Positions 1-64,000 of a DNA stretch of 64,000 nt are shown here, one piece after another. This stretch comes from a virus: positions 151,292-215,291 of IMG/VR virus record IMGVR_UViG_3300029908_000004, one strand, 5' to 3'. The stretch's first letter is position 1. Each line of letters opens with the position of its first letter. Both the position numbers and the translations under genes were made by a program. The notes beneath the pieces were generated by a model that was not told where the DNA came from, ran no database searches, and saw nothing but the letters and a program-made list of their open reading frames with translations.

Positions 1-3000
1 GAAGCATCTTCTATAAAAGAAGTAACAGAAGTTATCGGTGACATAAGACCACTAAATGGGTTTGCTTTACTAGCAGGAGCCGCCGCTGCAATAGCAGCGG
101 GCTTAGCATTCAGTACCAGATCCTCTAGACAGACTACTATTGTTGGTTTATCAGATAATGGTAAAGCCAAGGATTCCAGACACAAACACACCTCGTTTGG
201 TTCTGGATGGCACGGACTAGGAGAAGATAATAGTAGCTTAAATTATAAAGCTCTTGGCGCAGCTGGCTTTGCTGCAGCAGGGTATTCCTATTTCCGTAAG
301 GTTATCGTTCCAGGAAAAGGACCTTTCTCTGTAGATAAACTACACAGCTTTGTAAGTACATTAGAAGATTACAGCCCATTTAAAATTGGTAGAACTTTTG
401 GTATTAGTCAATACATAAGTTCTTATACTACTCCTAGTAAATTACACGTTGGTTATAGTGAATTAGTAGGACAGGGTGGTAAATATACTGAGTTAGGTGA
501 ACATTTTGATCGCCTATTTACTGGTTCTAATGTAGATTTACGTTCCCAAAAAGGGTTGAATTTTATAAGGACTGATTATGGTCCTTATATGGAACTTGAG
601 GGATACGGAGGAGACGTCCGTGCCCGTTTTACAAAGCGTGGAAGTCTATCTAGTTCTAGTTATAGATACAACAAACCTCTTGAAAATGTTCCTGTAACTT
701 TCCTAAAAGAGAGTACTCCTTGGGAAACTATTACAAAGAACTTTGGTCGCCTTCGTCATTCACAAGAACCAACTGGTTATAAAGGTGCTATCAGTGTTGG
801 CGAAGAAGTAGAAGGTGTCTTCCAACCATATCTAGTTAATATAAAGAGTAGAGGCAAATTATTTAATTTCGCCGAAACTGCTAATAGAACAGCTCTTAGT
901 CAAGCCGAACGTGTACAGAGATTATTATCTGATATAGGGTTAGGATTAAAAGAAGGTACGTGGAATAAAGCTTTTCACGTCCCTATAATAGGTGAGGGTG
1001 GTTTAGTTAACCAGCTTCTTACTAAGAGATTCGCTCCAGCAGCTCTATTAGTTGGATTAGCCCTTCCTTACATAGATTATAAAACTGGCCATTCTTTAAG
1101 CGGTATAGCATTAGATACGTTCCAGCGCTTTAGATTAGCCCATGCTTCCCTTACTGATCATTTTCTGCGTGGTGTAACAGATAAATATGAACAGATTGTA
1201 CCCGGTCCACAGTACGGTCCATTAGCCTTACCAGTATCTGGAGCCTTTGTTGGTGGGGTACTTCAATACTCTAATGTATTAAGAACTAGATACACAAAGG
1301 GAGAAAAAGCAGCAGAGTTACTTCGTTCAGGAAGTAAATTCTTCTCCGCCCCCGGACAAAAGTCAATCTTAGGTATCCTAAACCGTGAGAATAAGGGTGC
1401 TGTTGGTGTAGCTATTGGACTAGCGCTAATGCTTCCCTTCATTCCGGGGATGATTGGGTCTAGGAAAACAAAGGAAGAACTACAACGGACATACTCTGGT
1501 GAGGATCCAGTAGAAATAAAAGCTGGTCGCTGGTGGGATATGGGAACCACAGCGTTAGAAGGTGGTCGTGTAAAGGAGTATCGCCCACACTGGTCTGTTC
1601 TATGGCGCGCACAAGCAGAGAAGAAGGCTTTATATGGATCAGAGAAAGAGTACTGGAGACATAACCCGATACTTCATCCATTACGCTGGTTAAGAGATCC
1701 TTATTTCCTAGAAGAAAAGCATTATGAGGATAGGCCATACCCAGAGACTTCACCTGCGTTTACTAATGTTCCATTAGTAGGACCACTATTAGCTTCTACT
1801 ATTGGTCAAATTGTAAAACCAATCAGGAAGATGCATCCAGAGTGGGATACAACTGACTATACATTAGGGTCAACTCGTCTAGAACCGAGAGGTCCTAAAG
1901 CATTACCAGCAGCAGAACCAACATCAGAATTCTCTTTAGGTGACACAGCTCAAAGATCAATTAAAGCTGCTACTGAATTCGTTGGATTGCCGGGCTTTAT
2001 CGGGCGTAGCTTATGGAATAAAACTTTCCCTGGATATGGATCTATGGGTGAGAATGTAAAGTTCCAAGGTTCCCGACAAATGACTAATTATAGTCGTAAA
2101 TACTACGAGCTAGAACTAGGTGCTGTATCTGGTGTAAGTCCTGACTTTGAATTATTTGGATATTCTGAACCTTTCCGTCGTTTCGTACAGAACGAAGGAA
2201 AGTTACTTCAGGCTAATAGTATTAAGAATAAAATGCCTTCTTGGCTTCCTGGAGAGGATTATTTTATTAACTTCAGAACAGGTGACCCTTATGTAAAGAT
2301 TTCAACTGGATTCGCTCGTCTGCCGGGTGAGGGTTATGCAGCTCTACACCCAGAACTAGAAGGTGTCAGTCCAGAGGATTACCCAGATATGGAGAAATTA
2401 CGTATCTTAGGGGATGTAGCACCATATTCTAGAGAGTTTGCTATCTTCAAAGGAAAGGTTAGGAAGGACATCAGAGGAGATACAGAAAGTTTAGCTGAGT
2501 ATGAGAGTATTATGGCTCGCGCTAATAAGATGCGCAAATCAGTTATTCGGACAGAGGAGCAGAGGTTCTCAAAGGATGTAGAAGAAACCACTGGAACAGT
2601 AAAAGCTCTAGGCTCAGCTGGTGTAGAGTTAAATGAATATCCGGGTCGTATATTTAGAATGAGCGGCGTTTCTACTACTGCTGCAGATATGTCTGCCGTT
2701 GTATTATCACAATATAATGATATGACGAAGGAGGATGCTGCTAAGGAAATAGATGTAAGAAGAGCTGAGCTAGATAAATTCTTATCAGATACTTTCACTG
2801 CTGGCACAAAAGTAACGGCTACTTTCCAGAAAGGGGCTTTAGATAAAGAAACTAATATACGATCTGTATTAGAAATAGATGGATTAAACATCAATAAAGC
2901 TATAGTTGGTGAGGGTTACGGTACCTACGATAAAGCTTCTGCTGGGGCTGAATGGCAAGCTATGTTCAATCCAGCAGAAAGATTACTAGGAAGGTACGCA

Positions 3001-4074
3001 GAAGAAGCCTCATTCGCTGAAGAAGCACCTTGGTGGAACCCCCTTAGATGGTTACCTACACCTTATCATACCAAGCTGTGGCAAGAACGTTCAGCGCTAG
3101 CTCAGTACGTAGATCAAGAAACTGTCGGAACTCGTATGCGTAGGTGGGATAAGCCGATTAAAGACTTCTTGGCTCCGTATTACCATGGGCTATTACATAG
3201 GGTAAGCGGAGAAGTATTTATTCCAGAGGCAACAGTAGAAAAGCGGAATTTAAATACTATGGTAGATATGTTAGATTATCTACGAGATTTGAATTTAGCT
3301 TCTACCGACTCTGAGAGTCGTGGCAGGTATACTAGTAAGGCTAGTAGGACAGCTATAGGTGCAAATCTTACTGGGTCCACCACTTTCCTAGGCTCCACAC
3401 TGCCTGATCGTGATACTAGATACTTCAAAGAATTTGTAAATTCTACTGACGATGAGGAAAGACAGAAGATACTAGATGTGGTGCCAGATGAAATGGCTAG
3501 AGCTTTAGAAGCTCAGTGGGCTGGTAAAGAGGCACAGATAGCAGAGTCTGAAGGCAAGGAGACTAATATACAGTTCTCTGGTGGTCGCCTTGTGAATAAA
3601 GAAGGTCTTGATCGTTTCAAGAAAGCAACAACAAAGCTCGATTATGGTGATTATGAAAGGTCCTTAGAGATATCTGATTTCTTCGCGAAGACTGGATTAT
3701 CAGTTCCTGAATCAGATTCAGCGTTATGGGACCCAAACATTGATTATGAAGACGTAAAGCTAAAGATTATAGAGATGGAAGGTCGTGATTACCATGACTT
3801 CAATATATTTGATGATAGAGCTTCATTACTTTGGCGTAAACCTTATGTAGATGGTGCAGTACAAGAGTTAACGTCTGGAAACGATCGTTCGGAAGAACAG
3901 ATTAGAAGACAAGTTGAGCGACTTATGCTAGCAGCTAAGAATCCTAATGCTAACCCTTTCACTAGTGGTCACCCATCTCAAGATAGTAGGGGTAGCGCTA
4001 CCATTAATGTAAACGTGGATCAGACTGAAGAGTTGCTAAAAGATATGCGACGTAATCCGGAGAATTATGATTAG
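1..4074 (+). CDS. Large virion/tail-associated protein, 5' truncated, with a staphylococcal-nuclease-like segment
   Basis: The frame is open from base 1, so the start lies outside the window; 1357 residues are visible. Hydrophobic Ala/Gly-rich segments occur near residues 21-38, 343-360 and 466-486. Residues about 875-985 resemble a thermonuclease (SNase) OB-fold: an FRMSGV strand like the family's VRLAGID, a helix, GTKVTATF, then a region ending NKAIVGEGYGTY like the family's VNEALVREGYA. The family's second catalytic arginine region appears replaced by DKETN, so activity is doubtful. The C-terminus carries the short motif SATINVNVDQ, partly shared with the end of the 5623-10548 protein. Size and position before the baseplate genes suggest a tail or virion-internal protein. 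This is inference; no specific family is recognised outside the SNase-like part. Confidence 0.7.
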   Translation, partial: EASSIKEVTEVIGDIRPLNGFALLAGAAAAIAAGLAFSTRSSRQTTIVGLSDNGKAKDSRHKHTSFGSGWHGLGEDNSSLNYKALGAAGFAAAGYSYFRKVIVPGKGPFSVDKLHSFVSTLEDYSPFKIGRTFGISQYISSYTTPSKLHVGYSELVGQGGKYTELGEHFDRLFTGSNVDLRSQKGLNFIRTDYGPYMELEGYGGDVRARFTKRGSLSSSSYRYNKPLENVPVTFLKESTPWETITKNFGRLRHSQEPTGYKGAISVGEEVEGVFQPYLVNIKSRGKLFNFAETANRTALSQAERVQRLLSDIGLGLKEGTWNKAFHVPIIGEGGLVNQLLTKRFAPAALLVGLALPYIDYKTGHSLSGIALDTFQRFRLAHASLTDHFLRGVTDKYEQIVPGPQYGPLALPVSGAFVGGVLQYSNVLRTRYTKGEKAAELLRSGSKFFSAPGQKSILGILNRENKGAVGVAIGLALMLPFIPGMIGSRKTKEELQRTYSGEDPVEIKAGRWWDMGTTALEGGRVKEYRPHWSVLWRAQAEKKALYGSEKEYWRHNPILHPLRWLRDPYFLEEKHYEDRPYPETSPAFTNVPLVGPLLASTIGQIVKPIRKMHPEWDTTDYTLGSTRLEPRGPKALPAAEPTSEFSLGDTAQRSIKAATEFVGLPGFIGRSLWNKTFPGYGSMGENVKFQGSRQMTNYSRKYYELELGAVSGVSPDFELFGYSEPFRRFVQNEGKLLQANSIKNKMPSWLPGEDYFINFRTGDPYVKISTGFARLPGEGYAALHPELEGVSPEDYPDMEKLRILGDVAPYSREFAIFKGKVRKDIRGDTESLAEYESIMARANKMRKSVIRTEEQRFSKDVEETTGTVKALGSAGVELNEYPGRIFRMSGVSTTAADMSAVVLSQYNDMTKEDAAKEIDVRRAELDKFLSDTFTAGTKVTATFQKGALDKETNIRSVLEIDGLNINKAIVGEGYGTYDKASAGAEWQAMFNPAERLLGRYAEEASFAEEAPWWNPLRWLPTPYHTKLWQERSALAQYVDQETVGTRMRRWDKPIKDFLAPYYHGLLHRVSGEVFIPEATVEKRNLNTMVDMLDYLRDLNLASTDSESRGRYTSKASRTAIGANLTGSTTFLGSTLPDRDTRYFKEFVNSTDDEERQKILDVVPDEMARALEAQWAGKEAQIAESEGKETNIQFSGGRLVNKEGLDRFKKATTKLDYGDYERSLEISDFFAKTGLSVPESDSALWDPNIDYEDVKLKIIEMEGRDYHDFNIFDDRASLLWRKPYVDGAVQELTSGNDRSEEQIRRQVERLMLAAKNPNANPFTSGHPSQDSRGSATINVNVDQTEELLKDMRRNPENYD

Positions 4075-4088
4075 TCCCGGGAGGGTAA

Positions 4089-5153
4089 ATGAAACCAGCC
4101 AAAGCGGTAACGCTGGATCCTGATCTACGATGTGGAGATGCTATCGAATTTGAGAACAATCTTCTAAAGAATGTAATTGGACAAGAAGACGCTATTAAGA
4201 AAGTAACTGAGGTAATTGGTACTTATATGGCCGGCTTACAAGCCCCCAACAAACCAATTGCTAATGTATTATTTCTAGGACCCACCGGCGTTGGAAAGAC
4301 AAGATTGGTGGAAGTAGTAACAGAAGTTCTTCTAGATAGTGACTCGTCTTGTATTAAAATTAACTGTGCCGAGTTTCAGCAATCACACGATATCGCTAAA
4401 CTCACTGGGTCTCCTCCCGGATATGTGGGACATAAAGAATCAATTCCATTTATAACTCAAGAACGATTAAATAAATGTCATACCAAAGATGTAAAGTTAT
4501 CAGTTGTTTTATTCGATGAGCTTGAGAAAGCACACCAGTCTTTTAGAGAGCTTTTACTAGGAGTAATGGATAAAGGCATACTACGTATAAGTAGTGGAAT
4601 AGACGTAGATTTTACCAGTAGTATAATATTTATGACATCTAACGTAGGTGCTAGATCAATGAGAAATTTGATTAAACCTATGGGGTTTGATACTGGTAAG
4701 GAAGATACAAAGTTAGATATAAAGCTTTGTGATGTTGCTGTAAACGCCATGCGTAAGGACTTTTCACCAGAATTCATTAATCGTCTAGATAAAGTTATCG
4801 TTTTTAAGAGCCTAAAAGAAGAACAGATTAGACAGATTCTTCGCATAGAAGTAGATCATATACAGAGACGAATATTAAATTCTAATAATCTTCGGAAGTT
4901 TGTCATAATCTTGGATAAACAGGCTGAAGACTACTTACTAGGATTAGGTATAAGCACAGAGTACGGCGCTAGAGAATTAAGACGAGTATTAGAAAAGAAC
5001 ATTGTGGTTCCTATTAGTAGTATGCTTCTTAGCTCACAGATTAATCTTGGTGATGTTGTAAGAGTTTCAGTTAGAAACGGTTCCCTATACTTTGATAAAA
5101 TTCCTTGTGAAATAATAGATAAGCTACCAGAATGTCTTGAAATAGAGGCTTAG
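4089..5153 (+). CDS. Single-ring Clp-type AAA+ ATPase (ClpA/B/C D2-like)
   Basis: This 354-residue protein corresponds to the second AAA+ module plus the C-terminal small domain of Clp/Hsp100 unfoldases. It has no N-domain and no D1. Visible motifs are Walker A GPTGVGKT (residues 64-71), pore loop PPGYVGH, Walker B VVLFDELEKA, sensor 1 MTSN, arginine-finger region FINRLDKVIVF and sensor 2 GARELRR. A hydrophobic-Gly-Phe tripeptide, MGF (198-200), lies where ClpC/ClpA carry their ClpP-docking loop. Family knowledge says such rings unfold or remodel proteins using ATP. The gene has a GGGAGGGT ribosome site and lies between two giant virion genes. Its role could be tail-protein folding, assembly, or redirecting host ClpP. 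Confidence 0.92.
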   Translation: MKPAKAVTLDPDLRCGDAIEFENNLLKNVIGQEDAIKKVTEVIGTYMAGLQAPNKPIANVLFLGPTGVGKTRLVEVVTEVLLDSDSSCIKINCAEFQQSHDIAKLTGSPPGYVGHKESIPFITQERLNKCHTKDVKLSVVLFDELEKAHQSFRELLLGVMDKGILRISSGIDVDFTSSIIFMTSNVGARSMRNLIKPMGFDTGKEDTKLDIKLCDVAVNAMRKDFSPEFINRLDKVIVFKSLKEEQIRQILRIEVDHIQRRILNSNNLRKFVIILDKQAEDYLLGLGISTEYGARELRRVLEKNIVVPISSMLLSSQINLGDVVRVSVRNGSLYFDKIPCEIIDKLPECLEIEA

Positions 5154-5555
5154 ATGGAAGAACAAATAATATCAGTTACCTCCACTGACAATGCTATAAC
5201 TCATCTAAAACGATTTCGCAAGAATTGGGATGGCCATAATTGCCCAGCCATCAAAATTAAGGCGATGAAAACGTTAGAAGTTATATTGAGAGATATAGAG
5301 GATAGTAAGTTAACATTTCCTAAAATACTCCCTCTACACGACGGGGGAGTTGGTTTAATGTGGGCTTCTCACACCAGAGATGTCGGATTAGAAATAGCCC
5401 CTAATGGTGCACTATCATTTGAGTTTAGCCTTAAAAAATATGACGTAACCGGTGAGTTATCTGGTGAAGAAACCTCAGTAGGAACTCTTTCTTGTACAGC
5501 AAGCGTGGATTATGTCCTAGCTTGGTATTCTAGTGATAAAGCGGGTTCTGTTTAA
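5154..5555 (+). CDS. Small NWDG-motif protein of unknown function
   Basis: A 133-residue protein whose ATG directly follows the TAG of the Clp-like ATPase gene, so the two are probably translated together. The N-terminal third has the pattern LKRFRKNWDGHNCPAI, resembling a short NWDG motif seen in many small uncharacterised bacterial and phage proteins. The remainder is predicted beta strands. No catalytic motif is visible. Its tight coupling to the ATPase suggests an adaptor or substrate role, but this is only inference. Confidence 0.75.
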   Translation: MEEQIISVTSTDNAITHLKRFRKNWDGHNCPAIKIKAMKTLEVILRDIEDSKLTFPKILPLHDGGVGLMWASHTRDVGLEIAPNGALSFEFSLKKYDVTGELSGEETSVGTLSCTASVDYVLAWYSSDKAGSV

Positions 5556-5561
5556 TTTCAT

Positions 5562-5607
5562 GGTGGCTTGAATCCTGTAATTACAGGCCCAGCCAAATTA
5601 AGCCACC
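5562..5607 (+). terminator. Nested inverted repeat between the NWDG gene and the next virion gene
   Basis: An outer 8-bp stem (GGTGGCTT at 5562-5569 with AAGCCACC at 5600-5607) encloses an inner perfect palindrome CCTGTAATTACAGG (5574-5587). It fills most of the 67-bp gap between two + strand genes. The stretch after it (TAATTTTGG) is only mildly T-rich, so it could be a weak terminator, an RNA-processing structure or a protein-binding site. Confidence 0.5.
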
Positions 5608-5622
5608 TAATTTTGGATCGTA

Positions 5623-8600
5623 ATGACTATAATCAGTTCTACAGTACTGTCTGTTGCAAACTTAATAAAACGTCATCATGGCGTATTAGCAGCTTCTGCT
5701 ATCGTCCCATTCTTCTATGACAGCGAAGATCGTGGCTATTTCAGGACAGCGATGATTACTACCCCAATACTGTTCGCTGGGGCAGAGATGTTACCAAAGC
5801 TATTCAGCACGGCTAAGACAGAAGCTGAGTCTGTTTTCCATGCTACTATGAGTACTGCTAAGAATCCTATATTTAATACAGCACATAATATTGTTGGTTC
5901 TGATTTATCTAAGCTTGCAGAGGATGGTACTGTTGGTATACGAACTGTTGAAGAAGCTCAAGCTAGATATTCTATGGGATTAGCAAAGGCTCGACCAATA
6001 GAAGACATAAATAACTTATACAGTAGAGCCACAGGTCTTCTTAAGGCAACTGATCAGAACAGAAGAATGATGTCACAAGCAGTTGTGTCTTCAGCACAGG
6101 ATGCTATGACGCCTTATGATTGGATTAGTACACCAAAAGTTCTAGAAGGGTTGCTTGATAAAGATAATAGAACCAACGTATCTATGTCAGACGACAAAAT
6201 GTTAGAGATTGCTGAGTTCTTCAAGGGCAGAGGAGATACCAGATTCCCAAGAAGATTACAAAGTAATATGGATAGAATAGAAGGGTTAGTAGATCAAGGT
6301 GCTTTTGTACCAGCAGGGGCCACCTTCTTTCCACCAGATGTAGTCACTAACTTACAAGTTGGCTCGTGGTCAGAGGCTATTGAAGAGAAATTGAGTAATG
6401 CCGGAGCAGGTGGAGTTAGCAATATCCTAAAGAATAGGTCTAACCTTGATAAGTTAAACCTTCAGGTAAAATTAGTTTCTCAAGGAGTTATAGACGGCAG
6501 CACCGCTGATGCTTCCTATATTGATTTTGTCAGAACAATGAAAGATGTAGAACAGAGTATACGTATACCTATTCCAGATGCTAATGGGGCTGTTCGTATT
6601 GGTCCATACATAGGAACAGCTCGCTCTGTTATGGATTATGATGGAAAGATATATCGTATTGATGAGTGGGTAGCTAAGATGGTTACCGAAGGTAATGACT
6701 ATACTGAAAAACAATTGATGGGGGATATTAATCGTGCTGTATTCTTCACAGCTCACGACCCAGCAGATACAGAGGCGATATACTCTCAAGCTGGATCTAG
6801 ATTTGGCAAGAATTTCGCCGGAGAAAATCAGGTTAGATTAAAATCACAAGCTGCTGTATTAACTTCTCTACCTAGATTCAAAATGGGTGATGAGGCTGTA
6901 AGCTTTGAAAAGTTAGACCCACTATTTCAGTCAGATTTCGAGAGGAAATTAATCAATAGTGGAACTGTGTCTATGATGGGGCCGGAGTCTGCTTGGGGTA
7001 ATAGAGTTTATCAATTGCGTAAGATGGAAGATTTTGCTATGGGCGGAGTGGCAGACGTAACAAAGCAGGATTGGAACTATCGTTCTCTATCTAAAGGTGT
7101 ATCGTACGAATTCGTACAGAATAAGAATGGACTAGATCTTAAACCAAAGGTCTCGACTACAGCTTATGAAGAGTTCCTTGGTACCAAGGAAGTACCAGAA
7201 TTCAATATGAGACTTGCTGGTATTTCTCCTCAAGAGAAGACACTCCTTGGTGATTTTGGTATGTATAAGACTTGGGAGGAAGCACAAGCTTATAAGCCAT
7301 TGTTTATAGAACGAGCTATGGAAATGAATATCTCTCCAGCAAAAGCTGAAAAAGCTTTTAATGACATAGAACATTTCTATAGAAGTAAGACAAAGCTTGA
7401 TAAATTTGGTAAGCCCAAACTAGGGTATGGTGCTACTATATTCGAACAAATTGGTAGCCTTGGTGAGACCGATATCATCATATCAGACGCGCTAGCGAAG
7501 ACTGGTAGACTAAAGTATACGACCACTTATGAAGTAGATCAGATGCATTTCAATCCTGAGGATTGGGTTGGTAAAGATGTCGAAGATGATTTCAAATTTG
7601 GTACTAGACAAAATAAAGTTGTGAGCCCTGATTCTGGTGGAAAGATACTTTCTACCAAGGCTGCAGATGAGTCTACTTATCATATAATAATGGAACATTA
7701 TCAAGGTATGGACGCAGCGAAACATGATACTTTCGGTGTAAAGGGAGAATTCCATACAGGTACCTATCAAGGTAATTTCCAGACTATGCTTTCAGCAATA
7801 AATGATTTCAGAAAAACAACAAGAACGGGAGATGTAATAGATAAATATACCGTTAACGGTATTGCTGATTGGACTTATGCTCAAAATAAGATGGACCCAA
7901 TGTTGCTTCGTATGTCTATAGCAGAGGATACCCTACATAATATAAGTTCACGAAATAAAGCTGTTGGAGAAGAATTAATAAGTTCTGCTACAGAACAACT
8001 AGCTAAAGTTGGTGTAGACTATACTGATGGACAAATGATCTTCCAGCACGAGTTTATTCGTAAGCAATTTGCCTCTAGAGAAGCTAAGATCGCTAATATG
8101 GAGGAACTTAACAGCGTTATAGATAAGATTATGGCTGATGCTACAGCTTCTATAAGAAGCAAGAAGGGTCTTGGGTATAAAGTCTATCAAGGGTGGTATA
8201 ATAAAACAGGTAGTGGTATAACAGATGACGTACAAGCAGGTAAGAGTCTTGAAGCTTATATGCTACGTAATGGTGTAAATGTAAACGTTAGAACTTGGGC
8301 TCATGCTAATATTAATCTTCCAGAACATGCCACAGTAACTCATGATTACGATACTTTCTCAAACCTAGGGGATAAGAGAGTTATGGCTGCTGAGCTTCGG
8401 AATCGCCTACAAACTGTTGGCGAAGGCGACCCAGAAATGAGTATGCTATACGGTCAATATCTTCAAGATAATGATTACACCAAACCTATGCGTGAAAGTG
8501 AAGATGTAGTAGTAGATTTAGATAAAGCTTTCTTAGGTAGCGCAAAGCTATCAAGACCTGAGGGGCGTCATGGAACTATATTTGATCCATCCGATTCAAG

Positions 8601-10548
8601 ATATAAGGAAAACTTTAGAGTAAAATACCTAGACAAAGAGGGTAAACCACAGTTCATACCTGTCCCGGGGACTGATGCTTATATGTCTATAAGCCCAGAA
8701 TATAATAAAGAGAAAGGCGTAGGTTACCAAACTCATGACTGGCAAAATCAATTACATAATATTTATAACGAGGAAAAAGCTGGTAATATCGAAGCTAGAG
8801 ACGCGTTAATAGAGGGTATTAAACGAAAAGGCGGTTCAACCCAAGGAATAATAGATGCTATTCACGATGACCTATTAACAGGGAAGAATAGTGCTTGGAG
8901 ACCACGTAGCTATGATCCATTAGGTAGATCTGGATACATCACGACCCGTGGAGGAACCGCTGAACCTTTCATAGTAGGTATCTCCTCAGAAGAATTAAAA
9001 GCGCTACCCGCCAGTATACAACAAGGTATAGAAAAGCAAGGATTTGGCACTGCTTTACTCGGACGCCAGCCTTATGGAGATGCGGTTGCAGTTAAAGTAA
9101 TAGAAGATAAACATTTAAAAGGAACCAAGTTCTTTAGTATCAATGAAATAGTTCGTATGTTAATAGGTGCTGATGATGACCTTGATCCAGCCAACCTACA
9201 TTATTATGCTGCTGGTTCAACAGGTGAAGCAGAAGCTCTAAGGGTAATGGCACCCGGTGGTAGACAAGCTAGAAGAGTAGAAAACTTCCGTGCGTTAATG
9301 GGCTCAGCTGACGAAAGTGCCTCAGTAAGAAATCCGGTACAAAAAGACTTAGCTGAGAGACTAGCTAAGAAACTTGCGCTAATGTCTAATCTAGAAGCCG
9401 CTGTAGCTAATAGGTCTGCAGCAGAGGCTACTGGTACGTTATCCCTTGCTTCTGGTAGAATGTTAGCTCACATAGAGAGATCTCCAGCATTTAAGAATAA
9501 TGAGGTAGTGCGTGATTATTTAACAGATATAGCAAAAAGATTACGTCAAGCGCCTATTGATGCTCGTAAGACTCAGACTTTGTTCAATAAACAAATGGCT
9601 ATGAATATAGCAAATGAAGTTAAGGAATCATTTAAACTTGGCACGAGTGGCGCTGAAGGTAGTATAAAACAAGGTGCTGAAATGTTAAGGCGGGCTGTAT
9701 TAAAGGAAGGTATTCTAGTTCCAGTTGATTGGAATCCTGTAATGGGAAAGAGATTTAATATTCCACAACCCCTTCCTGAAGAAATAGCAAAAGGTGGTGG
9801 TAAAGTTAATGCAGCTGCTAGATGGTTAGAAACGCCCGAAGGAATAACAGCCAGTGAAGACTTAATGAAAGGTGCCACTAGAGAAACTGAGAATTGGGTA
9901 GATATAACAAGTGGTGTTCTTACTGGTGGAAAGAAAGTTACTAGAGAGATATACAATAAGTTAGAAGCTAGTGTTCCACCAACATTCCGTAAAGCATTTA
10001 TGGCTATGAGTAGCGCAGCCGATTTAGGAACTATCAATACAAAAGCTGCGGCTGGTGCTTCTATGAGATCTATCGCTTCAACTGTTACCGAACTCTTCCG
10101 TGGAGATTCAGGTAAAGTTCTTGGTGTAGGTTTAGCTATTGCTGCTGGGGCTGGTTTACTATTTAATAGACCTAGGAATCCAAAGCAATTAGCAACAGCT
10201 AAGATGTCTAGACCAAGTGGGCATAGACCGGAAGAACGTATAGGAACTGACGGAGCAATACCCGGAGAGCCAATTACGGGGTCTATGGCACCAACTAATC
10301 CTCCTAAATCAGTTAGATATGTAGAAAAAGGAGTGAGAACTACAATGGTGGCTCCAATGAATAGAACCTCAAACGTAGAAGCTACGATTGTAACTGACAG
10401 TGCTAGACAAGGTGCTGACTATTCTAGAGCTGCTGCTATGATGTCTAGTAATGGTGATGTAAACGCCACGATTAATTATAAAGTAAATAATAAGTTAGGA
10501 AGTCTCAGAAATAGAGAACGCATCAGAGAGATAAGAGACGAACAATAA
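5623..10548 (+). CDS. Very large virion/tail-associated protein
   Basis: A 1641-residue protein without a recognised enzymatic family. Hydrophobic segments lie near the N-terminus (residues about 18-60) and near the C-terminus (VLGVGLAIAAGAGLLF, about residue 1500). The last 120 residues are Ser/Thr/Asn-rich and contain NATINYKV, similar to the SATINVNV ending of the protein at 1-4074, so the two may share a terminal feature. It lies directly before the baseplate hub gene and overlaps it by one base (TAATG), so it is most likely a structural tail or baseplate component. No strong Shine-Dalgarno precedes its ATG; the nested inverted repeat sits just upstream. A tape-measure-like role is possible but unsupported by visible repeats. 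Confidence 0.75.
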   Translation: MTIISSTVLSVANLIKRHHGVLAASAIVPFFYDSEDRGYFRTAMITTPILFAGAEMLPKLFSTAKTEAESVFHATMSTAKNPIFNTAHNIVGSDLSKLAEDGTVGIRTVEEAQARYSMGLAKARPIEDINNLYSRATGLLKATDQNRRMMSQAVVSSAQDAMTPYDWISTPKVLEGLLDKDNRTNVSMSDDKMLEIAEFFKGRGDTRFPRRLQSNMDRIEGLVDQGAFVPAGATFFPPDVVTNLQVGSWSEAIEEKLSNAGAGGVSNILKNRSNLDKLNLQVKLVSQGVIDGSTADASYIDFVRTMKDVEQSIRIPIPDANGAVRIGPYIGTARSVMDYDGKIYRIDEWVAKMVTEGNDYTEKQLMGDINRAVFFTAHDPADTEAIYSQAGSRFGKNFAGENQVRLKSQAAVLTSLPRFKMGDEAVSFEKLDPLFQSDFERKLINSGTVSMMGPESAWGNRVYQLRKMEDFAMGGVADVTKQDWNYRSLSKGVSYEFVQNKNGLDLKPKVSTTAYEEFLGTKEVPEFNMRLAGISPQEKTLLGDFGMYKTWEEAQAYKPLFIERAMEMNISPAKAEKAFNDIEHFYRSKTKLDKFGKPKLGYGATIFEQIGSLGETDIIISDALAKTGRLKYTTTYEVDQMHFNPEDWVGKDVEDDFKFGTRQNKVVSPDSGGKILSTKAADESTYHIIMEHYQGMDAAKHDTFGVKGEFHTGTYQGNFQTMLSAINDFRKTTRTGDVIDKYTVNGIADWTYAQNKMDPMLLRMSIAEDTLHNISSRNKAVGEELISSATEQLAKVGVDYTDGQMIFQHEFIRKQFASREAKIANMEELNSVIDKIMADATASIRSKKGLGYKVYQGWYNKTGSGITDDVQAGKSLEAYMLRNGVNVNVRTWAHANINLPEHATVTHDYDTFSNLGDKRVMAAELRNRLQTVGEGDPEMSMLYGQYLQDNDYTKPMRESEDVVVDLDKAFLGSAKLSRPEGRHGTIFDPSDSRYKENFRVKYLDKEGKPQFIPVPGTDAYMSISPEYNKEKGVGYQTHDWQNQLHNIYNEEKAGNIEARDALIEGIKRKGGSTQGIIDAIHDDLLTGKNSAWRPRSYDPLGRSGYITTRGGTAEPFIVGISSEELKALPASIQQGIEKQGFGTALLGRQPYGDAVAVKVIEDKHLKGTKFFSINEIVRMLIGADDDLDPANLHYYAAGSTGEAEALRVMAPGGRQARRVENFRALMGSADESASVRNPVQKDLAERLAKKLALMSNLEAAVANRSAAEATGTLSLASGRMLAHIERSPAFKNNEVVRDYLTDIAKRLRQAPIDARKTQTLFNKQMAMNIANEVKESFKLGTSGAEGSIKQGAEMLRRAVLKEGILVPVDWNPVMGKRFNIPQPLPEEIAKGGGKVNAAARWLETPEGITASEDLMKGATRETENWVDITSGVLTGGKKVTREIYNKLEASVPPTFRKAFMAMSSAADLGTINTKAAAGASMRSIASTVTELFRGDSGKVLGVGLAIAAGAGLLFNRPRNPKQLATAKMSRPSGHRPEERIGTDGAIPGEPITGSMAPTNPPKSVRYVEKGVRTTMVAPMNRTSNVEATIVTDSARQGADYSRAAAMMSSNGDVNATINYKVNNKLGSLRNRERIREIRDEQ

Positions 10549-13500
10549 TGAGTATAACAATTAGTAACCCACAACTAGACGATCCAGAAAGTGGTTATTT
10601 TCGTATTGGAAATGTGATATTAAAGATTCCACCAGAGGATATTAATATCCATAAGACCTCTAATGTAGACGAACTTACTGCTTTAAGAGCTAAGTTCCCA
10701 TACATAAACGAAAGTGGATTCGCTCGTTGGGATGTGACGGTATCTTGGACAGCAGTATATGAGGAAAACCCTCAGAATTATTCTGATTCCCCAAGTTTCT
10801 CAGAGAATGATGACCCACATTGGGCTCAATGGGAGGATGTACGCACCATTGTAGCTATGATGAAAGCTGCTCCATTTGTAGAAGTGGAGAATGATCTTGT
10901 ACGTTCAGTTATTTCATCGAGGAATGACGAATCTTCATATTCAGGAATAGCTGTTACTGATAGTACTAAATATGTTCGTTTAGCTTTTGCTCTCCGTCAA
11001 TTTAAGGTATCAACTTCAGAGGATATAGTAGATGGATTAAAGTGTCAACTAGTTATGACATTATTTAATTATCTTCCATTTACCAAAGACTTCGCTTATG
11101 TAGGCACTGGTGGTTTGCCGGTAGACGCCACTCAATCAGATGCTTTTAAGAAGTATTTGAATGAATGGAAAGAAAATAATTTAGATGCTCCACAAGAAGG
11201 GGAATACAGCCCATGGCAGGAGCAAGACCCGGAAGATACGAGTTTTATTTGGCGGACTTATATGCCACAACCAGGGCTCCCTGTTGCTGCTCCAAGCGAT
11301 TTAGATGTTGATGAATGGAAGTGTGACCATTTCACAGATGATATGACTTATAGATATAAGGAGAATAGATTACATCTAGATTCTTCAGATGGCTCAAGCT
11401 CTGAGGAAGGCTTATTTCCTACCAATCTCTCCGTTGTATTTGTAAATCAGTTTGCTCAATTACCATTAGCTAATTATCAATATCCTACATATCAACATAT
11501 AGGCCCAGCAACTACCGTTATCTCTATGGGTATGGAATCTGATAGCGCTGAATCCCTAGGGGTAACTGGTTTAACTGGAATGATAAATGAGTTGAAGAAA
11601 CAATTCTTACAATTCCGTTCTTGGAAATCTGCTGCTAGTATTTATAATAGGCAGGCTATCCTAGTTCGTAATCAGTTCCTTAATATGCTAGGAGTATGGG
11701 GGCTTAACGTAGCAGAATTTGATGTATCTACTATACAGAATTCTGCTGGTAGATTATCTTGTACCCTCATGGCTAGACAATATGAAAACTACTATGAGTT
11801 ATTAGATCCATTTACTGTATATGGTAGTGACCATTATACACAACAATTGAGTAGTTATATTAGGTCCCCAGCCTTAACTGCTGGGCTAACTCAAGCTGAG
11901 CAATCAGGAATGCAAAAGCTTGTAGCTTTTCGTAACGCTTGGAATGGCTACGACGATAAATATTTAGCGAATCTTTTATTATCTACAGACCCAACAACAG
12001 CGTCTACTTTAAAGACATTGCCTAGTATACCAATGCCTAGTGGGGTATCGTTGACCCCTACTGAGCAGGCTAATCTATTCTTAACACTTAAGGAAGAAAG
12101 CCCATTAAGTGCTACTGTAAGTAGGCTGCCCGGAACGGCTGGTTATGGTAGTACACCCTTCGATAGCAGTTATTGGCCTTGGTTAGCCGCTAAGAACAGC
12201 CCTGGATACGTAATGTCTTATACAGACTATTGGGTGTTAACACGACTAAATACTTTGTCTAGTCAGAATGATCCAACTAGGTATCAAGCAGATTTAGCTA
12301 TCCAACAGAAATATGACCCACAAGTAACCCAAGCCATGAAAGATCAGATATGGCAGAAGGCATTTGAACTATTGGCAGCAAATGACCGAGTAATGTCGAA
12401 TAACTTGGATCAAATAGCTCGTTCGAAATCTTTCAAAGACTCTCTTGATTCATCGACACAAGCACAAGGTTTATATAGTCCCGGGTCTGACCCATCTAAT
12501 GGTAAACATGGATGTTATAGGGACTTAGGGATTTATGATGGGGACCCGGCTGAATATTTCATTGATTATTCCAATGTGCTATTAACAACAGCTGCCCAGC
12601 AAATGGAACAGAATTTATCTGTAATGTTAACTGGATTCAAAGCTTTTAATACAAAAAATCAGCAGGGTCAGGGAACAACAATACCAACTGATCTTTCAGA
12701 TTTTGGTATACAAGAAGGTAATGTTTCTGGTATGCTCCTACGTTCTAATATACCAAAATATAGTATGAGGGGATGTTTCCCAACATTCAAATTATTTCTT
12801 ATGGAGGATAAGAACACTAGTATTTTCTATTGTTATGATAATTTCTATTCTTATGCCTCTGTAATTGATATGGAAATGATTAAGTATAGGGACAAGCCTG
12901 ATACTGCTGTGATAAGAATTACAAACCTATCTGGTATGTTGTCATATAGATTATTCGATAACTCTGTACAAGGTAAGAGAGAATGGGAATTAAGCAATGA
13001 TGTTAAGGTCCCTACTTCCCTTGACGGGTCACCAACGGTTAACCCAGGAGGTATGCCGGGTGCTGTAATGGCTGGTAGAATGGGCAATCATAACTATCAA
13101 GAGGGTCAAGGTAGTTTAAACTCCCCCGGAGAAACGTTCGTTACAAACCAACCTAAGGTGCCATTGCGGTATTACCCATTACAAACTGGATCAAAGATAC
13201 AAGTACGTCTTGGTTATTCTAATAATCCAGACGGGTTATACCCAGTATTTGTTGGACAAGTCACACAAATAGATGAAGAAGACGGGATTATAACTCTTGT
13301 AGCTCAAAGCTATTTGACTGAGTTGGATACCTCTATGTCAGACGAAGTTAGCAGCGATGGTTTTTCTGTGCCCGGTCTTGTTGGTAACATAATTAATAGT
13401 GTTACTGACGCTGCTATACGGCTAGTTAAATTCCAGCCAATGATGGCATTTCGTGATTTATGGGCGGGATTAACTTACGTTAGAGCTCCAGCTTACGGCG

Positions 13501-15743
13501 GATGGCTGAATTTATCTGGGGATGGTGACGCTTCCAATGTAATAAAAGCGATTCTTAAGATAAGTCAGGCAAGACATTTTGGAAAATGGCAGATTGGTGG
13601 TTTACCTGATCGTTATGTAAAAGGGTTTACATGGAGTGACACGCTTGCTGCCTTAGGAGGCACTGGACCAATTGCTTCGACACTTAATAATAGTTATGAT
13701 AGGTCTGGAGCTAACATATTAGTTAATCATTTGGTTAATTATAGTGGAACAGAAGTTGTTGGTAAGTTCCCAGTTACTAGAAGTTGGACATTCGAACAGC
13801 CCGGTTGTACAAAGCCTGTTTATCATATTAAAGGGGGAACAGCACGCACACCTTGGTTCTATATCAAAGATGTAGGACGTAGGTACCCAGATTACGTTCT
13901 AGCAGTTAGACAATATGGGTTCCCATATCAGGCAAATGCTACTTGTATATTTGGACATCCTAATGATTTCTATTATTCTAGAGATTTAATCTTAGGGGAA
14001 CTTACTGCAATGAAGCTACAGCCTGCTGTAGCTAAACCTATCTTTGCAGATTGGTGGGATCACCAACAAGGTAGGTCTCAAACAGCAGCCATGCTATATA
14101 ACTATCTCATACCAGTGTTACCCGGCGTGCAGCCTGGGGACACTTATGTAAACACATTTATGAACAAGATAGATAGTACAAAAGACCCTAATGTTTATTT
14201 CCAACAATTAGACTCTCTAAATACTATGATAAACAGAACTGGAAACGATTTATTATCATGGTGGCCAGGGGTACAAAACTATCAGATGCAGTCTTTTAGA
14301 ACAGAGGTGAATTATCTTCGTAACTCACTTGAATATTATTTAACTCTAAAGATAAACGGGACTATCGGTAAAGTTAATGAGGCGTTACGTATTCAACCAG
14401 TTCGTAGATGGAATTACATAGACCACGAATCCATAATCCACAACGGTATAAAATTATCTGATAAATTCTTCAATACAATAAAGTTATCTGATGACACTCT
14501 ATGTATAAATGAGATGATACCAAGTCATCACCAACGGGTATTAGACGCTGACGAGCTTGTGGAGTCTGTGGATAAGAATTTAAAAAGTGGTGGTAATGAG
14601 CCAATGCGTCTAGCAACTATCCAGAGCTTCTTAAGAGAAGAATGTGGAAAGATGTATTATGGTGAATTAATTATTAAAGGCACACCAGAAATTGAGCCTT
14701 GGGATGTTGTAGTTATAACAGACCCAGCAACTGGTATGATGGGTCCCGTAGAAGTAGACTCCGTAATTCACACATTCAATCAGGAAATGGGGTTTATTAC
14801 TATTATTAAGCCTAGAGCGTTGATAATAGTTAATGATGCTGCTTCCATGGGGTTATTGAATGGATATCGTTGGGCTTGGGCTAACGCGACCCAGATAATA
14901 AATGGGTATAGTCAAGCTTATGGAGACGCTACAACGGCCATTGGTGTAACTACACCAACATTACTGGGAGTAGTAGCTGGTGGAACGGCAGCAGCCATCT
15001 TTGGCGGTCCTATAGGGGATGTTGTAGCAGTAATGGTTGCTGGTAGGGCATTTGCTACAGCTATAAATATCTCTACAAGAATGAATCTATGTATGGTGTT
15101 TCCACTTATGAGATTTGGTAACCCTTGGGTGGGTGGTTTACAAGGATATCGAGCAGGTGATATAGTATATTGGTTAAAGGATCATTGGATACAATTTTAT
15201 ACTGATGAAATAGCTCCATTAATGAGCACTTGGCAGGAAATAAAACAAAGCATAACACCATCTTTGCAGGACCCAACTATGACACCAAATCCTGTTCCCC
15301 CTATTTCACCTAGACCACGATCTAAAATATCTAGTGATAAACAAGCAATCATAGCATTAATTCGTAAAGTAGCTGCTAGACCCGAAAACCAAGCGATGCC
15401 TGTAGACTTAGCCATAGCTCAGGCACAGCAAGAATCTACTCTTAACCCAAATGCTATAGGTCCAATGACTAAATGGGGGAAAGCTATAGGGTTATTTCAA
15501 TTACTACCAAGTACAGCTGCTGGTTTACATGTAGACCCTTATGTTCCTGAACAGAATATACAGGGTGGTATAACGTATATGTTGCAATTATATGATAAGT
15601 TTCATACTTGGCCATTAGCACTAGCCGCTTACAATATGGGGCCGGGAGCTCTCCAGCACCATCTAGATAAGGGCACGCAATGGCCAACACAGACACAAAC
15701 TTACGTATCTAATATTATGGGGCATTGGAATCAGAACTCATAA
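10548..15743 (+). CDS. Baseplate hub / tail lysozyme with C-terminal lytic transglycosylase (SLT) domain
   Basis: A 1731-residue protein. Its last ~140 residues form an SLT lytic transglycosylase domain: AIAQAQQES with the catalytic glutamate at E1629, GLFQLLPSTA, then NIQGGITYML and LALAAYNMGPGAL. This enzyme class cleaves the MurNAc-GlcNAc bond of peptidoglycan. About residues 880-925 (IQVRLGYSNNPDG to ITLVAQSYL) resemble the beta-barrel of tail-hub proteins of the gpD/gp44 type. A Gly/Ala-rich hydrophobic stretch lies near residues 1470-1503. It starts by TAATG overlap with the preceding gene and precedes the small baseplate genes. It probably forms the central hub and opens the cell wall during DNA injection. 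Confidence 0.85.
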   Translation: MSITISNPQLDDPESGYFRIGNVILKIPPEDINIHKTSNVDELTALRAKFPYINESGFARWDVTVSWTAVYEENPQNYSDSPSFSENDDPHWAQWEDVRTIVAMMKAAPFVEVENDLVRSVISSRNDESSYSGIAVTDSTKYVRLAFALRQFKVSTSEDIVDGLKCQLVMTLFNYLPFTKDFAYVGTGGLPVDATQSDAFKKYLNEWKENNLDAPQEGEYSPWQEQDPEDTSFIWRTYMPQPGLPVAAPSDLDVDEWKCDHFTDDMTYRYKENRLHLDSSDGSSSEEGLFPTNLSVVFVNQFAQLPLANYQYPTYQHIGPATTVISMGMESDSAESLGVTGLTGMINELKKQFLQFRSWKSAASIYNRQAILVRNQFLNMLGVWGLNVAEFDVSTIQNSAGRLSCTLMARQYENYYELLDPFTVYGSDHYTQQLSSYIRSPALTAGLTQAEQSGMQKLVAFRNAWNGYDDKYLANLLLSTDPTTASTLKTLPSIPMPSGVSLTPTEQANLFLTLKEESPLSATVSRLPGTAGYGSTPFDSSYWPWLAAKNSPGYVMSYTDYWVLTRLNTLSSQNDPTRYQADLAIQQKYDPQVTQAMKDQIWQKAFELLAANDRVMSNNLDQIARSKSFKDSLDSSTQAQGLYSPGSDPSNGKHGCYRDLGIYDGDPAEYFIDYSNVLLTTAAQQMEQNLSVMLTGFKAFNTKNQQGQGTTIPTDLSDFGIQEGNVSGMLLRSNIPKYSMRGCFPTFKLFLMEDKNTSIFYCYDNFYSYASVIDMEMIKYRDKPDTAVIRITNLSGMLSYRLFDNSVQGKREWELSNDVKVPTSLDGSPTVNPGGMPGAVMAGRMGNHNYQEGQGSLNSPGETFVTNQPKVPLRYYPLQTGSKIQVRLGYSNNPDGLYPVFVGQVTQIDEEDGIITLVAQSYLTELDTSMSDEVSSDGFSVPGLVGNIINSVTDAAIRLVKFQPMMAFRDLWAGLTYVRAPAYGGWLNLSGDGDASNVIKAILKISQARHFGKWQIGGLPDRYVKGFTWSDTLAALGGTGPIASTLNNSYDRSGANILVNHLVNYSGTEVVGKFPVTRSWTFEQPGCTKPVYHIKGGTARTPWFYIKDVGRRYPDYVLAVRQYGFPYQANATCIFGHPNDFYYSRDLILGELTAMKLQPAVAKPIFADWWDHQQGRSQTAAMLYNYLIPVLPGVQPGDTYVNTFMNKIDSTKDPNVYFQQLDSLNTMINRTGNDLLSWWPGVQNYQMQSFRTEVNYLRNSLEYYLTLKINGTIGKVNEALRIQPVRRWNYIDHESIIHNGIKLSDKFFNTIKLSDDTLCINEMIPSHHQRVLDADELVESVDKNLKSGGNEPMRLATIQSFLREECGKMYYGELIIKGTPEIEPWDVVVITDPATGMMGPVEVDSVIHTFNQEMGFITIIKPRALIIVNDAASMGLLNGYRWAWANATQIINGYSQAYGDATTAIGVTTPTLLGVVAGGTAAAIFGGPIGDVVAVMVAGRAFATAINISTRMNLCMVFPLMRFGNPWVGGLQGYRAGDIVYWLKDHWIQFYTDEIAPLMSTWQEIKQSITPSLQDPTMTPNPVPPISPRPRSKISSDKQAIIALIRKVAARPENQAMPVDLAIAQAQQESTLNPNAIGPMTKWGKAIGLFQLLPSTAAGLHVDPYVPEQNIQGGITYMLQLYDKFHTWPLALAAYNMGPGALQHHLDKGTQWPTQTQTYVSNIMGHWNQNS

Positions 15744-15748
15744 ATCTA

Positions 15749-15777
15749 TTGTTGTTCTTAGTCTTTTAAGCTATACT
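15749..15777 (+). promoter_or_regulatory. Candidate promoter with TATACT -10 box
   Basis: In the 50-bp gap after the hub gene, TATACT (15772-15777) lies 17 bp after TTGTTG (15749-15754), a weak -35 match. The downstream context TATACTAAATAGAGG resembles TATACTATTTAGGA before the gene at 32613, hinting at a shared phage promoter element. Confidence 0.35.
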
Positions 15778-15793
15778 AAATAGAGGTGTAATA

Positions 15794-16396
15794 ATGGGAT
15801 CAGCGTTGGCTATAGTTAGCCCCTGTTCAACTTGTAAAAATCAGAATGTAGCAGCAGGAACTGATGGGAAACCACAGTGCCCACGTAGGTATTGGCAGAG
15901 TCTAAATAAGAACGTACCACCCGATTTGTCGCTTGCCACAGGACCGGTCCCAGATACTGGGGCTGAATCCTACCCATTACTTGCGTTAACTGGTAACGAA
16001 CGGGATGGCGATACCACAAGCACCTCTCTCGTAAATCCAGTATATTGGAATGATGGAAACTCTATATTAGTTTGGGTAGCCAAATTAAAAGATAACTCAC
16101 CTATTGTTAATAACGGGCAGGTAGTAAACAATGATATATTATCTGATTCCTTTGATACTAGTTATATAAATTGTTGTGAATACCCTTATGTACCAGTTGG
16201 AAACGAGAATGAATATTTCCAACGTGGTGCACTAAAGGAAAGTGATCAAATAGTAGTGACAGATATCCCTTGTGAACAATTGTTTGGTGATACCTTTCAA
16301 GGAACTCCTTTTGGTGGCACCTTACAAAGAGCGAACTTCTTCTTCAATGTCCCAAGAGTACCAACTGATGACCATCAATGTCCGGAAGGTGTGTAA
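15794..16396 (+). CDS. Cysteine-containing small baseplate-region protein
   Basis: A 200-residue protein with a CxxC pair near the N-terminus (C11, C14), a further C29, a CC pair in the middle and single cysteines towards the C-terminus, which could bind metal. No family is recognised. It lies between the hub and the gp25-like wedge gene and shares a TAATG junction with the next gene, so a baseplate or spike role is likely by position only. Confidence 0.65.
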   Translation: MGSALAIVSPCSTCKNQNVAAGTDGKPQCPRRYWQSLNKNVPPDLSLATGPVPDTGAESYPLLALTGNERDGDTTSTSLVNPVYWNDGNSILVWVAKLKDNSPIVNNGQVVNNDILSDSFDTSYINCCEYPYVPVGNENEYFQRGALKESDQIVVTDIPCEQLFGDTFQGTPFGGTLQRANFFFNVPRVPTDDHQCPEGV

Positions 16397-16818
16397 TGTC
16401 AGATTCAATACAAAAGACCTTTGCTGTAAACCTAGAAACACAACCAACTAGTACTTCTACTAATAAAACACCAGCCCTATCGCCACAAAAGATGATGGCT
16501 GGTAATAGTTATACTGGACAGCCATATATCATTGCTCAGCAGAATGGTTTGGCTATGGTTGGGGATCAGAAGCATGTTATAACTGTTAGCCCAGAGCTAG
16601 GAGTTACTATTTCTGGTCCAATGAGCTTATCAGCTATGCCTCAACAGATATCATTTGGTGGTGGATACTGGACACTTAATCCACTCAATCTATCAATGTT
16701 ACCCTCTAGTGCTGTTACACCAGTGCCAATGTTTAAATCCGCCACTCCGAAGCTAATTAGAGCTTCTAGTGGGTTATCAGGTATTGTTGGTGCTGCAGAA
16801 GGGGCTGTAGGACTATAA
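16396..16818 (+). CDS. Small baseplate-region protein
   Basis: A 140-residue protein. The ATG at 16396 overlaps the TAA of the previous gene (TAATG). An in-frame start six codons earlier is less likely, because it would overlap the previous gene for longer without need. The N-terminus is Ser/Thr/Gln-rich, the middle is probably beta-stranded (PYIIAQQNGLAMVGDQ, VTISGPMSL) and the end is Gly/Ala-rich. No family is recognised; the neighbours suggest a baseplate or tail-tip component. Confidence 0.65.
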   Translation: MSDSIQKTFAVNLETQPTSTSTNKTPALSPQKMMAGNSYTGQPYIIAQQNGLAMVGDQKHVITVSPELGVTISGPMSLSAMPQQISFGGGYWTLNPLNLSMLPSSAVTPVPMFKSATPKLIRASSGLSGIVGAAEGAVGL

Positions 16819-17270
16819 TGGCTACTACTATAACAACGTTAATACCCCCATCTCCTAATAACCCAAACTCTACGACTGAGATAATAGCTGATTATCGATG
16901 GATGTCCGGGGGAGGTGGAGTATTAATGGATGCCACTGGTGACATCTCTCTAACAACAACCAATATGGAAAGTATAAAGGATATCATCCAGTCTAGACTT
17001 AAGGCTGATTATAGAGGATGGGCTTTATACAATATTGGAGCAGATTTACAGAGTTTTATGGGACAAGTTATTAGTTCAGAACTAACAACATCCTTAAGTC
17101 GTAGAATAATTAGTTCTCTAACTTCTTCATTTCTACCAGCAGGGGCTATATCAATTAGAACGTTAGTTACTGGTGATATGGTACAGGCATTTGTATATGT
17201 AGCTGGTACAATGGTGGCAACAGCAACAACAGATAAAAGTGGGTCTACACTAACGGTGGTAATACTCTAA
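16818..17270 (+). CDS. gp25-like baseplate wedge protein
   Basis: A 150-residue protein with the layout of the T4 gp25 / lysozyme-like wedge family: a strand-rich start, then DISLTTTNMESIKDIIQSRL followed by WALYNIGADL, matching the family's D(I/L)..v.g.e.ikq.i...L and Y-x-x-x-G elements. It is directly followed by the J-like gene (TAATG-type coupling), the usual gp25-gp47 order in contractile tails. In T4, gp25 is part of the wedge core that links to the tube and sheath start. The family call is by motif pattern. Confidence 0.7.
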   Translation: MATTITTLIPPSPNNPNSTTEIIADYRWMSGGGGVLMDATGDISLTTTNMESIKDIIQSRLKADYRGWALYNIGADLQSFMGQVISSELTTSLSRRIISSLTSSFLPAGAISIRTLVTGDMVQAFVYVAGTMVATATTDKSGSTLTVVIL

Positions 17271-18475
17271 TGTCTATTCAAGTTCCATACACTTCCACTC
17301 AAATTTCACAGACTATTCTGAATGGATTATCGAATAGTGGGGTGAGACAAACTACTGCTGGTGGCAAAGCAAGAGCTTGGGCTGACGCTGTGGCGTCAAT
17401 CTCGTCTTCATCTGAACTTCGAGTATTTAATATGATCACCCAGAGCTTCTTAACCACGGCTACTGGTAAGAATCTAGATTTTATAGGTTCTATTTACGGC
17501 GTAATTAGAATCCCTGCACAAGACGCTTCTTCAGACATGACAGATGACAACTTCCAGTTCTATGTGGCTAGTGGAACTTTTGGGGATATTAATAATGGTA
17601 ATGATATAATCATACCTACTGGCACTGCTATTAGTGATGGTAACCCATCTGATCCTTTTTACACAGTTGATTACGAAACCGCTCTCTCAGCCACGTCATC
17701 TTTACAAAACATAAGCGTTACCTGTAGTGTGTCAGGTTCTGGTGGGAACTCTGCTGCTAATACATATATTTATAGTAATTTTACTAACTATGTTAATTCC
17801 ATATATGGATCTTTGTTAGTAACAAATAACTATGGGGTCGTCTCTGGTAGAGATGTTGAAGATGACGATAGTTATAGATATAGAATAAATCTTAAGCTGC
17901 AAGGAACTGGTGGGGCGGCACGAGCTGATTTAACTTTTTCATTACTGCAGGTAACAGGGGTTCAAGATATTGTATTTGAATCATTAGCAGGAACCTTTAA
18001 TGTATATGTGTACGGGATATCACCAAACGTATCTATTGCATTACTTCAACAGGTTCAAGCAATTATTAATGCCAATACAGCGTTCCCATTGACTGGGTTA
18101 GCACTAGCACCAGATTTGATTGGTATAAGTTTGGAGACAACAGTTACCCCAATAAAAGGGCTCTCGTTAGCAGAGCAGAACGCCGCTATGGCAGCAGCGG
18201 CAACAGCGGCAGCAAGCTATATAAATAACTTAGGAGTTGGTAACACGTTAGTTATAAATGAGATATCAGATGTTATGATGAACGCCAGTCAAAACATATT
18301 AGACATAGGTAGTCCTAATAAACCATTACAAAATATATTTATCTGGAGAGATAGAACAGATAACACACGATACAGTAGATTCTTAGTTACAGATTATACC
18401 CCAGCTCTTGGTGAGCGCGTTGTTGTGGAACAATCTATACCAAATCCAATAGCTCTATCTATTAGTAATTCATAA
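17270..18475 (+). CDS. Baseplate J / gp47-like protein
   Basis: A 401-residue protein matching the Baseplate_J family in length and motif. It contains SGRDVEDDDSYRYRIN followed by a Gly-rich turn and RADL, equivalent to the family's G.D.EsDe.lr.Ri signature, near residues 200-225. An N-terminal helical part (TGKNLDFIGSIYGVIR) matches the family's LD..g...gi.R element. In P2 and T4 relatives, J/gp6 proteins build the baseplate wedge ring. It is coupled by TAATG to the gp25-like gene, which confirms a contractile baseplate. Confidence 0.88.
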   Translation: MSIQVPYTSTQISQTILNGLSNSGVRQTTAGGKARAWADAVASISSSSELRVFNMITQSFLTTATGKNLDFIGSIYGVIRIPAQDASSDMTDDNFQFYVASGTFGDINNGNDIIIPTGTAISDGNPSDPFYTVDYETALSATSSLQNISVTCSVSGSGGNSAANTYIYSNFTNYVNSIYGSLLVTNNYGVVSGRDVEDDDSYRYRINLKLQGTGGAARADLTFSLLQVTGVQDIVFESLAGTFNVYVYGISPNVSIALLQQVQAIINANTAFPLTGLALAPDLIGISLETTVTPIKGLSLAEQNAAMAAAATAAASYINNLGVGNTLVINEISDVMMNASQNILDIGSPNKPLQNIFIWRDRTDNTRYSRFLVTDYTPALGERVVVEQSIPNPIALSISNS

Positions 18476-18476
18476 A

Positions 18477-20027
18477 ATGCCTAATTATAAATCCCATCTT
18501 ACTCAAGTGCTTCTCAATTGTTTTGATCCAAAGGATGTTCGTGTAGCACAACAACCTTACACAATTGATTCACAAATGCTGAATCTTGCTGCTTGCGCAA
18601 GAGAGAGTACAAACATGCGCGTATCAAGGGAAATTAACGCAGCCAACCCAATGAAGGTTCCATTAAATATAGACAATATGGGTAGATATTTTATGGCTGC
18701 TTTGCCACCATCTCTTGATTTAACTAATACTGTGTCTGCATCTACTATCCTACCAGTTTTACATAGTGTAACCGGGACATTAGGGTCTCAGACTATAACT
18801 CTAACCCCTTTTGATGACACATTACCCATTCCAACAGGAATTTTGGTTGATACCACTAGGTCTTCTGTGCCTTTATCAAACGCAGTTATGATAAGGATGA
18901 CAGGATCTTTAGATTCCTATAATAACCCGCTGACACAACAATCTGGACCACTGGTTATGCCTATACCAAATAACATAACATTCTGGTTAGATAATATGGG
19001 GGTAAACACTGGATCAATAGAGATTCTTATAACTGGAGAATTGTATCCTAGACCGGTATGGACACAGCAAAGAAGTACATATCAAGAATCCCTTGTAACT
19101 ACAGTCTCACAAGGGGCTTTCACTTCTGATCTACGTTGGGAAGTTATAGATAACATTACTGTTAGGGGTATGCCTAATGGTGCCACATTAACTTGTTGGT
19201 GTTTCCCATTTAATCTACCCGCATGTCCAGATCCAGATAGACCATACGTGAATCACGCCTATAGGGATGAAAATATTCCTAGATATTGGAAGATTCAGGG
19301 AAACTTATTAAGTGAAGTGTATATCAGAGGGCTAGATACAGGGTTAGAAATATGTAATACATATTCAACTGATTTAGATTTGGTAGATGTGGTTGTAGAA
19401 CCAAATACATATGGTTTATTCGCGGTCACCGAATCTTCAATAATCTATATTGATAGAAGGGAACCCCTACCAACTAATTTAACAGCCACGGCTATACAGG
19501 TTCAGCCAGTCTGTGGAATAAACGCACACTTAGATACTTCAAAAGATCCTTCACAGCAGAGATGGGTGAACCTTCTTCCTGTTTTATATACAGGTGCACA
19601 GATTCTCAAATATAGATGGTCTGTGTTGGATCCAAACGGAACACAATATAGCATAACGAATAGTGGTGCTTTTACATCGTTTAAAGTATCTTTTGGTTGG
19701 CGTAGTGGTTACCCAACCAAACATACCTTCCCATTAATTAATACTGGAACTTATACAATTACTTTGGAATGTCAAGATATTACTGGGGCTATAACAAAGG
19801 AGTCCGTCTTATATAATAATTTGGCTCTAGCGCCACAAGTGTCGTTACCAGTCCCATTCGTTCCTCAGGTCGCTGGTATTTGTTTTGATAGTTTTGATCA
19901 AGCTTGGATATGGACAGGATCTTATGCGATACCGGTGATGTTTACTTATGATTCTTACATATTAGATATAGCTAATCAAGCCATCTATGTTACAAAGAAT
20001 TATGACAGTATAGAGGTAACCAATTAA
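18477..20027 (+). CDS. Tail/baseplate structural protein
   Basis: A 516-residue protein rich in Thr, Asn and Pro with predicted beta structure, starting one base after the J-like gene and ending in a TAATG overlap with the next. The stretch CWCFPFNLPACPDPDRPY (middle) holds clustered cysteines. The C-terminal third (TGTYTITLECQDITGAI) looks Ig-like. No named family is recognised. Position suggests a baseplate-periphery or fibre-attachment protein. Confidence 0.65.
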   Translation: MPNYKSHLTQVLLNCFDPKDVRVAQQPYTIDSQMLNLAACARESTNMRVSREINAANPMKVPLNIDNMGRYFMAALPPSLDLTNTVSASTILPVLHSVTGTLGSQTITLTPFDDTLPIPTGILVDTTRSSVPLSNAVMIRMTGSLDSYNNPLTQQSGPLVMPIPNNITFWLDNMGVNTGSIEILITGELYPRPVWTQQRSTYQESLVTTVSQGAFTSDLRWEVIDNITVRGMPNGATLTCWCFPFNLPACPDPDRPYVNHAYRDENIPRYWKIQGNLLSEVYIRGLDTGLEICNTYSTDLDLVDVVVEPNTYGLFAVTESSIIYIDRREPLPTNLTATAIQVQPVCGINAHLDTSKDPSQQRWVNLLPVLYTGAQILKYRWSVLDPNGTQYSITNSGAFTSFKVSFGWRSGYPTKHTFPLINTGTYTITLECQDITGAITKESVLYNNLALAPQVSLPVPFVPQVAGICFDSFDQAWIWTGSYAIPVMFTYDSYILDIANQAIYVTKNYDSIEVTN

Positions 20028-20827
20028 TGTCAACATTTTATCTTGGCCCAGAGACCATAACGCCAGTAAATAGTACTACTTATGTTGATATGCTGGGTGT
20101 AAACGTTGGGCTGACACGATTGCCGGGTGAGTCAGCATCAGAGTTTATGAAGCGGGTAACTGTCATGGGGAATATCCCACAGAACTACGCGTATGCCTCT
20201 ATGTTACAACGTATAGCCACAGAGCTAGGATTGAGCACTTATGTTGGGATACAATTGACAGCAACAACACCCGTTGTTGTAACTTGCTCAATATCTGGGT
20301 TAGTAATTACAAGTCTGAACGGAAGTATACAGTATGTCTCTTCTCCATTACTAACTATAGCCCAAGATAATGTTTGGTCTTGGAGGATGTTATCCAATAT
20401 AGTGTCTGATATAAATATAACAACGACAACTAGCGGGGTTACAGCAACACTTATTCAAGATAGATTGGCTCTATGTTTATCAAAACAAACAAATTATTTA
20501 TGGACACAGGAATCAGTAGATGGTTGGTCTCATACATTCCAGCAGAAAAACCCTCAAATTAGCACCATAACATTTAATATGGCTGTGCCTTCATACACAA
20601 TACATGGTAGTACCATACTATTCTCATCAGAAGTTCCTGTAGAAGCTACTATAACTTATGTGTACGTAGCGATGCCTTTTGATGTAGTTGTAAGTGATGT
20701 GGGTATGTTTGGTCTTACTGACCCAGCTTTTGCTACTATAGCTACAAACGGTTCGATACTAACACAACAAGCTATGGAAATATTGAATGACGTAATGACG
20801 AGAGATAGGTCGTACTGGACTAAATAA
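20027..20827 (+). CDS. Tail structural protein, 266 residues
   Basis: The N-terminus is short and helical (LPGESASEFMKRVTVMG) and the rest is beta-rich (TTTTSGVTATL, VEATITYVYVAMPFD). It is coupled to both neighbours by TAATG and immediate adjacency. No family recognised. It probably belongs to the baseplate or proximal fibre assembly. Confidence 0.65.
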   Translation: MSTFYLGPETITPVNSTTYVDMLGVNVGLTRLPGESASEFMKRVTVMGNIPQNYAYASMLQRIATELGLSTYVGIQLTATTPVVVTCSISGLVITSLNGSIQYVSSPLLTIAQDNVWSWRMLSNIVSDINITTTTSGVTATLIQDRLALCLSKQTNYLWTQESVDGWSHTFQQKNPQISTITFNMAVPSYTIHGSTILFSSEVPVEATITYVYVAMPFDVVVSDVGMFGLTDPAFATIATNGSILTQQAMEILNDVMTRDRSYWTK

Positions 20828-23269
20828 ATGATCGGATTCTATAAAAGCTATGACGCTATAAATAACACTCTATCTCTTCCTATTGGTGGTGGGATACCAA
20901 AGAAGTTCCTTGTTCCAGAATATGGTTATACCAAGACAACTACTATATATCTTGGTGATACAGATAATGTTACTTGGGTAAGCTCGAATACAACTTCTAG
21001 CGGTGGTGTGGTTACACCCGGATCAAACATAATTATTTATCCATTCGGGCCAAACTTAGCAAACGGGATAATTGTATCTTTGTCTGTTGGTGATAACCCA
21101 TTCGGTGTGTCAGGAATGCCAGTAATTCTAAGTTCCAATCACATATCCAGTGGGACTGTTGTACCAGTAAATATACAAGTTACTGTGGCAGCTGGAGCCG
21201 AACAAGATTTTAATAGTTGGGGTATACAGGCGTCATCTCTAATAATGCTTAATGGAACCACATTAGGAGCTAGTCAGACCTCACCCACAGCTCCTTGCTA
21301 TGTTTTCAGATGCGATGCAGGATTATCAATTTCTACTAGGTTGTTGGCAACTAATAGACAGATCCCATCAACTATGCCGGGGTTTATAGTTGGTCAATAT
21401 AGGTGGAGAGGTGAAGACACAAGGAATGCAACATCTTTTATTCCAACAAGTTGGGACCAAAACACTTCTGCGATAATGGATGATTTTATAGCTGGAATTG
21501 GCTGTAACGACGATCTAGAGCCATTAGACCTTATCCAAACTTCAGACGATAACATTCACTTGGAAGTTAATCATGGTTGCTATTTCACTGGCGTTAACGG
21601 TTATTATTTGCCTGCTGAACCAGATTTGAGGTTTTATCCGTCCTATGGTCCAAATCTAACATTTACTTTACCTTATGCCCCAACTCCACAAACACCAATA
21701 TTTGTTGGGACTTGGGCGTTAGATAGACAGAACTTCTATGAAAAGAACTTAGAGTATAGGTATGCTTGTACTCTAGTTAACCCAGACAACACCCCTAGGA
21801 CGGATCTACCAACCCTATACTATACACTAAATAGAAGTACTAATTCTATTACGTTAAATACACCACAACCTACAACACAAACTTTGTTATTGGGGACAAT
21901 AAGTGGTAATCCAGTAGATTATTTCAATATACCAGTATATCCAATATACAACATCTCCTTGGTATATGCTGATCCCGGTGTAGACTCAGTTTCTGGGGAG
22001 CCTTTACTCCCATTATATGCTGATAAATTTGTATTTAATCAATCTTCTGGGACAATAACTATAACTTCTACCACTGGTTCAGGTTCATCTATTAAGAATG
22101 CCAACGTTGGACAAGGTGTATACGCAAAATGTAGCCCTGCTATAGCAGTATCCTATGAAAAGAATACTGGGGTTACTACAACAGAAATTGGTATAGATTT
22201 GAATCCAGCGTTTAGTGGTGTATCCTCTGGATATGTTTATTTACAGCACCGTAGACAACAAGTTGCTTCACTACAGTTAGCTTGTGATAAACCTAGGATA
22301 GGAATCCCAGAGACACTAAGCAGTATTATAGGTCTAATAGCGTATGGTCCTATATATTACGGTTTTGATTACACTTTATTGACAGTTACCGCATATAGCA
22401 ATGATAATATAACACCAGTACCCAACGCAACATTGAACGTTATAGTTGACCCAGATAATTGGAAGGGCACACTTAATTATATAGATCCGACTATCGAACC
22501 GGTTACTGTAGTAACTGGAGCAGATGGCTCAGCCAATCTTATATATACGCCGGCTACTAATCCGGGCATTTGGATACCAAATATAGCTGCTCCAACACCA
22601 ATTAGTGTTGGTTCTCTTGGTGGTACGTTTACTATCACTAATACAAATGATACTTTAGTCCTTCCAGAGGTGGTACAGGTGGGACAAGTCTGGAACTCTT
22701 TGAACGCTCCCAACTATTGGACAATAACTACTTATACAGTTTTAGATAATCAGCCTCAATTAGGTATGGTAGGAGCAAATCCTTTATTAGGACAGGTCCC
22801 TTGGGCAACTACAGGGACTCCCGGTGCAATAGGATACGCTACTAACGGCATGAGAGTGACGTGGTTAGACACAACTACCCATTTCCCATCACCTGATATA
22901 TCAATACTAAACCCATTACCTTCTGTACCAACTTATCCTATTAATGTTTATGATATAAACGGGCATAACCAATCTTCTGAAGATTTTAATGGAGAGGTTA
23001 AGTACATACAATATGCTACATCTTTACCTACTCCAACTGGGTTAGGGGCTTATTTTGTAGTATTTACCCAACGCCCAACCATTCAGCTTCAATTGAGTGG
23101 GTCTAATGTAGTTTCTAATACCATCATGTTACAGTGTGTATGCCAGGACGAATCCAATCAGGTAACTCCTTGGTTGACCCTTAACGACACAATACAAGGT
23201 GTCCTTAATCAATATCGTTTGGGATGGACCAAAAATGGACCTCCAAATGTTAGATTTCCGGGAGTATAA
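20828..23269 (+). CDS. Large tail/fibre protein with a bacterial Ig-like domain
   Basis: An 813-residue beta-rich protein. About residues 517-585 resemble a Big_1-type immunoglobulin-like domain: LLTVTAYSNDNITPVPNATL followed by VVTGADGSANLIYTPA, with the typical PVPNA turn and DG.a.l.Y strand. Such domains decorate virions and can bind surface sugars. The remainder shows no recognised family. The start directly follows the stop of the previous gene. Probable fibre or decorating protein. Confidence 0.7.
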   Translation: MIGFYKSYDAINNTLSLPIGGGIPKKFLVPEYGYTKTTTIYLGDTDNVTWVSSNTTSSGGVVTPGSNIIIYPFGPNLANGIIVSLSVGDNPFGVSGMPVILSSNHISSGTVVPVNIQVTVAAGAEQDFNSWGIQASSLIMLNGTTLGASQTSPTAPCYVFRCDAGLSISTRLLATNRQIPSTMPGFIVGQYRWRGEDTRNATSFIPTSWDQNTSAIMDDFIAGIGCNDDLEPLDLIQTSDDNIHLEVNHGCYFTGVNGYYLPAEPDLRFYPSYGPNLTFTLPYAPTPQTPIFVGTWALDRQNFYEKNLEYRYACTLVNPDNTPRTDLPTLYYTLNRSTNSITLNTPQPTTQTLLLGTISGNPVDYFNIPVYPIYNISLVYADPGVDSVSGEPLLPLYADKFVFNQSSGTITITSTTGSGSSIKNANVGQGVYAKCSPAIAVSYEKNTGVTTTEIGIDLNPAFSGVSSGYVYLQHRRQQVASLQLACDKPRIGIPETLSSIIGLIAYGPIYYGFDYTLLTVTAYSNDNITPVPNATLNVIVDPDNWKGTLNYIDPTIEPVTVVTGADGSANLIYTPATNPGIWIPNIAAPTPISVGSLGGTFTITNTNDTLVLPEVVQVGQVWNSLNAPNYWTITTYTVLDNQPQLGMVGANPLLGQVPWATTGTPGAIGYATNGMRVTWLDTTTHFPSPDISILNPLPSVPTYPINVYDINGHNQSSEDFNGEVKYIQYATSLPTPTGLGAYFVVFTQRPTIQLQLSGSNVVSNTIMLQCVCQDESNQVTPWLTLNDTIQGVLNQYRLGWTKNGPPNVRFPGV

Positions 23270-23272
23270 TTA

Positions 23273-24991
23273 ATGTCTACTTATGACCCAACTAGATACA
23301 GGTCGATAACGTTCCAACCAGAATATATTCTAGATGCTAGTGAATTGAATGAATTACAAGTTATAGGGAACAACGCAAATTCTAATGCATTAAGTGCTAT
23401 ATATAAGCAAGGAGCTTTATTAAATGCTGTCTGTAGTATAAGCGGGTATACCGTAACTTATACTTCTGCTGATGGTGTTAACCCAATGCGTGTATTTGTA
23501 CGCGATAGGTTTGAGAATATCAAAACTGTCACGACAGATATAGGTCCAGAATTTCCACCTATTTCATTGAATCTATCTTTATCACAGACGAATATTTATC
23601 TAAATTGGGTAATAGTCTCTGTACCGAATACTCTTGACACTTCCTTAGTATCCCCAGCTGGGGAACTACAGTTATCATTCTCTGCTATTGATACCTCTTC
23701 GGCTTCTATAGTTGGCACTCAGATAGCAAAGAATACTTCTCCAATTATAGTGGCTACCTTTGCGGCTAATGGTAGTACCTTAGTAAGTGTGCCAGTTGAT
23801 AATGTCATACCACAAGCTCTAGCTTCTAATACCACTTCTGGGCTGGTATCTTTATCTACTTATGAAACTAATGGAGTTGCTGTAGCAAATAGCGACCCAC
23901 GCAATTCGGACGCTCGCGTACCATTACCTCTATCAGTTACTAATTCTACTGTTTACGCTCCTACAGCTTCTAGTGATTCTAATACGGATGGAACAACGGT
24001 ATACACAGATACCCAAGGGGTCAGTGCCACCAAAATTCTACTTCAAGTGGCCACACAATGCCTTGAAGATGGATGGAACTGGCTTAAGAATCAGTTCTTG
24101 ATCCTACAAGCGGCTTACGGCGCTCACCAAGGGGCTACCCTTGGTCCAACAAACGTCCATCCTATCCCAACCCCTAGTATGGTTGGGGCGGCACCACTCC
24201 AACACGTAGGAACCCAGTTAGGTCTAGGTACTGACGCTGGTATATACCAATCTCATCAACCATTAGTCACTGCTAGCACTGGAGGGTTCCAATTAGCAAG
24301 AGGAACTGCTGGGGCTGGAGCTCCAGATGACCCAGCATTTGGTGTTCAAAACACCACTGAAAACCTTGTTAGCTTGAATCATGATGGTGATGTGTGGTCT
24401 TCTTTGGCTAATGTAAACGTAGCAACAGCGGCAAATGGAACTGAGGCTCTTACTGTGGTTACATTACCGAGTCAATCCCTTGGTCATATGTCTAGCGTAG
24501 CTTCAGTATTAGCCACTCATGTAAATCAGATTAGTCACTGTAATCCACACGGGCTGGTAGCTCACGATATAGACGCTCCAAATATAGAACAGATCCCAAG
24601 TCTTGTAGAACCAATGTTCCCTTGGTTACAGTCTGCTAATGGTTATATAAATATTCCAACATCTACTCCTGGAGTAAATTTGCTTGTTCAGTGGGGCACT
24701 GTGACGATTACACCCCCTGTGGAGTTCAACATCAACGGTTCTGTGAGTTTCTCTGCACCGAATATTCCTTTTCCCATGGCAAGAGTTTATACAGGAATTC
24801 AGCTTGTGAATCCTTATCCAACAGGAGTCGGATTCGGTGATCATACAAATGAGGCAACAGGGGCGCTTGCCCCCGATGCCAGTCCTGCAGCTGCTCTTTC
24901 TGGGTTTAACTACGCATTCAGTTGCAATGGTGGAGAATCTGGTTTTGGTGCATGGCCTCTTACTTTCTTCTGGCTTGCTATAGGTTACTAG
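23273..24991 (+). CDS. Tail fibre protein with ELNELQ anchor and gp53-like receptor-tip domain
   Basis: A 572-residue fibre. The N-terminus (YRSITFQPEYILDASELNEL) matches a baseplate-anchoring domain found at the start of many phage tail proteins. The middle has the fibre motif NSDPRNSDARVPLP and a His-rich part (THVNQISHCNPHGLVAHD). The last ~115 residues form a typical receptor-binding tip: SANGYINIPTSTPG, LLVQWGTV, and the terminal FFWLAIGY. The tip-coding DNA (about 24660-24991) is more GC-rich than the rest of the gene, suggesting domain exchange. It likely recognises the host surface. Confidence 0.85.
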   Translation: MSTYDPTRYRSITFQPEYILDASELNELQVIGNNANSNALSAIYKQGALLNAVCSISGYTVTYTSADGVNPMRVFVRDRFENIKTVTTDIGPEFPPISLNLSLSQTNIYLNWVIVSVPNTLDTSLVSPAGELQLSFSAIDTSSASIVGTQIAKNTSPIIVATFAANGSTLVSVPVDNVIPQALASNTTSGLVSLSTYETNGVAVANSDPRNSDARVPLPLSVTNSTVYAPTASSDSNTDGTTVYTDTQGVSATKILLQVATQCLEDGWNWLKNQFLILQAAYGAHQGATLGPTNVHPIPTPSMVGAAPLQHVGTQLGLGTDAGIYQSHQPLVTASTGGFQLARGTAGAGAPDDPAFGVQNTTENLVSLNHDGDVWSSLANVNVATAANGTEALTVVTLPSQSLGHMSSVASVLATHVNQISHCNPHGLVAHDIDAPNIEQIPSLVEPMFPWLQSANGYINIPTSTPGVNLLVQWGTVTITPPVEFNINGSVSFSAPNIPFPMARVYTGIQLVNPYPTGVGFGDHTNEATGALAPDASPAAALSGFNYAFSCNGGESGFGAWPLTFFWLAIGY

Positions 24992-24998
24992 AAGAGTC

Positions 24999-26675
24999 AT
25001 GACAAATATATCAAGACCCCCTGTTCCTCCACGAGCTGTAATGAATGAAGGAATAGTAAATTTCTACTATAGTCAGATACTACCACCTACAAAGTCGGTA
25101 GCGATAGCCTACGTGTCTACGCCTATAAACACACCAGCACAGATTACTAATATAGATAATATTCCTTTATCTTCTACAGCTCCTACGTTAGGGCCGGGCC
25201 AATTAGGGGTGTGGGTGCCGTCTGTACAAGATATTACGGATCCCGTTCCTCATTTCCCGATTACAGCAGGGGCAATAGACTATGGGGTATCTGTAATTAT
25301 CTCTGATTATACTGATTATGTCGTTAAGAATCAATACTTTGAACTGACTACTCAATTTGCTATTAGCACAAATATCGCTGGGACTCCACTTTATTACTTT
25401 CACCAGTTGCCTTCAGGCGTAACTAATGCTACACTATTAGATATCTCTGGTAATATAGTCACTAATCAACCATTCGAGATAGTTGATTCCTGCTTATACC
25501 ACAGCTGTGATGGAAAACCATATAGGATTAGATACGTTAATCCAGCAGGTAACTACGTATCGACTACGTTACTAAAGTATACCCCAGTATTGACACCGGG
25601 TAGCGCTACATCAGCTACTCAGTATGATTATAATAATGCTCAAACCATAACAATGTACTTACCGTCTACAGCAGCTATTAGATTCTTACAACCGTCAGGA
25701 TATCAAGTATTTCCTCCCTATAACTCCTCACCAAATACACCTTGGTATTTGAGAATAGGGTATTCGGTGTCAGCTTTCCCTGCTGAGTGGGCAAAGATGC
25801 CTTTCCAACCATATAAACCATATATGTTGGGAACTTGGGTAAGCGGTAAAGTATTAGATACTACATTAGTTGAGTTCGAGCGCCCGGGGATGAACCCAGA
25901 TTATTTACCTGATATATTAGTGTTTAATGCTGATAACTCATTCAAATATGCTTTAGAAGGAATGGCCAGCGCGCAAACTACAGGAACAACAGAGATACAA
26001 ACTAAAGGATCAATGTACAACTGGACTCGTGGTATGCTTTCTGCCTCAACAACAGACTTTTATAAGGCTAGAGTAGACTTGTCTGTAACGTTAGACCCAA
26101 CTGATATCGTATTTGGTTTCTATACGTATATGGAACCAAACTACCTAATGATAGATTTGGATGTAAACCCATACACAAATCCATTGGTAAAGAATAATGT
26201 AATAAATATTTATTATAAGAATGACCCGGCGATACCGACTAAGAATATCTTTTATGCGGTATACCCATTCGATGCTCAAGAAGGCAGCATCCCGTTGTTG
26301 ACTAACGACACTAACCCGTCAGTCACTGGGACTTTATTTGGAGTAGTTGTTTCTGGAACTGCAGTTGGTATAGATCAGTTCACAGTAGAGGATGTAAGAG
26401 TAAGAGGTGGTGGGTTAGCCATTATACACCAAGATGTACCACAAGCTGTGAACTTCTGGGACTTGGGTTATTGGGACGGGAAGCCATGGCCAATAGGTGG
26501 TGTTGTAGTTCTTTACCTACCGCTATCACCAGATGGAACAGGCGTACAAAGTAATGGAACAGATACTATTTCAGCAGCAGATGTATCAAGTGTGGTATCC
26601 TCTATATTACCAATGGGAACTATGGCAAGTATAAGGTACTATGACCAAAAGGGTAATGAAACTATATTCCCATAG
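24999..26675 (+). CDS. Tail/fibre structural protein, 558 residues
   Basis: A beta-rich protein starting seven bases after the fibre gene. The Pro-rich N-terminus (MTNISRPPVPPRAVMNEG) is followed by long Thr/Asn/Pro-rich stretches; no motif of a known enzyme is visible. Being immediately downstream of the gp53-like fibre, it may be a fibre partner or another baseplate attachment. Function not recognised. Confidence 0.65.
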   Translation: MTNISRPPVPPRAVMNEGIVNFYYSQILPPTKSVAIAYVSTPINTPAQITNIDNIPLSSTAPTLGPGQLGVWVPSVQDITDPVPHFPITAGAIDYGVSVIISDYTDYVVKNQYFELTTQFAISTNIAGTPLYYFHQLPSGVTNATLLDISGNIVTNQPFEIVDSCLYHSCDGKPYRIRYVNPAGNYVSTTLLKYTPVLTPGSATSATQYDYNNAQTITMYLPSTAAIRFLQPSGYQVFPPYNSSPNTPWYLRIGYSVSAFPAEWAKMPFQPYKPYMLGTWVSGKVLDTTLVEFERPGMNPDYLPDILVFNADNSFKYALEGMASAQTTGTTEIQTKGSMYNWTRGMLSASTTDFYKARVDLSVTLDPTDIVFGFYTYMEPNYLMIDLDVNPYTNPLVKNNVINIYYKNDPAIPTKNIFYAVYPFDAQEGSIPLLTNDTNPSVTGTLFGVVVSGTAVGIDQFTVEDVRVRGGGLAIIHQDVPQAVNFWDLGYWDGKPWPIGGVVVLYLPLSPDGTGVQSNGTDTISAADVSSVVSSILPMGTMASIRYYDQKGNETIFP

Positions 26676-26683
26676 GCGATAAT

Positions 26684-27235
26684 ATGCTAATAATAACACA
26701 TGTACCACAAGTATATATAAATTGGTGGATAAATGGGACTCAAGTAGTGGGGTTTAATTCATCAGGTACAAAAGTATTGACAGGTCTTTCTCTACCAGTA
26801 AGCTTTCCTGGAACAACGACACAAGGAACAGCCATAACAATGACTTCATCTTCCGTTGATTTACATACATTAGAGACTTTTACTAACGTAAGATTTTATT
26901 TAGGAGGTGACACAGATCAATTAGCATTTATACAAGGACCAAGTAATAACTCGGAGGTTATTCCATGGACAGAAAATATTACATCTCCGGGTGGAGTTCA
27001 AATTAGTTTTGATGGTGGTAAGACTTTCACATTATTTGATCAAACACATGGTTATATCGGGGATCCGTCAACTTGGATAATATTACCAGAGATAGCTGTT
27101 GGCACAGGTGGTGCTGATGGGGTTCTAGGACCTTATGATATGGCTTCTATGATTGTCCAAGTTACCATTCCTGAGTTAGCAGATCAGTTACAAATGATTA
27201 GTGTCAACTTAAATGTTGATTTTGATGTTATATAG
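26684..27235 (+). CDS. Small tail structural protein, 183 residues
   Basis: Beta-rich, with VQISFDGGKTFTLFDQTHGY in the middle, a pattern found in sandwich domains of tail proteins. The C-terminal half (MASMIVQVTIPELADQLQMI) looks like a terminal strand-helix element. It follows the preceding gene by eight bases. No family recognised. Confidence 0.65.
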   Translation: MLIITHVPQVYINWWINGTQVVGFNSSGTKVLTGLSLPVSFPGTTTQGTAITMTSSSVDLHTLETFTNVRFYLGGDTDQLAFIQGPSNNSEVIPWTENITSPGGVQISFDGGKTFTLFDQTHGYIGDPSTWIILPEIAVGTGGADGVLGPYDMASMIVQVTIPELADQLQMISVNLNVDFDVI

Positions 27236-27243
27236 GAGTAAGA

Positions 27244-27396
27244 ATGGAATCAAAAGAGATTCTGAAGAAATATAAAGATATAGCTGAGGCAGCAAAACTG
27301 CTAAGGCAAGCAGAAAGAGACTATCCTAAGAATAGACCTCAACACTCAGTATATAAAAACCAACTAGATCGGGCTTTAGAGGCACTGGAACTTTAG
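27244..27396 (+). CDS. Short helical protein, 50 residues
   Basis: A short gene between two structural genes, with a clear AGGAG site at 27234-27238 overlapping the upstream stop. The product is almost wholly alpha-helical and charged (KEILKKYKDIAEAAKLLRQA at the start), with a Pro-containing turn before a second helix. The TAG at 27394-27396 is followed one base later by the next ATG. It may be a small adaptor or chaperone for a neighbouring fibre. Function unknown. Confidence 0.65.
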   Translation: MESKEILKKYKDIAEAAKLLRQAERDYPKNRPQHSVYKNQLDRALEALEL

Positions 27397-27397
27397 A

Positions 27398-29431
27398 ATG
27401 CAATTATTAGGGGCATACGAATCACAATTAGCTACTTGGTATTACCAAGGTCTATTGAACTTGCTATCACAAGCGGTTCAAGCAGGCGATTATTCTGGTA
27501 ATGCAACATTTGACACAGCTACTATACAACAATTAATAGCTGAAGCACAGTCGTTTGCAGCATTACCTACAGATTCTGCCGGACAGCGGGTAACTGATGA
27601 TTACCTAAATCGGCCATTACAGCTATTAGCTATTAGATACGCATCCCTAGCACAAGAAGTTTCTTCATTTACAACAACCGCGAATGCACTTATCAGCGTT
27701 ATCAAGAAGGATACCTCCCTACTAGACCAATTAATTAGTGCTGGTTCTATTGATGCTTGGTGTAAATCTATGCCACAGCTTGGCGGTGCTCAAACCGCCC
27801 AATGGGATTTCACTATGGGATTAGGGAAGATATCTAATGATATACCATTAAAAGATCCAAATACAGGAATTATATATACCCCCTCTCCAGAGATAAATAC
27901 ATATTTATCAACATCTACTGGGTTAATAGGTGGTGGATTAATACCGAGCTCCCCAGTCACTAAAATAAGTATAAACGATATGACTTGGGGGTACAACGCT
28001 GGAAATGCGCAGGTAGAACAATTAGATGGGGACGATTGGACAGAGCTATCATTGTTAGAACCATATCCATTGGTTACGTATAATAAAATAAATGCTACTA
28101 TCCAATTCCCCATCAATTTGCCCGGTGGTTCAATAAACATTAGTAATTATATACAGCTCTCTGGATCTACTATAGGTGGGATGATCCCTACTTATGTAAG
28201 AATATTATTTACACCTAGACAGGTACAAAGATCTTTTAGCAATGTTGCATCTAGTAGTAGCGTTACATTATCAGCTAATTCTTATCCGTTCTCATTAAAT
28301 AACGTTAATGTTTTCAGTGATACCACTTTCTATTCAGAAGGCACAGATTATACATTACAAGGATGGATTGGTCCATTAGGTGGTGACTCAGAACAGGGAG
28401 GGGCAAGTGTATTGGCAGGAACTTTAACCTCTATAGACTTACCTAGTTCTTTCACGGTAATGTTCACAGAGATGTACCCATCGTATCAATGCTCAGTAAA
28501 TCAAGTAGATTGGAGTGAACCAATCATGCTGGATATTGATAGGCCATATCCTGATACAGAAACTCTATTTCCTCCAATTCCTTGGGGACCCAACTATTCT
28601 TTCCCAATAACAGATGAAGAGGGGAATGCTACTGGGGTTTATATGTCCCTAGTAAAGCCACTACCCTACGAGCTATATCTACTAGTAAATAATCAAGCGG
28701 ATACAAATGTAGGTGCTACAGCTACTTTAACAGTACAATTTGAGCAACCTACTTACATGACTGGTGTACACCTATCAACGTATACTGAGTACCCAACAAT
28801 ATTAACAAACGTATCTATAGTAGATTTTGAGAACACAACGACTATATTCCAAGGAAACACTATATTAGATAGAGAATTGACTATAAACTTTCCAAGGCAA
28901 ATAGTAAAACAAGCTATATTAACCTTCTATCAGCAGAATTACACTTTCGAGATTTACTCCGTCAACCCAAATGATCAATTAAGACGTTCTATTATGGCGC
29001 AGGTACAACCACTTTTACCTTATGCTGTGCAGAGGAGTCTGCCACCGTCTCCTGTACAATATGACGGGGTATTATATGAATTTGGATTTGAAAACATATA
29101 TGGAGAGGATAGAAGCAGTACAGTTCCCACTGTATTCTCTTCTGGTCCTTATAGTTTTAATGGTGCACCTGAAATAATGAGGTTTGATTGTTTAGGTTCA
29201 GGAACCTATAGTTGTTACTTATATTATAAGGCTTATAATGGTAATGGTGTTATAGTAGATGAAAACTTATCAGGGATACTTATAGCTACTCCTAGTTGTT
29301 TCTGTTTTCCACTAGCATCAACTGTGCCACACGCTGATATTAATAATGTAGATGTATGGATATCTTTTATCCACAGATCTACGGATGCTTTAATACAGAA
29401 ATTCTTGATTCAGGTGACCTCAAATGTTTAA
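27398..29431 (+). CDS. Large tail/fibre protein, 677 residues
   Basis: The N-terminal ~120 residues are helical (QQLIAEAQSFAAL, LQLLAIRYASLAQEV) and could form a trimeric or attachment stalk. The rest is beta-rich. A segment around residues 260-340 and one around 450-520 have the look of discoidin-like or jelly-roll modules also suspected in the next two genes. It overlaps the next gene by 8 bases. Probable fibre or baseplate arm protein; no exact family recognised. Confidence 0.65.
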   Translation: MQLLGAYESQLATWYYQGLLNLLSQAVQAGDYSGNATFDTATIQQLIAEAQSFAALPTDSAGQRVTDDYLNRPLQLLAIRYASLAQEVSSFTTTANALISVIKKDTSLLDQLISAGSIDAWCKSMPQLGGAQTAQWDFTMGLGKISNDIPLKDPNTGIIYTPSPEINTYLSTSTGLIGGGLIPSSPVTKISINDMTWGYNAGNAQVEQLDGDDWTELSLLEPYPLVTYNKINATIQFPINLPGGSINISNYIQLSGSTIGGMIPTYVRILFTPRQVQRSFSNVASSSSVTLSANSYPFSLNNVNVFSDTTFYSEGTDYTLQGWIGPLGGDSEQGGASVLAGTLTSIDLPSSFTVMFTEMYPSYQCSVNQVDWSEPIMLDIDRPYPDTETLFPPIPWGPNYSFPITDEEGNATGVYMSLVKPLPYELYLLVNNQADTNVGATATLTVQFEQPTYMTGVHLSTYTEYPTILTNVSIVDFENTTTIFQGNTILDRELTINFPRQIVKQAILTFYQQNYTFEIYSVNPNDQLRRSIMAQVQPLLPYAVQRSLPPSPVQYDGVLYEFGFENIYGEDRSSTVPTVFSSGPYSFNGAPEIMRFDCLGSGTYSCYLYYKAYNGNGVIVDENLSGILIATPSCFCFPLASTVPHADINNVDVWISFIHRSTDALIQKFLIQVTSNV

Positions 29432-30908
29432 TAGCAGCGATTCAACTCAAACACTATTAATGAATAGATTGAATAGGATAGCCCCAATTCTTAGGGCGTT
29501 AGATTATTCGACTAAGGAGGACTATCAAGCAGCAGTTTACAGCTTGGTAAATAATGTCATAGCCCTGGGCAATAATATGCAACCTATAAAAGCTATGACA
29601 GCCGGTCCAGCTATAGTGGGGGATACTTCTACTAATCTCATTCAATTGAATCAAGACGCACAAGATATATTAAGTGAAATACTAGTGGTAGAGAGTGCAG
29701 CAGCTAGGGTATGTAATTTAGCTGCGGCGAGCCAGAATCAATTACGGCAGTTCATTAGAGAAAAGATATATCAGAGTACAACAGTCAAGTATGTAGAAGA
29801 CTTTGTTAATGCTGATAATACAAACACAACGGCTACAACAGCCAATGTAGATTTCTCTGCTGGAGTTGCTACCTTACCAGTTCTGAATACCACTACAATA
29901 TCTCCAACTATAACAATAGGTTCAAATTCTGTTGGAGTATTAGATTCGTCCTCATCATTAACTAATTTGACAGATGGTAAAGTACAAACATCTATGGTTT
30001 GGAATGGCACAGAATTGGAATTGTTATTAAACTTTCCAAGCTCACAGGTAATAAATAGACTTATATTGACGCTGGATGAATACAATGGAATGAACATAAC
30101 CACGTTAGCTACATCTCCAGACGGTACTTTATATGAGGACGTTCTACTAGATATCAATCAAGACTCTATTCTATTAGACGGAATAACGGGAAAGTATTTA
30201 GGAGAGCTAATATTAGATTTCCCACCAAGACACGCCTCTACATTGCGTATGGTAATAGAGGATACCTCTGGGATGGGGGTTATTGGGTTAAGAAACCTAT
30301 CGATATACCAATTACAATATGGTCCTTCTGCAACATTTGTGGGTAATCGCATGCTTGGACCTGTAGGAACTGTAGAATTTACTACGAATCAACTGACGTG
30401 GTCCCCGATGGTTTCTGTGAGTCATCAAATAAGTTACAATAGTTCTACTTATATCCCAGTTATTCCGGGGGATATTATAACGATTCCAACAGGATACCTA
30501 TGGTATAGAGCTATACTAAATAGGAATACACAAGCATTTAATATGTCTGCTCAGACTGTTAATAGCAATGTTCTAGATCCAGCAAGTTCCGCTAATTATA
30601 CCTTAAGTAACACTACGTATATCCCGTTAGGTAACGGAACTAGTCAGAGAGTATTGACGTTTAGTTCTATTGTCGGACCAGTGCCACTCAGAGAGATACC
30701 ACTACCGAGCACATTACAAGTCAAAATGGGAAATGTGTATCTAACTACCGTACAGTATAATTTTGCAAATCAAATTCTATCTTTTTCTGGACCACAGACT
30801 AATATAGTAGTTAGCTATGTTACAAGTGCTCTTGGAGCCGCTTCTATCTCTGATCTTCAGAGCTATTATACACCTTTGCTATACGAAGCAAGGTTTGAAA
30901 AGGTTTAA
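29424..30908 (+). CDS. Fibre protein with discoidin-like (F5/8C-type) domain
   Basis: A 494-residue protein. The N-terminal ~115 residues are helical. Residues about 165-295 resemble an F5/8 type C fold: a DG.v.T.mvW strand (TDGKVQTSMVW), then INRLILTLDEY, TSPDGTLYEDV and TLRMVIEDTSG, in the order typical of carbohydrate-binding discoidin domains. The C-terminal part is further beta structure. Family-based inference is sugar or surface binding in the fibre. It overlaps the previous gene by 8 bases, which implies coupled translation. Confidence 0.7.
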   Translation: MFNSSDSTQTLLMNRLNRIAPILRALDYSTKEDYQAAVYSLVNNVIALGNNMQPIKAMTAGPAIVGDTSTNLIQLNQDAQDILSEILVVESAAARVCNLAAASQNQLRQFIREKIYQSTTVKYVEDFVNADNTNTTATTANVDFSAGVATLPVLNTTTISPTITIGSNSVGVLDSSSSLTNLTDGKVQTSMVWNGTELELLLNFPSSQVINRLILTLDEYNGMNITTLATSPDGTLYEDVLLDINQDSILLDGITGKYLGELILDFPPRHASTLRMVIEDTSGMGVIGLRNLSIYQLQYGPSATFVGNRMLGPVGTVEFTTNQLTWSPMVSVSHQISYNSSTYIPVIPGDIITIPTGYLWYRAILNRNTQAFNMSAQTVNSNVLDPASSANYTLSNTTYIPLGNGTSQRVLTFSSIVGPVPLREIPLPSTLQVKMGNVYLTTVQYNFANQILSFSGPQTNIVVSYVTSALGAASISDLQSYYTPLLYEARFEKV

Positions 30909-30910
30909 AT

Positions 30911-32584
30911 ATGTCAACCCCATCTATAACCCCGATAAGTTTACCAACGTTTGTATTAGGAGAACAAGCAAGTGCTTCTACTTATCTAGAAGCTCTGCAA
31001 TCGCTGGTAAACCAAGGTACGTTAACACTTAGTGAGTTAGGTAATACTAATACAACCACTTTGATAGATTTAAATCGTAGGATGTCGGCTATAGATGCTC
31101 ATAGACAGCGGGCAAATAGGTTGGATACCTATGGTATTTATGCTAACTTCAGTGTTGGTGACATGTTTTCTGTGGATCAAACACAATCTAGTGCCACAGT
31201 TCGTATAGATTCACAAAGCTCCACACTTAAGCAGAGACCAAACTTCGTAACTGCATCCGTAGCCTCAACAGTATTTTCATCTAATATAGGAACGGTACAA
31301 ACCTTAGATGACACTAATACTTTATGGACTGTAACTACAAGTGGGGCTATACCAACTGGATCTTTTAGCATAACATTAGATAATCCAGTTAATCTTAATG
31401 TAATTGTTGTAGATATATCAGCAATATCTTCTACACCGGTTATGACTGCTAGTGCTTCCTCAGATGGAGTAAATTATACACAGGCTACATCAATAGATTT
31501 AAGTGGTTATACTGTTAGTGCTTGGTTTCCCTCAATGGACGTAAAGTATTTCACCCTCCAGATAACACCAGTAATGGCAGATACCCCAAATGGGTATAGT
31601 TTTACGTTTGGACTGACTAACTTCAATGCTACTGGTATAGAATATTCTTTACAGTCCTTCTTGATGATGAATTCATTGACTTTTATTCCAGAATCATCTC
31701 AAGCAATGCTTATAACAGATACTACCCCTAGAATTTCTTATTATTTGTCATTAACGCCAGAGGGGTCGGCACAAGCACCATTTGTAGAAGTTACTCCGAA
31801 TACCCCTATTCCATTACCGGGGACAAGCGTTATTTCTATACAGAATGTTTCAGATGTATCATTAGAGTACTCTACATTTTTAAATGGGTTATCATTAACA
31901 CCCGGACAGTTTGTCGTCCCAACTATACCTAACGGATTCGCTTATCAAGCTCCTTATGGTGGTGTATTACAAGCTACTGGAGAGCCTAGATGGCCAACTA
32001 CACCCGGTCTTATGATAGTTTCTGGTACAGCAGAATTAACATCATACCCGAATGGGACCTTTATGTCGCGTACTTTATATCCATTAGGAATGATTGTTAG
32101 ACCCTCTGTTGATAATGGATTCGTTTACCAAGTCACATCAGCGGGTACAACAGGTAGCGAGGAACCAAGCTGGCCTACCACTATTGGGGCTACGGTTTCC
32201 TCTTTCGGGGAAGGGCGCCCAGCTATATTCACTTGTGAATACGCTGGCATACTGTGTACAGAACTACCATTAAATACTTATTTAAATACTGTTCACGTAG
32301 TATCTGATGCTACTGGAGAAACTATAGATTTAGCTCCAGGATTAGTTCCTTCTTATGGGGCGCAGCAGAACCTATTAGGAACTTATATTGGCTTAGTCGA
32401 GGGTTCCAGCGGGTGGCAACCTTATATAATTTCTAGTAATCCATTCGCGAACTTCGGTTCCTCTTATACAATAACTTATACTTGTGGCCCAGCAACGATA
32501 ACTGCTGCTCTACAGGTCAAATTTGACACGGAAGACATAGCTTCCAGCCCAGTGTTCTATGGGGCGACTCTCCAAGAGTATTAA
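30911..32584 (+). CDS. Fibre protein with discoidin-like domain and tandem WP repeats
   Basis: A 557-residue protein with the same general layout as its upstream neighbour: helical N-terminus (LNRRMSAIDAHRQRANRLDT), then a discoidin-like part (residues about 110-240), suggesting a paralogue. Residues about 340-445 contain two related repeats, each starting NGF-[AV]-YQ and containing EPRWPTTPG or EPSWPTTIG. This repeat class is found in other phage fibre proteins. Likely host-surface binding. It starts with ATG two bases after the previous stop. Confidence 0.7.
   Translation: MSTPSITPISLPTFVLGEQASASTYLEALQSLVNQGTLTLSELGNTNTTTLIDLNRRMSAIDAHRQRANRLDTYGIYANFSVGDMFSVDQTQSSATVRIDSQSSTLKQRPNFVTASVASTVFSSNIGTVQTLDDTNTLWTVTTSGAIPTGSFSITLDNPVNLNVIVVDISAISSTPVMTASASSDGVNYTQATSIDLSGYTVSAWFPSMDVKYFTLQITPVMADTPNGYSFTFGLTNFNATGIEYSLQSFLMMNSLTFIPESSQAMLITDTTPRISYYLSLTPEGSAQAPFVEVTPNTPIPLPGTSVISIQNVSDVSLEYSTFLNGLSLTPGQFVVPTIPNGFAYQAPYGGVLQATGEPRWPTTPGLMIVSGTAELTSYPNGTFMSRTLYPLGMIVRPSVDNGFVYQVTSAGTTGSEEPSWPTTIGATVSSFGEGRPAIFTCEYAGILCTELPLNTYLNTVHVVSDATGETIDLAPGLVPSYGAQQNLLGTYIGLVEGSSGWQPYIISSNPFANFGSSYTITYTCGPATITAALQVKFDTEDIASSPVFYGATLQEY
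31931..32243 (+). repeat. Two tandem protein-level repeats (WPTT type) in the fibre gene
   Basis: Repeat 1 begins about 31931 and repeat 2 about 32113. They share NGF-x-YQ, then E-P-x-W-P-T-T followed two residues later by G. The DNA copies have diverged, so this is an old duplication visible mainly at the protein level. Confidence 0.6.
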
Positions 32585-32591
32585 ATCTTGG

Positions 32592-32597
32592 TATACT
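32592..32597 (+). promoter_or_regulatory. Candidate -10 element before the coiled-coil fibre gene
   Basis: TATACT with preceding GG and following ATTTAGGA lies in the 28-bp gap before 32613. The arrangement resembles that before 15794. No convincing -35 box is seen, so this could be a phage-specific element or coincidence. Confidence 0.25.
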
Positions 32598-32612
32598 ATT
32601 TAGGAATAGATA

Positions 32613-33776
32613 ATGTCTACATCACCACTAAATCTTGAAACAATTGAGCTTGTGTCCACTCTAAGAACGGCTCCCTTAAATGGGTCTCCCTCTTCACAAG
32701 ATTATAATGATTGTGAAAGAGAGCAATTAACCGATCTGGCGGCGGTAGTATCGTTCTTAAATGATACCGTCCGTGTTTTACTCAATTCTCTACCTAATAC
32801 CGCGATGTTGCCAATTTCGGATCCAGTTGGGGTAGAAGGTAGAACTATCTATTGCGATACTAGTGATACAAGTTCACTATTCTTTTCCAATGGTTCCCCA
32901 CTAAGTATAGCAGACTCATTAAGAGTATTAAATGGTATGTTACAAACGTTTAAGACTACCCTTAGTAATCAAACGGTTCAGTTAGCAGCGCTACAATCTA
33001 GATTGGCTACCACCAACCAGAATGATGTTTCAGCGGTATTAAATAACTTTTCTGGGCAGATAACCTCTATATTAAATACCATACAGAATTTGGAAGCAGA
33101 GATTAATGCCATAGAAGTAGTAGCAGGATTAGGGGCCGGAGGATCAAACGTATTACCAAGAGCCTTAACAGAAGTGCCGTATTCTGCCACCCCAACCTTT
33201 GATTGTTCTCCTTCTAGTGGATTACTCACCTTCCAAATGGCACTAAGTGGTGATGTAACAGCGCCAGTAGTAATTAATCAATCAAGCGCGCAAGTAGTTA
33301 CATTTTTAATAACACAACAAGGTGTAGGAGGACACGCTTTTACTTGGCCCAGTAATGTACATAACGCAGCCGCGATAAGTACAACGCCTGGTTCTACTAC
33401 ATCACAGAGTTTTACTGTAGATGCCACTGGTAATATGTATCCAATATCGCCAAATACACCAGCACCTATTGTACCTACTACAGGTGCTACTACGGTCCCG
33501 TTAAATTCTAATCGTAATATTACTTCTGCAACGAACAGTGTTTTCCTTTGTACTTCTGGTTCAGGTGGGATAACCTTAACACTACCTAGCGCAGTTCCAT
33601 ACGCTTCGTATGTATACTACATTAAAAAGGTTGATACTGGTGTTGGATCAGTAAATATTATTACAACTAGCAGTCAAACGATTGATTCTAATATAGGATA
33701 CAATTTGGTTAACAAAGGTCAGTTTGTACAAGTCGTGAGTGACGGTAGCAACTGGCAAGTAATCGGAGCTAATTAA
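32613..33776 (+). CDS. Short tail fibre with coiled coil and shared C-terminal tip
   Basis: A 387-residue protein. Residues about 100-170 form a probable coiled coil (QTVQLAALQSRLATT; ILNTIQNLEAEINAIE), typical of trimeric fibres. The C-terminal ~100 residues are closely similar to the end of the protein at 38946-39848: both contain YYIKK, V..VNIIT..SQTID and the identical final VQVVSDGSNWQVIGAN. This domain type occurs at fibre tips. It overlaps the next gene by one base (TAATG). Confidence 0.75.
   Translation: MSTSPLNLETIELVSTLRTAPLNGSPSSQDYNDCEREQLTDLAAVVSFLNDTVRVLLNSLPNTAMLPISDPVGVEGRTIYCDTSDTSSLFFSNGSPLSIADSLRVLNGMLQTFKTTLSNQTVQLAALQSRLATTNQNDVSAVLNNFSGQITSILNTIQNLEAEINAIEVVAGLGAGGSNVLPRALTEVPYSATPTFDCSPSSGLLTFQMALSGDVTAPVVINQSSAQVVTFLITQQGVGGHAFTWPSNVHNAAAISTTPGSTTSQSFTVDATGNMYPISPNTPAPIVPTTGATTVPLNSNRNITSATNSVFLCTSGSGGITLTLPSAVPYASYVYYIKKVDTGVGSVNIITTSSQTIDSNIGYNLVNKGQFVQVVSDGSNWQVIGAN
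33490..33773 (+). repeat. Fibre tip domain, copy 1
   Basis: It encodes the C-terminal ~95 residues of the 32613-33776 fibre. A paralogous copy ends the fibre at 39570-39845, with an identical 16-residue C-terminus and matching YYIKK and VNIIT elements. Confidence 0.7.
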
Positions 33777-36700
33777 TGAAAAATCTACTACGCATCGCGA
33801 TATTTACTATATTTGCTAGCCTTACTCTATTAGGTCAGCAAGGTGGTGTGTCTACCCCTATTCGTTATGGCAGCAGTCTACCCACAGGAGCTGCTCAGGG
33901 ATCGTTGTTTAATGTTTCTGGGACTGGGTTATATAAGTGTAATGCTAGTCCTTGTACTACTTCGGCAAACTGGACAAAGTTAGCTGAACTCGATGCAACC
34001 GGTAATTTTAATTCATCGAATATTTCAGGATGGCAACCTTCCGGGCTACTTGCAATGGGCGACTCAACAGCCAAGGGAGCTTACGGCGGGAACAATATCG
34101 ACGATGGAAACGGATTCAATTACTTTCTTGGTTTGCAGACACCCGGCGTAACGAACATCGTTGCTTGGGACGGTTCTATGATGCCCGATGTGGCTCAGTT
34201 ACAACTGTACCCACTAGGTCCATTCGCCTATGGAGCAGCACCACGAATGACCTTGCAAGACGGTTTAAATGATGGTGCTAACTATGGTTCATCAGTGAAC
34301 CAAAAAGCTATCTTTGTAAAATCACATCTTGCCGTTCTATCGCGTGCTTTAATCCCGTTGAGTAATACAGTCCAAGCCACAAATGGAGCGATTGTACAGA
34401 GTGGGACTTGGGTACTGAATACATCTCGCATTGGCACACTAGCTCCGACGCTTGAGTCGAACGCGAACGGGTCCACGCTCACTGTTCCGATCACGACAAC
34501 TGGCGGACCAATATATGTTCAGTATGAACAATTGGATGGAAATAGTGGTCAGGCGACTCTCGCCATAGATGGTATAACAGTTGATACATTAAACAGTGGT
34601 AACCCCGGAACCGCTGGAAATTGTATATGCACACACAACAATGTCTTCGCCCCACCTATTGGAACGAGTGGAGGACCACAATCAGCACCATTGGCAGGGC
34701 GATACCCAGTGTCCGCTGGTTTTCATATTCTTACCTTCACAGTTACTGGAGCGACCGGCTCTGGCATGGGATTCAGTTTTATCGCTGCAGCAACACCCGG
34801 AACAGGTATCGCAGCATCTACCCCAGTTGCAGGCGGGCCACCTAGCCTTTGGGAAGGCGGAGTAACGAGAACAGAGACATATCCATCAGACCCCACCAAT
34901 GTTTATGACGGAATGATTCAGACTGACCTTTCCTTAGTACAGAACGATGGATTGAATGCCTATTATGTATGCGGCCTTGCGGGAGATTACGCGAGCTTCC
35001 CGGCAAGTCCGATCCAGCCGCTTGGGTGTAGCGACGTAGCCAGTTTCTATCTCGACAACGCGTATGTCCCGATCAGCACTACGGCCTACGATGGCGTATC
35101 GGTTCTGACGGTGGTTTCGACGTTGCCGATCCCCGCTGGGGTGTATGTCGGTGACTATCACACGATCTGGGGAACCACGACGCACACAGAACTTTCAAAC
35201 ACCCACTTCTGGAGCGTTAATAGTATCTCTGGTAACACTATAACATTTAGCCAGCCGGGGTTTAACTCAGTCGCGTGGACTACCACAGCAGATGTAGGGT
35301 CTACGTCGAAGCAACACCACGACGACTTCCATCCAAATGGGAACGACCCAACAACGGGCATTACAGGCGGTTACTGGCAGATGTCCTTGGCTTATAACCA
35401 TATGATGAAGTTGCCAGGAGGCAGTGGGTCCGCGAACTCGTCTTCATCTACAACCAGCTCATTAAACTTGAGTCAAGTCACGCCAAGCGCTACGTTTACT
35501 CTGACTCCGACTTCTGGGGTTGTGCTGTCAAACGGCCAACCTCTTATATTTCCGGCGATGACTGGAAATGTTGGACCATTCTGGGTCTTTAATAACGGTT
35601 TAGTAAGTAGTGCGGTTTCCTTTACAGGTGGGGCAGTAGCCAATCCACATCTTTCAGCGTTATTTCCAATCGCACCGGGTACTGGAGTTTCTTTTGTAGT
35701 CAATTCGGGTATTTACTACAACCCAATTGGTGCTTTCAGTGGAACTAGTGGTTCTTCTGCACCGACTTCTCTTGCTCTGAACCAAGTCTCTGATGCAGGC
35801 ACTGTCACTCTATCGTCCACTTCTGGTGCAGTCCTAACGAATGGGAACGCTGTCGTGCTTCCTGCGTTGACTGGCAATCTCGGCCCATTCTGGATTTACA
35901 ACAACAGCTCAACAGGTAGCTCGATCACTGCATCAGGAGGGGCTATACTTGATGCCCACATACCCTCCACACTCTCAGCCCACTCTGGTATCTCGTTGAT
36001 TGTAAACGGAGGCATTTATTGGAATCCAGTTGGGCAATTTAGTCCAATAGCTTCGCCAACCCTTGCAGATTACACAATAAGCAACCCGTGGAGTGCTAAT
36101 CAAACTTTCCAGAGCATCTACGCTGGGCCTGCCGGCGTGGCTACCAGCGGAGCAAATATAAACAGTTACTACCTGGGCCTGTGCGGATCGGGCTGGAATG
36201 GGTCGGCGGCGGCAAATTTCTGTGGCTACCTCCAAGGCGCAATGGGCACCGGAACGAATCCGGCATTTACCTATAACTTCATGTCCGTGCCGGGTGCTGC
36301 GGCATCTTACATGAACATGTCCAGCTTAACGTCGAAGGGGTTGACACTTCCGCCCAGTACCTTTACGACAAACGGAAGCGCCAACGCTGCGCAAAACACA
36401 CTAGGCCTGAATAACGGCGCTGGAATCACAGTGGCTAACAATCCCAGTTATCCATACGGTACTAGCTTTGCTTGTAACACAGCGACAAGTAGTGCAGTAG
36501 GATGTTCGATGCTTGGTGCATCGGGTGGCTCGGAAGGGTACTTAGGTCTTCCGGCTGCGAATAATTATTATCTTTCGTCTACTACTGCCGGTGTGAGATC
36601 ATGGGTCGCGCCTGCGGTTTATACACTTCCAACACAATATACTATAGAACCATGCTCAGTAGGATTATGGAATGGTGGGGCTGCGATTACAGCCGGCACA

Positions 36701-36979
36701 TATAATTTACCAGCGCGATGTCTTAATGTCTACGGGGTAACGTACACAGCTACAGCCGTTAAATGCTACTCGGATAACAACGGTTCTTCGACTGGAAACG
36801 TAGCGGACAATAGCGCTAATGCCTTATTGACTGGGGCAGTCACAGCAACAAATTCATGGGCAAGTGGTACGGTGAGCGGAACTCATTACACCATTGCATC
36901 GAACGCTTGGACAAACTGGACCTTTGTGGCAGATGGAATTAGTACGGTACTCCGTTGCACAATGACAACAACGAGATAG
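33776..36979 (+). CDS. Secreted-type fibre-locus protein with SGNH hydrolase domain
   Basis: A 1067-residue protein beginning with a Sec-type signal peptide (KNLLRIAIFTIFASLTLLG, residues 2-20). A GDSL/SGNH hydrolase follows: GDST with nucleophile S97 and the D-x-x-H pair D516/H519 in HHDDFHPNG. A sugar-binding-like beta insert lies between them. Family members are esterases, often deacetylating polysaccharides. Residues about 560-760 hold two ~100-residue repeats (GVVLSNGQ...GPFWVFNN and GAVLTNGN...GPFWIYNN). DNA from about 34030 to 36650 is richer in GC than its surroundings, which suggests acquisition. It may be a capsule-degrading virion enzyme, or a protein exported from the infected cell. 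Confidence 0.75.
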   Translation: MKNLLRIAIFTIFASLTLLGQQGGVSTPIRYGSSLPTGAAQGSLFNVSGTGLYKCNASPCTTSANWTKLAELDATGNFNSSNISGWQPSGLLAMGDSTAKGAYGGNNIDDGNGFNYFLGLQTPGVTNIVAWDGSMMPDVAQLQLYPLGPFAYGAAPRMTLQDGLNDGANYGSSVNQKAIFVKSHLAVLSRALIPLSNTVQATNGAIVQSGTWVLNTSRIGTLAPTLESNANGSTLTVPITTTGGPIYVQYEQLDGNSGQATLAIDGITVDTLNSGNPGTAGNCICTHNNVFAPPIGTSGGPQSAPLAGRYPVSAGFHILTFTVTGATGSGMGFSFIAAATPGTGIAASTPVAGGPPSLWEGGVTRTETYPSDPTNVYDGMIQTDLSLVQNDGLNAYYVCGLAGDYASFPASPIQPLGCSDVASFYLDNAYVPISTTAYDGVSVLTVVSTLPIPAGVYVGDYHTIWGTTTHTELSNTHFWSVNSISGNTITFSQPGFNSVAWTTTADVGSTSKQHHDDFHPNGNDPTTGITGGYWQMSLAYNHMMKLPGGSGSANSSSSTTSSLNLSQVTPSATFTLTPTSGVVLSNGQPLIFPAMTGNVGPFWVFNNGLVSSAVSFTGGAVANPHLSALFPIAPGTGVSFVVNSGIYYNPIGAFSGTSGSSAPTSLALNQVSDAGTVTLSSTSGAVLTNGNAVVLPALTGNLGPFWIYNNSSTGSSITASGGAILDAHIPSTLSAHSGISLIVNGGIYWNPVGQFSPIASPTLADYTISNPWSANQTFQSIYAGPAGVATSGANINSYYLGLCGSGWNGSAAANFCGYLQGAMGTGTNPAFTYNFMSVPGAAASYMNMSSLTSKGLTLPPSTFTTNGSANAAQNTLGLNNGAGITVANNPSYPYGTSFACNTATSSAVGCSMLGASGGSEGYLGLPAANNYYLSSTTAGVRSWVAPAVYTLPTQYTIEPCSVGLWNGGAAITAGTYNLPARCLNVYGVTYTATAVKCYSDNNGSSTGNVADNSANALLTGAVTATNSWASGTVSGTHYTIASNAWTNWTFVADGISTVLRCTMTTTR
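35458..36045 (+). repeat. Tandem ~100-residue repeats inside the SGNH protein
   Basis: Copy 1 starts near 35458 (SLNLSQV) and copy 2 near 35770 (SLALNQV). They share SGVVLSNG/SGAVLTNG, GNVGPFWVFNN/GNLGPFWIYNN and IYYNPIGAFS/IYWNPVGQFS at matching spacing. The DNA is diverged, so they are best seen in translation. Confidence 0.75.
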
Positions 36980-36986
36980 GAGATTT

Positions 36987-37958
36987 ATGAAACAACTACT
37001 CTTAATTTGTATAATACTATGTGCTGGAGCTCTTCATGCGGCGACTTGGTATGCGGATAGTGGGACAGCCAATGCTAGCGCAATTACGTGGCACGCCACT
37101 TCCGGAGGAAACTGCGTCACTGGGAGTGGAGCAACGCTGGCTTGGGGCAGTGGTACGAGCACGGATGTCTTCGACTCCAACGGCTGTTCTGCTATCGCCA
37201 TCACCACCGAACCGGGGTCAGGCTGGAGCGGAGCCAGCGCTGGAGTATGTGGCACTGGGGGCACTACTCCAACCATTCAGACGAACACGACGAATGGTGG
37301 TGGATTCACTTATGCAACTGCAACCAATATCATTACACATATGAACGTCACAGCCACTAAATCACCAGCGCTAGTTGTGTCAGGAACCAGTGGTGGTGGA
37401 ACTATATGCGGTTATATCACTGGAGGCAGTGTAGCTTCCGCTTATGGTGTATCTACCACTCATGGAACGGTGGCTCTATATATTATTGGTGGTATAACAG
37501 GTGGGACAACATCGTCAACTTATGGGTATTACAGTGTGTCTGGAAATGGTCTTACAACCATAATTGGCAACGTGACCGCAGGTAGCGGAAGTGGATCATC
37601 CTATGGTATGAATCTTGTGGGGACCGGGGCAACTACTATTATTGGCAACTGCATAGGTTCAAATACAACTGCAGCTACAGGATGTAATACTGGTACTTCC
37701 ACTATTACACTCACAGGCTCATTGATTAATGGATTAAAAGGACTGGGTGCACTGACTCCAGTTCTATTTACCCCTTCAGCTACTAGTTACATTCTCTATC
37801 CGAAGGATGCTAGTTATACGCTTGGGGTTGTAAATAGCCATGCTACGGTGGTGCCAGCTGATCCGGGTGCTGCTAACGTTCGAAGTGGAACCGTTTATGG
37901 ACCGTTCACTGGTACAATGAGTAGTACTGGTGCTGTTAGTTCCGAGAGTAGTTGGTAA
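36987..37958 (+). CDS. Secreted-type Gly/Thr-rich beta-repeat protein
   Basis: A 323-residue protein with an AGGAG ribosome site. It has a clear signal peptide (KQLLLICIILCAGALHA, probable cleavage after AHA near residue 18). The mature part is low-complexity Gly/Thr/Ser with recurring TTIIGN and YGxxxVxGxG elements, suggesting a beta-helix or solenoid like passenger or adhesin proteins. It immediately follows the other signal-peptide gene. The function is unknown. A fibre segment or an exported surface protein are both possible. Confidence 0.65.
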   Translation: MKQLLLICIILCAGALHAATWYADSGTANASAITWHATSGGNCVTGSGATLAWGSGTSTDVFDSNGCSAIAITTEPGSGWSGASAGVCGTGGTTPTIQTNTTNGGGFTYATATNIITHMNVTATKSPALVVSGTSGGGTICGYITGGSVASAYGVSTTHGTVALYIIGGITGGTTSSTYGYYSVSGNGLTTIIGNVTAGSGSGSSYGMNLVGTGATTIIGNCIGSNTTAATGCNTGTSTITLTGSLINGLKGLGALTPVLFTPSATSYILYPKDASYTLGVVNSHATVVPADPGAANVRSGTVYGPFTGTMSSTGAVSSESSW

Positions 37959-37986
37959 TTAATGTATAAATTATATAAAGAGGGCT

Positions 37987-38403
37987 ATGGGAAGAATTAG
38001 AAAGCCGAAGATAAGACGTCCTCCACGCAAATCTATACCATATAGCGCGATACGTAAAGCTAATCGGCGAAGACCTAGAAGTAGTTTAGAAATCACAGTA
38101 GGTGGGTGGTTAAAAGAGGAAGAAATCCCATTTGTGCGAGAGAAAGCAATAGGAAGATGCCACGTAGATGTTTTCCTACCTCCACGCACTATAGTAGAAT
38201 TAAATGGTTGTTATTGGCACGGCTGTATGATTTGTAATAAGGAGCCAACCCAAAATCAGAAAATAGCACAGATAAAAGATGGTCGACGATACGCCTATTT
38301 CAGGAATCGTGGCTATGATCTAATAGTTATTTGGGAATGTGAAGTAAAGAAAGAGCCTAATAGAGTAAGAGCTATGCTAAAAACTCTAGCTAATCAAGGA
38401 TAA
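37987..38403 (+). CDS. Vsr-like endonuclease (very short patch repair fold)
   Basis: A 138-residue basic protein with Vsr/DUF559-like motifs: VDVFLPPR (D61), IVELNGCYWHGC (residues 69-80, equivalent to the family's THGCFWHHH region), then DGRRYAYFRNRGYDLIVIWE. Vsr enzymes nick DNA at mismatches; free-standing phage relatives often behave as homing endonucleases. Its isolated position among fibre genes favours a homing role. The usual histidine cluster is reduced to one His. The family is clear; the activity is inferred. Confidence 0.82.
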   Translation: MGRIRKPKIRRPPRKSIPYSAIRKANRRRPRSSLEITVGGWLKEEEIPFVREKAIGRCHVDVFLPPRTIVELNGCYWHGCMICNKEPTQNQKIAQIKDGRRYAYFRNRGYDLIVIWECEVKKEPNRVRAMLKTLANQG

Positions 38404-38405
38404 AT

Positions 38406-38936
38406 ATGTTCACACCAATAGGTAGCTATACATTAGGACAAGTTGGAGATGTAGGCGAAGGCGCACTGCAAATATTTGCTCAGCATGATAAGTTTGGGGC
38501 ATTTGCTAAAAGAGTTTTCCCCTTTATAGCTTTAACAGATATAGCTGCGTCTACGATATATGGTAAAAGAGGCAACAAAGTCGCCTCTGGTCTTGGTGCT
38601 GCTGCTACAGCAGTAACAGGTTATGCCACAGTAACAGCATTTGCAACTTTAGGACAGGCGATAATCCCAATTCCGGGTTTAGGAGCAGTAATTGGTGGTG
38701 TAGTGGGTGCAGCGGTTAATATTGGTATGGACAAGAGCATTAGAAGAAATGTAGAATCTGCTGTCACTGAGTTCAAAGACGTTGGTGAATACCAAAAACG
38801 AATGCATTTCGGTGGTAACTACGAAGATAATGAAATAGCATATACAATGCGGCAGAAGGCAGCTCAAGAGATGGGCTCTAGTCTTTTAAATAGTAGGCAA
38901 TATTTAGGTAAGGAAGGAGCTCTACTCCATCAGTAG
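38406..38936 (+). CDS. Glycine-zipper hydrophobic protein
   Basis: A 176-residue protein. Residues about 60-105 form a Gly/Ala-rich hydrophobic hairpin (GLGAAATAVTGYATVTAF, GLGAVIGGVVGAAVNIG), able to insert in membranes. The C-terminal part is polar and helical (YTMRQKAAQEMGSSLLNSRQ). It could be a virion protein with membrane-active zipper, or a holin-like protein, but no family is recognised. It begins two bases after the endonuclease gene. Confidence 0.65.
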   Translation: MFTPIGSYTLGQVGDVGEGALQIFAQHDKFGAFAKRVFPFIALTDIAASTIYGKRGNKVASGLGAAATAVTGYATVTAFATLGQAIIPIPGLGAVIGGVVGAAVNIGMDKSIRRNVESAVTEFKDVGEYQKRMHFGGNYEDNEIAYTMRQKAAQEMGSSLLNSRQYLGKEGALLHQ

Positions 38937-38945
38937 AGAAAACTA

Positions 38946-39848
38946 ATGAGTGACTATACAACACAACAGCTATCACAGATGGTAGACGCTTTAACACAGC
39001 AGGTGGCTGCTTTAGACGGGCAAGGTTTGCCCACTGGAGCGTATGGGGTCACCCAGACTTTGTCTCGTGAAGTAAGAGGGATGACAACTACCCTAAGCCA
39101 ATATGCTTTAGTGGTACAGAGCCAGATAGATGACTTAAAGTCTGCACTTGCTGTCGTGCAAACTGCTCTAAGCAGTATAACAACCTCCAAAGGAAGTAAT
39201 GCCGGTGTAGTTCTTCAGGTTAACAACGCAAATGGTTCTTCACAAACATTACTGAATCTACAAAATAGTGCTAGCGTTAATTTTACTGATGTTGGTAATG
39301 GAAACATCGTAGCCACTATTAACCCACAAGCGACTACCGCAGGTGGCAACAACGGTCAACTGCAGTGGAATAATCAAGGAGCTTTCGCTGGTGTGTTAAA
39401 CAGTGGGATTGATGTTAATGGTGTTTTATCCATTGAAGATCTAGTCGTTCCTAATGTTTCAATTACTAGCACACTTAAAGATTCAGAAGCTTCAGTAGGG
39501 GTCAATGGTCAAATTCTTACCTCTACAGGTAGTGCTGTGGTTTGGGTCACACCTCCAAGTCTTTCTATAGCCTCAACAAATGTGGACCGCCCACTCCTTA
39601 TCACAGATGGGCTGCTATTGTGTACACCGGGTTCAGGAGAGGTTACCATTACGTTGCCGGACGCTACCACCCTTCTAAGTAAAGTGTATTACATCAAGAA
39701 GGCAGATACGGATGTTGGAATTGTGAACATTATAACTATTAATAGCCAAACTATAGATATATTACCAAACTATCAACTTCTTAACAAGAATCAGTTTGTA
39801 CAGGTAGTTTCAGACGGTAGTAATTGGCAGGTCATCGGGGCAAATTAG
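38946..39848 (+). CDS. Short tail fibre with shared C-terminal tip domain
   Basis: A 300-residue fibre. The N-terminus has heptad-like helices (LSQMVDALTQQVAAL; QIDDLKSALAVVQTAL). The middle carries GVNGQILTSTGSAVVWV, a motif seen in many fibre shafts. The last ~95 residues are paralogous to the end of the 32613 fibre. It is the last gene of the + strand block. It likely trimerises and binds a surface receptor. Confidence 0.75.
   Translation: MSDYTTQQLSQMVDALTQQVAALDGQGLPTGAYGVTQTLSREVRGMTTTLSQYALVVQSQIDDLKSALAVVQTALSSITTSKGSNAGVVLQVNNANGSSQTLLNLQNSASVNFTDVGNGNIVATINPQATTAGGNNGQLQWNNQGAFAGVLNSGIDVNGVLSIEDLVVPNVSITSTLKDSEASVGVNGQILTSTGSAVVWVTPPSLSIASTNVDRPLLITDGLLLCTPGSGEVTITLPDATTLLSKVYYIKKADTDVGIVNIITINSQTIDILPNYQLLNKNQFVQVVSDGSNWQVIGAN
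39570..39845 (+). repeat. Fibre tip domain, copy 2
   Basis: C-terminal ~95 residues of the 38946 fibre, paralogous to 33490-33773. The last 16 residues (VQVVSDGSNWQVIGAN) are identical in both. Confidence 0.7.
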
Positions 39849-40086
39849 GGTTCAATCTTATCCGGTTAAAAAAAAGGTCGAAGAAACTTCAAGTAGCATT
39901 TTTTGATATCACTTGTTAACAATAGAAACAATAAACAAATAAAACTATAACAATATACAATAGATATCAAATCTGTAAGAGATATAACCAAGGATTATAA
40001 AGAAGTTTCCTATAAATAGCAACGAAGAACAAATTAATGATTTATTTGTTCTTCGTTATTTGTTTTTACTGGATAAGTAAAGCCCT
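39849..40086. other. AT-rich non-coding junction where the two transcription blocks converge
   Basis: No credible gene is seen in these 238 bases. The left part is strongly AT-rich with a perfect palindrome TTGTTAACAA (39913-39922) and loosely repeated AACAATA elements. The right part holds two hairpin terminators. It separates the structural block from the replication/regulation block. Confidence 0.7.
40021..40067 (+). terminator. Rho-independent terminator with 13-bp stem
   Basis: AACGAAGAACAAA (40021-40033) pairs perfectly with TTTGTTCTTCGTT (40045-40057) around an 11-base loop, followed by ATTTGTTTTT. It ends the + strand fibre transcripts and could slow - strand transcripts too. Confidence 0.8.
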
Positions 40087-40105
40087 CTAAACAGAGGGCT
40101 TTTTT
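40079..40105 (+). terminator. Second terminator, probably bidirectional
   Basis: AAAGCCCTCT pairs with AGAGGGCTTT around a 4-base loop, followed by a T run on the + strand. The stop codon of the - strand sigma-like gene (40087-40089) lies inside the hairpin, so it may end transcripts from both sides. Confidence 0.8.
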
Positions 40106-41238
40106 CTAAGGCGTACTGCGTGTCCTTTAAGATATAGCATGACTTCAGAATATCTTTTCTTAGCCGTTTGGCTATCACAGCCAAGAACGGCACCAACATC
40201 CTTCCAACTATATTCAAGAACCCACACCATTCGAAGGATATTCCTTTCCATAGGTGTTAGGTTCCTGAATAACTTGTCATTAGTTTCCTGAACCCAACCT
40301 AAAGACATTTCACTTATGTCTAATGGTTGTCTTATTAAGACTGTATCCGCTGACCAAGATTGCCCATCGGAATCAGTGAAGTCACCGTCTGCGTTAGGCA
40401 TCCCGAACTCTTTAGAAGAGAAGACATCATTGTCAGGGGCTCTTCCACTTCTATAATCGAGTTGCAACATGCCTGCTTGGGACTCGATGGATGACATTTC
40501 TGCTGAGATGTATTCATGTAAGTAGTATCTGAAGTACATCTGGATGAAATAGGTGAGACCAACCGGCCCAGACTCGAAAAAGGACTTGGGGGGTGGCCAT
40601 GAAAGCCTTTTATATCCTGTGATTTTCTTCTTCGGCCCAGCAACACTGGAGAGAAAACCTTTGCGCACCAGCAAGCGAATACAGCCAGTACTATCAAAAC
40701 CGAGTCTGGAGGTAATTTCCGCTGCTGTAAATTCGATTGTTGATTTGCCCCTACGTTTTGGAAACGATTCGTTGATTGTTTCGTGTACCCTTCGTACCTT
40801 GTCTGTATACGTTGGGTCATACTTATCCACAGCTCTCATTAAACATAGGACAAGTATATCATATATATCATCACAAGTCATCTGTTTAAATGCTAGGTGT
40901 AGTGTTTTACATACGTTCTGAAGGACGGGCCTAGAGATGGTTTGTTTATCCATCGTCTTTGGTACTAAAGTTTTGAGGAAGACTACAGTATCCCTACCAG
41001 CAGCAGACTTTATAGGAGGCATATTACCACGAACGATCATATGTAAATATTTCATCAGATAACCATGAAAATACTCCATCAATCGTAATAGGATAGCTTC
41101 CCTATCCGCTTCTGGGGGTAGAGAAGCATAGGTAACCCCTAGAAGATTAACTTCTTCACGGTTATTGAAATCCTCCTCAACTGGAACCCTCCATTTAGAG
41201 GCATAGTGAGAAGAACTTAAGTTTGAATTTCTATACAA
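40087..41238 (-). CDS. Divergent RNA polymerase sigma factor
   Basis: A 383-residue protein. Region 4 is clear near the C-terminus: FRNLTPMERNILRMVW and YSWKDVGAVLGCDSQTAKKR, a helix-turn-helix for the -35 box. Region 2 is recognisable as DDIYDILVLCLMRAVDKYDP and, after an ~85-residue insert, LTYFIQMYFRYYLHEYI. The insert holds a probable winged-helix (FTAAEITSRLGFDSTGCIRL). Start chosen: TTG at 41238, preceded by AGGAG with seven-base spacing. The frame is open ten codons further up but without a ribosome site. A consensus sigma70 promoter lies upstream. It likely directs phage-specific transcription, perhaps of the late structural block. Confidence 0.75.
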   Translation of the reverse strand: MYRNSNLSSSHYASKWRVPVEEDFNNREEVNLLGVTYASLPPEADREAILLRLMEYFHGYLMKYLHMIVRGNMPPIKSAAGRDTVVFLKTLVPKTMDKQTISRPVLQNVCKTLHLAFKQMTCDDIYDILVLCLMRAVDKYDPTYTDKVRRVHETINESFPKRRGKSTIEFTAAEITSRLGFDSTGCIRLLVRKGFLSSVAGPKKKITGYKRLSWPPPKSFFESGPVGLTYFIQMYFRYYLHEYISAEMSSIESQAGMLQLDYRSGRAPDNDVFSSKEFGMPNADGDFTDSDGQSWSADTVLIRQPLDISEMSLGWVQETNDKLFRNLTPMERNILRMVWVLEYSWKDVGAVLGCDSQTAKKRYSEVMLYLKGHAVRLRKKPSV

Positions 41239-41245
41239 TGACTTG

Positions 41246-41250
41246 CTCCT
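41246..41250 (-). promoter_or_regulatory. Ribosome binding site selecting a TTG start
   Basis: AGGAG on the - strand, seven bases before TTG at 41238. No ATG is available nearby in frame, so this site decides the start of the sigma-like gene. Confidence 0.6.
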
Positions 41251-41288
41251 AGTCCCCACCAGAAGCAATTGTACCCAGTAACATCTTT

Positions 41289-41318
41289 ATTATACACTAA
41301 TACAACTCATTGAGTCAA
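41289..41318 (-). promoter_or_regulatory. Sigma70-type promoter before the sigma-like gene
   Basis: On the - strand TTGACT (41318-41313) and a perfect TATAAT (41294-41289) are 18 bases apart, with the start codon ~50 bases downstream. This is the best host-type promoter in the window and suggests early or middle expression of the sigma factor by host polymerase. Confidence 0.75.
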
Positions 41319-41334
41319 AAGAAGTTATTATAAT

Positions 41335-41781
41335 TTACTTATATTTATTATTGCTTCCAGTTACTTCTAGATTTTCATACCCTTTTATAACAAAATCTTT
41401 TATAATTATATCTTCTATCATTGCTAGATAGCTTTCCAAGGATAACGTAACAAGAACAGGGATTTTCTTGCTAGAAGTGCTATTCCTAGTATGGATAAGC
41501 AGCTTCTCCCCTTCGATATCTTTGTATCTATTAGCATGTGTCATATAAGTTTCTATTACATTTAACTTCTCTACTTTTTTACATTCAATTTGTAGATTAC
41601 CAAGTTCACGTTGGGCCGCTGGAGATAAAATTATATCAACCCCCGGCTGTCCCATGCCTCGGCTTTCAATATCTTCATTAACTAAGTTTACTATCTTTCC
41701 AACTTCCCTTAACTTATCTCTTACTAGTTGCTGGAAAACTCTTCCCTTAGCTTTACAACTTCGAGGTTTAATCCCTGCCAT
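41335..41781 (-). CDS. PD-(D/E)XK nuclease-like protein (resolvase type)
   Basis: A 148-residue protein with a small resolvase-type nuclease core: GRVFQQLVRDKL helix, GVDIILS with the metal-binding aspartate, then LQIECKKVEKLN with the E-x-K pair. Phage homologues of this layout are annotated as PDDEXK endonucleases; roles include Holliday junction or recombination intermediate cleavage. Start taken as ATG at 41781, forming TAATG with the upstream gene; a second ATG three codons earlier is possible. Confidence 0.75.
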   Translation of the reverse strand: MAGIKPRSCKAKGRVFQQLVRDKLREVGKIVNLVNEDIESRGMGQPGVDIILSPAAQRELGNLQIECKKVEKLNVIETYMTHANRYKDIEGEKLLIHTRNSTSSKKIPVLVTLSLESYLAMIEDIIIKDFVIKGYENLEVTGSNNKYK

Positions 41782-42149
41782 TATTCCCATCTTCCATGTC
41801 TTCTACCTATGTGCCAATGGTTTGGATCTACTGTACAACGATAAACATGTAACCCAGATTCCGCCATCTGCTCCTTAGCCCAATTTGCTGTCTTCTTACT
41901 AGGGAAGGCAGTCTTTCTAGCGCAGGTTCTACTCTCAAATTCTCTCGTAACTTTGTGTTCATTTACACCTCGAATAGATCTTTTCCCTTGGAAGATTGTT
42001 GATTCTTTATCTGTGCTATCCCCCGATTTACTACTCCATTCTTTGCTTCCATTAATATGTTTATCAGACTTTTTATTGCCCCCTGATAAAATGGTAACGC
42101 CAGAACTTTGTAGCCCCCGGACAATAGAGTTCCATTTGGATTTGTCCAT
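41781..42149 (-). CDS. Small Cys/His zinc-finger-like protein
   Basis: A 122-residue protein whose C-terminal half follows a phage pattern CxxK-x-F-x-S...A...M...VYRC....HWHIGR (SRTCARKTAFPSKK; HVYRCTVDPNHWHIGR), likely binding zinc and perhaps nucleic acid. The N-terminal half is a low-complexity Ser/Lys-rich tail. That half overlaps the end of the next gene upstream by 187 bases in another frame. A GAGGG site precedes ATG 42149 and no later canonical start exists, so the overlap looks real. Confidence 0.65.
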   Translation of the reverse strand: MDKSKWNSIVRGLQSSGVTILSGGNKKSDKHINGSKEWSSKSGDSTDKESTIFQGKRSIRGVNEHKVTREFESRTCARKTAFPSKKTANWAKEQMAESGLHVYRCTVDPNHWHIGRRHGRWE

Positions 42150-42490
42150 AAGTCCCTCATCTTCAATACTATTTCTTCTTCGGTGGATTTAGGACGCAAA
42201 GTAGTTACAATCCTGACTAAATGATCAAGTTCTATTAAAGTCCATGGAATAGAATGAATATAAGCGGTAGGTTTATCCACTACTTGCGTACCTTCCATAA
42301 ACTTACGTGTACTAATAACTTCTACTTTAACATTATAATACATACTCCGCTTTTGTCTTATAATAGGTAGTGTTAATTTGTAACCATGGACACTATCATA
42401 ATAAGCGTCCCATGCTTGCAAACGAGCTAATACTAAATTACATATAGGACTAAACCAAATGACGGCTGTTTCCGCTGTTGTCTTTGGCAC
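41963..42490 (-). CDS. Hypothetical protein, 175 residues
   Basis: An ordinary globular composition with Trp and aromatic residues (AVIWFSPICNLVLARLQAWD; IPWTLIELDHLVRIVTTLRP). No family is recognised. Its last 62 codons overlap the zinc-finger-like gene in a different frame. The start at 42490 overlaps the stop of the upstream gene. It may belong to the same regulatory operon as the sigma factor. Confidence 0.65.
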   Translation of the reverse strand: MPKTTAETAVIWFSPICNLVLARLQAWDAYYDSVHGYKLTLPIIRQKRSMYYNVKVEVISTRKFMEGTQVVDKPTAYIHSIPWTLIELDHLVRIVTTLRPKSTEEEIVLKMRDLWTNPNGTLLSGGYKVLALPFYQGAIKSLINILMEAKNGVVNRGIAQIKNQQSSKGKDLFEV

Positions 42491-42711
42491 TACTTGCCTT
42501 TCTTTCGATCATTAGACAACCACCCACGCATAATCCCAGCGCCAGTGCCGGGGTTAGGAGTGGTTCCTTGACCACTTCTAGGGGCAACTACAGAAGGAAC
42601 TAATCCACCAGTGGTTATTCCTTGTTTACCTATCCCTTTGATGTTGCTTTGTGGTGCTTTTATGGGTGCAGAAGGCATTTTACGCTGCTTCTTTTTCTTC
42701 TTATCTTCCAT
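42490..42711 (-). CDS. Small basic Gly/Pro-rich protein
   Basis: A 73-residue protein with a Lys-rich start (EDKKKKKQRKMPSAP) and a disordered Gly/Pro/Thr-rich body. It could bind nucleic acid through charge. No fold or family is visible. It is coupled to the next gene by overlap, and two bases separate it from the gene before. Confidence 0.55.
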   Translation of the reverse strand: MEDKKKKKQRKMPSAPIKAPQSNIKGIGKQGITTGGLVPSVVAPRSGQGTTPNPGTGAGIMRGWLSNDRKKGK

Positions 42712-42713
42712 TA

Positions 42714-43040
42714 TTAAGACAACCTCTCGTATGTTAATGAATCGATCATGTCGGGCTGTTGCTGGTTGTCAGATGTAGGCAAGTTATCATAAGTAACTAT
42801 ATTTTCAGCTTGCTTAGTCTTAGGCTCTTCTTGCTTAATCTTAAGATCTTCAACTTCTACACACAAGACAGCAACATCTAGAATAGTGTCTCTAATATCA
42901 TCTATACTTGATGATAATCTCACATTAGTCTCGTTTAAATCGTGTAAAAGCATGTTTATAACAACAACTACTACACTCAAGGCAAAGAAGTCCACCATTA
43001 TATGGATTGCTATAACTACTAGTAACCAATGGGGAATCAC
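42714..43040 (-). CDS. Single-pass membrane protein with coiled-coil tail
   Basis: A 108-residue protein with one long N-terminal membrane segment (residues about 5-31, WLLVVIAIHIMVDFFALSVV) followed by a helical coiled-coil-like part (SSSIDDIRDTILDVAVL, VEVEDLKIKQEE) and a polar end. The layout resembles small phage membrane proteins or spanin-like subunits, but it has no cysteine lipobox. Function unknown. Confidence 0.6.
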   Translation of the reverse strand: MIPHWLLVVIAIHIMVDFFALSVVVVVINMLLHDLNETNVRLSSSIDDIRDTILDVAVLCVEVEDLKIKQEEPKTKQAENIVTYDNLPTSDNQQQPDMIDSLTYERLS

Positions 43041-43600
43041 TATTCCTCTCGTTCTTCGAATAAAGAATCAAAGCTTTCCTCTGCACCGTATAAGGCACGC
43101 ATTGCCATTCGATCTCTCAGAATTTGTGGGTCTTCAATAAAGTTTATAAGCTCTTTCTGCAAATCAACATAAGAACTATGTTTATTTGTTTCAGACTTTC
43201 TAGCATGAGTTAAAACTATTTCTGTTCCCTTACCTTCTACTACTTGTGAGGTACCGTCTGGATAATTAATCCTGCCTATCCATTCTGTGGTGTCTCCTAC
43301 AACGCGGAATCCATAAGAATTCCCTTCTGGGAATGCTATTTGTAAAGTTTTATATATATCTTGGTCTGCTTTATATAAAGACAAAAGTTCTTCCAGATCT
43401 GCGCCCATCCCAGTAGACATAGACGTAACCGCACTCTCTGGTAAATAAATCATTTGTGTGTGCCCAGACAAGAAAAATAAGGTTACATGATAAACCCTAC
43501 TACTGTTATCATAATCTACTTTGTATGAGGACGCTTCGGAAAACGTATTTTTAACTCGCTTCCATAGATCACCGTCAACACGTTCTGTTAATACTGCCAT
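43040..43600 (-). CDS. Hypothetical protein, 186 residues
   Basis: A globular acidic protein with an N-terminal beta part (YHVTLFFLSGHTQMIYLP), a central helix and an acidic helical end (MAMRALYGAEESFDSLFEE). The stop overlaps the start of the membrane-protein gene (TAATG). No family recognised. Confidence 0.65.
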   Translation of the reverse strand: MAVLTERVDGDLWKRVKNTFSEASSYKVDYDNSSRVYHVTLFFLSGHTQMIYLPESAVTSMSTGMGADLEELLSLYKADQDIYKTLQIAFPEGNSYGFRVVGDTTEWIGRINYPDGTSQVVEGKGTEIVLTHARKSETNKHSSYVDLQKELINFIEDPQILRDRMAMRALYGAEESFDSLFEEREE

Positions 43601-43608
43601 ACGTTCTC

Positions 43609-44145
43609 CTATCTTGCAATTGAATGATACATACTATCGTCAAGCACTTTAGCACATTTTAGTAAGAAATAACTTACAGTGTCAAATACCCAATCTGGAC
43701 CATCTCCTATATGAACCAACCAGTCCTCATGAGTAGATAATGTAGGTAATTTAGACGGGATTATAGGTACACCGGGAGAGGATTCCCTCACCATATAAAT
43801 ATAAATCTTTAGCTCTGACTTCTTCCGCTCGCTATCCATTAACCATGCCGGATACTTATTCATATCCGTTTGCCTAGCATACAAAGCATCCATAGTTTCA
43901 CGGAAAGCTACAAAGTATTTCTTGGAGGGACGGTGATACACAGTAGCAATGTGTTCAAAGTATGTTACTTTATTATTCTGCTGGATATTAGAAGGGGACA
44001 GTTGTAAACGCTTATCAGGTTCACCAACACGATCGAAAGTTGCTCCCGGTAATGGATAAACCTTATTAGAAACGATCTCTAGGTTTGCTAGATATTCTTG
44101 ATTAACATTTCGAACTGGGTCTCTGTACGAGATCGATTGTTCCAT
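43609..44145 (-). CDS. Hypothetical protein, 178 residues
   Basis: A mixed alpha/beta protein without recognised motifs (FEHIATVYHRPSKKYFVAF; GDGPDWVFDTVSYFLLKC). It follows the zinc-ribbon gene by four bases and is probably part of the same transcript. No function can be assigned. Confidence 0.65.
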   Translation of the reverse strand: MEQSISYRDPVRNVNQEYLANLEIVSNKVYPLPGATFDRVGEPDKRLQLSPSNIQQNNKVTYFEHIATVYHRPSKKYFVAFRETMDALYARQTDMNKYPAWLMDSERKKSELKIYIYMVRESSPGVPIIPSKLPTLSTHEDWLVHIGDGPDWVFDTVSYFLLKCAKVLDDSMYHSIAR

Positions 44146-44149
44146 GGGG

Positions 44150-44707
44150 TTATTTTCCTGATTTCTTTGTGATCCTAGGTGCTTCAGGTGTAGTTTCTAA
44201 AACTTGTTCAGCCTTAGTTTTCGTTTCTACCATTTTTAGTTTATCTTCTAATTCCTCTATACGCCCTAGTATCTTTATCTGAGTGTCAGACATTGAACTT
44301 CTCAATGATTCAAAGTCCGCTTGACTAGCCACTACCTTCAATAAATTATCTGGGCGTAGCTTTTTACGACGGTCAACAGCTGCAGAAGCGGAATTAAAGA
44401 AAGCTTGTCTATTAGATAAAGTGACTTGCGAGCCACCTTGGGCAGTTTGCTTTGGTACTAATGGGTGACCGCATAAACAGATTCTAATAGGCATAGGACT
44501 AGGACTAAGTGAACGAAATTCTACTGAACCATATCCAGAACCTGCAAACTGTTCTGCATAGGTTGTATAGAAATAAGTACCACCACACTCTTCACATTCA
44601 ATCGGAGTGTTCATAGGGTTTACCGCTCGTGATATACGATCGGTGGGGTTCTGTTGGACACCCCTCTTTTGATTTTCATTATTCTCTTGGTGCTCGTACG
44701 TGGGCAT
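44150..44707 (-). CDS. Zinc-ribbon protein with C-terminal coiled coil
   Basis: A 185-residue protein. Two cysteine pairs (IECEECGGTYF and RICLCGHPL), ~40 residues apart, form a likely zinc ribbon near residues 37-82. The C-terminal third is a charged coiled coil (QIKILGRIEELEDKLKMVET). AGAGGAG precedes its ATG by seven bases. The pattern suits a DNA- or RNA-binding or polymerase-binding regulator, but no specific family is recognised. Confidence 0.65.
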   Translation of the reverse strand: MPTYEHQENNENQKRGVQQNPTDRISRAVNPMNTPIECEECGGTYFYTTYAEQFAGSGYGSVEFRSLSPSPMPIRICLCGHPLVPKQTAQGGSQVTLSNRQAFFNSASAAVDRRKKLRPDNLLKVVASQADFESLRSSMSDTQIKILGRIEELEDKLKMVETKTKAEQVLETTPEAPRITKKSGK

Positions 44708-44800
44708 CAGATAGCTCCTCTTTGATTAATTTGTTATGCTTTACATCATCTAGTGATTTCTGCGTTAATTTACCCTCTTCTTATAAGATTTCTTCGCGTT

Positions 44801-44974
44801 CTATAACATGTACATAGCATCATTTACCTCTTCCTCAGATAGTTCACGCTTACAGATCAAGCACACAGGATGCTGCTCGTAATCTATAACATGTACATGT
44901 AAACGATTGAGTTCTGTAACGTCTGTTCCTATGATTACAGTCTTTATCTGACCATCTTTACCAATGATCTTCAT
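44801..44974 (-). CDS. Small CxxC protein, 57 residues
   Basis: Start chosen at ATG 44974 (KIIGKDGQIKTVII...), ten bases after the upstream stop; the frame continues further up but only inside the upstream gene. It contains CLICKREL near the C-terminus and a His-rich strand (LHVHVIDYEQH), suggesting a small zinc-binding fold. A 15-base direct repeat, CTATAACATGTACAT, lies at 44801 and 44884. Function unknown. Confidence 0.55.
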   Translation of the reverse strand: MKIIGKDGQIKTVIIGTDVTELNRLHVHVIDYEQHPVCLICKRELSEEEVNDAMYML

Positions 44975-44984
44975 TGGCTCTGGG

Positions 44985-45746
44985 TCAAATGATTCCGAAG
45001 AATTGGTTTTTTTCACGTAGTACCTCCAAACAAGGTTTAGTTGAGCAATGTTCACAATGTGAGCCCGGGATAGCATAAAAAGGTTTAACCTTTATTACAT
45101 TAACTATAGATCTTAACATGTTTGTTGCCAAACGTTCTTCTACATACTTGTTAATCCAAGGTGTCCCATGTATCAAAGGAAGATGATAAATACCCACTTC
45201 CTTATATTCATGATAAGTATTCTTAACGTGGATATACCTAGCTAAAGAACTTGCTTGAGGTAGTGTGCTCTCCGGTTTTGAATGATGGTTACGCTCAACT
45301 GCTTCGTACACCAATATCATAACAATGCTATTCTTACCACGTTTACGAACAAGACTGTATCTTCCCTGAATAGTATACCCTTCTAAAGGCAACTCATAAG
45401 GTTGTTCTGGCATTAAGATATAGCACAGCTTAAGAAAATCATATATTTTCTTAGATGTTTTAATAGCCTGTCTAGGACCTTTCCAATAAGGCCCGCTTAA
45501 TGGTATATCATCTTTACTTACTATCTGATGAGTTTTAAACCATAGAGCGTCCCAAAATAACATATACTTATCACGTATCTCCTTTAGGGAAAGGTTATAA
45601 CAATCAAAGGTCTTACGTATGGCCCAGCGTAACGTATCACACGCACACTCATAAGCCCACATATTATTATCAATACCGGGTACCATCATAGGACATAACA
45701 GTACCCGGTCTAATTCAATTTCATTAACTACAGGATTCAGACTCAT
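44985..45746 (-). CDS. RecB/Cas4-like fold protein with apparently degraded active site and cysteine cluster
   Basis: A 253-residue protein with the overall plan of the RecB/Cas4 PD-(D/E)XK family: an early cysteine (C18), a hairpin (GYTIQGRYSLVRKRGKNSIV then ILVYEAVER), and a C-terminal CEHCSTKPC cluster like the Fe-S cysteines of Cas4/AddB. The expected catalytic Asp and E/D-x-K positions read as Y and YEAVE, so catalysis is probably lost. It may bind DNA or a partner structurally. The family call is inference from layout. It overlaps the deoxyribosyltransferase-like gene by 23 bases. Confidence 0.5.
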   Translation of the reverse strand: MSLNPVVNEIELDRVLLCPMMVPGIDNNMWAYECACDTLRWAIRKTFDCYNLSLKEIRDKYMLFWDALWFKTHQIVSKDDIPLSGPYWKGPRQAIKTSKKIYDFLKLCYILMPEQPYELPLEGYTIQGRYSLVRKRGKNSIVMILVYEAVERNHHSKPESTLPQASSLARYIHVKNTYHEYKEVGIYHLPLIHGTPWINKYVEERLATNMLRSIVNVIKVKPFYAIPGSHCEHCSTKPCLEVLREKNQFFGII

Positions 45747-46233
45747 GATCAGCTTGTGTTACTAAACACCCAGCCCCTTCAGGTAGTAACACATGTTTAA
45801 CTAAGTGCACCCCTTCATCTAGAGTTGTTACCATCCAACCTACTGACTCTGTAATCATCGGATGATTATGTATATTAGAAGGTTCCATTACTAATACCAC
45901 TGGTATCCGAGCCTGATAAGCCCAAGCTAACTCCATACAAGTTCCTATAGATACCCTCTTTGCACCTAGTAAATTTACTAGTACCATATCTGCCCTAACA
46001 CAGTCGAAATAGTCCCTAGTCATAATTGCTCTACTAGCAGTCAATAAGCCAGCTTCTTTGGTAGTAGACCCCAATACCCCTGTGTAGCTACGATATTCTT
46101 GATCTCGTAATGGAGAAGCACATCGAATATTAAAAGGGGACAGCTGGCTAGCTACATAAGTCCTCCAGCCAGTTGCCTCTGAAAATGTTAGACCATTAAT
46201 TGGGCTTGAAGTATACACAATAAAATCCCGCAC
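45724..46233 (-). CDS. Nucleoside 2-deoxyribosyltransferase-like protein
   Basis: A 169-residue protein with the family's order of motifs: YTSSPINGL near the start, SPLRDQEYR, a VRADMVLVNL aspartate strand, GTCMELAWAY with the candidate catalytic glutamate, and VVLVMEPSN. Such enzymes exchange bases on deoxynucleosides, and relatives in phages take part in nucleotide pool changes. The start is GTG at 46233, preceded by AGGAG, and overlaps the TAG of the primase gene as TAGTG. Confidence 0.72.
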   Translation of the reverse strand: MRDFIVYTSSPINGLTFSEATGWRTYVASQLSPFNIRCASPLRDQEYRSYTGVLGSTTKEAGLLTASRAIMTRDYFDCVRADMVLVNLLGAKRVSIGTCMELAWAYQARIPVVLVMEPSNIHNHPMITESVGWMVTTLDEGVHLVKHVLLPEGAGCLVTQADHESESCS

Positions 46234-48887
46234 TACATTCTCCTATTTGTCGCATACGATGAAGACATCTCAGAGCCATTGTATTCTGCTGCTCTGCTTC
46301 TGAATAAGGATTGTTCTTCATCTGATACTTCTTCCATCCTACCAGTTTCTGGCCACAGTTTATAATAAATAGTTCCATCAAAACTAGATAACTTAGATTT
46401 ATCTATAACTATTTCAATTATTGGTTTTCTCTTTGGGACATGATTACATATCCCACCATTACCAATTACAGTATCTAAATCTTTGTCATCTGTCCAGAAT
46501 ATAGTAGCTTTACTCTCCAAATCCTTAAGGTCATTGTAGACTCCAAGATTCGCATTTGCGTCATAGGCTACACCTGATGTGCCTTTAATTCTAGACACTC
46601 TAGGTCTAACGCCCGGTCTCAATGATTCCTTAGGTAGTTCACAGGAGAATATACAAGTACAACGTTGTTGATTGGCTAATCTTTTGATAAACATAGACAT
46701 TTCACGCGTCTTGCCCTCCCCTATATCATATCCGGGGAGATCAAACAGGTGGAAGTTATCACCTATGACTATCAATGGTTTATCAGGAAACTTCTGTCTC
46801 AGATTTTTAACCCAAGTTTCTAACGCTGGTAGAGACCCGGGCAGCCCAACCACGTCTGCTAATACTAGACGTTCTGATTCAATCTGTTTCCTTATCCATT
46901 GATTTGCTATGCCATGGAGCTCTTCGAATGTCATAGTAATATCATGTTGTTGTAACCACTCTTGAGTTTGCTTTATACCAACAGGGTCATTCATATAATA
47001 ACCTGAACGTTTGAACCACACGCTAGGTAGGTTATATCTACCACCCAACATCCTTGGCACAAAAGCACTCAATGCATCATCAACTGTATGGAAGAGTACA
47101 ATAACATTTGGATTATTATCCAACAACCTCCAAGTTAAATTCTGAAGAAATGTCGTCTTGGCCTGATTTGGCTTTCCTGGCACAGAGAGGAAACTTTCTG
47201 CTTTTGGCATGCCACCCAAGGCTTCATCCAAATGTTTGAACCCAGTTATGAGTTCAATTCCACTAATATTAGCTTCAGATTGTTCAAATACATACTCAAC
47301 CGACTTCATTACATTAGAAGGATCATATCCTAATCTTCTACGCTCAATCAGTTCTACTTGAATTTGAGCAGAAGATAGGATACTTTGTATGTCTTTGGAA
47401 TTCCTAGCCAATTCACTAGAGGTCCGCTTGGCAATTAGAACCTTCTCTTCTTCCAAGCGCATAGCGTCGTCATCTACCCTACGCATTACTTCACGCCACA
47501 CACCTTGCTTGTCTAGACCAGTCTGACTGGCTAACTGCTCGGACATGCGCATACGTTGTAGATAATTCTGCTCGTTAACTATCATTGGAATTATACGTTC
47601 CGACAATGTTAACGGGTCTTCGCCATCTTTAATAGCCTTCCTAAGTCGCCAAGAGAACATATCTAAGTGCTCAAGATTACGGAGGGCCGCTCCGCCGTTC
47701 GCTAGCCCATGCATGCGAATGAACGCGTCCGGGTCATCGGTTCCCTCTGGCATAGATATAATCTCCACGCGCAGTCCGATATGCCCAGCCATTGTCTCTT
47801 CAAGCATAGCTACGAATCGTCTTGTTCCTTCTTCACCAGCATCATCCGCGTCTAACACGAAGATGATATGCTTTATGGACTCCCCGTTTTTATCACCAAC
47901 ATTAAGTACTAAGTTCAAATGTTCCTTAGTGAAACTAATTGAACCTATAGCACACACATTGTGGATACCTGCGGCGTCCATTGTTACTGCATCGGAATAA
48001 CCCTCTACTACATAAAGTGGTGGGGTCCGCTTACGAGCACGATCGAAGTTATATAATCTTTTTGATTTCTGATAGATGTGATTCTTCATACCAGTCTCAG
48101 CAGTATTAATATACTTTGTTGGGTGCCAGAGTTCCTTCAACTGTGGAGCATCCTCTCCATTCAGATTGATGATGTCTTGCTTCTGCTTATCGTAGTTTGC
48201 TTTCTCTTCCTCATACTTGAGGTTACGGGCAGCAAATCCTACTGGTGCGCCATGCTCATCCTTGATCGTGAAAATCAAGTTATCGGGGTTAAACAATGCT
48301 TTACGGGTGAGGTCTACCTCTCTTAGGAAGTCTAACTTATGGCCAAACCCACCTTCAGATGTGGGTTTAGTCATACGAGACATGTAGTCTTCATAGCTAG
48401 TTACAGACCCAGTACCAGTTTTTAACATTACATCCGCTGACCACCCTAATGTAGCTACCTTAGTTTTAACCCTATCAGATAGTGTACATGACCGCACGTA
48501 CATAGCAGCATGACTATATGCGGAATAGATTTCCATTTCATATATTTCTTCTGGTGTTGGGTTAAACTCAGGTACCTCTACCCCAAATCGAGTAGCTAGA
48601 TAAATTAAGTTATCATGTAAAAATCCTACTCCAGACAGAGGCTTCCCTTCAAGGAAAGCAGCCGCATGGAAGATATTTCCCACGGAACGACAGGCAAAAC
48701 AATGGAATACCTTGTTGTCTGATTCTGGTACTATTCCACAGGAAGGATTGTTATCACTGTGGCTTGGATTAATACACTTAAAGAGACCTCTCCCATTAAC
48801 ATGTACACCCATCTGAATGAGGTACTGAGGTAGATACTCTTTAACTCTTTCCTTAACCTGATCTAGGTTATGTCTTACATTACTCAT
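46233..48887 (-). CDS. DNA primase-helicase (DnaG-type primase fused to DnaB/Twinkle-like helicase)
   Basis: An 884-residue bifunctional replication protein. It has a CHC2-type zinc finger (C38, H43, C63, C66 in CINPSHSDNNPSC and FHCFACRSVG), a TOPRIM domain (LYVVEGYSDAVTMDAAG, then FVLDADDAGEEG, residues about 285-385), and a RecA-fold helicase domain from about residue 540. The P-loop reads PGKPNQAKTT (about residues 567-576), so the usual second glycine is alanine. Walker B is LIVIGDNFH (about 710). It probably unwinds DNA and primes the lagging strand at the fork. It overlaps the upstream gene by 8 bases. Confidence 0.9.
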   Translation of the reverse strand: MSNVRHNLDQVKERVKEYLPQYLIQMGVHVNGRGLFKCINPSHSDNNPSCGIVPESDNKVFHCFACRSVGNIFHAAAFLEGKPLSGVGFLHDNLIYLATRFGVEVPEFNPTPEEIYEMEIYSAYSHAAMYVRSCTLSDRVKTKVATLGWSADVMLKTGTGSVTSYEDYMSRMTKPTSEGGFGHKLDFLREVDLTRKALFNPDNLIFTIKDEHGAPVGFAARNLKYEEEKANYDKQKQDIINLNGEDAPQLKELWHPTKYINTAETGMKNHIYQKSKRLYNFDRARKRTPPLYVVEGYSDAVTMDAAGIHNVCAIGSISFTKEHLNLVLNVGDKNGESIKHIIFVLDADDAGEEGTRRFVAMLEETMAGHIGLRVEIISMPEGTDDPDAFIRMHGLANGGAALRNLEHLDMFSWRLRKAIKDGEDPLTLSERIIPMIVNEQNYLQRMRMSEQLASQTGLDKQGVWREVMRRVDDDAMRLEEEKVLIAKRTSSELARNSKDIQSILSSAQIQVELIERRRLGYDPSNVMKSVEYVFEQSEANISGIELITGFKHLDEALGGMPKAESFLSVPGKPNQAKTTFLQNLTWRLLDNNPNVIVLFHTVDDALSAFVPRMLGGRYNLPSVWFKRSGYYMNDPVGIKQTQEWLQQHDITMTFEELHGIANQWIRKQIESERLVLADVVGLPGSLPALETWVKNLRQKFPDKPLIVIGDNFHLFDLPGYDIGEGKTREMSMFIKRLANQQRCTCIFSCELPKESLRPGVRPRVSRIKGTSGVAYDANANLGVYNDLKDLESKATIFWTDDKDLDTVIGNGGICNHVPKRKPIIEIVIDKSKLSSFDGTIYYKLWPETGRMEEVSDEEQSLFRSRAAEYNGSEMSSSYATNRRM

Positions 48888-49443
48888 TATTCCCCTTGGG
48901 ATTCAGACACTTTATTAACCTAGCAAAATCAGATTCGGCTAATACAACAGTTCCTACATTAAATTTGTTTCTTATCACTAACGCTCCAAATAAAGTACTA
49001 GCTCGTTTGGAATCTTCTCCTACTTTAGCTAGTTCTGATAACCATATCACAGGATTCTCTCGTCCTGATTGGTGTTTAGTATCTAAAGTAATACAGCCTT
49101 GTGCTACATGATCTCCGTCTTTATTTACTCTACCAGAGTTACGTGTGCTGCGGATGATATTCTTTTCAGTTGTTTTTTCAGCAAGAGCAGCTTGGGCAGC
49201 CACCCTTTTGCGTATTGGGTCCGAGTTTTGCTTATCTCGTACCTTCTTCCAGTGGTCATCTCGTTTCTTCTGTAATCTTTCTTTCTCTAACACTGGATGC
49301 TTACGATTATTAGTCTTACGCGCTTGAGTAGTGGGCTCCCAACAATTAACAGTTAAATCTGATCCTTCTGGAGACAATTTACAAATAGAACACAACTGAT
49401 TGTCTCCAGCATTGGAGGGGGAATTAACACAATATTCTGCCAT
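48880..49443 (-). CDS. Cys-rich N-terminus plus PD-(D/E)XK-like core
   Basis: A 187-residue protein. The start at ATG 49443 lies one base after the recombinase stop; an ATG four codons earlier overlaps that gene. The N-terminus has cysteines in a possible zinc site (CVNSP...CSICK...CW). A central basic helical linker precedes SGRVNKDGDHVAQG and TLDTKHQSG, resembling the D...D-x-K active site of resolvase/VRR-type nucleases. It sits between RecA-like and primase genes, so a recombination or repair nuclease is plausible. Confidence 0.6.
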   Translation of the reverse strand: MAEYCVNSPSNAGDNQLCSICKLSPEGSDLTVNCWEPTTQARKTNNRKHPVLEKERLQKKRDDHWKKVRDKQNSDPIRKRVAAQAALAEKTTEKNIIRSTRNSGRVNKDGDHVAQGCITLDTKHQSGRENPVIWLSELAKVGEDSKRASTLFGALVIRNKFNVGTVVLAESDFARLIKCLNPKGNNE

Positions 49444-49444
49444 G

Positions 49445-50548
49445 TTACACGGCATTTTCTACAGGTACCTCGTTAACAATTTCTTCTTGGTCGTTTTCAA
49501 CTACTTCCTTAGGAGCCATAGCTGTTTTAATGGTTTCTAGGAAGTCTGGGTCTTCACACATAAGTTTGTAAAATTCAAGATCCCCTTGCAATTTTACATT
49601 TCCGAAGGAGAGCCAAGAACCACTCTTCTCTATGATTTTAGATTGCTTAGCGGTCTCAAATACATCCCAAATAGGACAGAATCCACGACCATTTATATAA
49701 GAAAGTAGTACATGCTTATAAGGAGCAGAGATCTTATTCTTTGCTGTGTATACGTCTATCTTTACACCGATGATCTCATCGTTCTTACCTTTTATCTTTT
49801 CGACCAATCGTAACTCTAACCTTATAGTAGCAAAGAATGGCATAGCGTTACCACCAGAGGTCTTATACCGTACTCCCTGAGGACTATACCCACCTATCTG
49901 TGGCAATGCTTGATTAATCCATAGGGCAGTAGCCCTTACATGAGTAAACTTACGAACGTGATCATACATAAGTTTACCTATACCACCCGGTTGTGCTGGG
50001 TCTGACGGGTCTCGTTCTAAATCTACTCTCTTTGCTAAAGCAGCCATTGAATCCACAATTACCAAATCACAAATTCTGGAGACAAGACCTACATAATTAA
50101 CTATCTTTTCTCCATTCATTGTTTCACCAGTTTCTGGGTCGTACCCCTTAGCTAGGTATACAGGATGTATACCTGACTCAAGAGTAGGATTCATAATATA
50201 ACCTAGCTCCTCTAAATATTCCTCTGTAATAGTGTCTTCTATATCTACAATAGTAACTAGTTTACCTAGTTTCTGCCACATAACTCCTATCTGTAGGGCT
50301 ATTGAAGTCTTACCTACTTCTGGGTCTTTAGAATAAATTTCTACACGTCTACTTAGTGGACACCCAGGCTTTGCACTATGTAGATTTTTATCTAGACGTG
50401 GGAGACCTGTTGTCAAGGTTTCCACAGTCATATCTACGCGGTCACATATCTTACGGAAGAACCCAGCTAAACCATTCTCAGCCAGTTCCTTTTCAAAATG
50501 GGAGTCTAGTTCAGGGTTTTCAATCTTCTTTTTACTTGTCTTTGACAT
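49445..50548 (-). CDS. RecA/UvsX-like recombinase
   Basis: A 367-residue strand-exchange protein. RecA landmarks visible: TTGLPRLDKNL, Walker A region YSKDPEVGKTS (residues 72-82), VDIEDTITEEYL, Walker B DLVIVDSMAAL, ALWINQ and KTSGGNAMPFFATIRLELR. The first glycine of the Walker A motif is lysine (K74), unlike GPESSGKT of RecA. The C-terminus is acidic (ENDQEEIVNEV), as in RecA. It acts in recombination-dependent replication and repair along with the neighbouring nucleases and primase-helicase. Confidence 0.9.
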   Translation of the reverse strand: MSKTSKKKIENPELDSHFEKELAENGLAGFFRKICDRVDMTVETLTTGLPRLDKNLHSAKPGCPLSRRVEIYSKDPEVGKTSIALQIGVMWQKLGKLVTIVDIEDTITEEYLEELGYIMNPTLESGIHPVYLAKGYDPETGETMNGEKIVNYVGLVSRICDLVIVDSMAALAKRVDLERDPSDPAQPGGIGKLMYDHVRKFTHVRATALWINQALPQIGGYSPQGVRYKTSGGNAMPFFATIRLELRLVEKIKGKNDEIIGVKIDVYTAKNKISAPYKHVLLSYINGRGFCPIWDVFETAKQSKIIEKSGSWLSFGNVKLQGDLEFYKLMCEDPDFLETIKTAMAPKEVVENDQEEIVNEVPVENAV

Positions 50549-50554
50549 TATATC

Positions 50555-50998
50555 CTAATTAAACTTTGTGCGACCGTTGAAACCATCGCCTTCAATACCT
50601 AATATCTTCTTACATAGATTCACACGGGAGTCTAATGATCTGATTAGCTCTTCCAAATATAACTTGATAGGAATGAAACCACTAGTCATCTTTCTCATGT
50701 ATGCTTCTTTATCAGCAGCCCCTACACCCTTACTTGAGGGCAATAGGAAGTCTGACGACTTCCCATGCTCAACAAATGCAGAGGATAATGACAAATACTG
50801 AGATACTCTATCTCTCCAAGATTCTACATAAGTCATATGTAGTTCGAGCTGTGGAACATCTTGGGTAAGAACCTGCATTTTCAGTTTATCTTGTAAAGGC
50901 TTTAACGTTGCCTTATATTCTGTCTCGAATTCTCCAAGAGCTTTGAACAAATCCTCTTCTTTGTTAATCTTTAATACATCTAAAATCGAATACAACAT
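50555..50998 (-). CDS. Helical hypothetical protein, 147 residues
   Basis: It is mostly alpha-helical with coiled-coil character (EFETEYKATLKPLQDKLKMQ) and lacks enzymatic motifs. It lies six bases before the recombinase gene and eight bases after the cysteine-cluster gene, within the recombination cluster, so a recombination mediator is a possible role. No family recognised. Confidence 0.6.
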   Translation of the reverse strand: MLYSILDVLKINKEEDLFKALGEFETEYKATLKPLQDKLKMQVLTQDVPQLELHMTYVESWRDRVSQYLSLSSAFVEHGKSSDFLLPSSKGVGAADKEAYMRKMTSGFIPIKLYLEELIRSLDSRVNLCKKILGIEGDGFNGRTKFN

Positions 50999-51005
50999 TA
51001 TATTC

Positions 51006-51356
51006 TTATTCCGTTTCTATATCCATCTGAGAAATATCGTAAAGCTGGTATCCCCAATTAGGGTTCTGTTTTGGTACACAGATAGACTTATAAGCACAAT
51101 ATAAACATTGCCAATCACCTATTCTATCTTTACCTAGTTTCTTCTTCTTCCAGTCTTGATATCTAGTCTTCCCTATTTCTCCACTGGCAGCTAAAGTCTC
51201 TACCTTAGTAGGAGAATAAGCCCATTCATACTCAGCCGGTGGAAGGAAACTGTCTGGTAGCAAACGAACTTCTGCTGCTAGCAGTTCTAAATAAGCAGCA
51301 TTCGCTGCTTTCTCTGTGTCATTTAGTTCCAAAGGTATGTTATTTTGATTATCCAT
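51006..51356 (-). CDS. Small protein carrying a C-terminal Fe-S type cysteine cluster (split nuclease half)
   Basis: A 116-residue protein. Near residue 85 it has DWQCLYCAYKSICVP, the C-x2-C-x5-C cluster that normally ends RecB/Cas4-type nucleases. The gene immediately upstream encodes the nuclease core with the matching first cysteine, in another frame, 14 bases away. The two proteins probably act as one split enzyme, the smaller completing the iron-sulfur site. A frameshift that would fuse them cannot be excluded. Confidence 0.65.
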   Translation of the reverse strand: MDNQNNIPLELNDTEKAANAAYLELLAAEVRLLPDSFLPPAEYEWAYSPTKVETLAASGEIGKTRYQDWKKKKLGKDRIGDWQCLYCAYKSICVPKQNPNWGYQLYDISQMDIETE

Positions 51357-51370
51357 AGATACAATTTTCT

Positions 51371-52261
51371 CTATTGTTGATCTCCTCTACCTCTAACTAG
51401 GTTCAAACTAGGAGGCGGTAGGATACCTTTTTCTGCTAGACGTCGCTCTGCTTCTTCTCTAGCCCTAAACCAGTAGTTCTGGAGAGTTCTATACCGTTCA
51501 TAAATATTTTCAACTGTGAATATCTTCCACATCTGTCCATCTATTACTGGGTAATGAGCACCATCAAAGTCTTCAGCGATACTGATAGTAAACTCAGTTC
51601 GGGCGCAATCATCTCTAGATATATAAATTAGTTTAGCACCTATCTCGCCGTCATTCATCTGTTCAACTATGTCTAAATTAGCTTCTATACGATTTCTAGA
51701 TCTTGCGCTTGAAGCTCTATCCTCTAAGCCCTCTTTAATAAGTGCTTTTAATCGTGCGCCGTTCTTGACTTCGTTTAGATACATGACAAGCTGCATTACA
51801 TTCTCTATCTTAGGCTTGCCATTCTTTATATCCTTACCAGCCATCCAGCCATAGTACGTTTTACATTCACAAATCCAACCTGTCTTAGTGATTGGGTCTA
51901 CAACTACCAAGTCTAATTCTAATGGCATATAGAACTCTTCTACGAAGGTTCTTACCCCGTTAGCAGCGAATATTGTAGGTGAAGTGGCTCTAGACAGGTC
52001 TACTAACGTACCTTCTATAAGACGTCCAGTAACCCAACGCCATGCACCAATAGGATCAACTTGGTTTGTAATTGGGGCACCTGTCATACGTAAGTAAGCT
52101 TTACGTCTACAGGTACCATAAATATTTGATACAGTTTTATCGATACGGTCTGCTGAGGCTTCGGAAGGCCAGATAGCAGGGGTATTAGAACTCCTTGCAT
52201 CGTGGGATTCTTGAACTACTAGAGCTGTATCGATGTATGGAAACAAACGAAATTCTGCCAT
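51371..52261 (-). CDS. RecB/Cas4-like PD-(D/E)XK exonuclease core
   Basis: A 296-residue nuclease. Motifs: YGTCRRKAYLRMTG (first Fe-S type cysteine), ELDLVVVDPITK with the metal-binding aspartate, WICECKTYYGW with E-x-K, and VMQLVMYL (the QxxxY helix). This layout is that of Cas4/RecB/AddB nucleases, 5'-3' exonucleases in recombination. The usual C-terminal cysteine triad is absent here and is encoded by the next gene. An extended -10 element and a palindrome lie just upstream. Confidence 0.8.
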   Translation of the reverse strand: MAEFRLFPYIDTALVVQESHDARSSNTPAIWPSEASADRIDKTVSNIYGTCRRKAYLRMTGAPITNQVDPIGAWRWVTGRLIEGTLVDLSRATSPTIFAANGVRTFVEEFYMPLELDLVVVDPITKTGWICECKTYYGWMAGKDIKNGKPKIENVMQLVMYLNEVKNGARLKALIKEGLEDRASSARSRNRIEANLDIVEQMNDGEIGAKLIYISRDDCARTEFTISIAEDFDGAHYPVIDGQMWKIFTVENIYERYRTLQNYWFRAREEAERRLAEKGILPPPSLNLVRGRGDQQ

Positions 52262-52295
52262 TATTTAGTTGGGCTTCTTTCAATGAGATATATTA

Positions 52296-52304
52296 ATTAT
52301 ACCA
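52296..52304 (-). promoter_or_regulatory. Extended -10 promoter element before the nuclease gene
   Basis: The - strand reads TGGTATAAT, a TGn extended -10 with perfect TATAAT, 35 bases before the nuclease ATG. No -35 box is recognisable, as is common for extended -10 promoters. A palindrome overlaps the position where a -35 region would be. Confidence 0.55.
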
Positions 52305-52307
52305 GAT

Positions 52308-52317
52308 ATCCTAGGAT
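52308..52317. promoter_or_regulatory. Palindrome beside the extended -10 (possible operator)
   Basis: ATCCTAGGAT is a perfect 10-bp palindrome immediately upstream of the TATAAT element, in the 64-bp gap between two genes. The location suits a repressor or activator site; no binding protein is known. Confidence 0.35.
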
Positions 52318-52325
52318 TCTAGATA

Positions 52326-52898
52326 TTAAATTTGATATTTGGTTATGTCTCTGGAAGCAAAGAAGTTAATCCAATAATCAACAGCTTTATTAGTATCCGG
52401 AGAGGTAATAATGGTTTGTATGTCTTGTCTACACACAAGTCTACAAGTCTCCCTCAGATTGAACAATTTGTTTTCCAAGTCACGACTGTAAGGTAACACA
52501 GCAATATCTTTTGTATGATACGGTGGATCTTCTGATATCGGCATCTCATGGAAAGGTATCATATAATTAGCACGGGCCATCTCATTATCTGGTGTATATT
52601 GACAACGATACCATTGATTATTAAATCTAGTTATGTGTGAAAAATTGGTATCTATTGCACAAGACCTATCGTGATATGGTTCTGTTTTGGATAATATTAA
52701 TACATCAACCCATTGTAGTACATTAGGCCATTTTGCTAATTCTGTGCTAAGCGCCTTTTTAATTCCTGCCAAGGAAGTAGCTTCATAACGATGATTTCCT
52801 ATTGTTGCATAAAACATACACTTTTTGTCCAAATATATGTTTATCGTAGCATTTAATGCTTGCGAAGTATAATTTGATACTAATGTTTCTTCTGACAT
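52326..52898 (-). CDS. Hypothetical protein, 190 residues
   Basis: A globular protein with several Trp, Tyr and Cys residues (LSTELAKWPNVLQWVDVLIL; NNQWYRCQYTP). A C-terminal helical part precedes WINFFASRDI. No family or catalytic motif recognised. It lies between the Ycf46-like ATPase and the nuclease gene. Confidence 0.6.
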   Translation of the reverse strand: MSEETLVSNYTSQALNATINIYLDKKCMFYATIGNHRYEATSLAGIKKALSTELAKWPNVLQWVDVLILSKTEPYHDRSCAIDTNFSHITRFNNQWYRCQYTPDNEMARANYMIPFHEMPISEDPPYHTKDIAVLPYSRDLENKLFNLRETCRLVCRQDIQTIITSPDTNKAVDYWINFFASRDITKYQI

Positions 52899-52947
52899 CT
52901 GTTCCTTAAATCAATATGGCAGTGGAACTAACCACTGCCATCTTTAG

Positions 52948-54963
52948 TTAATCATCGTCTCCGAACTCACCACCCTTGCTACGTATCCCAAGTTCTCTAC
53001 GCAAGGCAGCTTTGTCGGCGGCTAGTGCCCTCCATTCAGGTGGGCAATAACCTAGGTGGTCAACGTAGATAAGCGATAGCTTCGTCATACGTTCAACTTC
53101 TTCAGTGTTAGGTAGGATATCGTCCATAGCCTGATTCCAGTCTGCTATTGACATGGAATAGTCTGGTTTACCATCTGACTTTACTCTACCAGCAAACGCT
53201 GCATTGTCTAACGCTTCTTTCAGAACAACTTCAATCTCAGCACCAGTCCAAACACGTTTGCTATCATACAACAGACGACCTAAACCATTATCAGCTGTCT
53301 TCTCTGTAGCTGCTACTTCCTTAGCAAACTTTACACCATGCTTACGAAGTAACGCAGCCAAGATGTCAAGCCTTCCCTTACTATCACCCTTCTGAGGGGG
53401 TAGCGCTGGCACCTTGGCATCAAAACGACCAGACCTAATCAGAGCACCGTCAAGTAAATCTGGACGGTTAGAAGCACCGATTACTACAACCCTACCAGTT
53501 CTAGATTCATCTGACAACCAAGTCATGATAGAGTTAAATACTCTAGCGGAAGTTCCAGAATCTCCAGCAGAGGTCCTACCAGAACTTAGTACTGAATCCA
53601 TTTCATCTAGGAATACAATACAAGGAGCAGCAGAGTCTACAGCTTCCAAGAACTTACGTGTCTTCTGTTCGGTTTCACCTACAATTCCACCGAATAGACG
53701 ATCCAAGTGTCCAATCATAAAGTTCATCTTGGCTTCCTTGGCTAGAGCTTTGGCAATGACAGTTTTACCTGTACCCGGGGGTCCAGTCATCAACATACCA
53801 CGGGTACATAGACGAGCATTACCTTGTTGTAGTGGAATGATAACTTTACGCTGGAAATATCTCTTCAAGTGTTCGTGCCCACCAATTTGTTCAAAGCCAT
53901 ACTCAGGCTCAAAGAACTCAACCAAGCCTTGATATTCATCTTCCAAAGCTCTCTGCTTCTGTTCACGAACCAAACGGAAGTCGATAGCTTCTCCAGTGAG
54001 CCAAGATTTCATGATTACAAATTCCATCTGTCTTCTTGACATACCAGCAGATTGAACAGCAAATTGATGGAGATCAAATCCAGTAGCCAAGTTCACCTTG
54101 GAGACTTCATTACTACCTATAACCATAGGTTTGCCCTTAGCAGCTACACTATTTTCAATGGTTCTGCTGAAGTTGGTTAGCCACTCCTCACGTTCTGTGA
54201 TTGTTGGCTTTCCAATAAGAATAGTGGAGATACCAACACCGCCTCCACGAAGGGACTCGTGGATTTCAGATAAGTGACGTGTCATAATAATGATTCTATT
54301 ACGGTTACCTAACTGTTCATCCCTCGCCCAGTTACGGATATGAACAATCTGTGGGCGATCGGCATATAATTGTGCTATATCCCCCTGAGGAAACAAAGAA
54401 TCACCATCGGTAAACAACACAGTCAACAACAACTCTGGTTGAGTAGCCTGATTATTCATTATCTTCATCTCGTTAGAACGATGAATTTCTTTATTAGCTA
54501 TGAACCAGCGTTGTAAAACTAAACAACAATTTTCTATCTGGGTAGGTTTATCCCAACCAGCCGGCCAGTTCTCTACCGTTTCCCCATAGAAGGACTTCAT
54601 AGTGTCTACCCAAGCAGTGTGACTATTCTTGTTAGCAAACTCTAGTCCAGAGGACAGGTTAAAAGAAGCTAATATCCTAGTGGTATTACGATTTGTTTTT
54701 ACTTCCTGCTCATCTTGTATACCACGACCCACTTTGTCAGACACACTGCCTCTAATTTCACGAGCCACATTATCGTCCATAGCGATCGCTATAGTACGAT
54801 CAATTGGTTGTCTGGCTCCTGTGTTGTCACAATAATCGTTGATGTTACCATGAACGATGAATACGTGGGCAATCTTGGATCTATAATCACTTTTGATCGT
54901 CTTGATGAACTCCGGGATTGGTTGCTGTTCCGGTTGCTGCTTCTTCACTGTCGCAAATGCCAT
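52948..54963 (-). CDS. Ycf46-like AAA+ ATPase
   Basis: A 671-residue protein. The C-terminal half is a classical AAA module: MTGPPGTGKT (about residues 391-400), CIVFLDEMDSV, GASNRPDLLDGALIRSGRFD with sensor 1 and arginine finger, and a helical lid. The N-terminal half (HVFIVHGNINDY; LLTVLFTDGDSL; RNRIIIMTRHLSEI) looks like a degenerate second ATPase domain, the layout of Ycf46 proteins of cyanobacteria and plastids. It probably remodels protein complexes. DUF1257 (Ycf35-like) and DUF2997 genes follow upstream in the same transcript direction, suggesting a shared system. Confidence 0.85.
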   Translation of the reverse strand: MAFATVKKQQPEQQPIPEFIKTIKSDYRSKIAHVFIVHGNINDYCDNTGARQPIDRTIAIAMDDNVAREIRGSVSDKVGRGIQDEQEVKTNRNTTRILASFNLSSGLEFANKNSHTAWVDTMKSFYGETVENWPAGWDKPTQIENCCLVLQRWFIANKEIHRSNEMKIMNNQATQPELLLTVLFTDGDSLFPQGDIAQLYADRPQIVHIRNWARDEQLGNRNRIIIMTRHLSEIHESLRGGGVGISTILIGKPTITEREEWLTNFSRTIENSVAAKGKPMVIGSNEVSKVNLATGFDLHQFAVQSAGMSRRQMEFVIMKSWLTGEAIDFRLVREQKQRALEDEYQGLVEFFEPEYGFEQIGGHEHLKRYFQRKVIIPLQQGNARLCTRGMLMTGPPGTGKTVIAKALAKEAKMNFMIGHLDRLFGGIVGETEQKTRKFLEAVDSAAPCIVFLDEMDSVLSSGRTSAGDSGTSARVFNSIMTWLSDESRTGRVVVIGASNRPDLLDGALIRSGRFDAKVPALPPQKGDSKGRLDILAALLRKHGVKFAKEVAATEKTADNGLGRLLYDSKRVWTGAEIEVVLKEALDNAAFAGRVKSDGKPDYSMSIADWNQAMDDILPNTEEVERMTKLSLIYVDHLGYCPPEWRALAADKAALRRELGIRSKGGEFGDDD

Positions 54964-55225
54964 ACTTTATTATCTCCATTTCTATAGGCCATGTTTCTCC
55001 AGGACCATTTGTTGAGGGACACCCTGTTAGTAGTAGTTCTCTTGCTATGTATAAGCCTAAATAACGAAAGACAGCTTGTTTCTTCTGATCCGGGTCTGTT
55101 AGATCCATATCAGCAGAAGCTTGCTGCCAAACTAAAGAGTCATCTTCCTCTATGCGTTGCATATCAAGACTAATAGAAGCTGCAAGAGTCATCCTAACTT
55201 GTATAATATCTTCATCTGAACGCAT
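54887..55225 (-). CDS. Small acidic helical protein overlapping the Ycf46-like gene
   Basis: A 112-residue protein (DEDIIQVRMTLAASISLDMQ at the start). Its last 25 codons overlap the start of the AAA+ gene by 77 bases in another frame. The ATPase gene has its own GGAG site inside this reading frame. No family recognised; the overlap suggests coupled expression with the ATPase. Confidence 0.55.
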   Translation of the reverse strand: MRSDEDIIQVRMTLAASISLDMQRIEEDDSLVWQQASADMDLTDPDQKKQAVFRYLGLYIARELLLTGCPSTNGPGETWPIEMEIIKYGICDSEEAATGTATNPGVHQDDQK

Positions 55226-55243
55226 ACCGCCACCTAACTTATA

Positions 55244-55450
55244 TTATTTCTTCACTGGTTTCATTTTACTAAGCATCTTTAATAGCCTATTACGGCCAAT
55301 TTTGGTATGGTAAAGATTACCATGTTCTGGTTGGACATATAAATCAATGCTATTCTTTTCTATGTAATACCACCCTTTACCAGTAGTTATAACTGTACCT
55401 TTTGGTGTTGGTAAGTCATGTGGAAGTCCATCTTTAACATATTTCTTCAT
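55244..55450 (-). CDS. Small basic protein, 68 residues
   Basis: A Lys-rich protein with an SH3-like beta pattern (PKGTVITTGKGWYYIEKNSI) and a basic helical end (IGRNRLLKMLSKMKPVKK). It could bind nucleic acid. Its first 17 bases overlap the membrane-protein gene. Function unknown. Confidence 0.55.
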   Translation of the reverse strand: MKKYVKDGLPHDLPTPKGTVITTGKGWYYIEKNSIDLYVQPEHGNLYHTKIGRNRLLKMLSKMKPVKK

Positions 55451-55649
55451 CTTCTGTTTCCTTATCTTTCTCTAATTCTAAATAATGCATTATCCAAAGC
55501 AAAAATAAAGCCAAGTAGAAACATCCTACACTGAGGAAGAACTCCCAAAGATGACCACCTAGTCTTGTGAAGTCCGCTCCAGCGATACCAGCAATCATAC
55601 TACATATTAAAATAATTATAATTACTAACTGTTCTGTGTATATATTCAT
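55434..55649 (-). CDS. Two-span small membrane protein
   Basis: A 71-residue protein with two hydrophobic segments (LVIIIILICSMIAGIAGA and FFLSVGCFYLALFLLWIM) and an acidic cytoplasmic-type tail (EKDKETEDEE). It could be a holin-like or membrane-modifying phage protein, but nothing specific identifies it. Confidence 0.6.
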   Translation of the reverse strand: MNIYTEQLVIIIILICSMIAGIAGADFTRLGGHLWEFFLSVGCFYLALFLLWIMHYLELEKDKETEDEEIC

Positions 55650-55676
55650 ATTGTACCTACATTTAACAATTAATAT

Positions 55677-55970
55677 TTATAGCTGTGTCATACCGTGTAA
55701 TGCTTCTTCTACGCGTGCTCGCCATTCTTTTTGTGGGAATGAATGAGCATATAGGAAAGCTATCAGTTCACCAGCACTAAAGCCACCACGGCATTCTCCT
55801 GTAACGAGGGCTGCTTGTTCTCCATACACTGCGCAATATACTTCATAAGCTCGTATAGTTACCGTTTGTGGGCAGCGAGCAGACTGATGTACCACTCTTC
55901 GCGTTTGTACCGGGTGTACTGGTACATCCAATTTCATACAACATTGCCCATGACACTCATAATCACTCAT
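55677..55970 (-). CDS. Cysteine-containing hypothetical protein, 97 residues
   Basis: The N-terminus has CHGQCC followed later by RCPQT and VYCAVYG, possible metal ligands. The C-terminal half is a helical region (FSAGELIAFLYAHSFP; RARVEEAL). It is slightly richer in GC than its left neighbours and lies just before the GC-rich island. No family recognised. Confidence 0.55.
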   Translation of the reverse strand: MSDYECHGQCCMKLDVPVHPVQTRRVVHQSARCPQTVTIRAYEVYCAVYGEQAALVTGECRGGFSAGELIAFLYAHSFPQKEWRARVEEALHGMTQL

Positions 55971-55981
55971 TATATTTCCCT

Positions 55982-56215
55982 TTACAAGAAGTTTGGGTCA
56001 ATTGGGTCGAATTTGTCATAGTTATTATCATCATCTGAGTCTTTTCGTCCGTCAGGCTTTGTAGGTTTAGCTACTCGTGGCTTAGCGATTGGAGTTGAGC
56101 AATATTTCAGACCATTCTCATGAACCCAAATTCCCCACATACCTTTCTCTTTAGAAATAAGACTCTTACAAAAGTCGCATAAGCCATAATTTTTGTTTTT
56201 AACTACTGATGCCAT
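55982..56215 (-). CDS. Small zinc-binding protein with acidic tail
   Basis: A 77-residue protein. The first half carries CDFCKSLISKEKGMWGIWVH and a following YCS, a likely zinc-ribbon remnant. The second half is a Lys/Pro linker and an Asp-rich tail (DSDDDNNYDKFDPIDP). Resembles small phage proteins with a treble-clef finger. Function unknown. Confidence 0.55.
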   Translation of the reverse strand: MASVVKNKNYGLCDFCKSLISKEKGMWGIWVHENGLKYCSTPIAKPRVAKPTKPDGRKDSDDDNNYDKFDPIDPNFL

Positions 56216-56241
56216 AGTTTATCCCTTCACGTCCTCGTGCT

Positions 56242-56655
56242 TCACTTCGTCCCTCCATTGGCTTTCCCGGCAAGCGCCGCCCGCGCAATCTCGTTTCCCC
56301 TGCTATTTCCGAAGTCCGGTTCGTTGCCAAGACGCGCCAGCTTATCTAATGCCGCCTCCAACTCTACGACGCGGGCCTTGAGCGCGGTATTCTCCTCCCT
56401 CACTCCTGCGAGTGCCGTTGCATTGCGAACCTTCTCTAAATCTCGCCACTGTTCCCATGCCGCCACGCGGGCCTTGAGCGTGGTGTTCTCGGCCTCCAGC
56501 GGGGCGGCGATATGGGCAGCGTAGGCGGCGTGGTCATGATAGAGTACGAAAGAACCTTCGGGATGCTCGTAAGCTTGTATTTCATCGCCGCCTTTGAATA
56601 CCAGAACACGGTATCGTTTGATCGGCTCCGCTGGCGTTACCTTCGGGGCAGTCAT
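56242..56655 (-). CDS. Coiled-coil prophage-type protein, 137 residues
   Basis: The N-terminal half is beta-rich (IKRYRVLVFKGGDEIQAYEH; GSFVLYHDHAAYAAH). A long coiled coil follows (LEAENTTLKARVAAWEQW, REENTALKARVVELEAAL). The layout is common among accessory genes in phages of proteobacteria. Its ATG overlaps the stop of the upstream gene as ATGA. Function unknown. Confidence 0.6.
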   Translation of the reverse strand: MTAPKVTPAEPIKRYRVLVFKGGDEIQAYEHPEGSFVLYHDHAAYAAHIAAPLEAENTTLKARVAAWEQWRDLEKVRNATALAGVREENTALKARVVELEAALDKLARLGNEPDFGNSRGNEIARAALAGKANGGTK

Positions 56656-57677
56656 CTTGTTTCCTCTTTTCCAATATGCATACCCAGCGCAATCCGTGAT
56701 CCTCTATGTCGTTCGTTGGCATATGTCCTCGGTTGAATCTGGAAGTCAATCGGAAGTCCTGTAATCTTTGACAGCCGTTCCGAAATAGCAACAGTCAGCA
56801 GCAGCCACTTCGCATCCTGTTCCCAGCATCTACCAGCGCCGGGAAACTCTGTGGCAAACTGTTCGTCCGACATGATGAACCGCACATCTACATCACGCCA
56901 GTCAGGACGATCAAGGGATGATCCGACAAGGTAGCACCCCCAACCGCCGAATGCCTCGGTGAGCTGGCGGCACGCCGTTTCGAGTGCAAAGATGGCCGGA
57001 GCACCAACGTAGTTACATTTCTTGCGCGGTGCTACTTCGGGGTCAGTCGTCTCCGGTGCGGGACTGCCATGTGCAGCACACGGCAACTTTCCGTGGCAGC
57101 AATCGCAAGTCATTGGCGGCGTTACCTTCGGGTCAGGCTGCACGATCGGCTCCGGCGCGGGCTGGTTGGCCTCTGCCGGATCATGTTCGACAATACGTTT
57201 CAGGATGTTAGATGCATCGAGGTGCGCGTAAGCGTGCTTTGGGCTGGCCTCCGACTTCTTTATTCCACGCGCTGGGTCAGGCATGTTCTCTTCTGCGAAC
57301 CGCTTGTCGTGCTCCGGATTATTTCCTCCGAAGATGTCTTCGTAAGGCGCGTCCGGTATCTTCGTCGCAATCTCATATTCCGCAAGGCATTCCGGTGAGT
57401 GACTGCGCCCATCCGTGCAGCCACAATTCTTTCCTTTGCAGGGCGGTAGTGTTTGATGTATGGCCTCCGCTGTTATAAACCGATCACCCTTGCTGCGTAC
57501 AGGTTCGGCGGAATCCCATACAAACCCGAGTTCCAGTGCAACGGACTGCCACGCTCTGTTAGCGTTCTCCTGCGGACTAGATGGCTCCCCGCACTGGACA
57601 GCGATGTACGGAACAGGTTTACTCGCGCCAAGGATGCGATCCAATTGCTGCTGTGATAGCTCAAATTCCTGTCTCAT
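56652..57677 (-). CDS. Chimeric protein with C-terminal nucleotidyltransferase-like domain
   Basis: A 341-residue protein. Start taken at ATG 57677 (AGAGGA site five bases upstream, ATGA overlap). The N-terminus (YIAVQCGEPSSPQENANRAW) resembles a small phage domain. The middle has cysteine clusters (CKGKNCGCTDG; CDCCHGKLPCAAHG). The C-terminus has GCYLVGSSLDRPDWRDVDVR with the G-S...D-x-D pattern of the polymerase-beta-type nucleotidyltransferase fold, followed by a helical part with PIDFQIQP. Modules from different sources appear joined. The nucleotide substrate is unknown. Confidence 0.65.
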   Translation of the reverse strand: MRQEFELSQQQLDRILGASKPVPYIAVQCGEPSSPQENANRAWQSVALELGFVWDSAEPVRSKGDRFITAEAIHQTLPPCKGKNCGCTDGRSHSPECLAEYEIATKIPDAPYEDIFGGNNPEHDKRFAEENMPDPARGIKKSEASPKHAYAHLDASNILKRIVEHDPAEANQPAPEPIVQPDPKVTPPMTCDCCHGKLPCAAHGSPAPETTDPEVAPRKKCNYVGAPAIFALETACRQLTEAFGGWGCYLVGSSLDRPDWRDVDVRFIMSDEQFATEFPGAGRCWEQDAKWLLLTVAISERLSKITGLPIDFQIQPRTYANERHRGSRIALGMHIGKEETR

Positions 57678-57982
57678 GAATTCCTCTTTCCTGCCGCGTC
57701 CGGTAGCTTCGGCAGAAACTTTGAGCACAACATCCCGCTAGGATGATGCACCGGAAGCCCCGGCCCAAGAATCGAACTGAATGGAGGCGTGATCGTTTTC
57801 TCCCCACGGTCGCACGCTTCACACGATACGTCGGGCGCGTCCGGTATCTTCGGGATACTGCCGCCAAGCTTGCTGGTGGTAACCGATGGTTCAGGTACGC
57901 ACCCACATAGAAAATTCCCGTTGATCGCGGCTTGCCCGCACATCGGACAATGAGAAAAGCTCGTGTAATGTTCGACGTTCAT
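57674..57982 (-). CDS. Zinc-ribbon protein of the GC-rich island
   Basis: A 102-residue protein with HCPMCGQAAINGNFLCGC near the start and a second pair in VSCEACDRGEKTITP. These clusters probably bind one or two zinc ions. Linkers are Pro/Ser-rich. Starts and stops overlap the neighbours by ATGA. No enzymatic motif. Confidence 0.6.
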   Translation of the reverse strand: MNVEHYTSFSHCPMCGQAAINGNFLCGCVPEPSVTTSKLGGSIPKIPDAPDVSCEACDRGEKTITPPFSSILGPGLPVHHPSGMLCSKFLPKLPDAAGKRNS

Positions 57983-58149
57983 AATTTCCCTTCCCTTATC
58001 CGTTGGATCAAACTCGGCTTAGGCTCTGGAGGTTTCTCGTTCTCGTTAATCCAGAATCCACAACGGGCGCACATCAGCTTGCAATCTCCCCCATACTTCA
58101 GGATTCGCTTCTTTGGTGGGCATGAACACCAAATTGGATCGTAACTCAT
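57979..58149 (-). CDS. Small zinc-ribbon protein, 56 residues
   Basis: A short gene between two ATGA overlaps (58146-58149 and 57979-57982), preceded by a purine-rich ribosome site (GGAAGAAGGG). The product has WCSCPPKKR, then CKLMCARCGFW, five cysteines able to form a zinc knuckle, and a basic end. The conserved coupling on both sides argues it is expressed. Confidence 0.68.
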   Translation of the reverse strand: MSYDPIWCSCPPKKRILKYGGDCKLMCARCGFWINENEKPPEPKPSLIQRIREGKL

Positions 58150-58553
58150 CCCTTCTTCCCTTCTGCCGCGTCAAGGGCGGCGAGGATTGCGTCAGCGGCT
58201 TCCTTTTTCAAGCTCCTACTACCTTGGAAAAAATACTGCAACTTATTAAGCAATATCTCCTGCCTCTTATTGACTGGCACAAGGGAATCATTGCGGCAGG
58301 CAACAAAATCACGAAGAATCGTGGTGGCCAAGCCTCCATACTGCTTACCTGTTGTGGCTTCTATCGTTTCGACAGCGTCGCCTATTTCCTCCGGTGTTGG
58401 TGGCTCCAGTAGCTTGCCGGGTAGGTGGTCGGCTGCGGTTTTAATAACGATACGCCAGCCTGACCACTCAGGACTGTATGAGTATCCCGCTTCGTTCAGT
58501 GCTTTGATACTCGCTTGTTTAGCTGCTTGAAATACCTCTTCTGGTAGATTCAT
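58146..58553 (-). CDS. Hypothetical protein, 135 residues
   Basis: An alpha-helical protein (PEEVFQAAKQASIKALNEAG; AADAILAALDAAEGKKG) with a proline-rich central part. Overlaps both neighbours by ATGA. Resembles accessory prophage genes in composition. No family recognised. Confidence 0.6.
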   Translation of the reverse strand: MNLPEEVFQAAKQASIKALNEAGYSYSPEWSGWRIVIKTAADHLPGKLLEPPTPEEIGDAVETIEATTGKQYGGLATTILRDFVACRNDSLVPVNKRQEILLNKLQYFFQGSRSLKKEAADAILAALDAAEGKKG

Positions 58554-59014
58554 TTAGTCTTCTTCTCCCCTTCGTGGGCAGCGGGCAAGCGCTGTAGTCT
58601 ATCAATCTCTGCTGCGATGAGTGCACCCGCTTTCACGAGATTGCGGATAGGGTCAGGCGACGGCTTCCACCACTCATCACTCCATTTTGGGGGCCAGAAA
58701 ATCTCGTTTAATGGAGCGCGCTCTGGGTGCAGACAACCGTTCGCGCACAAATAACACTTGGCAACAGCGGTCAATTCGCAATCACTGTGTTCATCGTCAT
58801 GTTCTGGCGTCCAACCCTCCACTGTGATCTGCCGTTGCCGCTCCGCCGCGATTAGAGCCGCTCCGTTTGGAGTTGATAATGTTTGCCCAACTCTACTAGG
58901 GTGAGGAGCTTGACATTCACAATAATTATTTTGACAGCCTAATGCCCATACACTTTCATCGTGTGCTGAATGATCACCATTCTTACAACTATCACAGATT
59001 GTTGGGTTACTCAT
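58550..59014 (-). CDS. Chimeric zinc-finger plus prophage-type ERQRQ-domain protein
   Basis: A 154-residue protein. The first ~45 residues have cysteines and histidines (CDSCKNGDHSAHDES; CQNNYCECQAPH) and are encoded by AT-rich phage-like DNA. The rest is a domain widespread in prophages (AALIAAERQRQITVEGWTPE; NLVKAGALIAAEIDRLQRL) in GC-rich DNA. The composition changes near base 58870-58880, close to the domain border, so the gene spans the island edge. Function unknown. TAATG overlap upstream, ATGA downstream. Confidence 0.68.
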   Translation of the reverse strand: MSNPTICDSCKNGDHSAHDESVWALGCQNNYCECQAPHPSRVGQTLSTPNGAALIAAERQRQITVEGWTPEHDDEHSDCELTAVAKCYLCANGCLHPERAPLNEIFWPPKWSDEWWKPSPDPIRNLVKAGALIAAEIDRLQRLPAAHEGEKKTK

Positions 59015-59721
59015 TATACAGGTACCAAGTTATCGCCCGGATCGTCTGAATTCTTAGCATTGGTGTGCTGTGCTAATAATTGATCCATTGTAGTTGGCTT
59101 ACTTGGGGCGAACTCTTCCAAGAACTTCTCCGGTGGGAAGCCAGTTATCTGTGTTAATGCATCCTCATCAATGATAACTTCCATGATTTGAGGCTGAAGG
59201 TCCTTCTCTGAATACTTATCAGTGAAGAACACTACTTCTTGGTTCAACGAACCACGAAGTGGGTCAGAGGTAGCTCTAACTAACTGGTTGTACCTGCCAA
59301 ATACACCCCAATCCAATAAGCTCTTGATAGCACACCATAATTCTGGGCTACCAGCCTTCCAATCCCCAGTTTCTGCTGACTTCCACTTGAATTTACCAGT
59401 CTCTAATTCTTTTATGGTGTAACCACTGAATGAACCTATAGTTAGATCTGGTCGCTCTCTTCTAATAGCATCACATAACAAGTACAAGAACTGTGCTTGC
59501 TGGAAAGGTTCGCCGCCAGAGAAGGTAATACCTTCTACGTCTTTAAGACCCTTTACCCAGTCAATAATCTCTGATAGATAAGTTTCTTTCTTGTTATCGA
59601 AAGCATGAGTGTCAGGATTCCAACATCCCGGACACCCAAGTGAACAACCAGCGAACCAAAGAACGGCCCGATTCCCTGGGCCGTTGGCAGTTGACGAATC
59701 AATTTTACTGTAGACTAACAT
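59014..59721 (-). CDS. NrdG-like radical SAM protein (4Fe-4S)
   Basis: A 235-residue protein. Start taken at ATG 59721, inside the end of the upstream gene, with a purine-rich site. It has the radical SAM CxxxCxxC cluster C26, C30, C33 (AGCSLGCPGCWNP), NGPG near the N-terminus, SGGEP at 68-72, SGYTIKEL and RGSLNQEVVF, a set matching NrdG, the activase of anaerobic ribonucleotide reductase. No NrdD gene is seen in the window. It neighbours zinc-ribbon, DUF2997 and DUF1257 genes, so it could serve that module instead of nucleotide reduction. Confidence 0.82.
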   Translation of the reverse strand: MLVYSKIDSSTANGPGNRAVLWFAGCSLGCPGCWNPDTHAFDNKKETYLSEIIDWVKGLKDVEGITFSGGEPFQQAQFLYLLCDAIRRERPDLTIGSFSGYTIKELETGKFKWKSAETGDWKAGSPELWCAIKSLLDWGVFGRYNQLVRATSDPLRGSLNQEVVFFTDKYSEKDLQPQIMEVIIDEDALTQITGFPPEKFLEEFAPSKPTTMDQLLAQHTNAKNSDDPGDNLVPV

Positions 59722-60035
59722 GGTTTGCCCTTCCCTGTATGTTTCGATAGCTCTTCTGCTAGCTCGGCTATTTTGAGATGTAGTTCCCACTGATCCATCG
59801 AAGTTATCAGGAAGTTGATATTGCAATTGTGACATTCTATAGCCCCCAAGGTTATTTCTACTTCCTCTGAGATTGTTTTACTAATACTTTTGCCATCAAC
59901 AACTTCCTGTTGGATATCTCTGCGTATTTCGCCTCGCAAAGTAAGAGTGTGCCCCTTACATTTTGGACATTCTATTGGGTCCGTCAGGACTGTTGGAGGA
60001 ACTAATTCTTCGCGAACTAATACGACTTTATCCAT
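59715..60035 (-). CDS. Zinc-ribbon protein, 106 residues
   Basis: Two CxxC pairs, CPKC (C23, C26) and CHNC (C68, C71), frame a beta-rich core. A helical tail (QWELHLKIAELAEELSKH) follows. It overlaps the NrdG-like gene by seven bases and precedes it, suggesting a partner or electron/metal adaptor. No family name is recognised. Confidence 0.65.
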   Translation of the reverse strand: MDKVVLVREELVPPTVLTDPIECPKCKGHTLTLRGEIRRDIQQEVVDGKSISKTISEEVEITLGAIECHNCNINFLITSMDQWELHLKIAELAEELSKHTGKGKPC

Positions 60036-60038
60036 TGT

Positions 60039-60233
60039 CTACTTTCCTACATTCAACTTGTTTACGTTGGGTTGTTCCTTGTGATAATCTGATTTGATAG
60101 TCTCAGATTTCACCTTACCCATAGCTTCGAAAGCCTTCGCGACGTCCTTACAGCCCTTACCCTTAAAGCCCTCTAAATCCAGACTGAAGTTACCATCACC
60201 ATCTATTTCAACTGTCACAATTTTATCCGCCAT
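60039..60233 (-). CDS. DUF2997 family protein
   Basis: A 64-residue protein matching the DUF2997 pattern: an ITV.I...G strand pair (IVTVEIDGDGNFSLDLEGF), then FKGKGCKDVAKAFEAMGK with the conserved G-F-K-G...C turn and helix. The family has no proven function. It sits between the DUF1257 pair and the zinc-ribbon and NrdG-like genes, an arrangement I recall from bacterial genomes. An AAGGAG site precedes the ATG. Confidence 0.82.
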   Translation of the reverse strand: MADKIVTVEIDGDGNFSLDLEGFKGKGCKDVAKAFEAMGKVKSETIKSDYHKEQPNVNKLNVGK

Positions 60234-60252
60234 GTCTTTTCTCCTTATTATA

Positions 60253-60274
60253 GGGTATCCTAGATTAGATACCC
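60253..60274 (-). other. Hairpin between DUF1257 and DUF2997 genes
   Basis: GGGTATC (60253-60259) and GATACCC (60268-60274) pair around an 8-base loop spanning the stop of the DUF1257 gene. It is directly followed on the - strand by TATAATAAGGAG, so it may adjust readthrough or mark a processing site; TATAAT here could also serve as a -10 box. Confidence 0.4.
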
Positions 60275-60696
60275 ACCTTGAATGTTAGTTTTATAGCACC
60301 TTGTGGGGTTACAGTTCTCCCCTGAAAGCTAAGATTAGAACCATTAGCTATCTTTCTAGCATGTTTCTCAGCGTACTTCTGTTTCAACTGTTTCATCCAA
60401 GCTTCGTTGTGAAAACTTGAATCAAACTGAGAGATGATAGCTTTGAAGTTGCCATCAGGACCCCTCTTAAAACCAATATCATTAGACGCATTACCAACTT
60501 CCTTACGTCTAATTATTATCTCTGCCGTATCTTTCCTCTTCTCACCGTGGTAGCCCTCTAAATTCTGAGCCTCTGCGTGTGATTCTGGATTAGCTTGTTC
60601 ACCTTCTTTAATTCCCCTGAATTTCATTTCCTTTAAGGAATCAACAAGGCATTCTTGATTTGACATATTTGTATCTAGTGTTCTGTAAGCAGACAT
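60265..60696 (-). CDS. DUF1257 (Ycf35-like) family protein, copy 1
   Basis: A 143-residue protein with DUF1257 layout: MSAYRT then a helix (LVDSLKEMKF), a basic/acidic middle with AEIIIRRKEVGN and DIGFKRGPDG, and a helix YAEKHARKIANGSNLSFQG. It is paralogous to the protein encoded directly upstream (60761-61171). Ycf35 proteins occur in cyanobacteria and plastids, with unclear function. A hairpin separates it from its paralogue. Confidence 0.82.
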   Translation of the reverse strand: MSAYRTLDTNMSNQECLVDSLKEMKFRGIKEGEQANPESHAEAQNLEGYHGEKRKDTAEIIIRRKEVGNASNDIGFKRGPDGNFKAIISQFDSSFHNEAWMKQLKQKYAEKHARKIANGSNLSFQGRTVTPQGAIKLTFKVGI

Positions 60697-60726
60697 TTTA
60701 TCCTTCTACTATCTATTATAAAATAG

Positions 60727-60753
60727 TGGGGCTATACATTGCATATAGCCCCA
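60727..60753 (-). terminator. Strong hairpin between the two DUF1257 genes
   Basis: TGGGGCTATA (60727-60736) pairs with TATAGCCCCA (60744-60753), a perfect 10-bp stem with a 7-base loop, 7 bases after the upstream gene's stop. The following - strand bases are AT-rich but not a clean T run. It could be a partial terminator or RNA stabiliser setting the ratio of the two proteins. Confidence 0.6.
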
Positions 60754-60760
60754 CAACTGA

Positions 60761-61171
60761 TTATACGTGGCGGAATTGTAGTTGCTGAACGGGCTTTCCG
60801 TTCTTAGTTACCTGGCGATAACCAATGAATTCCATGCCAGCGTTCTTGGCAATTTTCTTTGCCTTAGCTACAGCATAGGCTGGAACTACCTGCTTGGTGA
60901 TAGCAGATAGCTTGTGATCTGACTTACGTAGAACGTACTCATCACCAACTACATTGTACTTGCCGTCCTTGCCCATCGAGAATCCGATATCCCCACCATC
61001 GCCGATATCTTCCTTCTTCAGGATGATCTCAGCCTTGTAGGTCTCAGAACCGTGACCACGAACGCTTTCCTTCTTGTCATTAACCTCTGGCTTGTATCCC
61101 AAAGACTTCAAGGCGTCACAAAGAGTCACCTTGTCATTCATTTCTGTGTTTTGCGTGCGGAAGCAACTCAA
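60761..61171 (-). CDS. DUF1257 (Ycf35-like) family protein, copy 2, TTG start
   Basis: A 136-residue protein. Start chosen at TTG 61171, because AGGAG (61183-61179) lies seven bases before it. The resulting N-terminus (MSCFRTQNTEMN, with initiator Met) then aligns with MSAYRTLDTNMS of copy 1. The open frame continues 38 codons upstream without ribosome site. DUF1257 features: LCDALKSLGY, AEIILKKEDIG, DIGFSMGKDGKYNVV and AKKIAKNAGMEFIGY. Together with copy 1 it could form a heteromer. Confidence 0.82.
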   Translation of the reverse strand: MSCFRTQNTEMNDKVTLCDALKSLGYKPEVNDKKESVRGHGSETYKAEIILKKEDIGDGGDIGFSMGKDGKYNVVGDEYVLRKSDHKLSAITKQVVPAYAVAKAKKIAKNAGMEFIGYRQVTKNGKPVQQLQFRHV

Positions 61172-61178
61172 GATATTT

Positions 61179-61183
61179 CTCCT
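61179..61183 (-). promoter_or_regulatory. Ribosome binding site selecting a TTG start for DUF1257 copy 2
   Basis: AGGAG on the - strand, seven bases before TTG 61171. Alignment with copy 1 supports this start. Confidence 0.65.
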
Positions 61184-61339
61184 ATATTTCTTGATATATT
61201 CATACACCCTTGGTATCAATTCTTGCGAAGTCCTTATGAGACCTAAGATAGTACTACATTTTGATGAACTAAACCACAGCTCCATTTCCTGAACAGCAGT
61301 TGTAATTGTAAGATGTCCTCATATATTTGAGGAGTTCTG

Positions 61340-62020
61340 CTACTTACCAGTAGCTTTTTTCTTATATTGCTCTAATCTGGGTTCAACATAGAAGTTAAAC
61401 CCAGCTACTAGCCTACCACGGTCAAGGATAATAACTGGTGGAGCTTCACCTATCGCTGGGACTAGTCGACCTATCGTATCATCGTCTCCCTTTATAATCT
61501 GATCGATGTTTGGTAGATTGTATAAATTCAGTTTAGCAGATTGCACCATAGAAAACAAGCAGAAATCCTTTATTAAGAGAGATTGTTTAACACTGAAGAT
61601 ACCAGTCTTTGGACAACACCTCTCTCCAACTTCGAACAATCCCTCTCCAGTGAGTTGTCTTTCTGCTAATGCTCTAACTCGCATAATATGGTTCTTCAGA
61701 CGAATTTTCTGTGACCCACCACCTGCTGGGTGAAAGCTGACTTCATAGCAGCTTTCCCCATAATCAGATTTGTTATTAGGCAAGGTTTTTAACAACTCTC
61801 CTGCATTCTTTGCTCCCTGAGATAAGACGTCTGTCTCTTCGTAAGGCCAAAGATTTATCGGGGTAGGGGTTTTGAATAGAGCTTGCATCACATTTTTACA
61901 TACAGGACAAGTATGCCCGTATACTAATGGGAATTCTAAGTTCTTTACCTCTCCCTTAAAACTATTTCTTTTCGTAAGAATTAGTTTTGGAGTAGTTTGG
62001 TTATTAGTTAGTTGTATCAT
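61340..62020 (-). CDS. Hypothetical protein with CPVC motif, 226 residues
   Basis: A mixed alpha/beta protein with HTCPVCKNV (residues about 36-44), a second pair in GERCCPKTG, a Gly-rich SFHPAGGGSQKI and a C-terminal APPVIILDRGRLV strand. The cysteines could bind zinc. It overlaps the helicase gene by one base (TAATG), which suggests it works with the helicase. No family recognised. Confidence 0.6.
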   Translation of the reverse strand: MIQLTNNQTTPKLILTKRNSFKGEVKNLEFPLVYGHTCPVCKNVMQALFKTPTPINLWPYEETDVLSQGAKNAGELLKTLPNNKSDYGESCYEVSFHPAGGGSQKIRLKNHIMRVRALAERQLTGEGLFEVGERCCPKTGIFSVKQSLLIKDFCLFSMVQSAKLNLYNLPNIDQIIKGDDDTIGRLVPAIGEAPPVIILDRGRLVAGFNFYVEPRLEQYKKKATGK

Positions 62021-64000
62021 TAATCCATCCTATCTTCAAAGTCAGATAAGTTTAGTTCTGGTACGAACATTGTGTCACCACCAGCTTCACGCATATAGGT
62101 TTGAATAGATAGTTCCTCTTCTAGAATTCTCTCTACGAACCAGTGGATATCTACTTCTCTTGCGCGTCGACTACCAACTTTACGATCTAACGCTTGTTCA
62201 GCAGCAACCATCTTACTATAAAACACATTGAAGATATGTTCGTCTAAAGAGTTCTTTGACAACATGATATAAATTTCACAAGTTCTCTCCCTAGTCTGTG
62301 GAGCCATTACACGGCTCCAAGCTTGGGTTTGGAACGCTGGACTCCATAGCAAATCACAGCAAATAACTGTGTCTGCGGCGGACAAGTCTACACCCTCACG
62401 GATTGCTCTTGTACCAGCGATAAAGACCTTTACGTTTTTATCACTTTGGAATTTATCAAAGTTCTCTTTTCTTGCTTCATCATCCCAAGATGTTTGGAAT
62501 TTGATTATTTGCTCTGGTTTCAACAGAGGGGTTTTACCAGAGGATAGATTTTTGTACACTGATTCATGCATAGCACGGAAATCACTAAGGATAAGGACCT
62601 TACCTTCTTCCTCAATTTTATCACTTACTATTTGACGAATCTGCGACATCTTTCCACCGCCAGCGACTCCTTTATATATCTCCCTACCAAGCTTCTCGTT
62701 CAACATCTCTGGGCAAGTAGAAGCAATTTTCATAGTAGTCATTTGACTTATGACTAAGGTAGAATTGATCTGTTGATTCTTCTTATCCGCCTCACTAGCC
62801 ATCTTCTCAAAGGTTTTCTTAAAATCTTTGATAGAAGACAGCATTAGTGCCGCCTGATATGGATCCATTGGACAGACTACCTTCTGTACATCTGCTTTTG
62901 GCATCATTCTACCATTAGCTACGAGAGTTTTCTTAAATAGAGGATCTTCGTAGTTACGACGAATGATTTTACTAGCCATGAAGGTCCAGAATTCTGGTGG
63001 ATTCTTCAGGAATGGAACACGTTTTCTAACAAGCTTCGTTAGTTGAACTTGTTTACCATTCTTATCGGTTTCCACACCTGCTGAACGTTCTAATGTAACA
63101 GAATCACAATACTTATAGTCGAACTCTTTTTCACCTTCTCCCCTAAAGTAAGGGAATTGTGAGCTTGGTCCGTTCTGTGTATAATGCAATGGCCAATAAG
63201 CGTCCATTGGTGAATTAGAGATTAAAGTTCCAGTTAATCCTATTTTCCTACGAGATCTTAGATTAAATGTAGCTTTAGAACTTTGTGTAAGATCGTCCTT
63301 ACAGTTATGTATTTCATCTGGTATAACTAATGTATACTTCTTCATTAGTCTCTTGTATCTACCGGGTGTCCAATTACCATCAGCTACATGACACTTAGGA
63401 CAATAACGTCCTTTTATCCTCCAGTCATAACAGTTTGCATGAGCAGCTAATTCATAATCTACATACCCACCAGTATGTTTGATCAACTTATCAGATTGCC
63501 ATGCACTACCAATATTTTCCCTATTGTCTGTAACATAGGAACATTTCTTGTTAAGACATCTATAGCCTCTAGACTTAGTCCATTCCATCTTTTCAGAAGA
63601 TTCTGATTTAACAAACCTTTGTAATGGTTGCTTACAGTGTGGACATAGATTCTCTAGTTTTATAGCAGTCCATAGCTTAGTAATTTTATCCTTCACATCA
63701 CGAGTGGATGGCTTTAGCTTACCAGCCCAATCTTGACGTGCTTTCCAACAAGGGTCGTCTTCCTGTCTTAACCACGTATAAGAATATAAATGGTACTTAG
63801 CTTTACTCTTTGTATCTGCCCAATTACGAATGGATATGAAATCTTTACCTTCTTTAAAACCTAATCGTTCGAATTCCTTCTCCCAGAAGATTCTGGCATT
63901 GCCCGGGGCTACAATAGCTACTTTCTTGCTACCAACTAATTCAGCATAAGCAATAGCAAAAGATGTCTTAGCCATACGCATAAGATAAGCATTGATAACA
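62020..64000 (-). CDS. SNF2-type SF2 helicase, 5' truncated
   Basis: About 659 residues are visible; the frame stays open to the window edge, so the start is outside. Helicase motifs: motif I AYLMRMAKTSFAIA, motif Ia VAIVAPGN, motif II LVIPDEIHNC, motif III GLTGTLISNS, motif V AGTRAIREGVDL, motif VI QTQAWSRVMAP. Motif I has alanine where glycine of GKT is expected. Zinc-type cysteines are inserted between motifs I and II (CPHCKQPL, CLNKKCSY, RYCPKCHVA). It likely works in replication restart or recombination. Confidence 0.85.
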   Translation of the reverse strand, partial: VINAYLMRMAKTSFAIAYAELVGSKKVAIVAPGNARIFWEKEFERLGFKEGKDFISIRNWADTKSKAKYHLYSYTWLRQEDDPCWKARQDWAGKLKPSTRDVKDKITKLWTAIKLENLCPHCKQPLQRFVKSESSEKMEWTKSRGYRCLNKKCSYVTDNRENIGSAWQSDKLIKHTGGYVDYELAAHANCYDWRIKGRYCPKCHVADGNWTPGRYKRLMKKYTLVIPDEIHNCKDDLTQSSKATFNLRSRRKIGLTGTLISNSPMDAYWPLHYTQNGPSSQFPYFRGEGEKEFDYKYCDSVTLERSAGVETDKNGKQVQLTKLVRKRVPFLKNPPEFWTFMASKIIRRNYEDPLFKKTLVANGRMMPKADVQKVVCPMDPYQAALMLSSIKDFKKTFEKMASEADKKNQQINSTLVISQMTTMKIASTCPEMLNEKLGREIYKGVAGGGKMSQIRQIVSDKIEEEGKVLILSDFRAMHESVYKNLSSGKTPLLKPEQIIKFQTSWDDEARKENFDKFQSDKNVKVFIAGTRAIREGVDLSAADTVICCDLLWSPAFQTQAWSRVMAPQTRERTCEIYIMLSKNSLDEHIFNVFYSKMVAAEQALDRKVGSRRAREVDIHWFVERILEEELSIQTYMREAGGDTMFVPELNLSDFEDRMD

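Follow-up and report, generated by a model that had tools for sequence, protein, structure and literature searches.

The 64,000-nucleotide stretch of DNA from a large uncultured phage analyzed in this study (the window, from IMG/VR record IMGVR_UViG_3300029908_000004) encodes a Ycf46-related AAA+ ATPase, two DUF1257 proteins and a DUF2997 protein, and the combination of AAA, DUF1257 and DUF2997 (the trio) is well supported by our comparisons as a recurrent linked module. A neighborhood survey bore out the predicted conservation of this set, with positive loci in tailed phages and cyanobacteria and a probable one in an archaeal virus; the genetic linkage of the three genes exceeded chance, in samples that are not fully independent of one another. 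We put at about 0.5 the probability that the module would be an AAA+ remodeling machine, with DUF1257 and DUF2997 as dedicated partners, that serves phage DNA metabolism. DUF1257 and DUF2997 are best known as uncharacterized cyanobacterial and plastid genes. The ycf35 and ycf46 genes are long-standing plastid genes of unknown function, a conserved hypothetical family whose function was not analyzed in PMC5940233. The set would define a viral AAA+ module near replication genes, and no paper on a viral Ycf46/DUF1257/DUF2997 module was found in the literature.

Both DUF1257 proteins and the DUF2997 protein were confirmed on the minus strand, with scores over the curated Pfam cut-offs: 42.2 bits for copy A and 44.6 bits for copy B compared with 22.2 bits for DUF1257 (PF06868, Ycf35 family), and 33.1 bits compared with 24.1 bits for DUF2997 (PF11211). 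A profile search of the whole virus record located DUF1257 at two places. The copy A reading frame has an alternative longer form that extends to 61285; the TTG codon at 61171 taken as the start is preceded by a good Shine-Dalgarno sequence, and the L017 and L159 homologues start at the same point. The two copies are not one-to-one counterparts of the two DUF1257 genes of the cyanobacteria L083 and L084, as copy A clustered, albeit weakly supported, with sequences from phages and Nostoc. The AlphaFold2 model of copy B had a pLDDT of 91, and comparison of the DUF1257 fold with the PDB gave no match at E < 0.3 and no structural relative with known function; the DUF2997 model was poor and too weak for use. 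Alignment of 22 DUF2997 sequences revealed a near-invariant GxxGxxC motif, in which the Gly and Cys residues are invariant and shared by the window protein. An apparent DUF2997 domain fusion in a 557-aa frame of L145 was rejected as an out-of-frame artefact, the true gene encoding 66 aa.

Table 1. Features of the module and its flanks, given as positions in the window.
Feature	Position	Strand	Evidence or remark
Replication/recombination flank	46233-52261	-	PHROG matches; gene order kept in relatives
Primase-helicase	46233-48887	-	Within flank
UvsX/RecA-like recombinase	49445-50548	-	Within flank
AAA+ ATPase, Ycf46-related	52948-54963	-	Pfam AAA E 4.8e-34
g112, small protein encoded immediately 5' of AAA and retained alongside it	54887-55225	-	Same place in all five cassette lineages
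Higher-GC segment between the NrdG-like gene and g112/AAA	56242-59014	-	GC 0.47-0.59
NrdG-like radical-SAM protein	59014-59721	-	Annotated ORF 59014-59835; Fer4_12 E 7.7e-25, Radical_SAM E 1.6e-8
Zinc-ribbon-like protein with two CxxC motifs	59715-60035	-	Motif in sequence; no family over cut-off
DUF2997 protein, GxxGxxC motif	60039-60233	-	Pfam DUF2997 E 5.2e-8, 33.1 bits
DUF1257 protein copy B	60265-60696	-	Pfam DUF1257 E 1.9e-11, 44.6 bits
DUF1257 protein copy A	60761-61171	-	TTG start at 61171; Pfam DUF1257 E 1e-10, 42.2 bits
g226, conserved protein containing Cys, located between the SNF2 and DUF1257-A genes	61340-62020	-	Relatives in L017, L157, L159
SNF2-type helicase, cut by window end	62020-64000	-	Pfam Helicase_C and SNF2-rel_dom

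The ATPase likewise scored over the curated Pfam cut-off for AAA and has intact Walker A (GPPGTGKT) and Walker B (IVFLDE) motifs. By profile, it matched cyanobacterial and plastid Ycf46 over the AAA core and about 130-150 preceding residues. In contrast, its first ~220 residues were unmatched, its N-terminal region is unlike that of Ycf46, and in our tree the five cassette ATPases formed a clade of their own (100/99) outside all Ycf46 types. Because of this placement we class the protein only as Ycf46-related; the earlier label 'Ycf46-like' would apply in a broad sense only, to the shared core and part of the pre-AAA region.

The predicted NrdG-like 4Fe-4S radical-SAM protein was also present on the minus strand, and exceeded the Pfam cut-offs for Fer4_12 (88.2 bits vs 22) and Radical_SAM (35.3 vs 29.5). 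Its start is more likely at 59721 than at 59835, because the L017 homologue begins there and a 121-base overlap with the neighboring gene vanishes. That neighbor encodes a 106-aa protein with a CPKC...CHNC arrangement, weak Trm112-like matches and phmmer relatives in L150 and L157; the gene itself is present as predicted, but 'zinc ribbon' is a reading of the motif.

Examination of the surrounding genes revealed a cassette in the order SNF2 helicase, g226, DUF1257 (one or two copies), DUF2997, zinc ribbon, NrdG-like, g112 and AAA. Most of this order is kept beside replication genes in five divergent phage lineages, so the gene set is evidently no accident. L150 carries a 205-aa gene at the position equivalent to g226, and the complete reading frame of the SNF2-type helicase, available in L011, encodes 951 aa. 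The flank on the other side comprises a 296-aa gene, g116, g147, the UvsX/RecA-like recombinase, g191 and the primase-helicase. In the window, the AAA gene lies ~4 kb away from the DUF1257/DUF2997/NrdG-like block. The intervening 56242-59014 segment is a probable lineage-specific insertion, since most of its genes have a higher GC content (0.47-0.59) than the block (0.39-0.47) and the NrdG-like, g112 and AAA genes are contiguous in L157, which is devoid of the segment.

Ycf46-like AAA, DUF1257 and DUF2997 genes were also found together in other viral contigs and in cultured phages of Rhizobium (RHph_I4/L338C), Pseudomonas (PA_L9), Rhodobacter (RcDurkin) and Aeromonas (HJ05); in two unrelated phage groups the neighbors of the module are DnaB/PolI or PolA/UvsX/primase genes. 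The cultured relatives were reached solely via a fold match in BFVD. No phage record was matched by tblastn with the window DUF1257 proteins and the L152 DUF1257, and when DUF1257-A, the AAA and the NrdG-like protein served as single-sequence queries against viral contigs, a near-identical contig alone was recovered. The occurrence of the trio in laboratory-grown phages (L338C, RcDurkin, PA_L9, HJ05), with an archaeal virus as a probable further carrier, opens its joint function to phage genetics and biochemistry. A DUF3150-like fourth component (~200-350 aa) was common only within subsets of trio loci, linking L147, L152 and L153 with L151, L155 with Catdawg gp95, and the Rhizobium and Aeromonas phages with those of Rhodobacter and Pseudomonas. 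A single such component across the trio was rejected, and no link was found to a 355-aa Nostoc protein or to g226.

Outside viruses, the trio was present on cyanobacterial plasmids and chromosomes. DUF1257 adjoined Ycf46 in five of six cyanobacterial genomes searched, and was a neighbor of 10 of 21 Ycf46-like loci compared with none of nine FtsH-type AAA loci in the same genomes.

How might the module act? The whole gene set would constitute an ATP-driven protein-remodeling machine in which the AAA+ protein, judging from its family, forms a ring. Recurrent linkage shows AAA, DUF1257 and DUF2997 to be the core; synteny shows that in the jumbo-phage group this core set sits within the replication/recombination block and is extended by the NrdG-like protein, the zinc-ribbon-like protein and g112. 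DUF2997 and the duplicated DUF1257 (here copies A and B) may be adaptor or regulatory subunits, or obligate clients, of the ATPase. The original prediction of an ATPase-substrate system survives in part, with DUF1257 as substrate being one option and a role as adaptor or co-subunit equally likely. The candidate targets are phage DNA-metabolism complexes (polymerase, SNF2 helicase, UvsX, primase-helicase) rather than host defense, and a component of such a complex would be assembled, disassembled or unfolded. We favor this role because the module sits among replication and recombination genes, a neighborhood that is weak evidence of module function. Speaking against it are the separate clade of the phage ATPase, the lack of a functionally known structural relative for DUF1257, the poor DUF2997 model, and the fact that the phenotypes reported for fed7, the cyanobacterial neighbor, relate to stress and iron (PMC4284462).

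The same placement argues against the predicted part in host takeover or defense evasion, to which we found no pointer. A machine in which the ATPase, guided by DUF1257 and DUF2997, unfolds or inactivates host proteins is unlikely: such activity is in principle within reach of AAA+ unfoldases, and the module has a wide viral distribution, but cyanobacterial chromosomes carry the same trio, which is thus not a virus-only weapon, and in the profile search that also gave the TIGR02491 match the only defense-like hits were generic AAA/helicase similarities below cut-off. Similarly improbable is that the NrdG-like gene encodes an ordinary NrdD activase for a host class III ribonucleotide reductase (RNR), its proximity to the trio being functionally meaningless. 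The protein has the Fer4_12/radical-SAM fold family and the canonical CX3CX2C motif (as CSLGCPGC) in common with NrdG, which is also its best named profile (TIGR02491, E 6.7e-24); however, at 84.6 bits it missed the equivalog cut-off of 126.1, and its gene holds its cassette position in five lineages. It is probably not an anaerobic-RNR activase, because a profile search of the near-complete phage genome identified no NrdD or glycyl-radical domain (PF13597, PF01228) and the phage encodes another RNR.

NrdD-free NrdG-like proteins accompany DUF1257 and DUF2997 in nine viral lineages, a pattern consistent with Fe-S or redox maturation, whereby the ATPase, together with DUF2997 and a 4Fe-4S protein that is NrdG-like in these phages but Fed7 in cyanobacteria, would load or repair a client cofactor. 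The invariant Gly and Cys of DUF2997 fit this idea, as does the duf2997-ycf35-fed7 operon of Synechocystis (cluster g), in which stress and iron phenotypes are reported for fed7 (PMC4284462). We nevertheless doubt it to much the same degree, as no Fer4_12 radical-SAM or NrdG-like gene was found in the trio-bearing PA_L9, RcDurkin, HJ05, RHph_I4 or Acidianus tailed spindle virus (ATSV), and none of the genes of the block was recognized as encoding an Fe-S assembly protein. The redox dependence originally proposed could not be upheld on these grounds, the GxxGxxC motif, the NrdG-like enzyme and the operon being suggestive at most. Distinctly more speculative is the idea of an ancient machine of tailed phages, archaeal spindle viruses, cyanobacteria and plastids in which, in large phages, the NrdD-free NrdG-like enzyme would place a radical or other modification, required by the ATPase, on the DUF2997 GxxGxxC loop (or on DUF1257); if true, this would be a new radical-modified protein-remodeling system. 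We give least credence to a metabolic reading, in which the phage would have taken the genes from a cyanobacterial host and retained them as an auxiliary set related to photosynthesis. The family names do derive from plastids and cyanobacteria, and within a 14-genome control set DUF1257 and DUF2997 were present only in Synechococcus; set against this are the trio in phages of four other bacterial genera and probably in an archaeal virus, the separate clade of the phage AAA, and the finding of no photosynthesis gene among the families identified in the window.

Comparison of the putative remodeling module with known systems revealed partial likeness to each. Cyanobacterial chromosomal Ycf46 likewise comes with a DUF1257 (Ycf35-type) gene, which adjoins it, whereas DUF2997 and the NrdG-like gene belong to the phage block and do not stand beside chromosomal Ycf46. 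Synechocystis cluster g resembles the phage block in that DUF2997 adjoins DUF1257 and a 4Fe-4S protein belongs to the operon, but a ferredoxin replaces the radical-SAM protein, the operon is without AAA and DUF1257 is single (PMC4284462). RHph_I4/L338C, PA_L9, RcDurkin and HJ05 share the trio with the window, arranged as AAA, a protein of ~200 aa, DUF1257 and DUF2997 on one strand near replication genes; in contrast to the window, they have a single DUF1257, the four tested are without a Fer4_12 radical-SAM protein, and the AAA of the Rhizobium phage, for which this was tested, is closer to true Ycf46. The trio is probably also present in the archaeal virus ATSV, where gp08-gp10 follow the order of the module, with AAA, DUF1257-like and DUF2997-like genes, although the gp09 match is weak and gp10 is missed by the Pfam DUF2997 profile alone. 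Acidianus two-tailed virus (ATV) p529 (PMC4124505) was considered as a studied relative of gp08 and set aside, as inspection by eye of the ATV feature table showed no DUF1257 or DUF2997 annotated beside it. The MoxR AAA+ protein and VWA partner of ATV (p618-p892, PMC4124505) belong to another AAA family, and no VWA protein was found here; by analogy rather than membership, this pair provides a working model of an AAA+ ATPase with a dedicated partner in a virus.

The families named by the original prediction all scored above the curated cut-offs in profile searches. DUF1257-A opens with a TTG codon exactly at the end point first given for the block, with AGGAGA upstream and homologues starting at the same residue. 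The AAA protein had been called Ycf46-like, a label that held for the AAA core and the ~130-150 residues before it, which match the Ycf46 profile; FtsH matches over the core only. The label did not extend to the first ~220 residues of the cassette ATPases, which do not align with Ycf46, and these five ATPases formed a clade of their own, separated by a supported branch from all Ycf46 types, a placement that is tentative given the long branches and midpoint rooting of the tree. On these comparisons, 'Ycf46-related' is the right label. Among the cyanobacterial paralogues, the protein that we take to be textbook Ycf46 was picked by start sequence and length. A fold search identified no solved structural relative of DUF1257. 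In DUF2997, G25 and C28 were invariant in 22 sequences and GxxGxxC was present in nearly all; the G/C motif also occurs in the viral contig L163 and in gp10 of Acidianus tailed spindle virus (ATSV).

Analysis of other viruses revealed a Ycf46-like AAA gene with DUF1257 and DUF2997 in seven viral contigs (L147, L151, L152, L153, L155, L182 and L183), a consecutive run of AAA, RecA-like, DUF2997 and NrdG-like genes in L163, and DUF1257 with DUF2997 in the 479-kb contig L154, where GroEL/GroES-like chaperonin ORFs adjoin them on our reading of the sequence. A protein of ~300-350 aa accompanies the trio in several lineages (L147, L151, L152, L153 and L155); that of L155 has a relative in Mycobacterium phage Catdawg (L174), gp95, which lies near a Ycf46-like AAA gene. 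The AlphaFold2 model of DUF1257-B (pLDDT 91) gave a single significant viral fold match, A0A7S5REL3 (147 aa), whose accession range presumably points to Rhizobium phages. Rhizobium phage RHph_I4, already matched by the AAA search, encodes the ATPase, a 147-aa DUF1257 protein and DUF2997 together, ahead of DnaB and PolI, and its DUF1257 protein is a candidate for A0A7S5REL3; both small proteins already carry their DUF names in its record. A tblastn search with this DUF1257 protein recovered 21 records, from phages of Rhizobium, Pseudomonas, Rhodobacter and Aeromonas. In every such record where the AAA position was seen, the AAA gene lay ~1-3 kb upstream of DUF1257 on the same strand. DUF2997 follows DUF1257 in phages PA_L9, RcDurkin and HJ05, and exceeded the Pfam cut-off in W01-W04. 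The archaeal virus ATSV probably carries the trio as well: gp08 is a Ycf46-like AAA protein, and a search of a few dozen neighbouring proteins gave a weak DUF1257 match for gp09 (E 1e-5) and DUF2997 with FQGKSC for gp10 (E 5e-9). We regard this case as probable and not certain because the Pfam DUF2997 profile by itself does not reach gp10. Acidianus two-tailed virus has an annotated radical-SAM protein, gp44.

In cyanobacteria, DUF1257 adjoined DUF2997 in all 30 best-scoring DUF2997 loci. Within fetched flanks, DUF1257 was found at 10/21 Ycf46-like loci compared with 0/9 FtsH-type loci in six genomes picked for carrying a DUF1257, with four of the ten positive loci being the seeds and six not. 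Ycf46 occurred with a Ycf35-type DUF1257 in 5/6 genomes searched, and Leptolyngbyaceae and relatives have AAA with one or two DUF1257 genes. DUF1257-B shares 33-39% identity with the DUF1257 proteins at cyanobacterial loci L077 and L079-L084, with AAA alongside in all but L079. Plasmid and Nostoc cassettes combine a 355-aa protein, DUF1257, DUF2997, AAA and often a WGR protein; single genomes carry several copies of the Nostoc version (L019-L075), which are often broken and sit on plasmids or short contigs, a pattern that resembles dispersal by a mobile element. The trio is linked in viral contigs, cultured phages, cyanobacteria and probably ATSV; the outcome that the original prediction had named as its refutation, no co-occurrence beyond chance, was thus not obtained.

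The window is the final 64 kb of a virus record of 215,291 bases. Contig L011 (IMGVR 3300031524_001640) is identical to the window end and continues, after ~34 bases, into the record's opening 7,251 bases in reverse orientation; the ends of the record thus join into a circle and it represents a near-complete genome, so that gene absences are informative. By its gene content (baseplate wedge, head decoration, UvsX-like recombinase, primase/DnaB-type helicase and SNF2 helicase, with a PolA-type polymerase upstream in L011) the virus is a tailed phage. In L011 and L017 the polymerase occupies two ORFs, with other ORFs separating the exonuclease-like from the polymerase part; in L011 these include an HNH-type ORF encoded by the other strand.

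Alignment-based scans of IMG/VR identified the related contigs L017/L018 (~98% alike across most of their length and without a blastn match to the DNA of the window; the AAA proteins of window and L017 are 52% identical) and the further lineages L150, L157 and L159. Gene order was mostly kept in all: PolA, HU, SNF2, g226, one or two DUF1257, DUF2997, zinc ribbon, NrdG-like, g112, AAA, a 296-aa gene, g147, RecA/UvsX, g191 and primase-helicase. L150 starts at SNF2, and its DUF2997 and zinc ribbon precede a single DUF1257; one DUF1257 and no zinc ribbon were detected in L159, and in L157 no HU was detected. In L162, DUF1257, DUF2997 and the NrdG-like gene lie at a contig end. The block also includes g112 and g226, and it is this phage group that adds the NrdG-like, zinc-ribbon and g112 proteins. 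The 296-aa gene looked nuclease-like by eye, with no match in Pfam, PHROG or NCBIfam. In the window the AAA gene lies ~4 kb from the rest of the block, and most intervening genes have higher GC (0.47-0.59 vs 0.39-0.47 for the block; genome 0.41). NrdG, g112 and AAA are directly consecutive in L157, and the gap is probably an insertion; the run resembles foreign accessory DNA. The L017 cassette contains HNH-endonuclease-like ORFs that L018 lacks at the corresponding positions, a pattern as for homing endonucleases.

Positions of features in the window and in compared sequences
Feature	Sequence	Position	Strand	Remark
Ribonucleotide reductase large subunit, 851-aa frame	G000:C1 (virus record)	8095-9771	minus	
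296-aa gene	window	51371-52261		part of conserved gene order
Higher-GC run between NrdG-like gene and AAA	window	56242-59014		probable insertion
Radical-SAM gene start	window	59721		more likely start
DUF1257-A start	window	61171	minus	TTG
PolA-type polymerase	L011	1682-6005		two ORFs
PolA-type polymerase	L017	1263-4397		two ORFs
HNH-endonuclease-like ORFs	L017	11259-12089; 13813-14379		
DUF1257/DUF2997 region with chaperonin-like ORFs	L154	6440-8460		
Radical-SAM protein gp44	L180 (NC_007409)	22197-23102		

The NrdG-like protein is a radical-SAM protein by Pfam and scored 84.6 against an NrdG cut-off of 126.1. Profile searches of the near-complete genome found no NrdD and no glycyl-radical domain, and its ribonucleotide reductase is suggested to be class II because the large subunit is present and no class I small subunit was found. 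NrdD was absent from all nine phage lineages that combine the NrdG-like gene with DUF1257 or DUF2997, and both records with NrdD were without DUF1257 and DUF2997; among records reached via the NrdG query only, the split was 5 to 2 (exact test, ~P = 0.05). This split is no more than suggestive, and several of the records are fragments. Fer4_12 was absent from PA_L9, RcDurkin, HJ05, RHph_I4 and ATSV, which places the gene outside the core of the module.

Our confidence that the trio is a functional unit is high. The explanation we favor builds on three findings: the three genes are repeatedly linked, the ATPase motifs are intact, and two unrelated phage groups have the genes within the replication/recombination block. 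In this explanation the AAA protein would be a ring ATPase that remodels a client with DUF1257 and DUF2997 as its dedicated partners, and the client may be part of phage DNA metabolism. We put this reading overall at about even odds (0.5), with much lower confidence in the client than in the functional unit. The rival explanations, each rated less likely, are host takeover, a function offered by the original prediction; Fe-S or redox maturation; an NrdG unrelated to the module; and a cyanophage metabolic set.

In literature covering few subscription papers, the three papers that mention DUF1257 or DUF2997 do not concern viruses by title and abstract, and other searches turned up no description of the viral module, although a prior description is possible. 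Already known are the DUF labels given in a single Rhizobium phage record and the published duf2997-ycf35-fed7 operon of cyanobacteria (PMC4284462); compared with these, the viral distribution of this AAA+ machine with partners and its expanded jumbo-phage version appear undescribed in the accessible literature.
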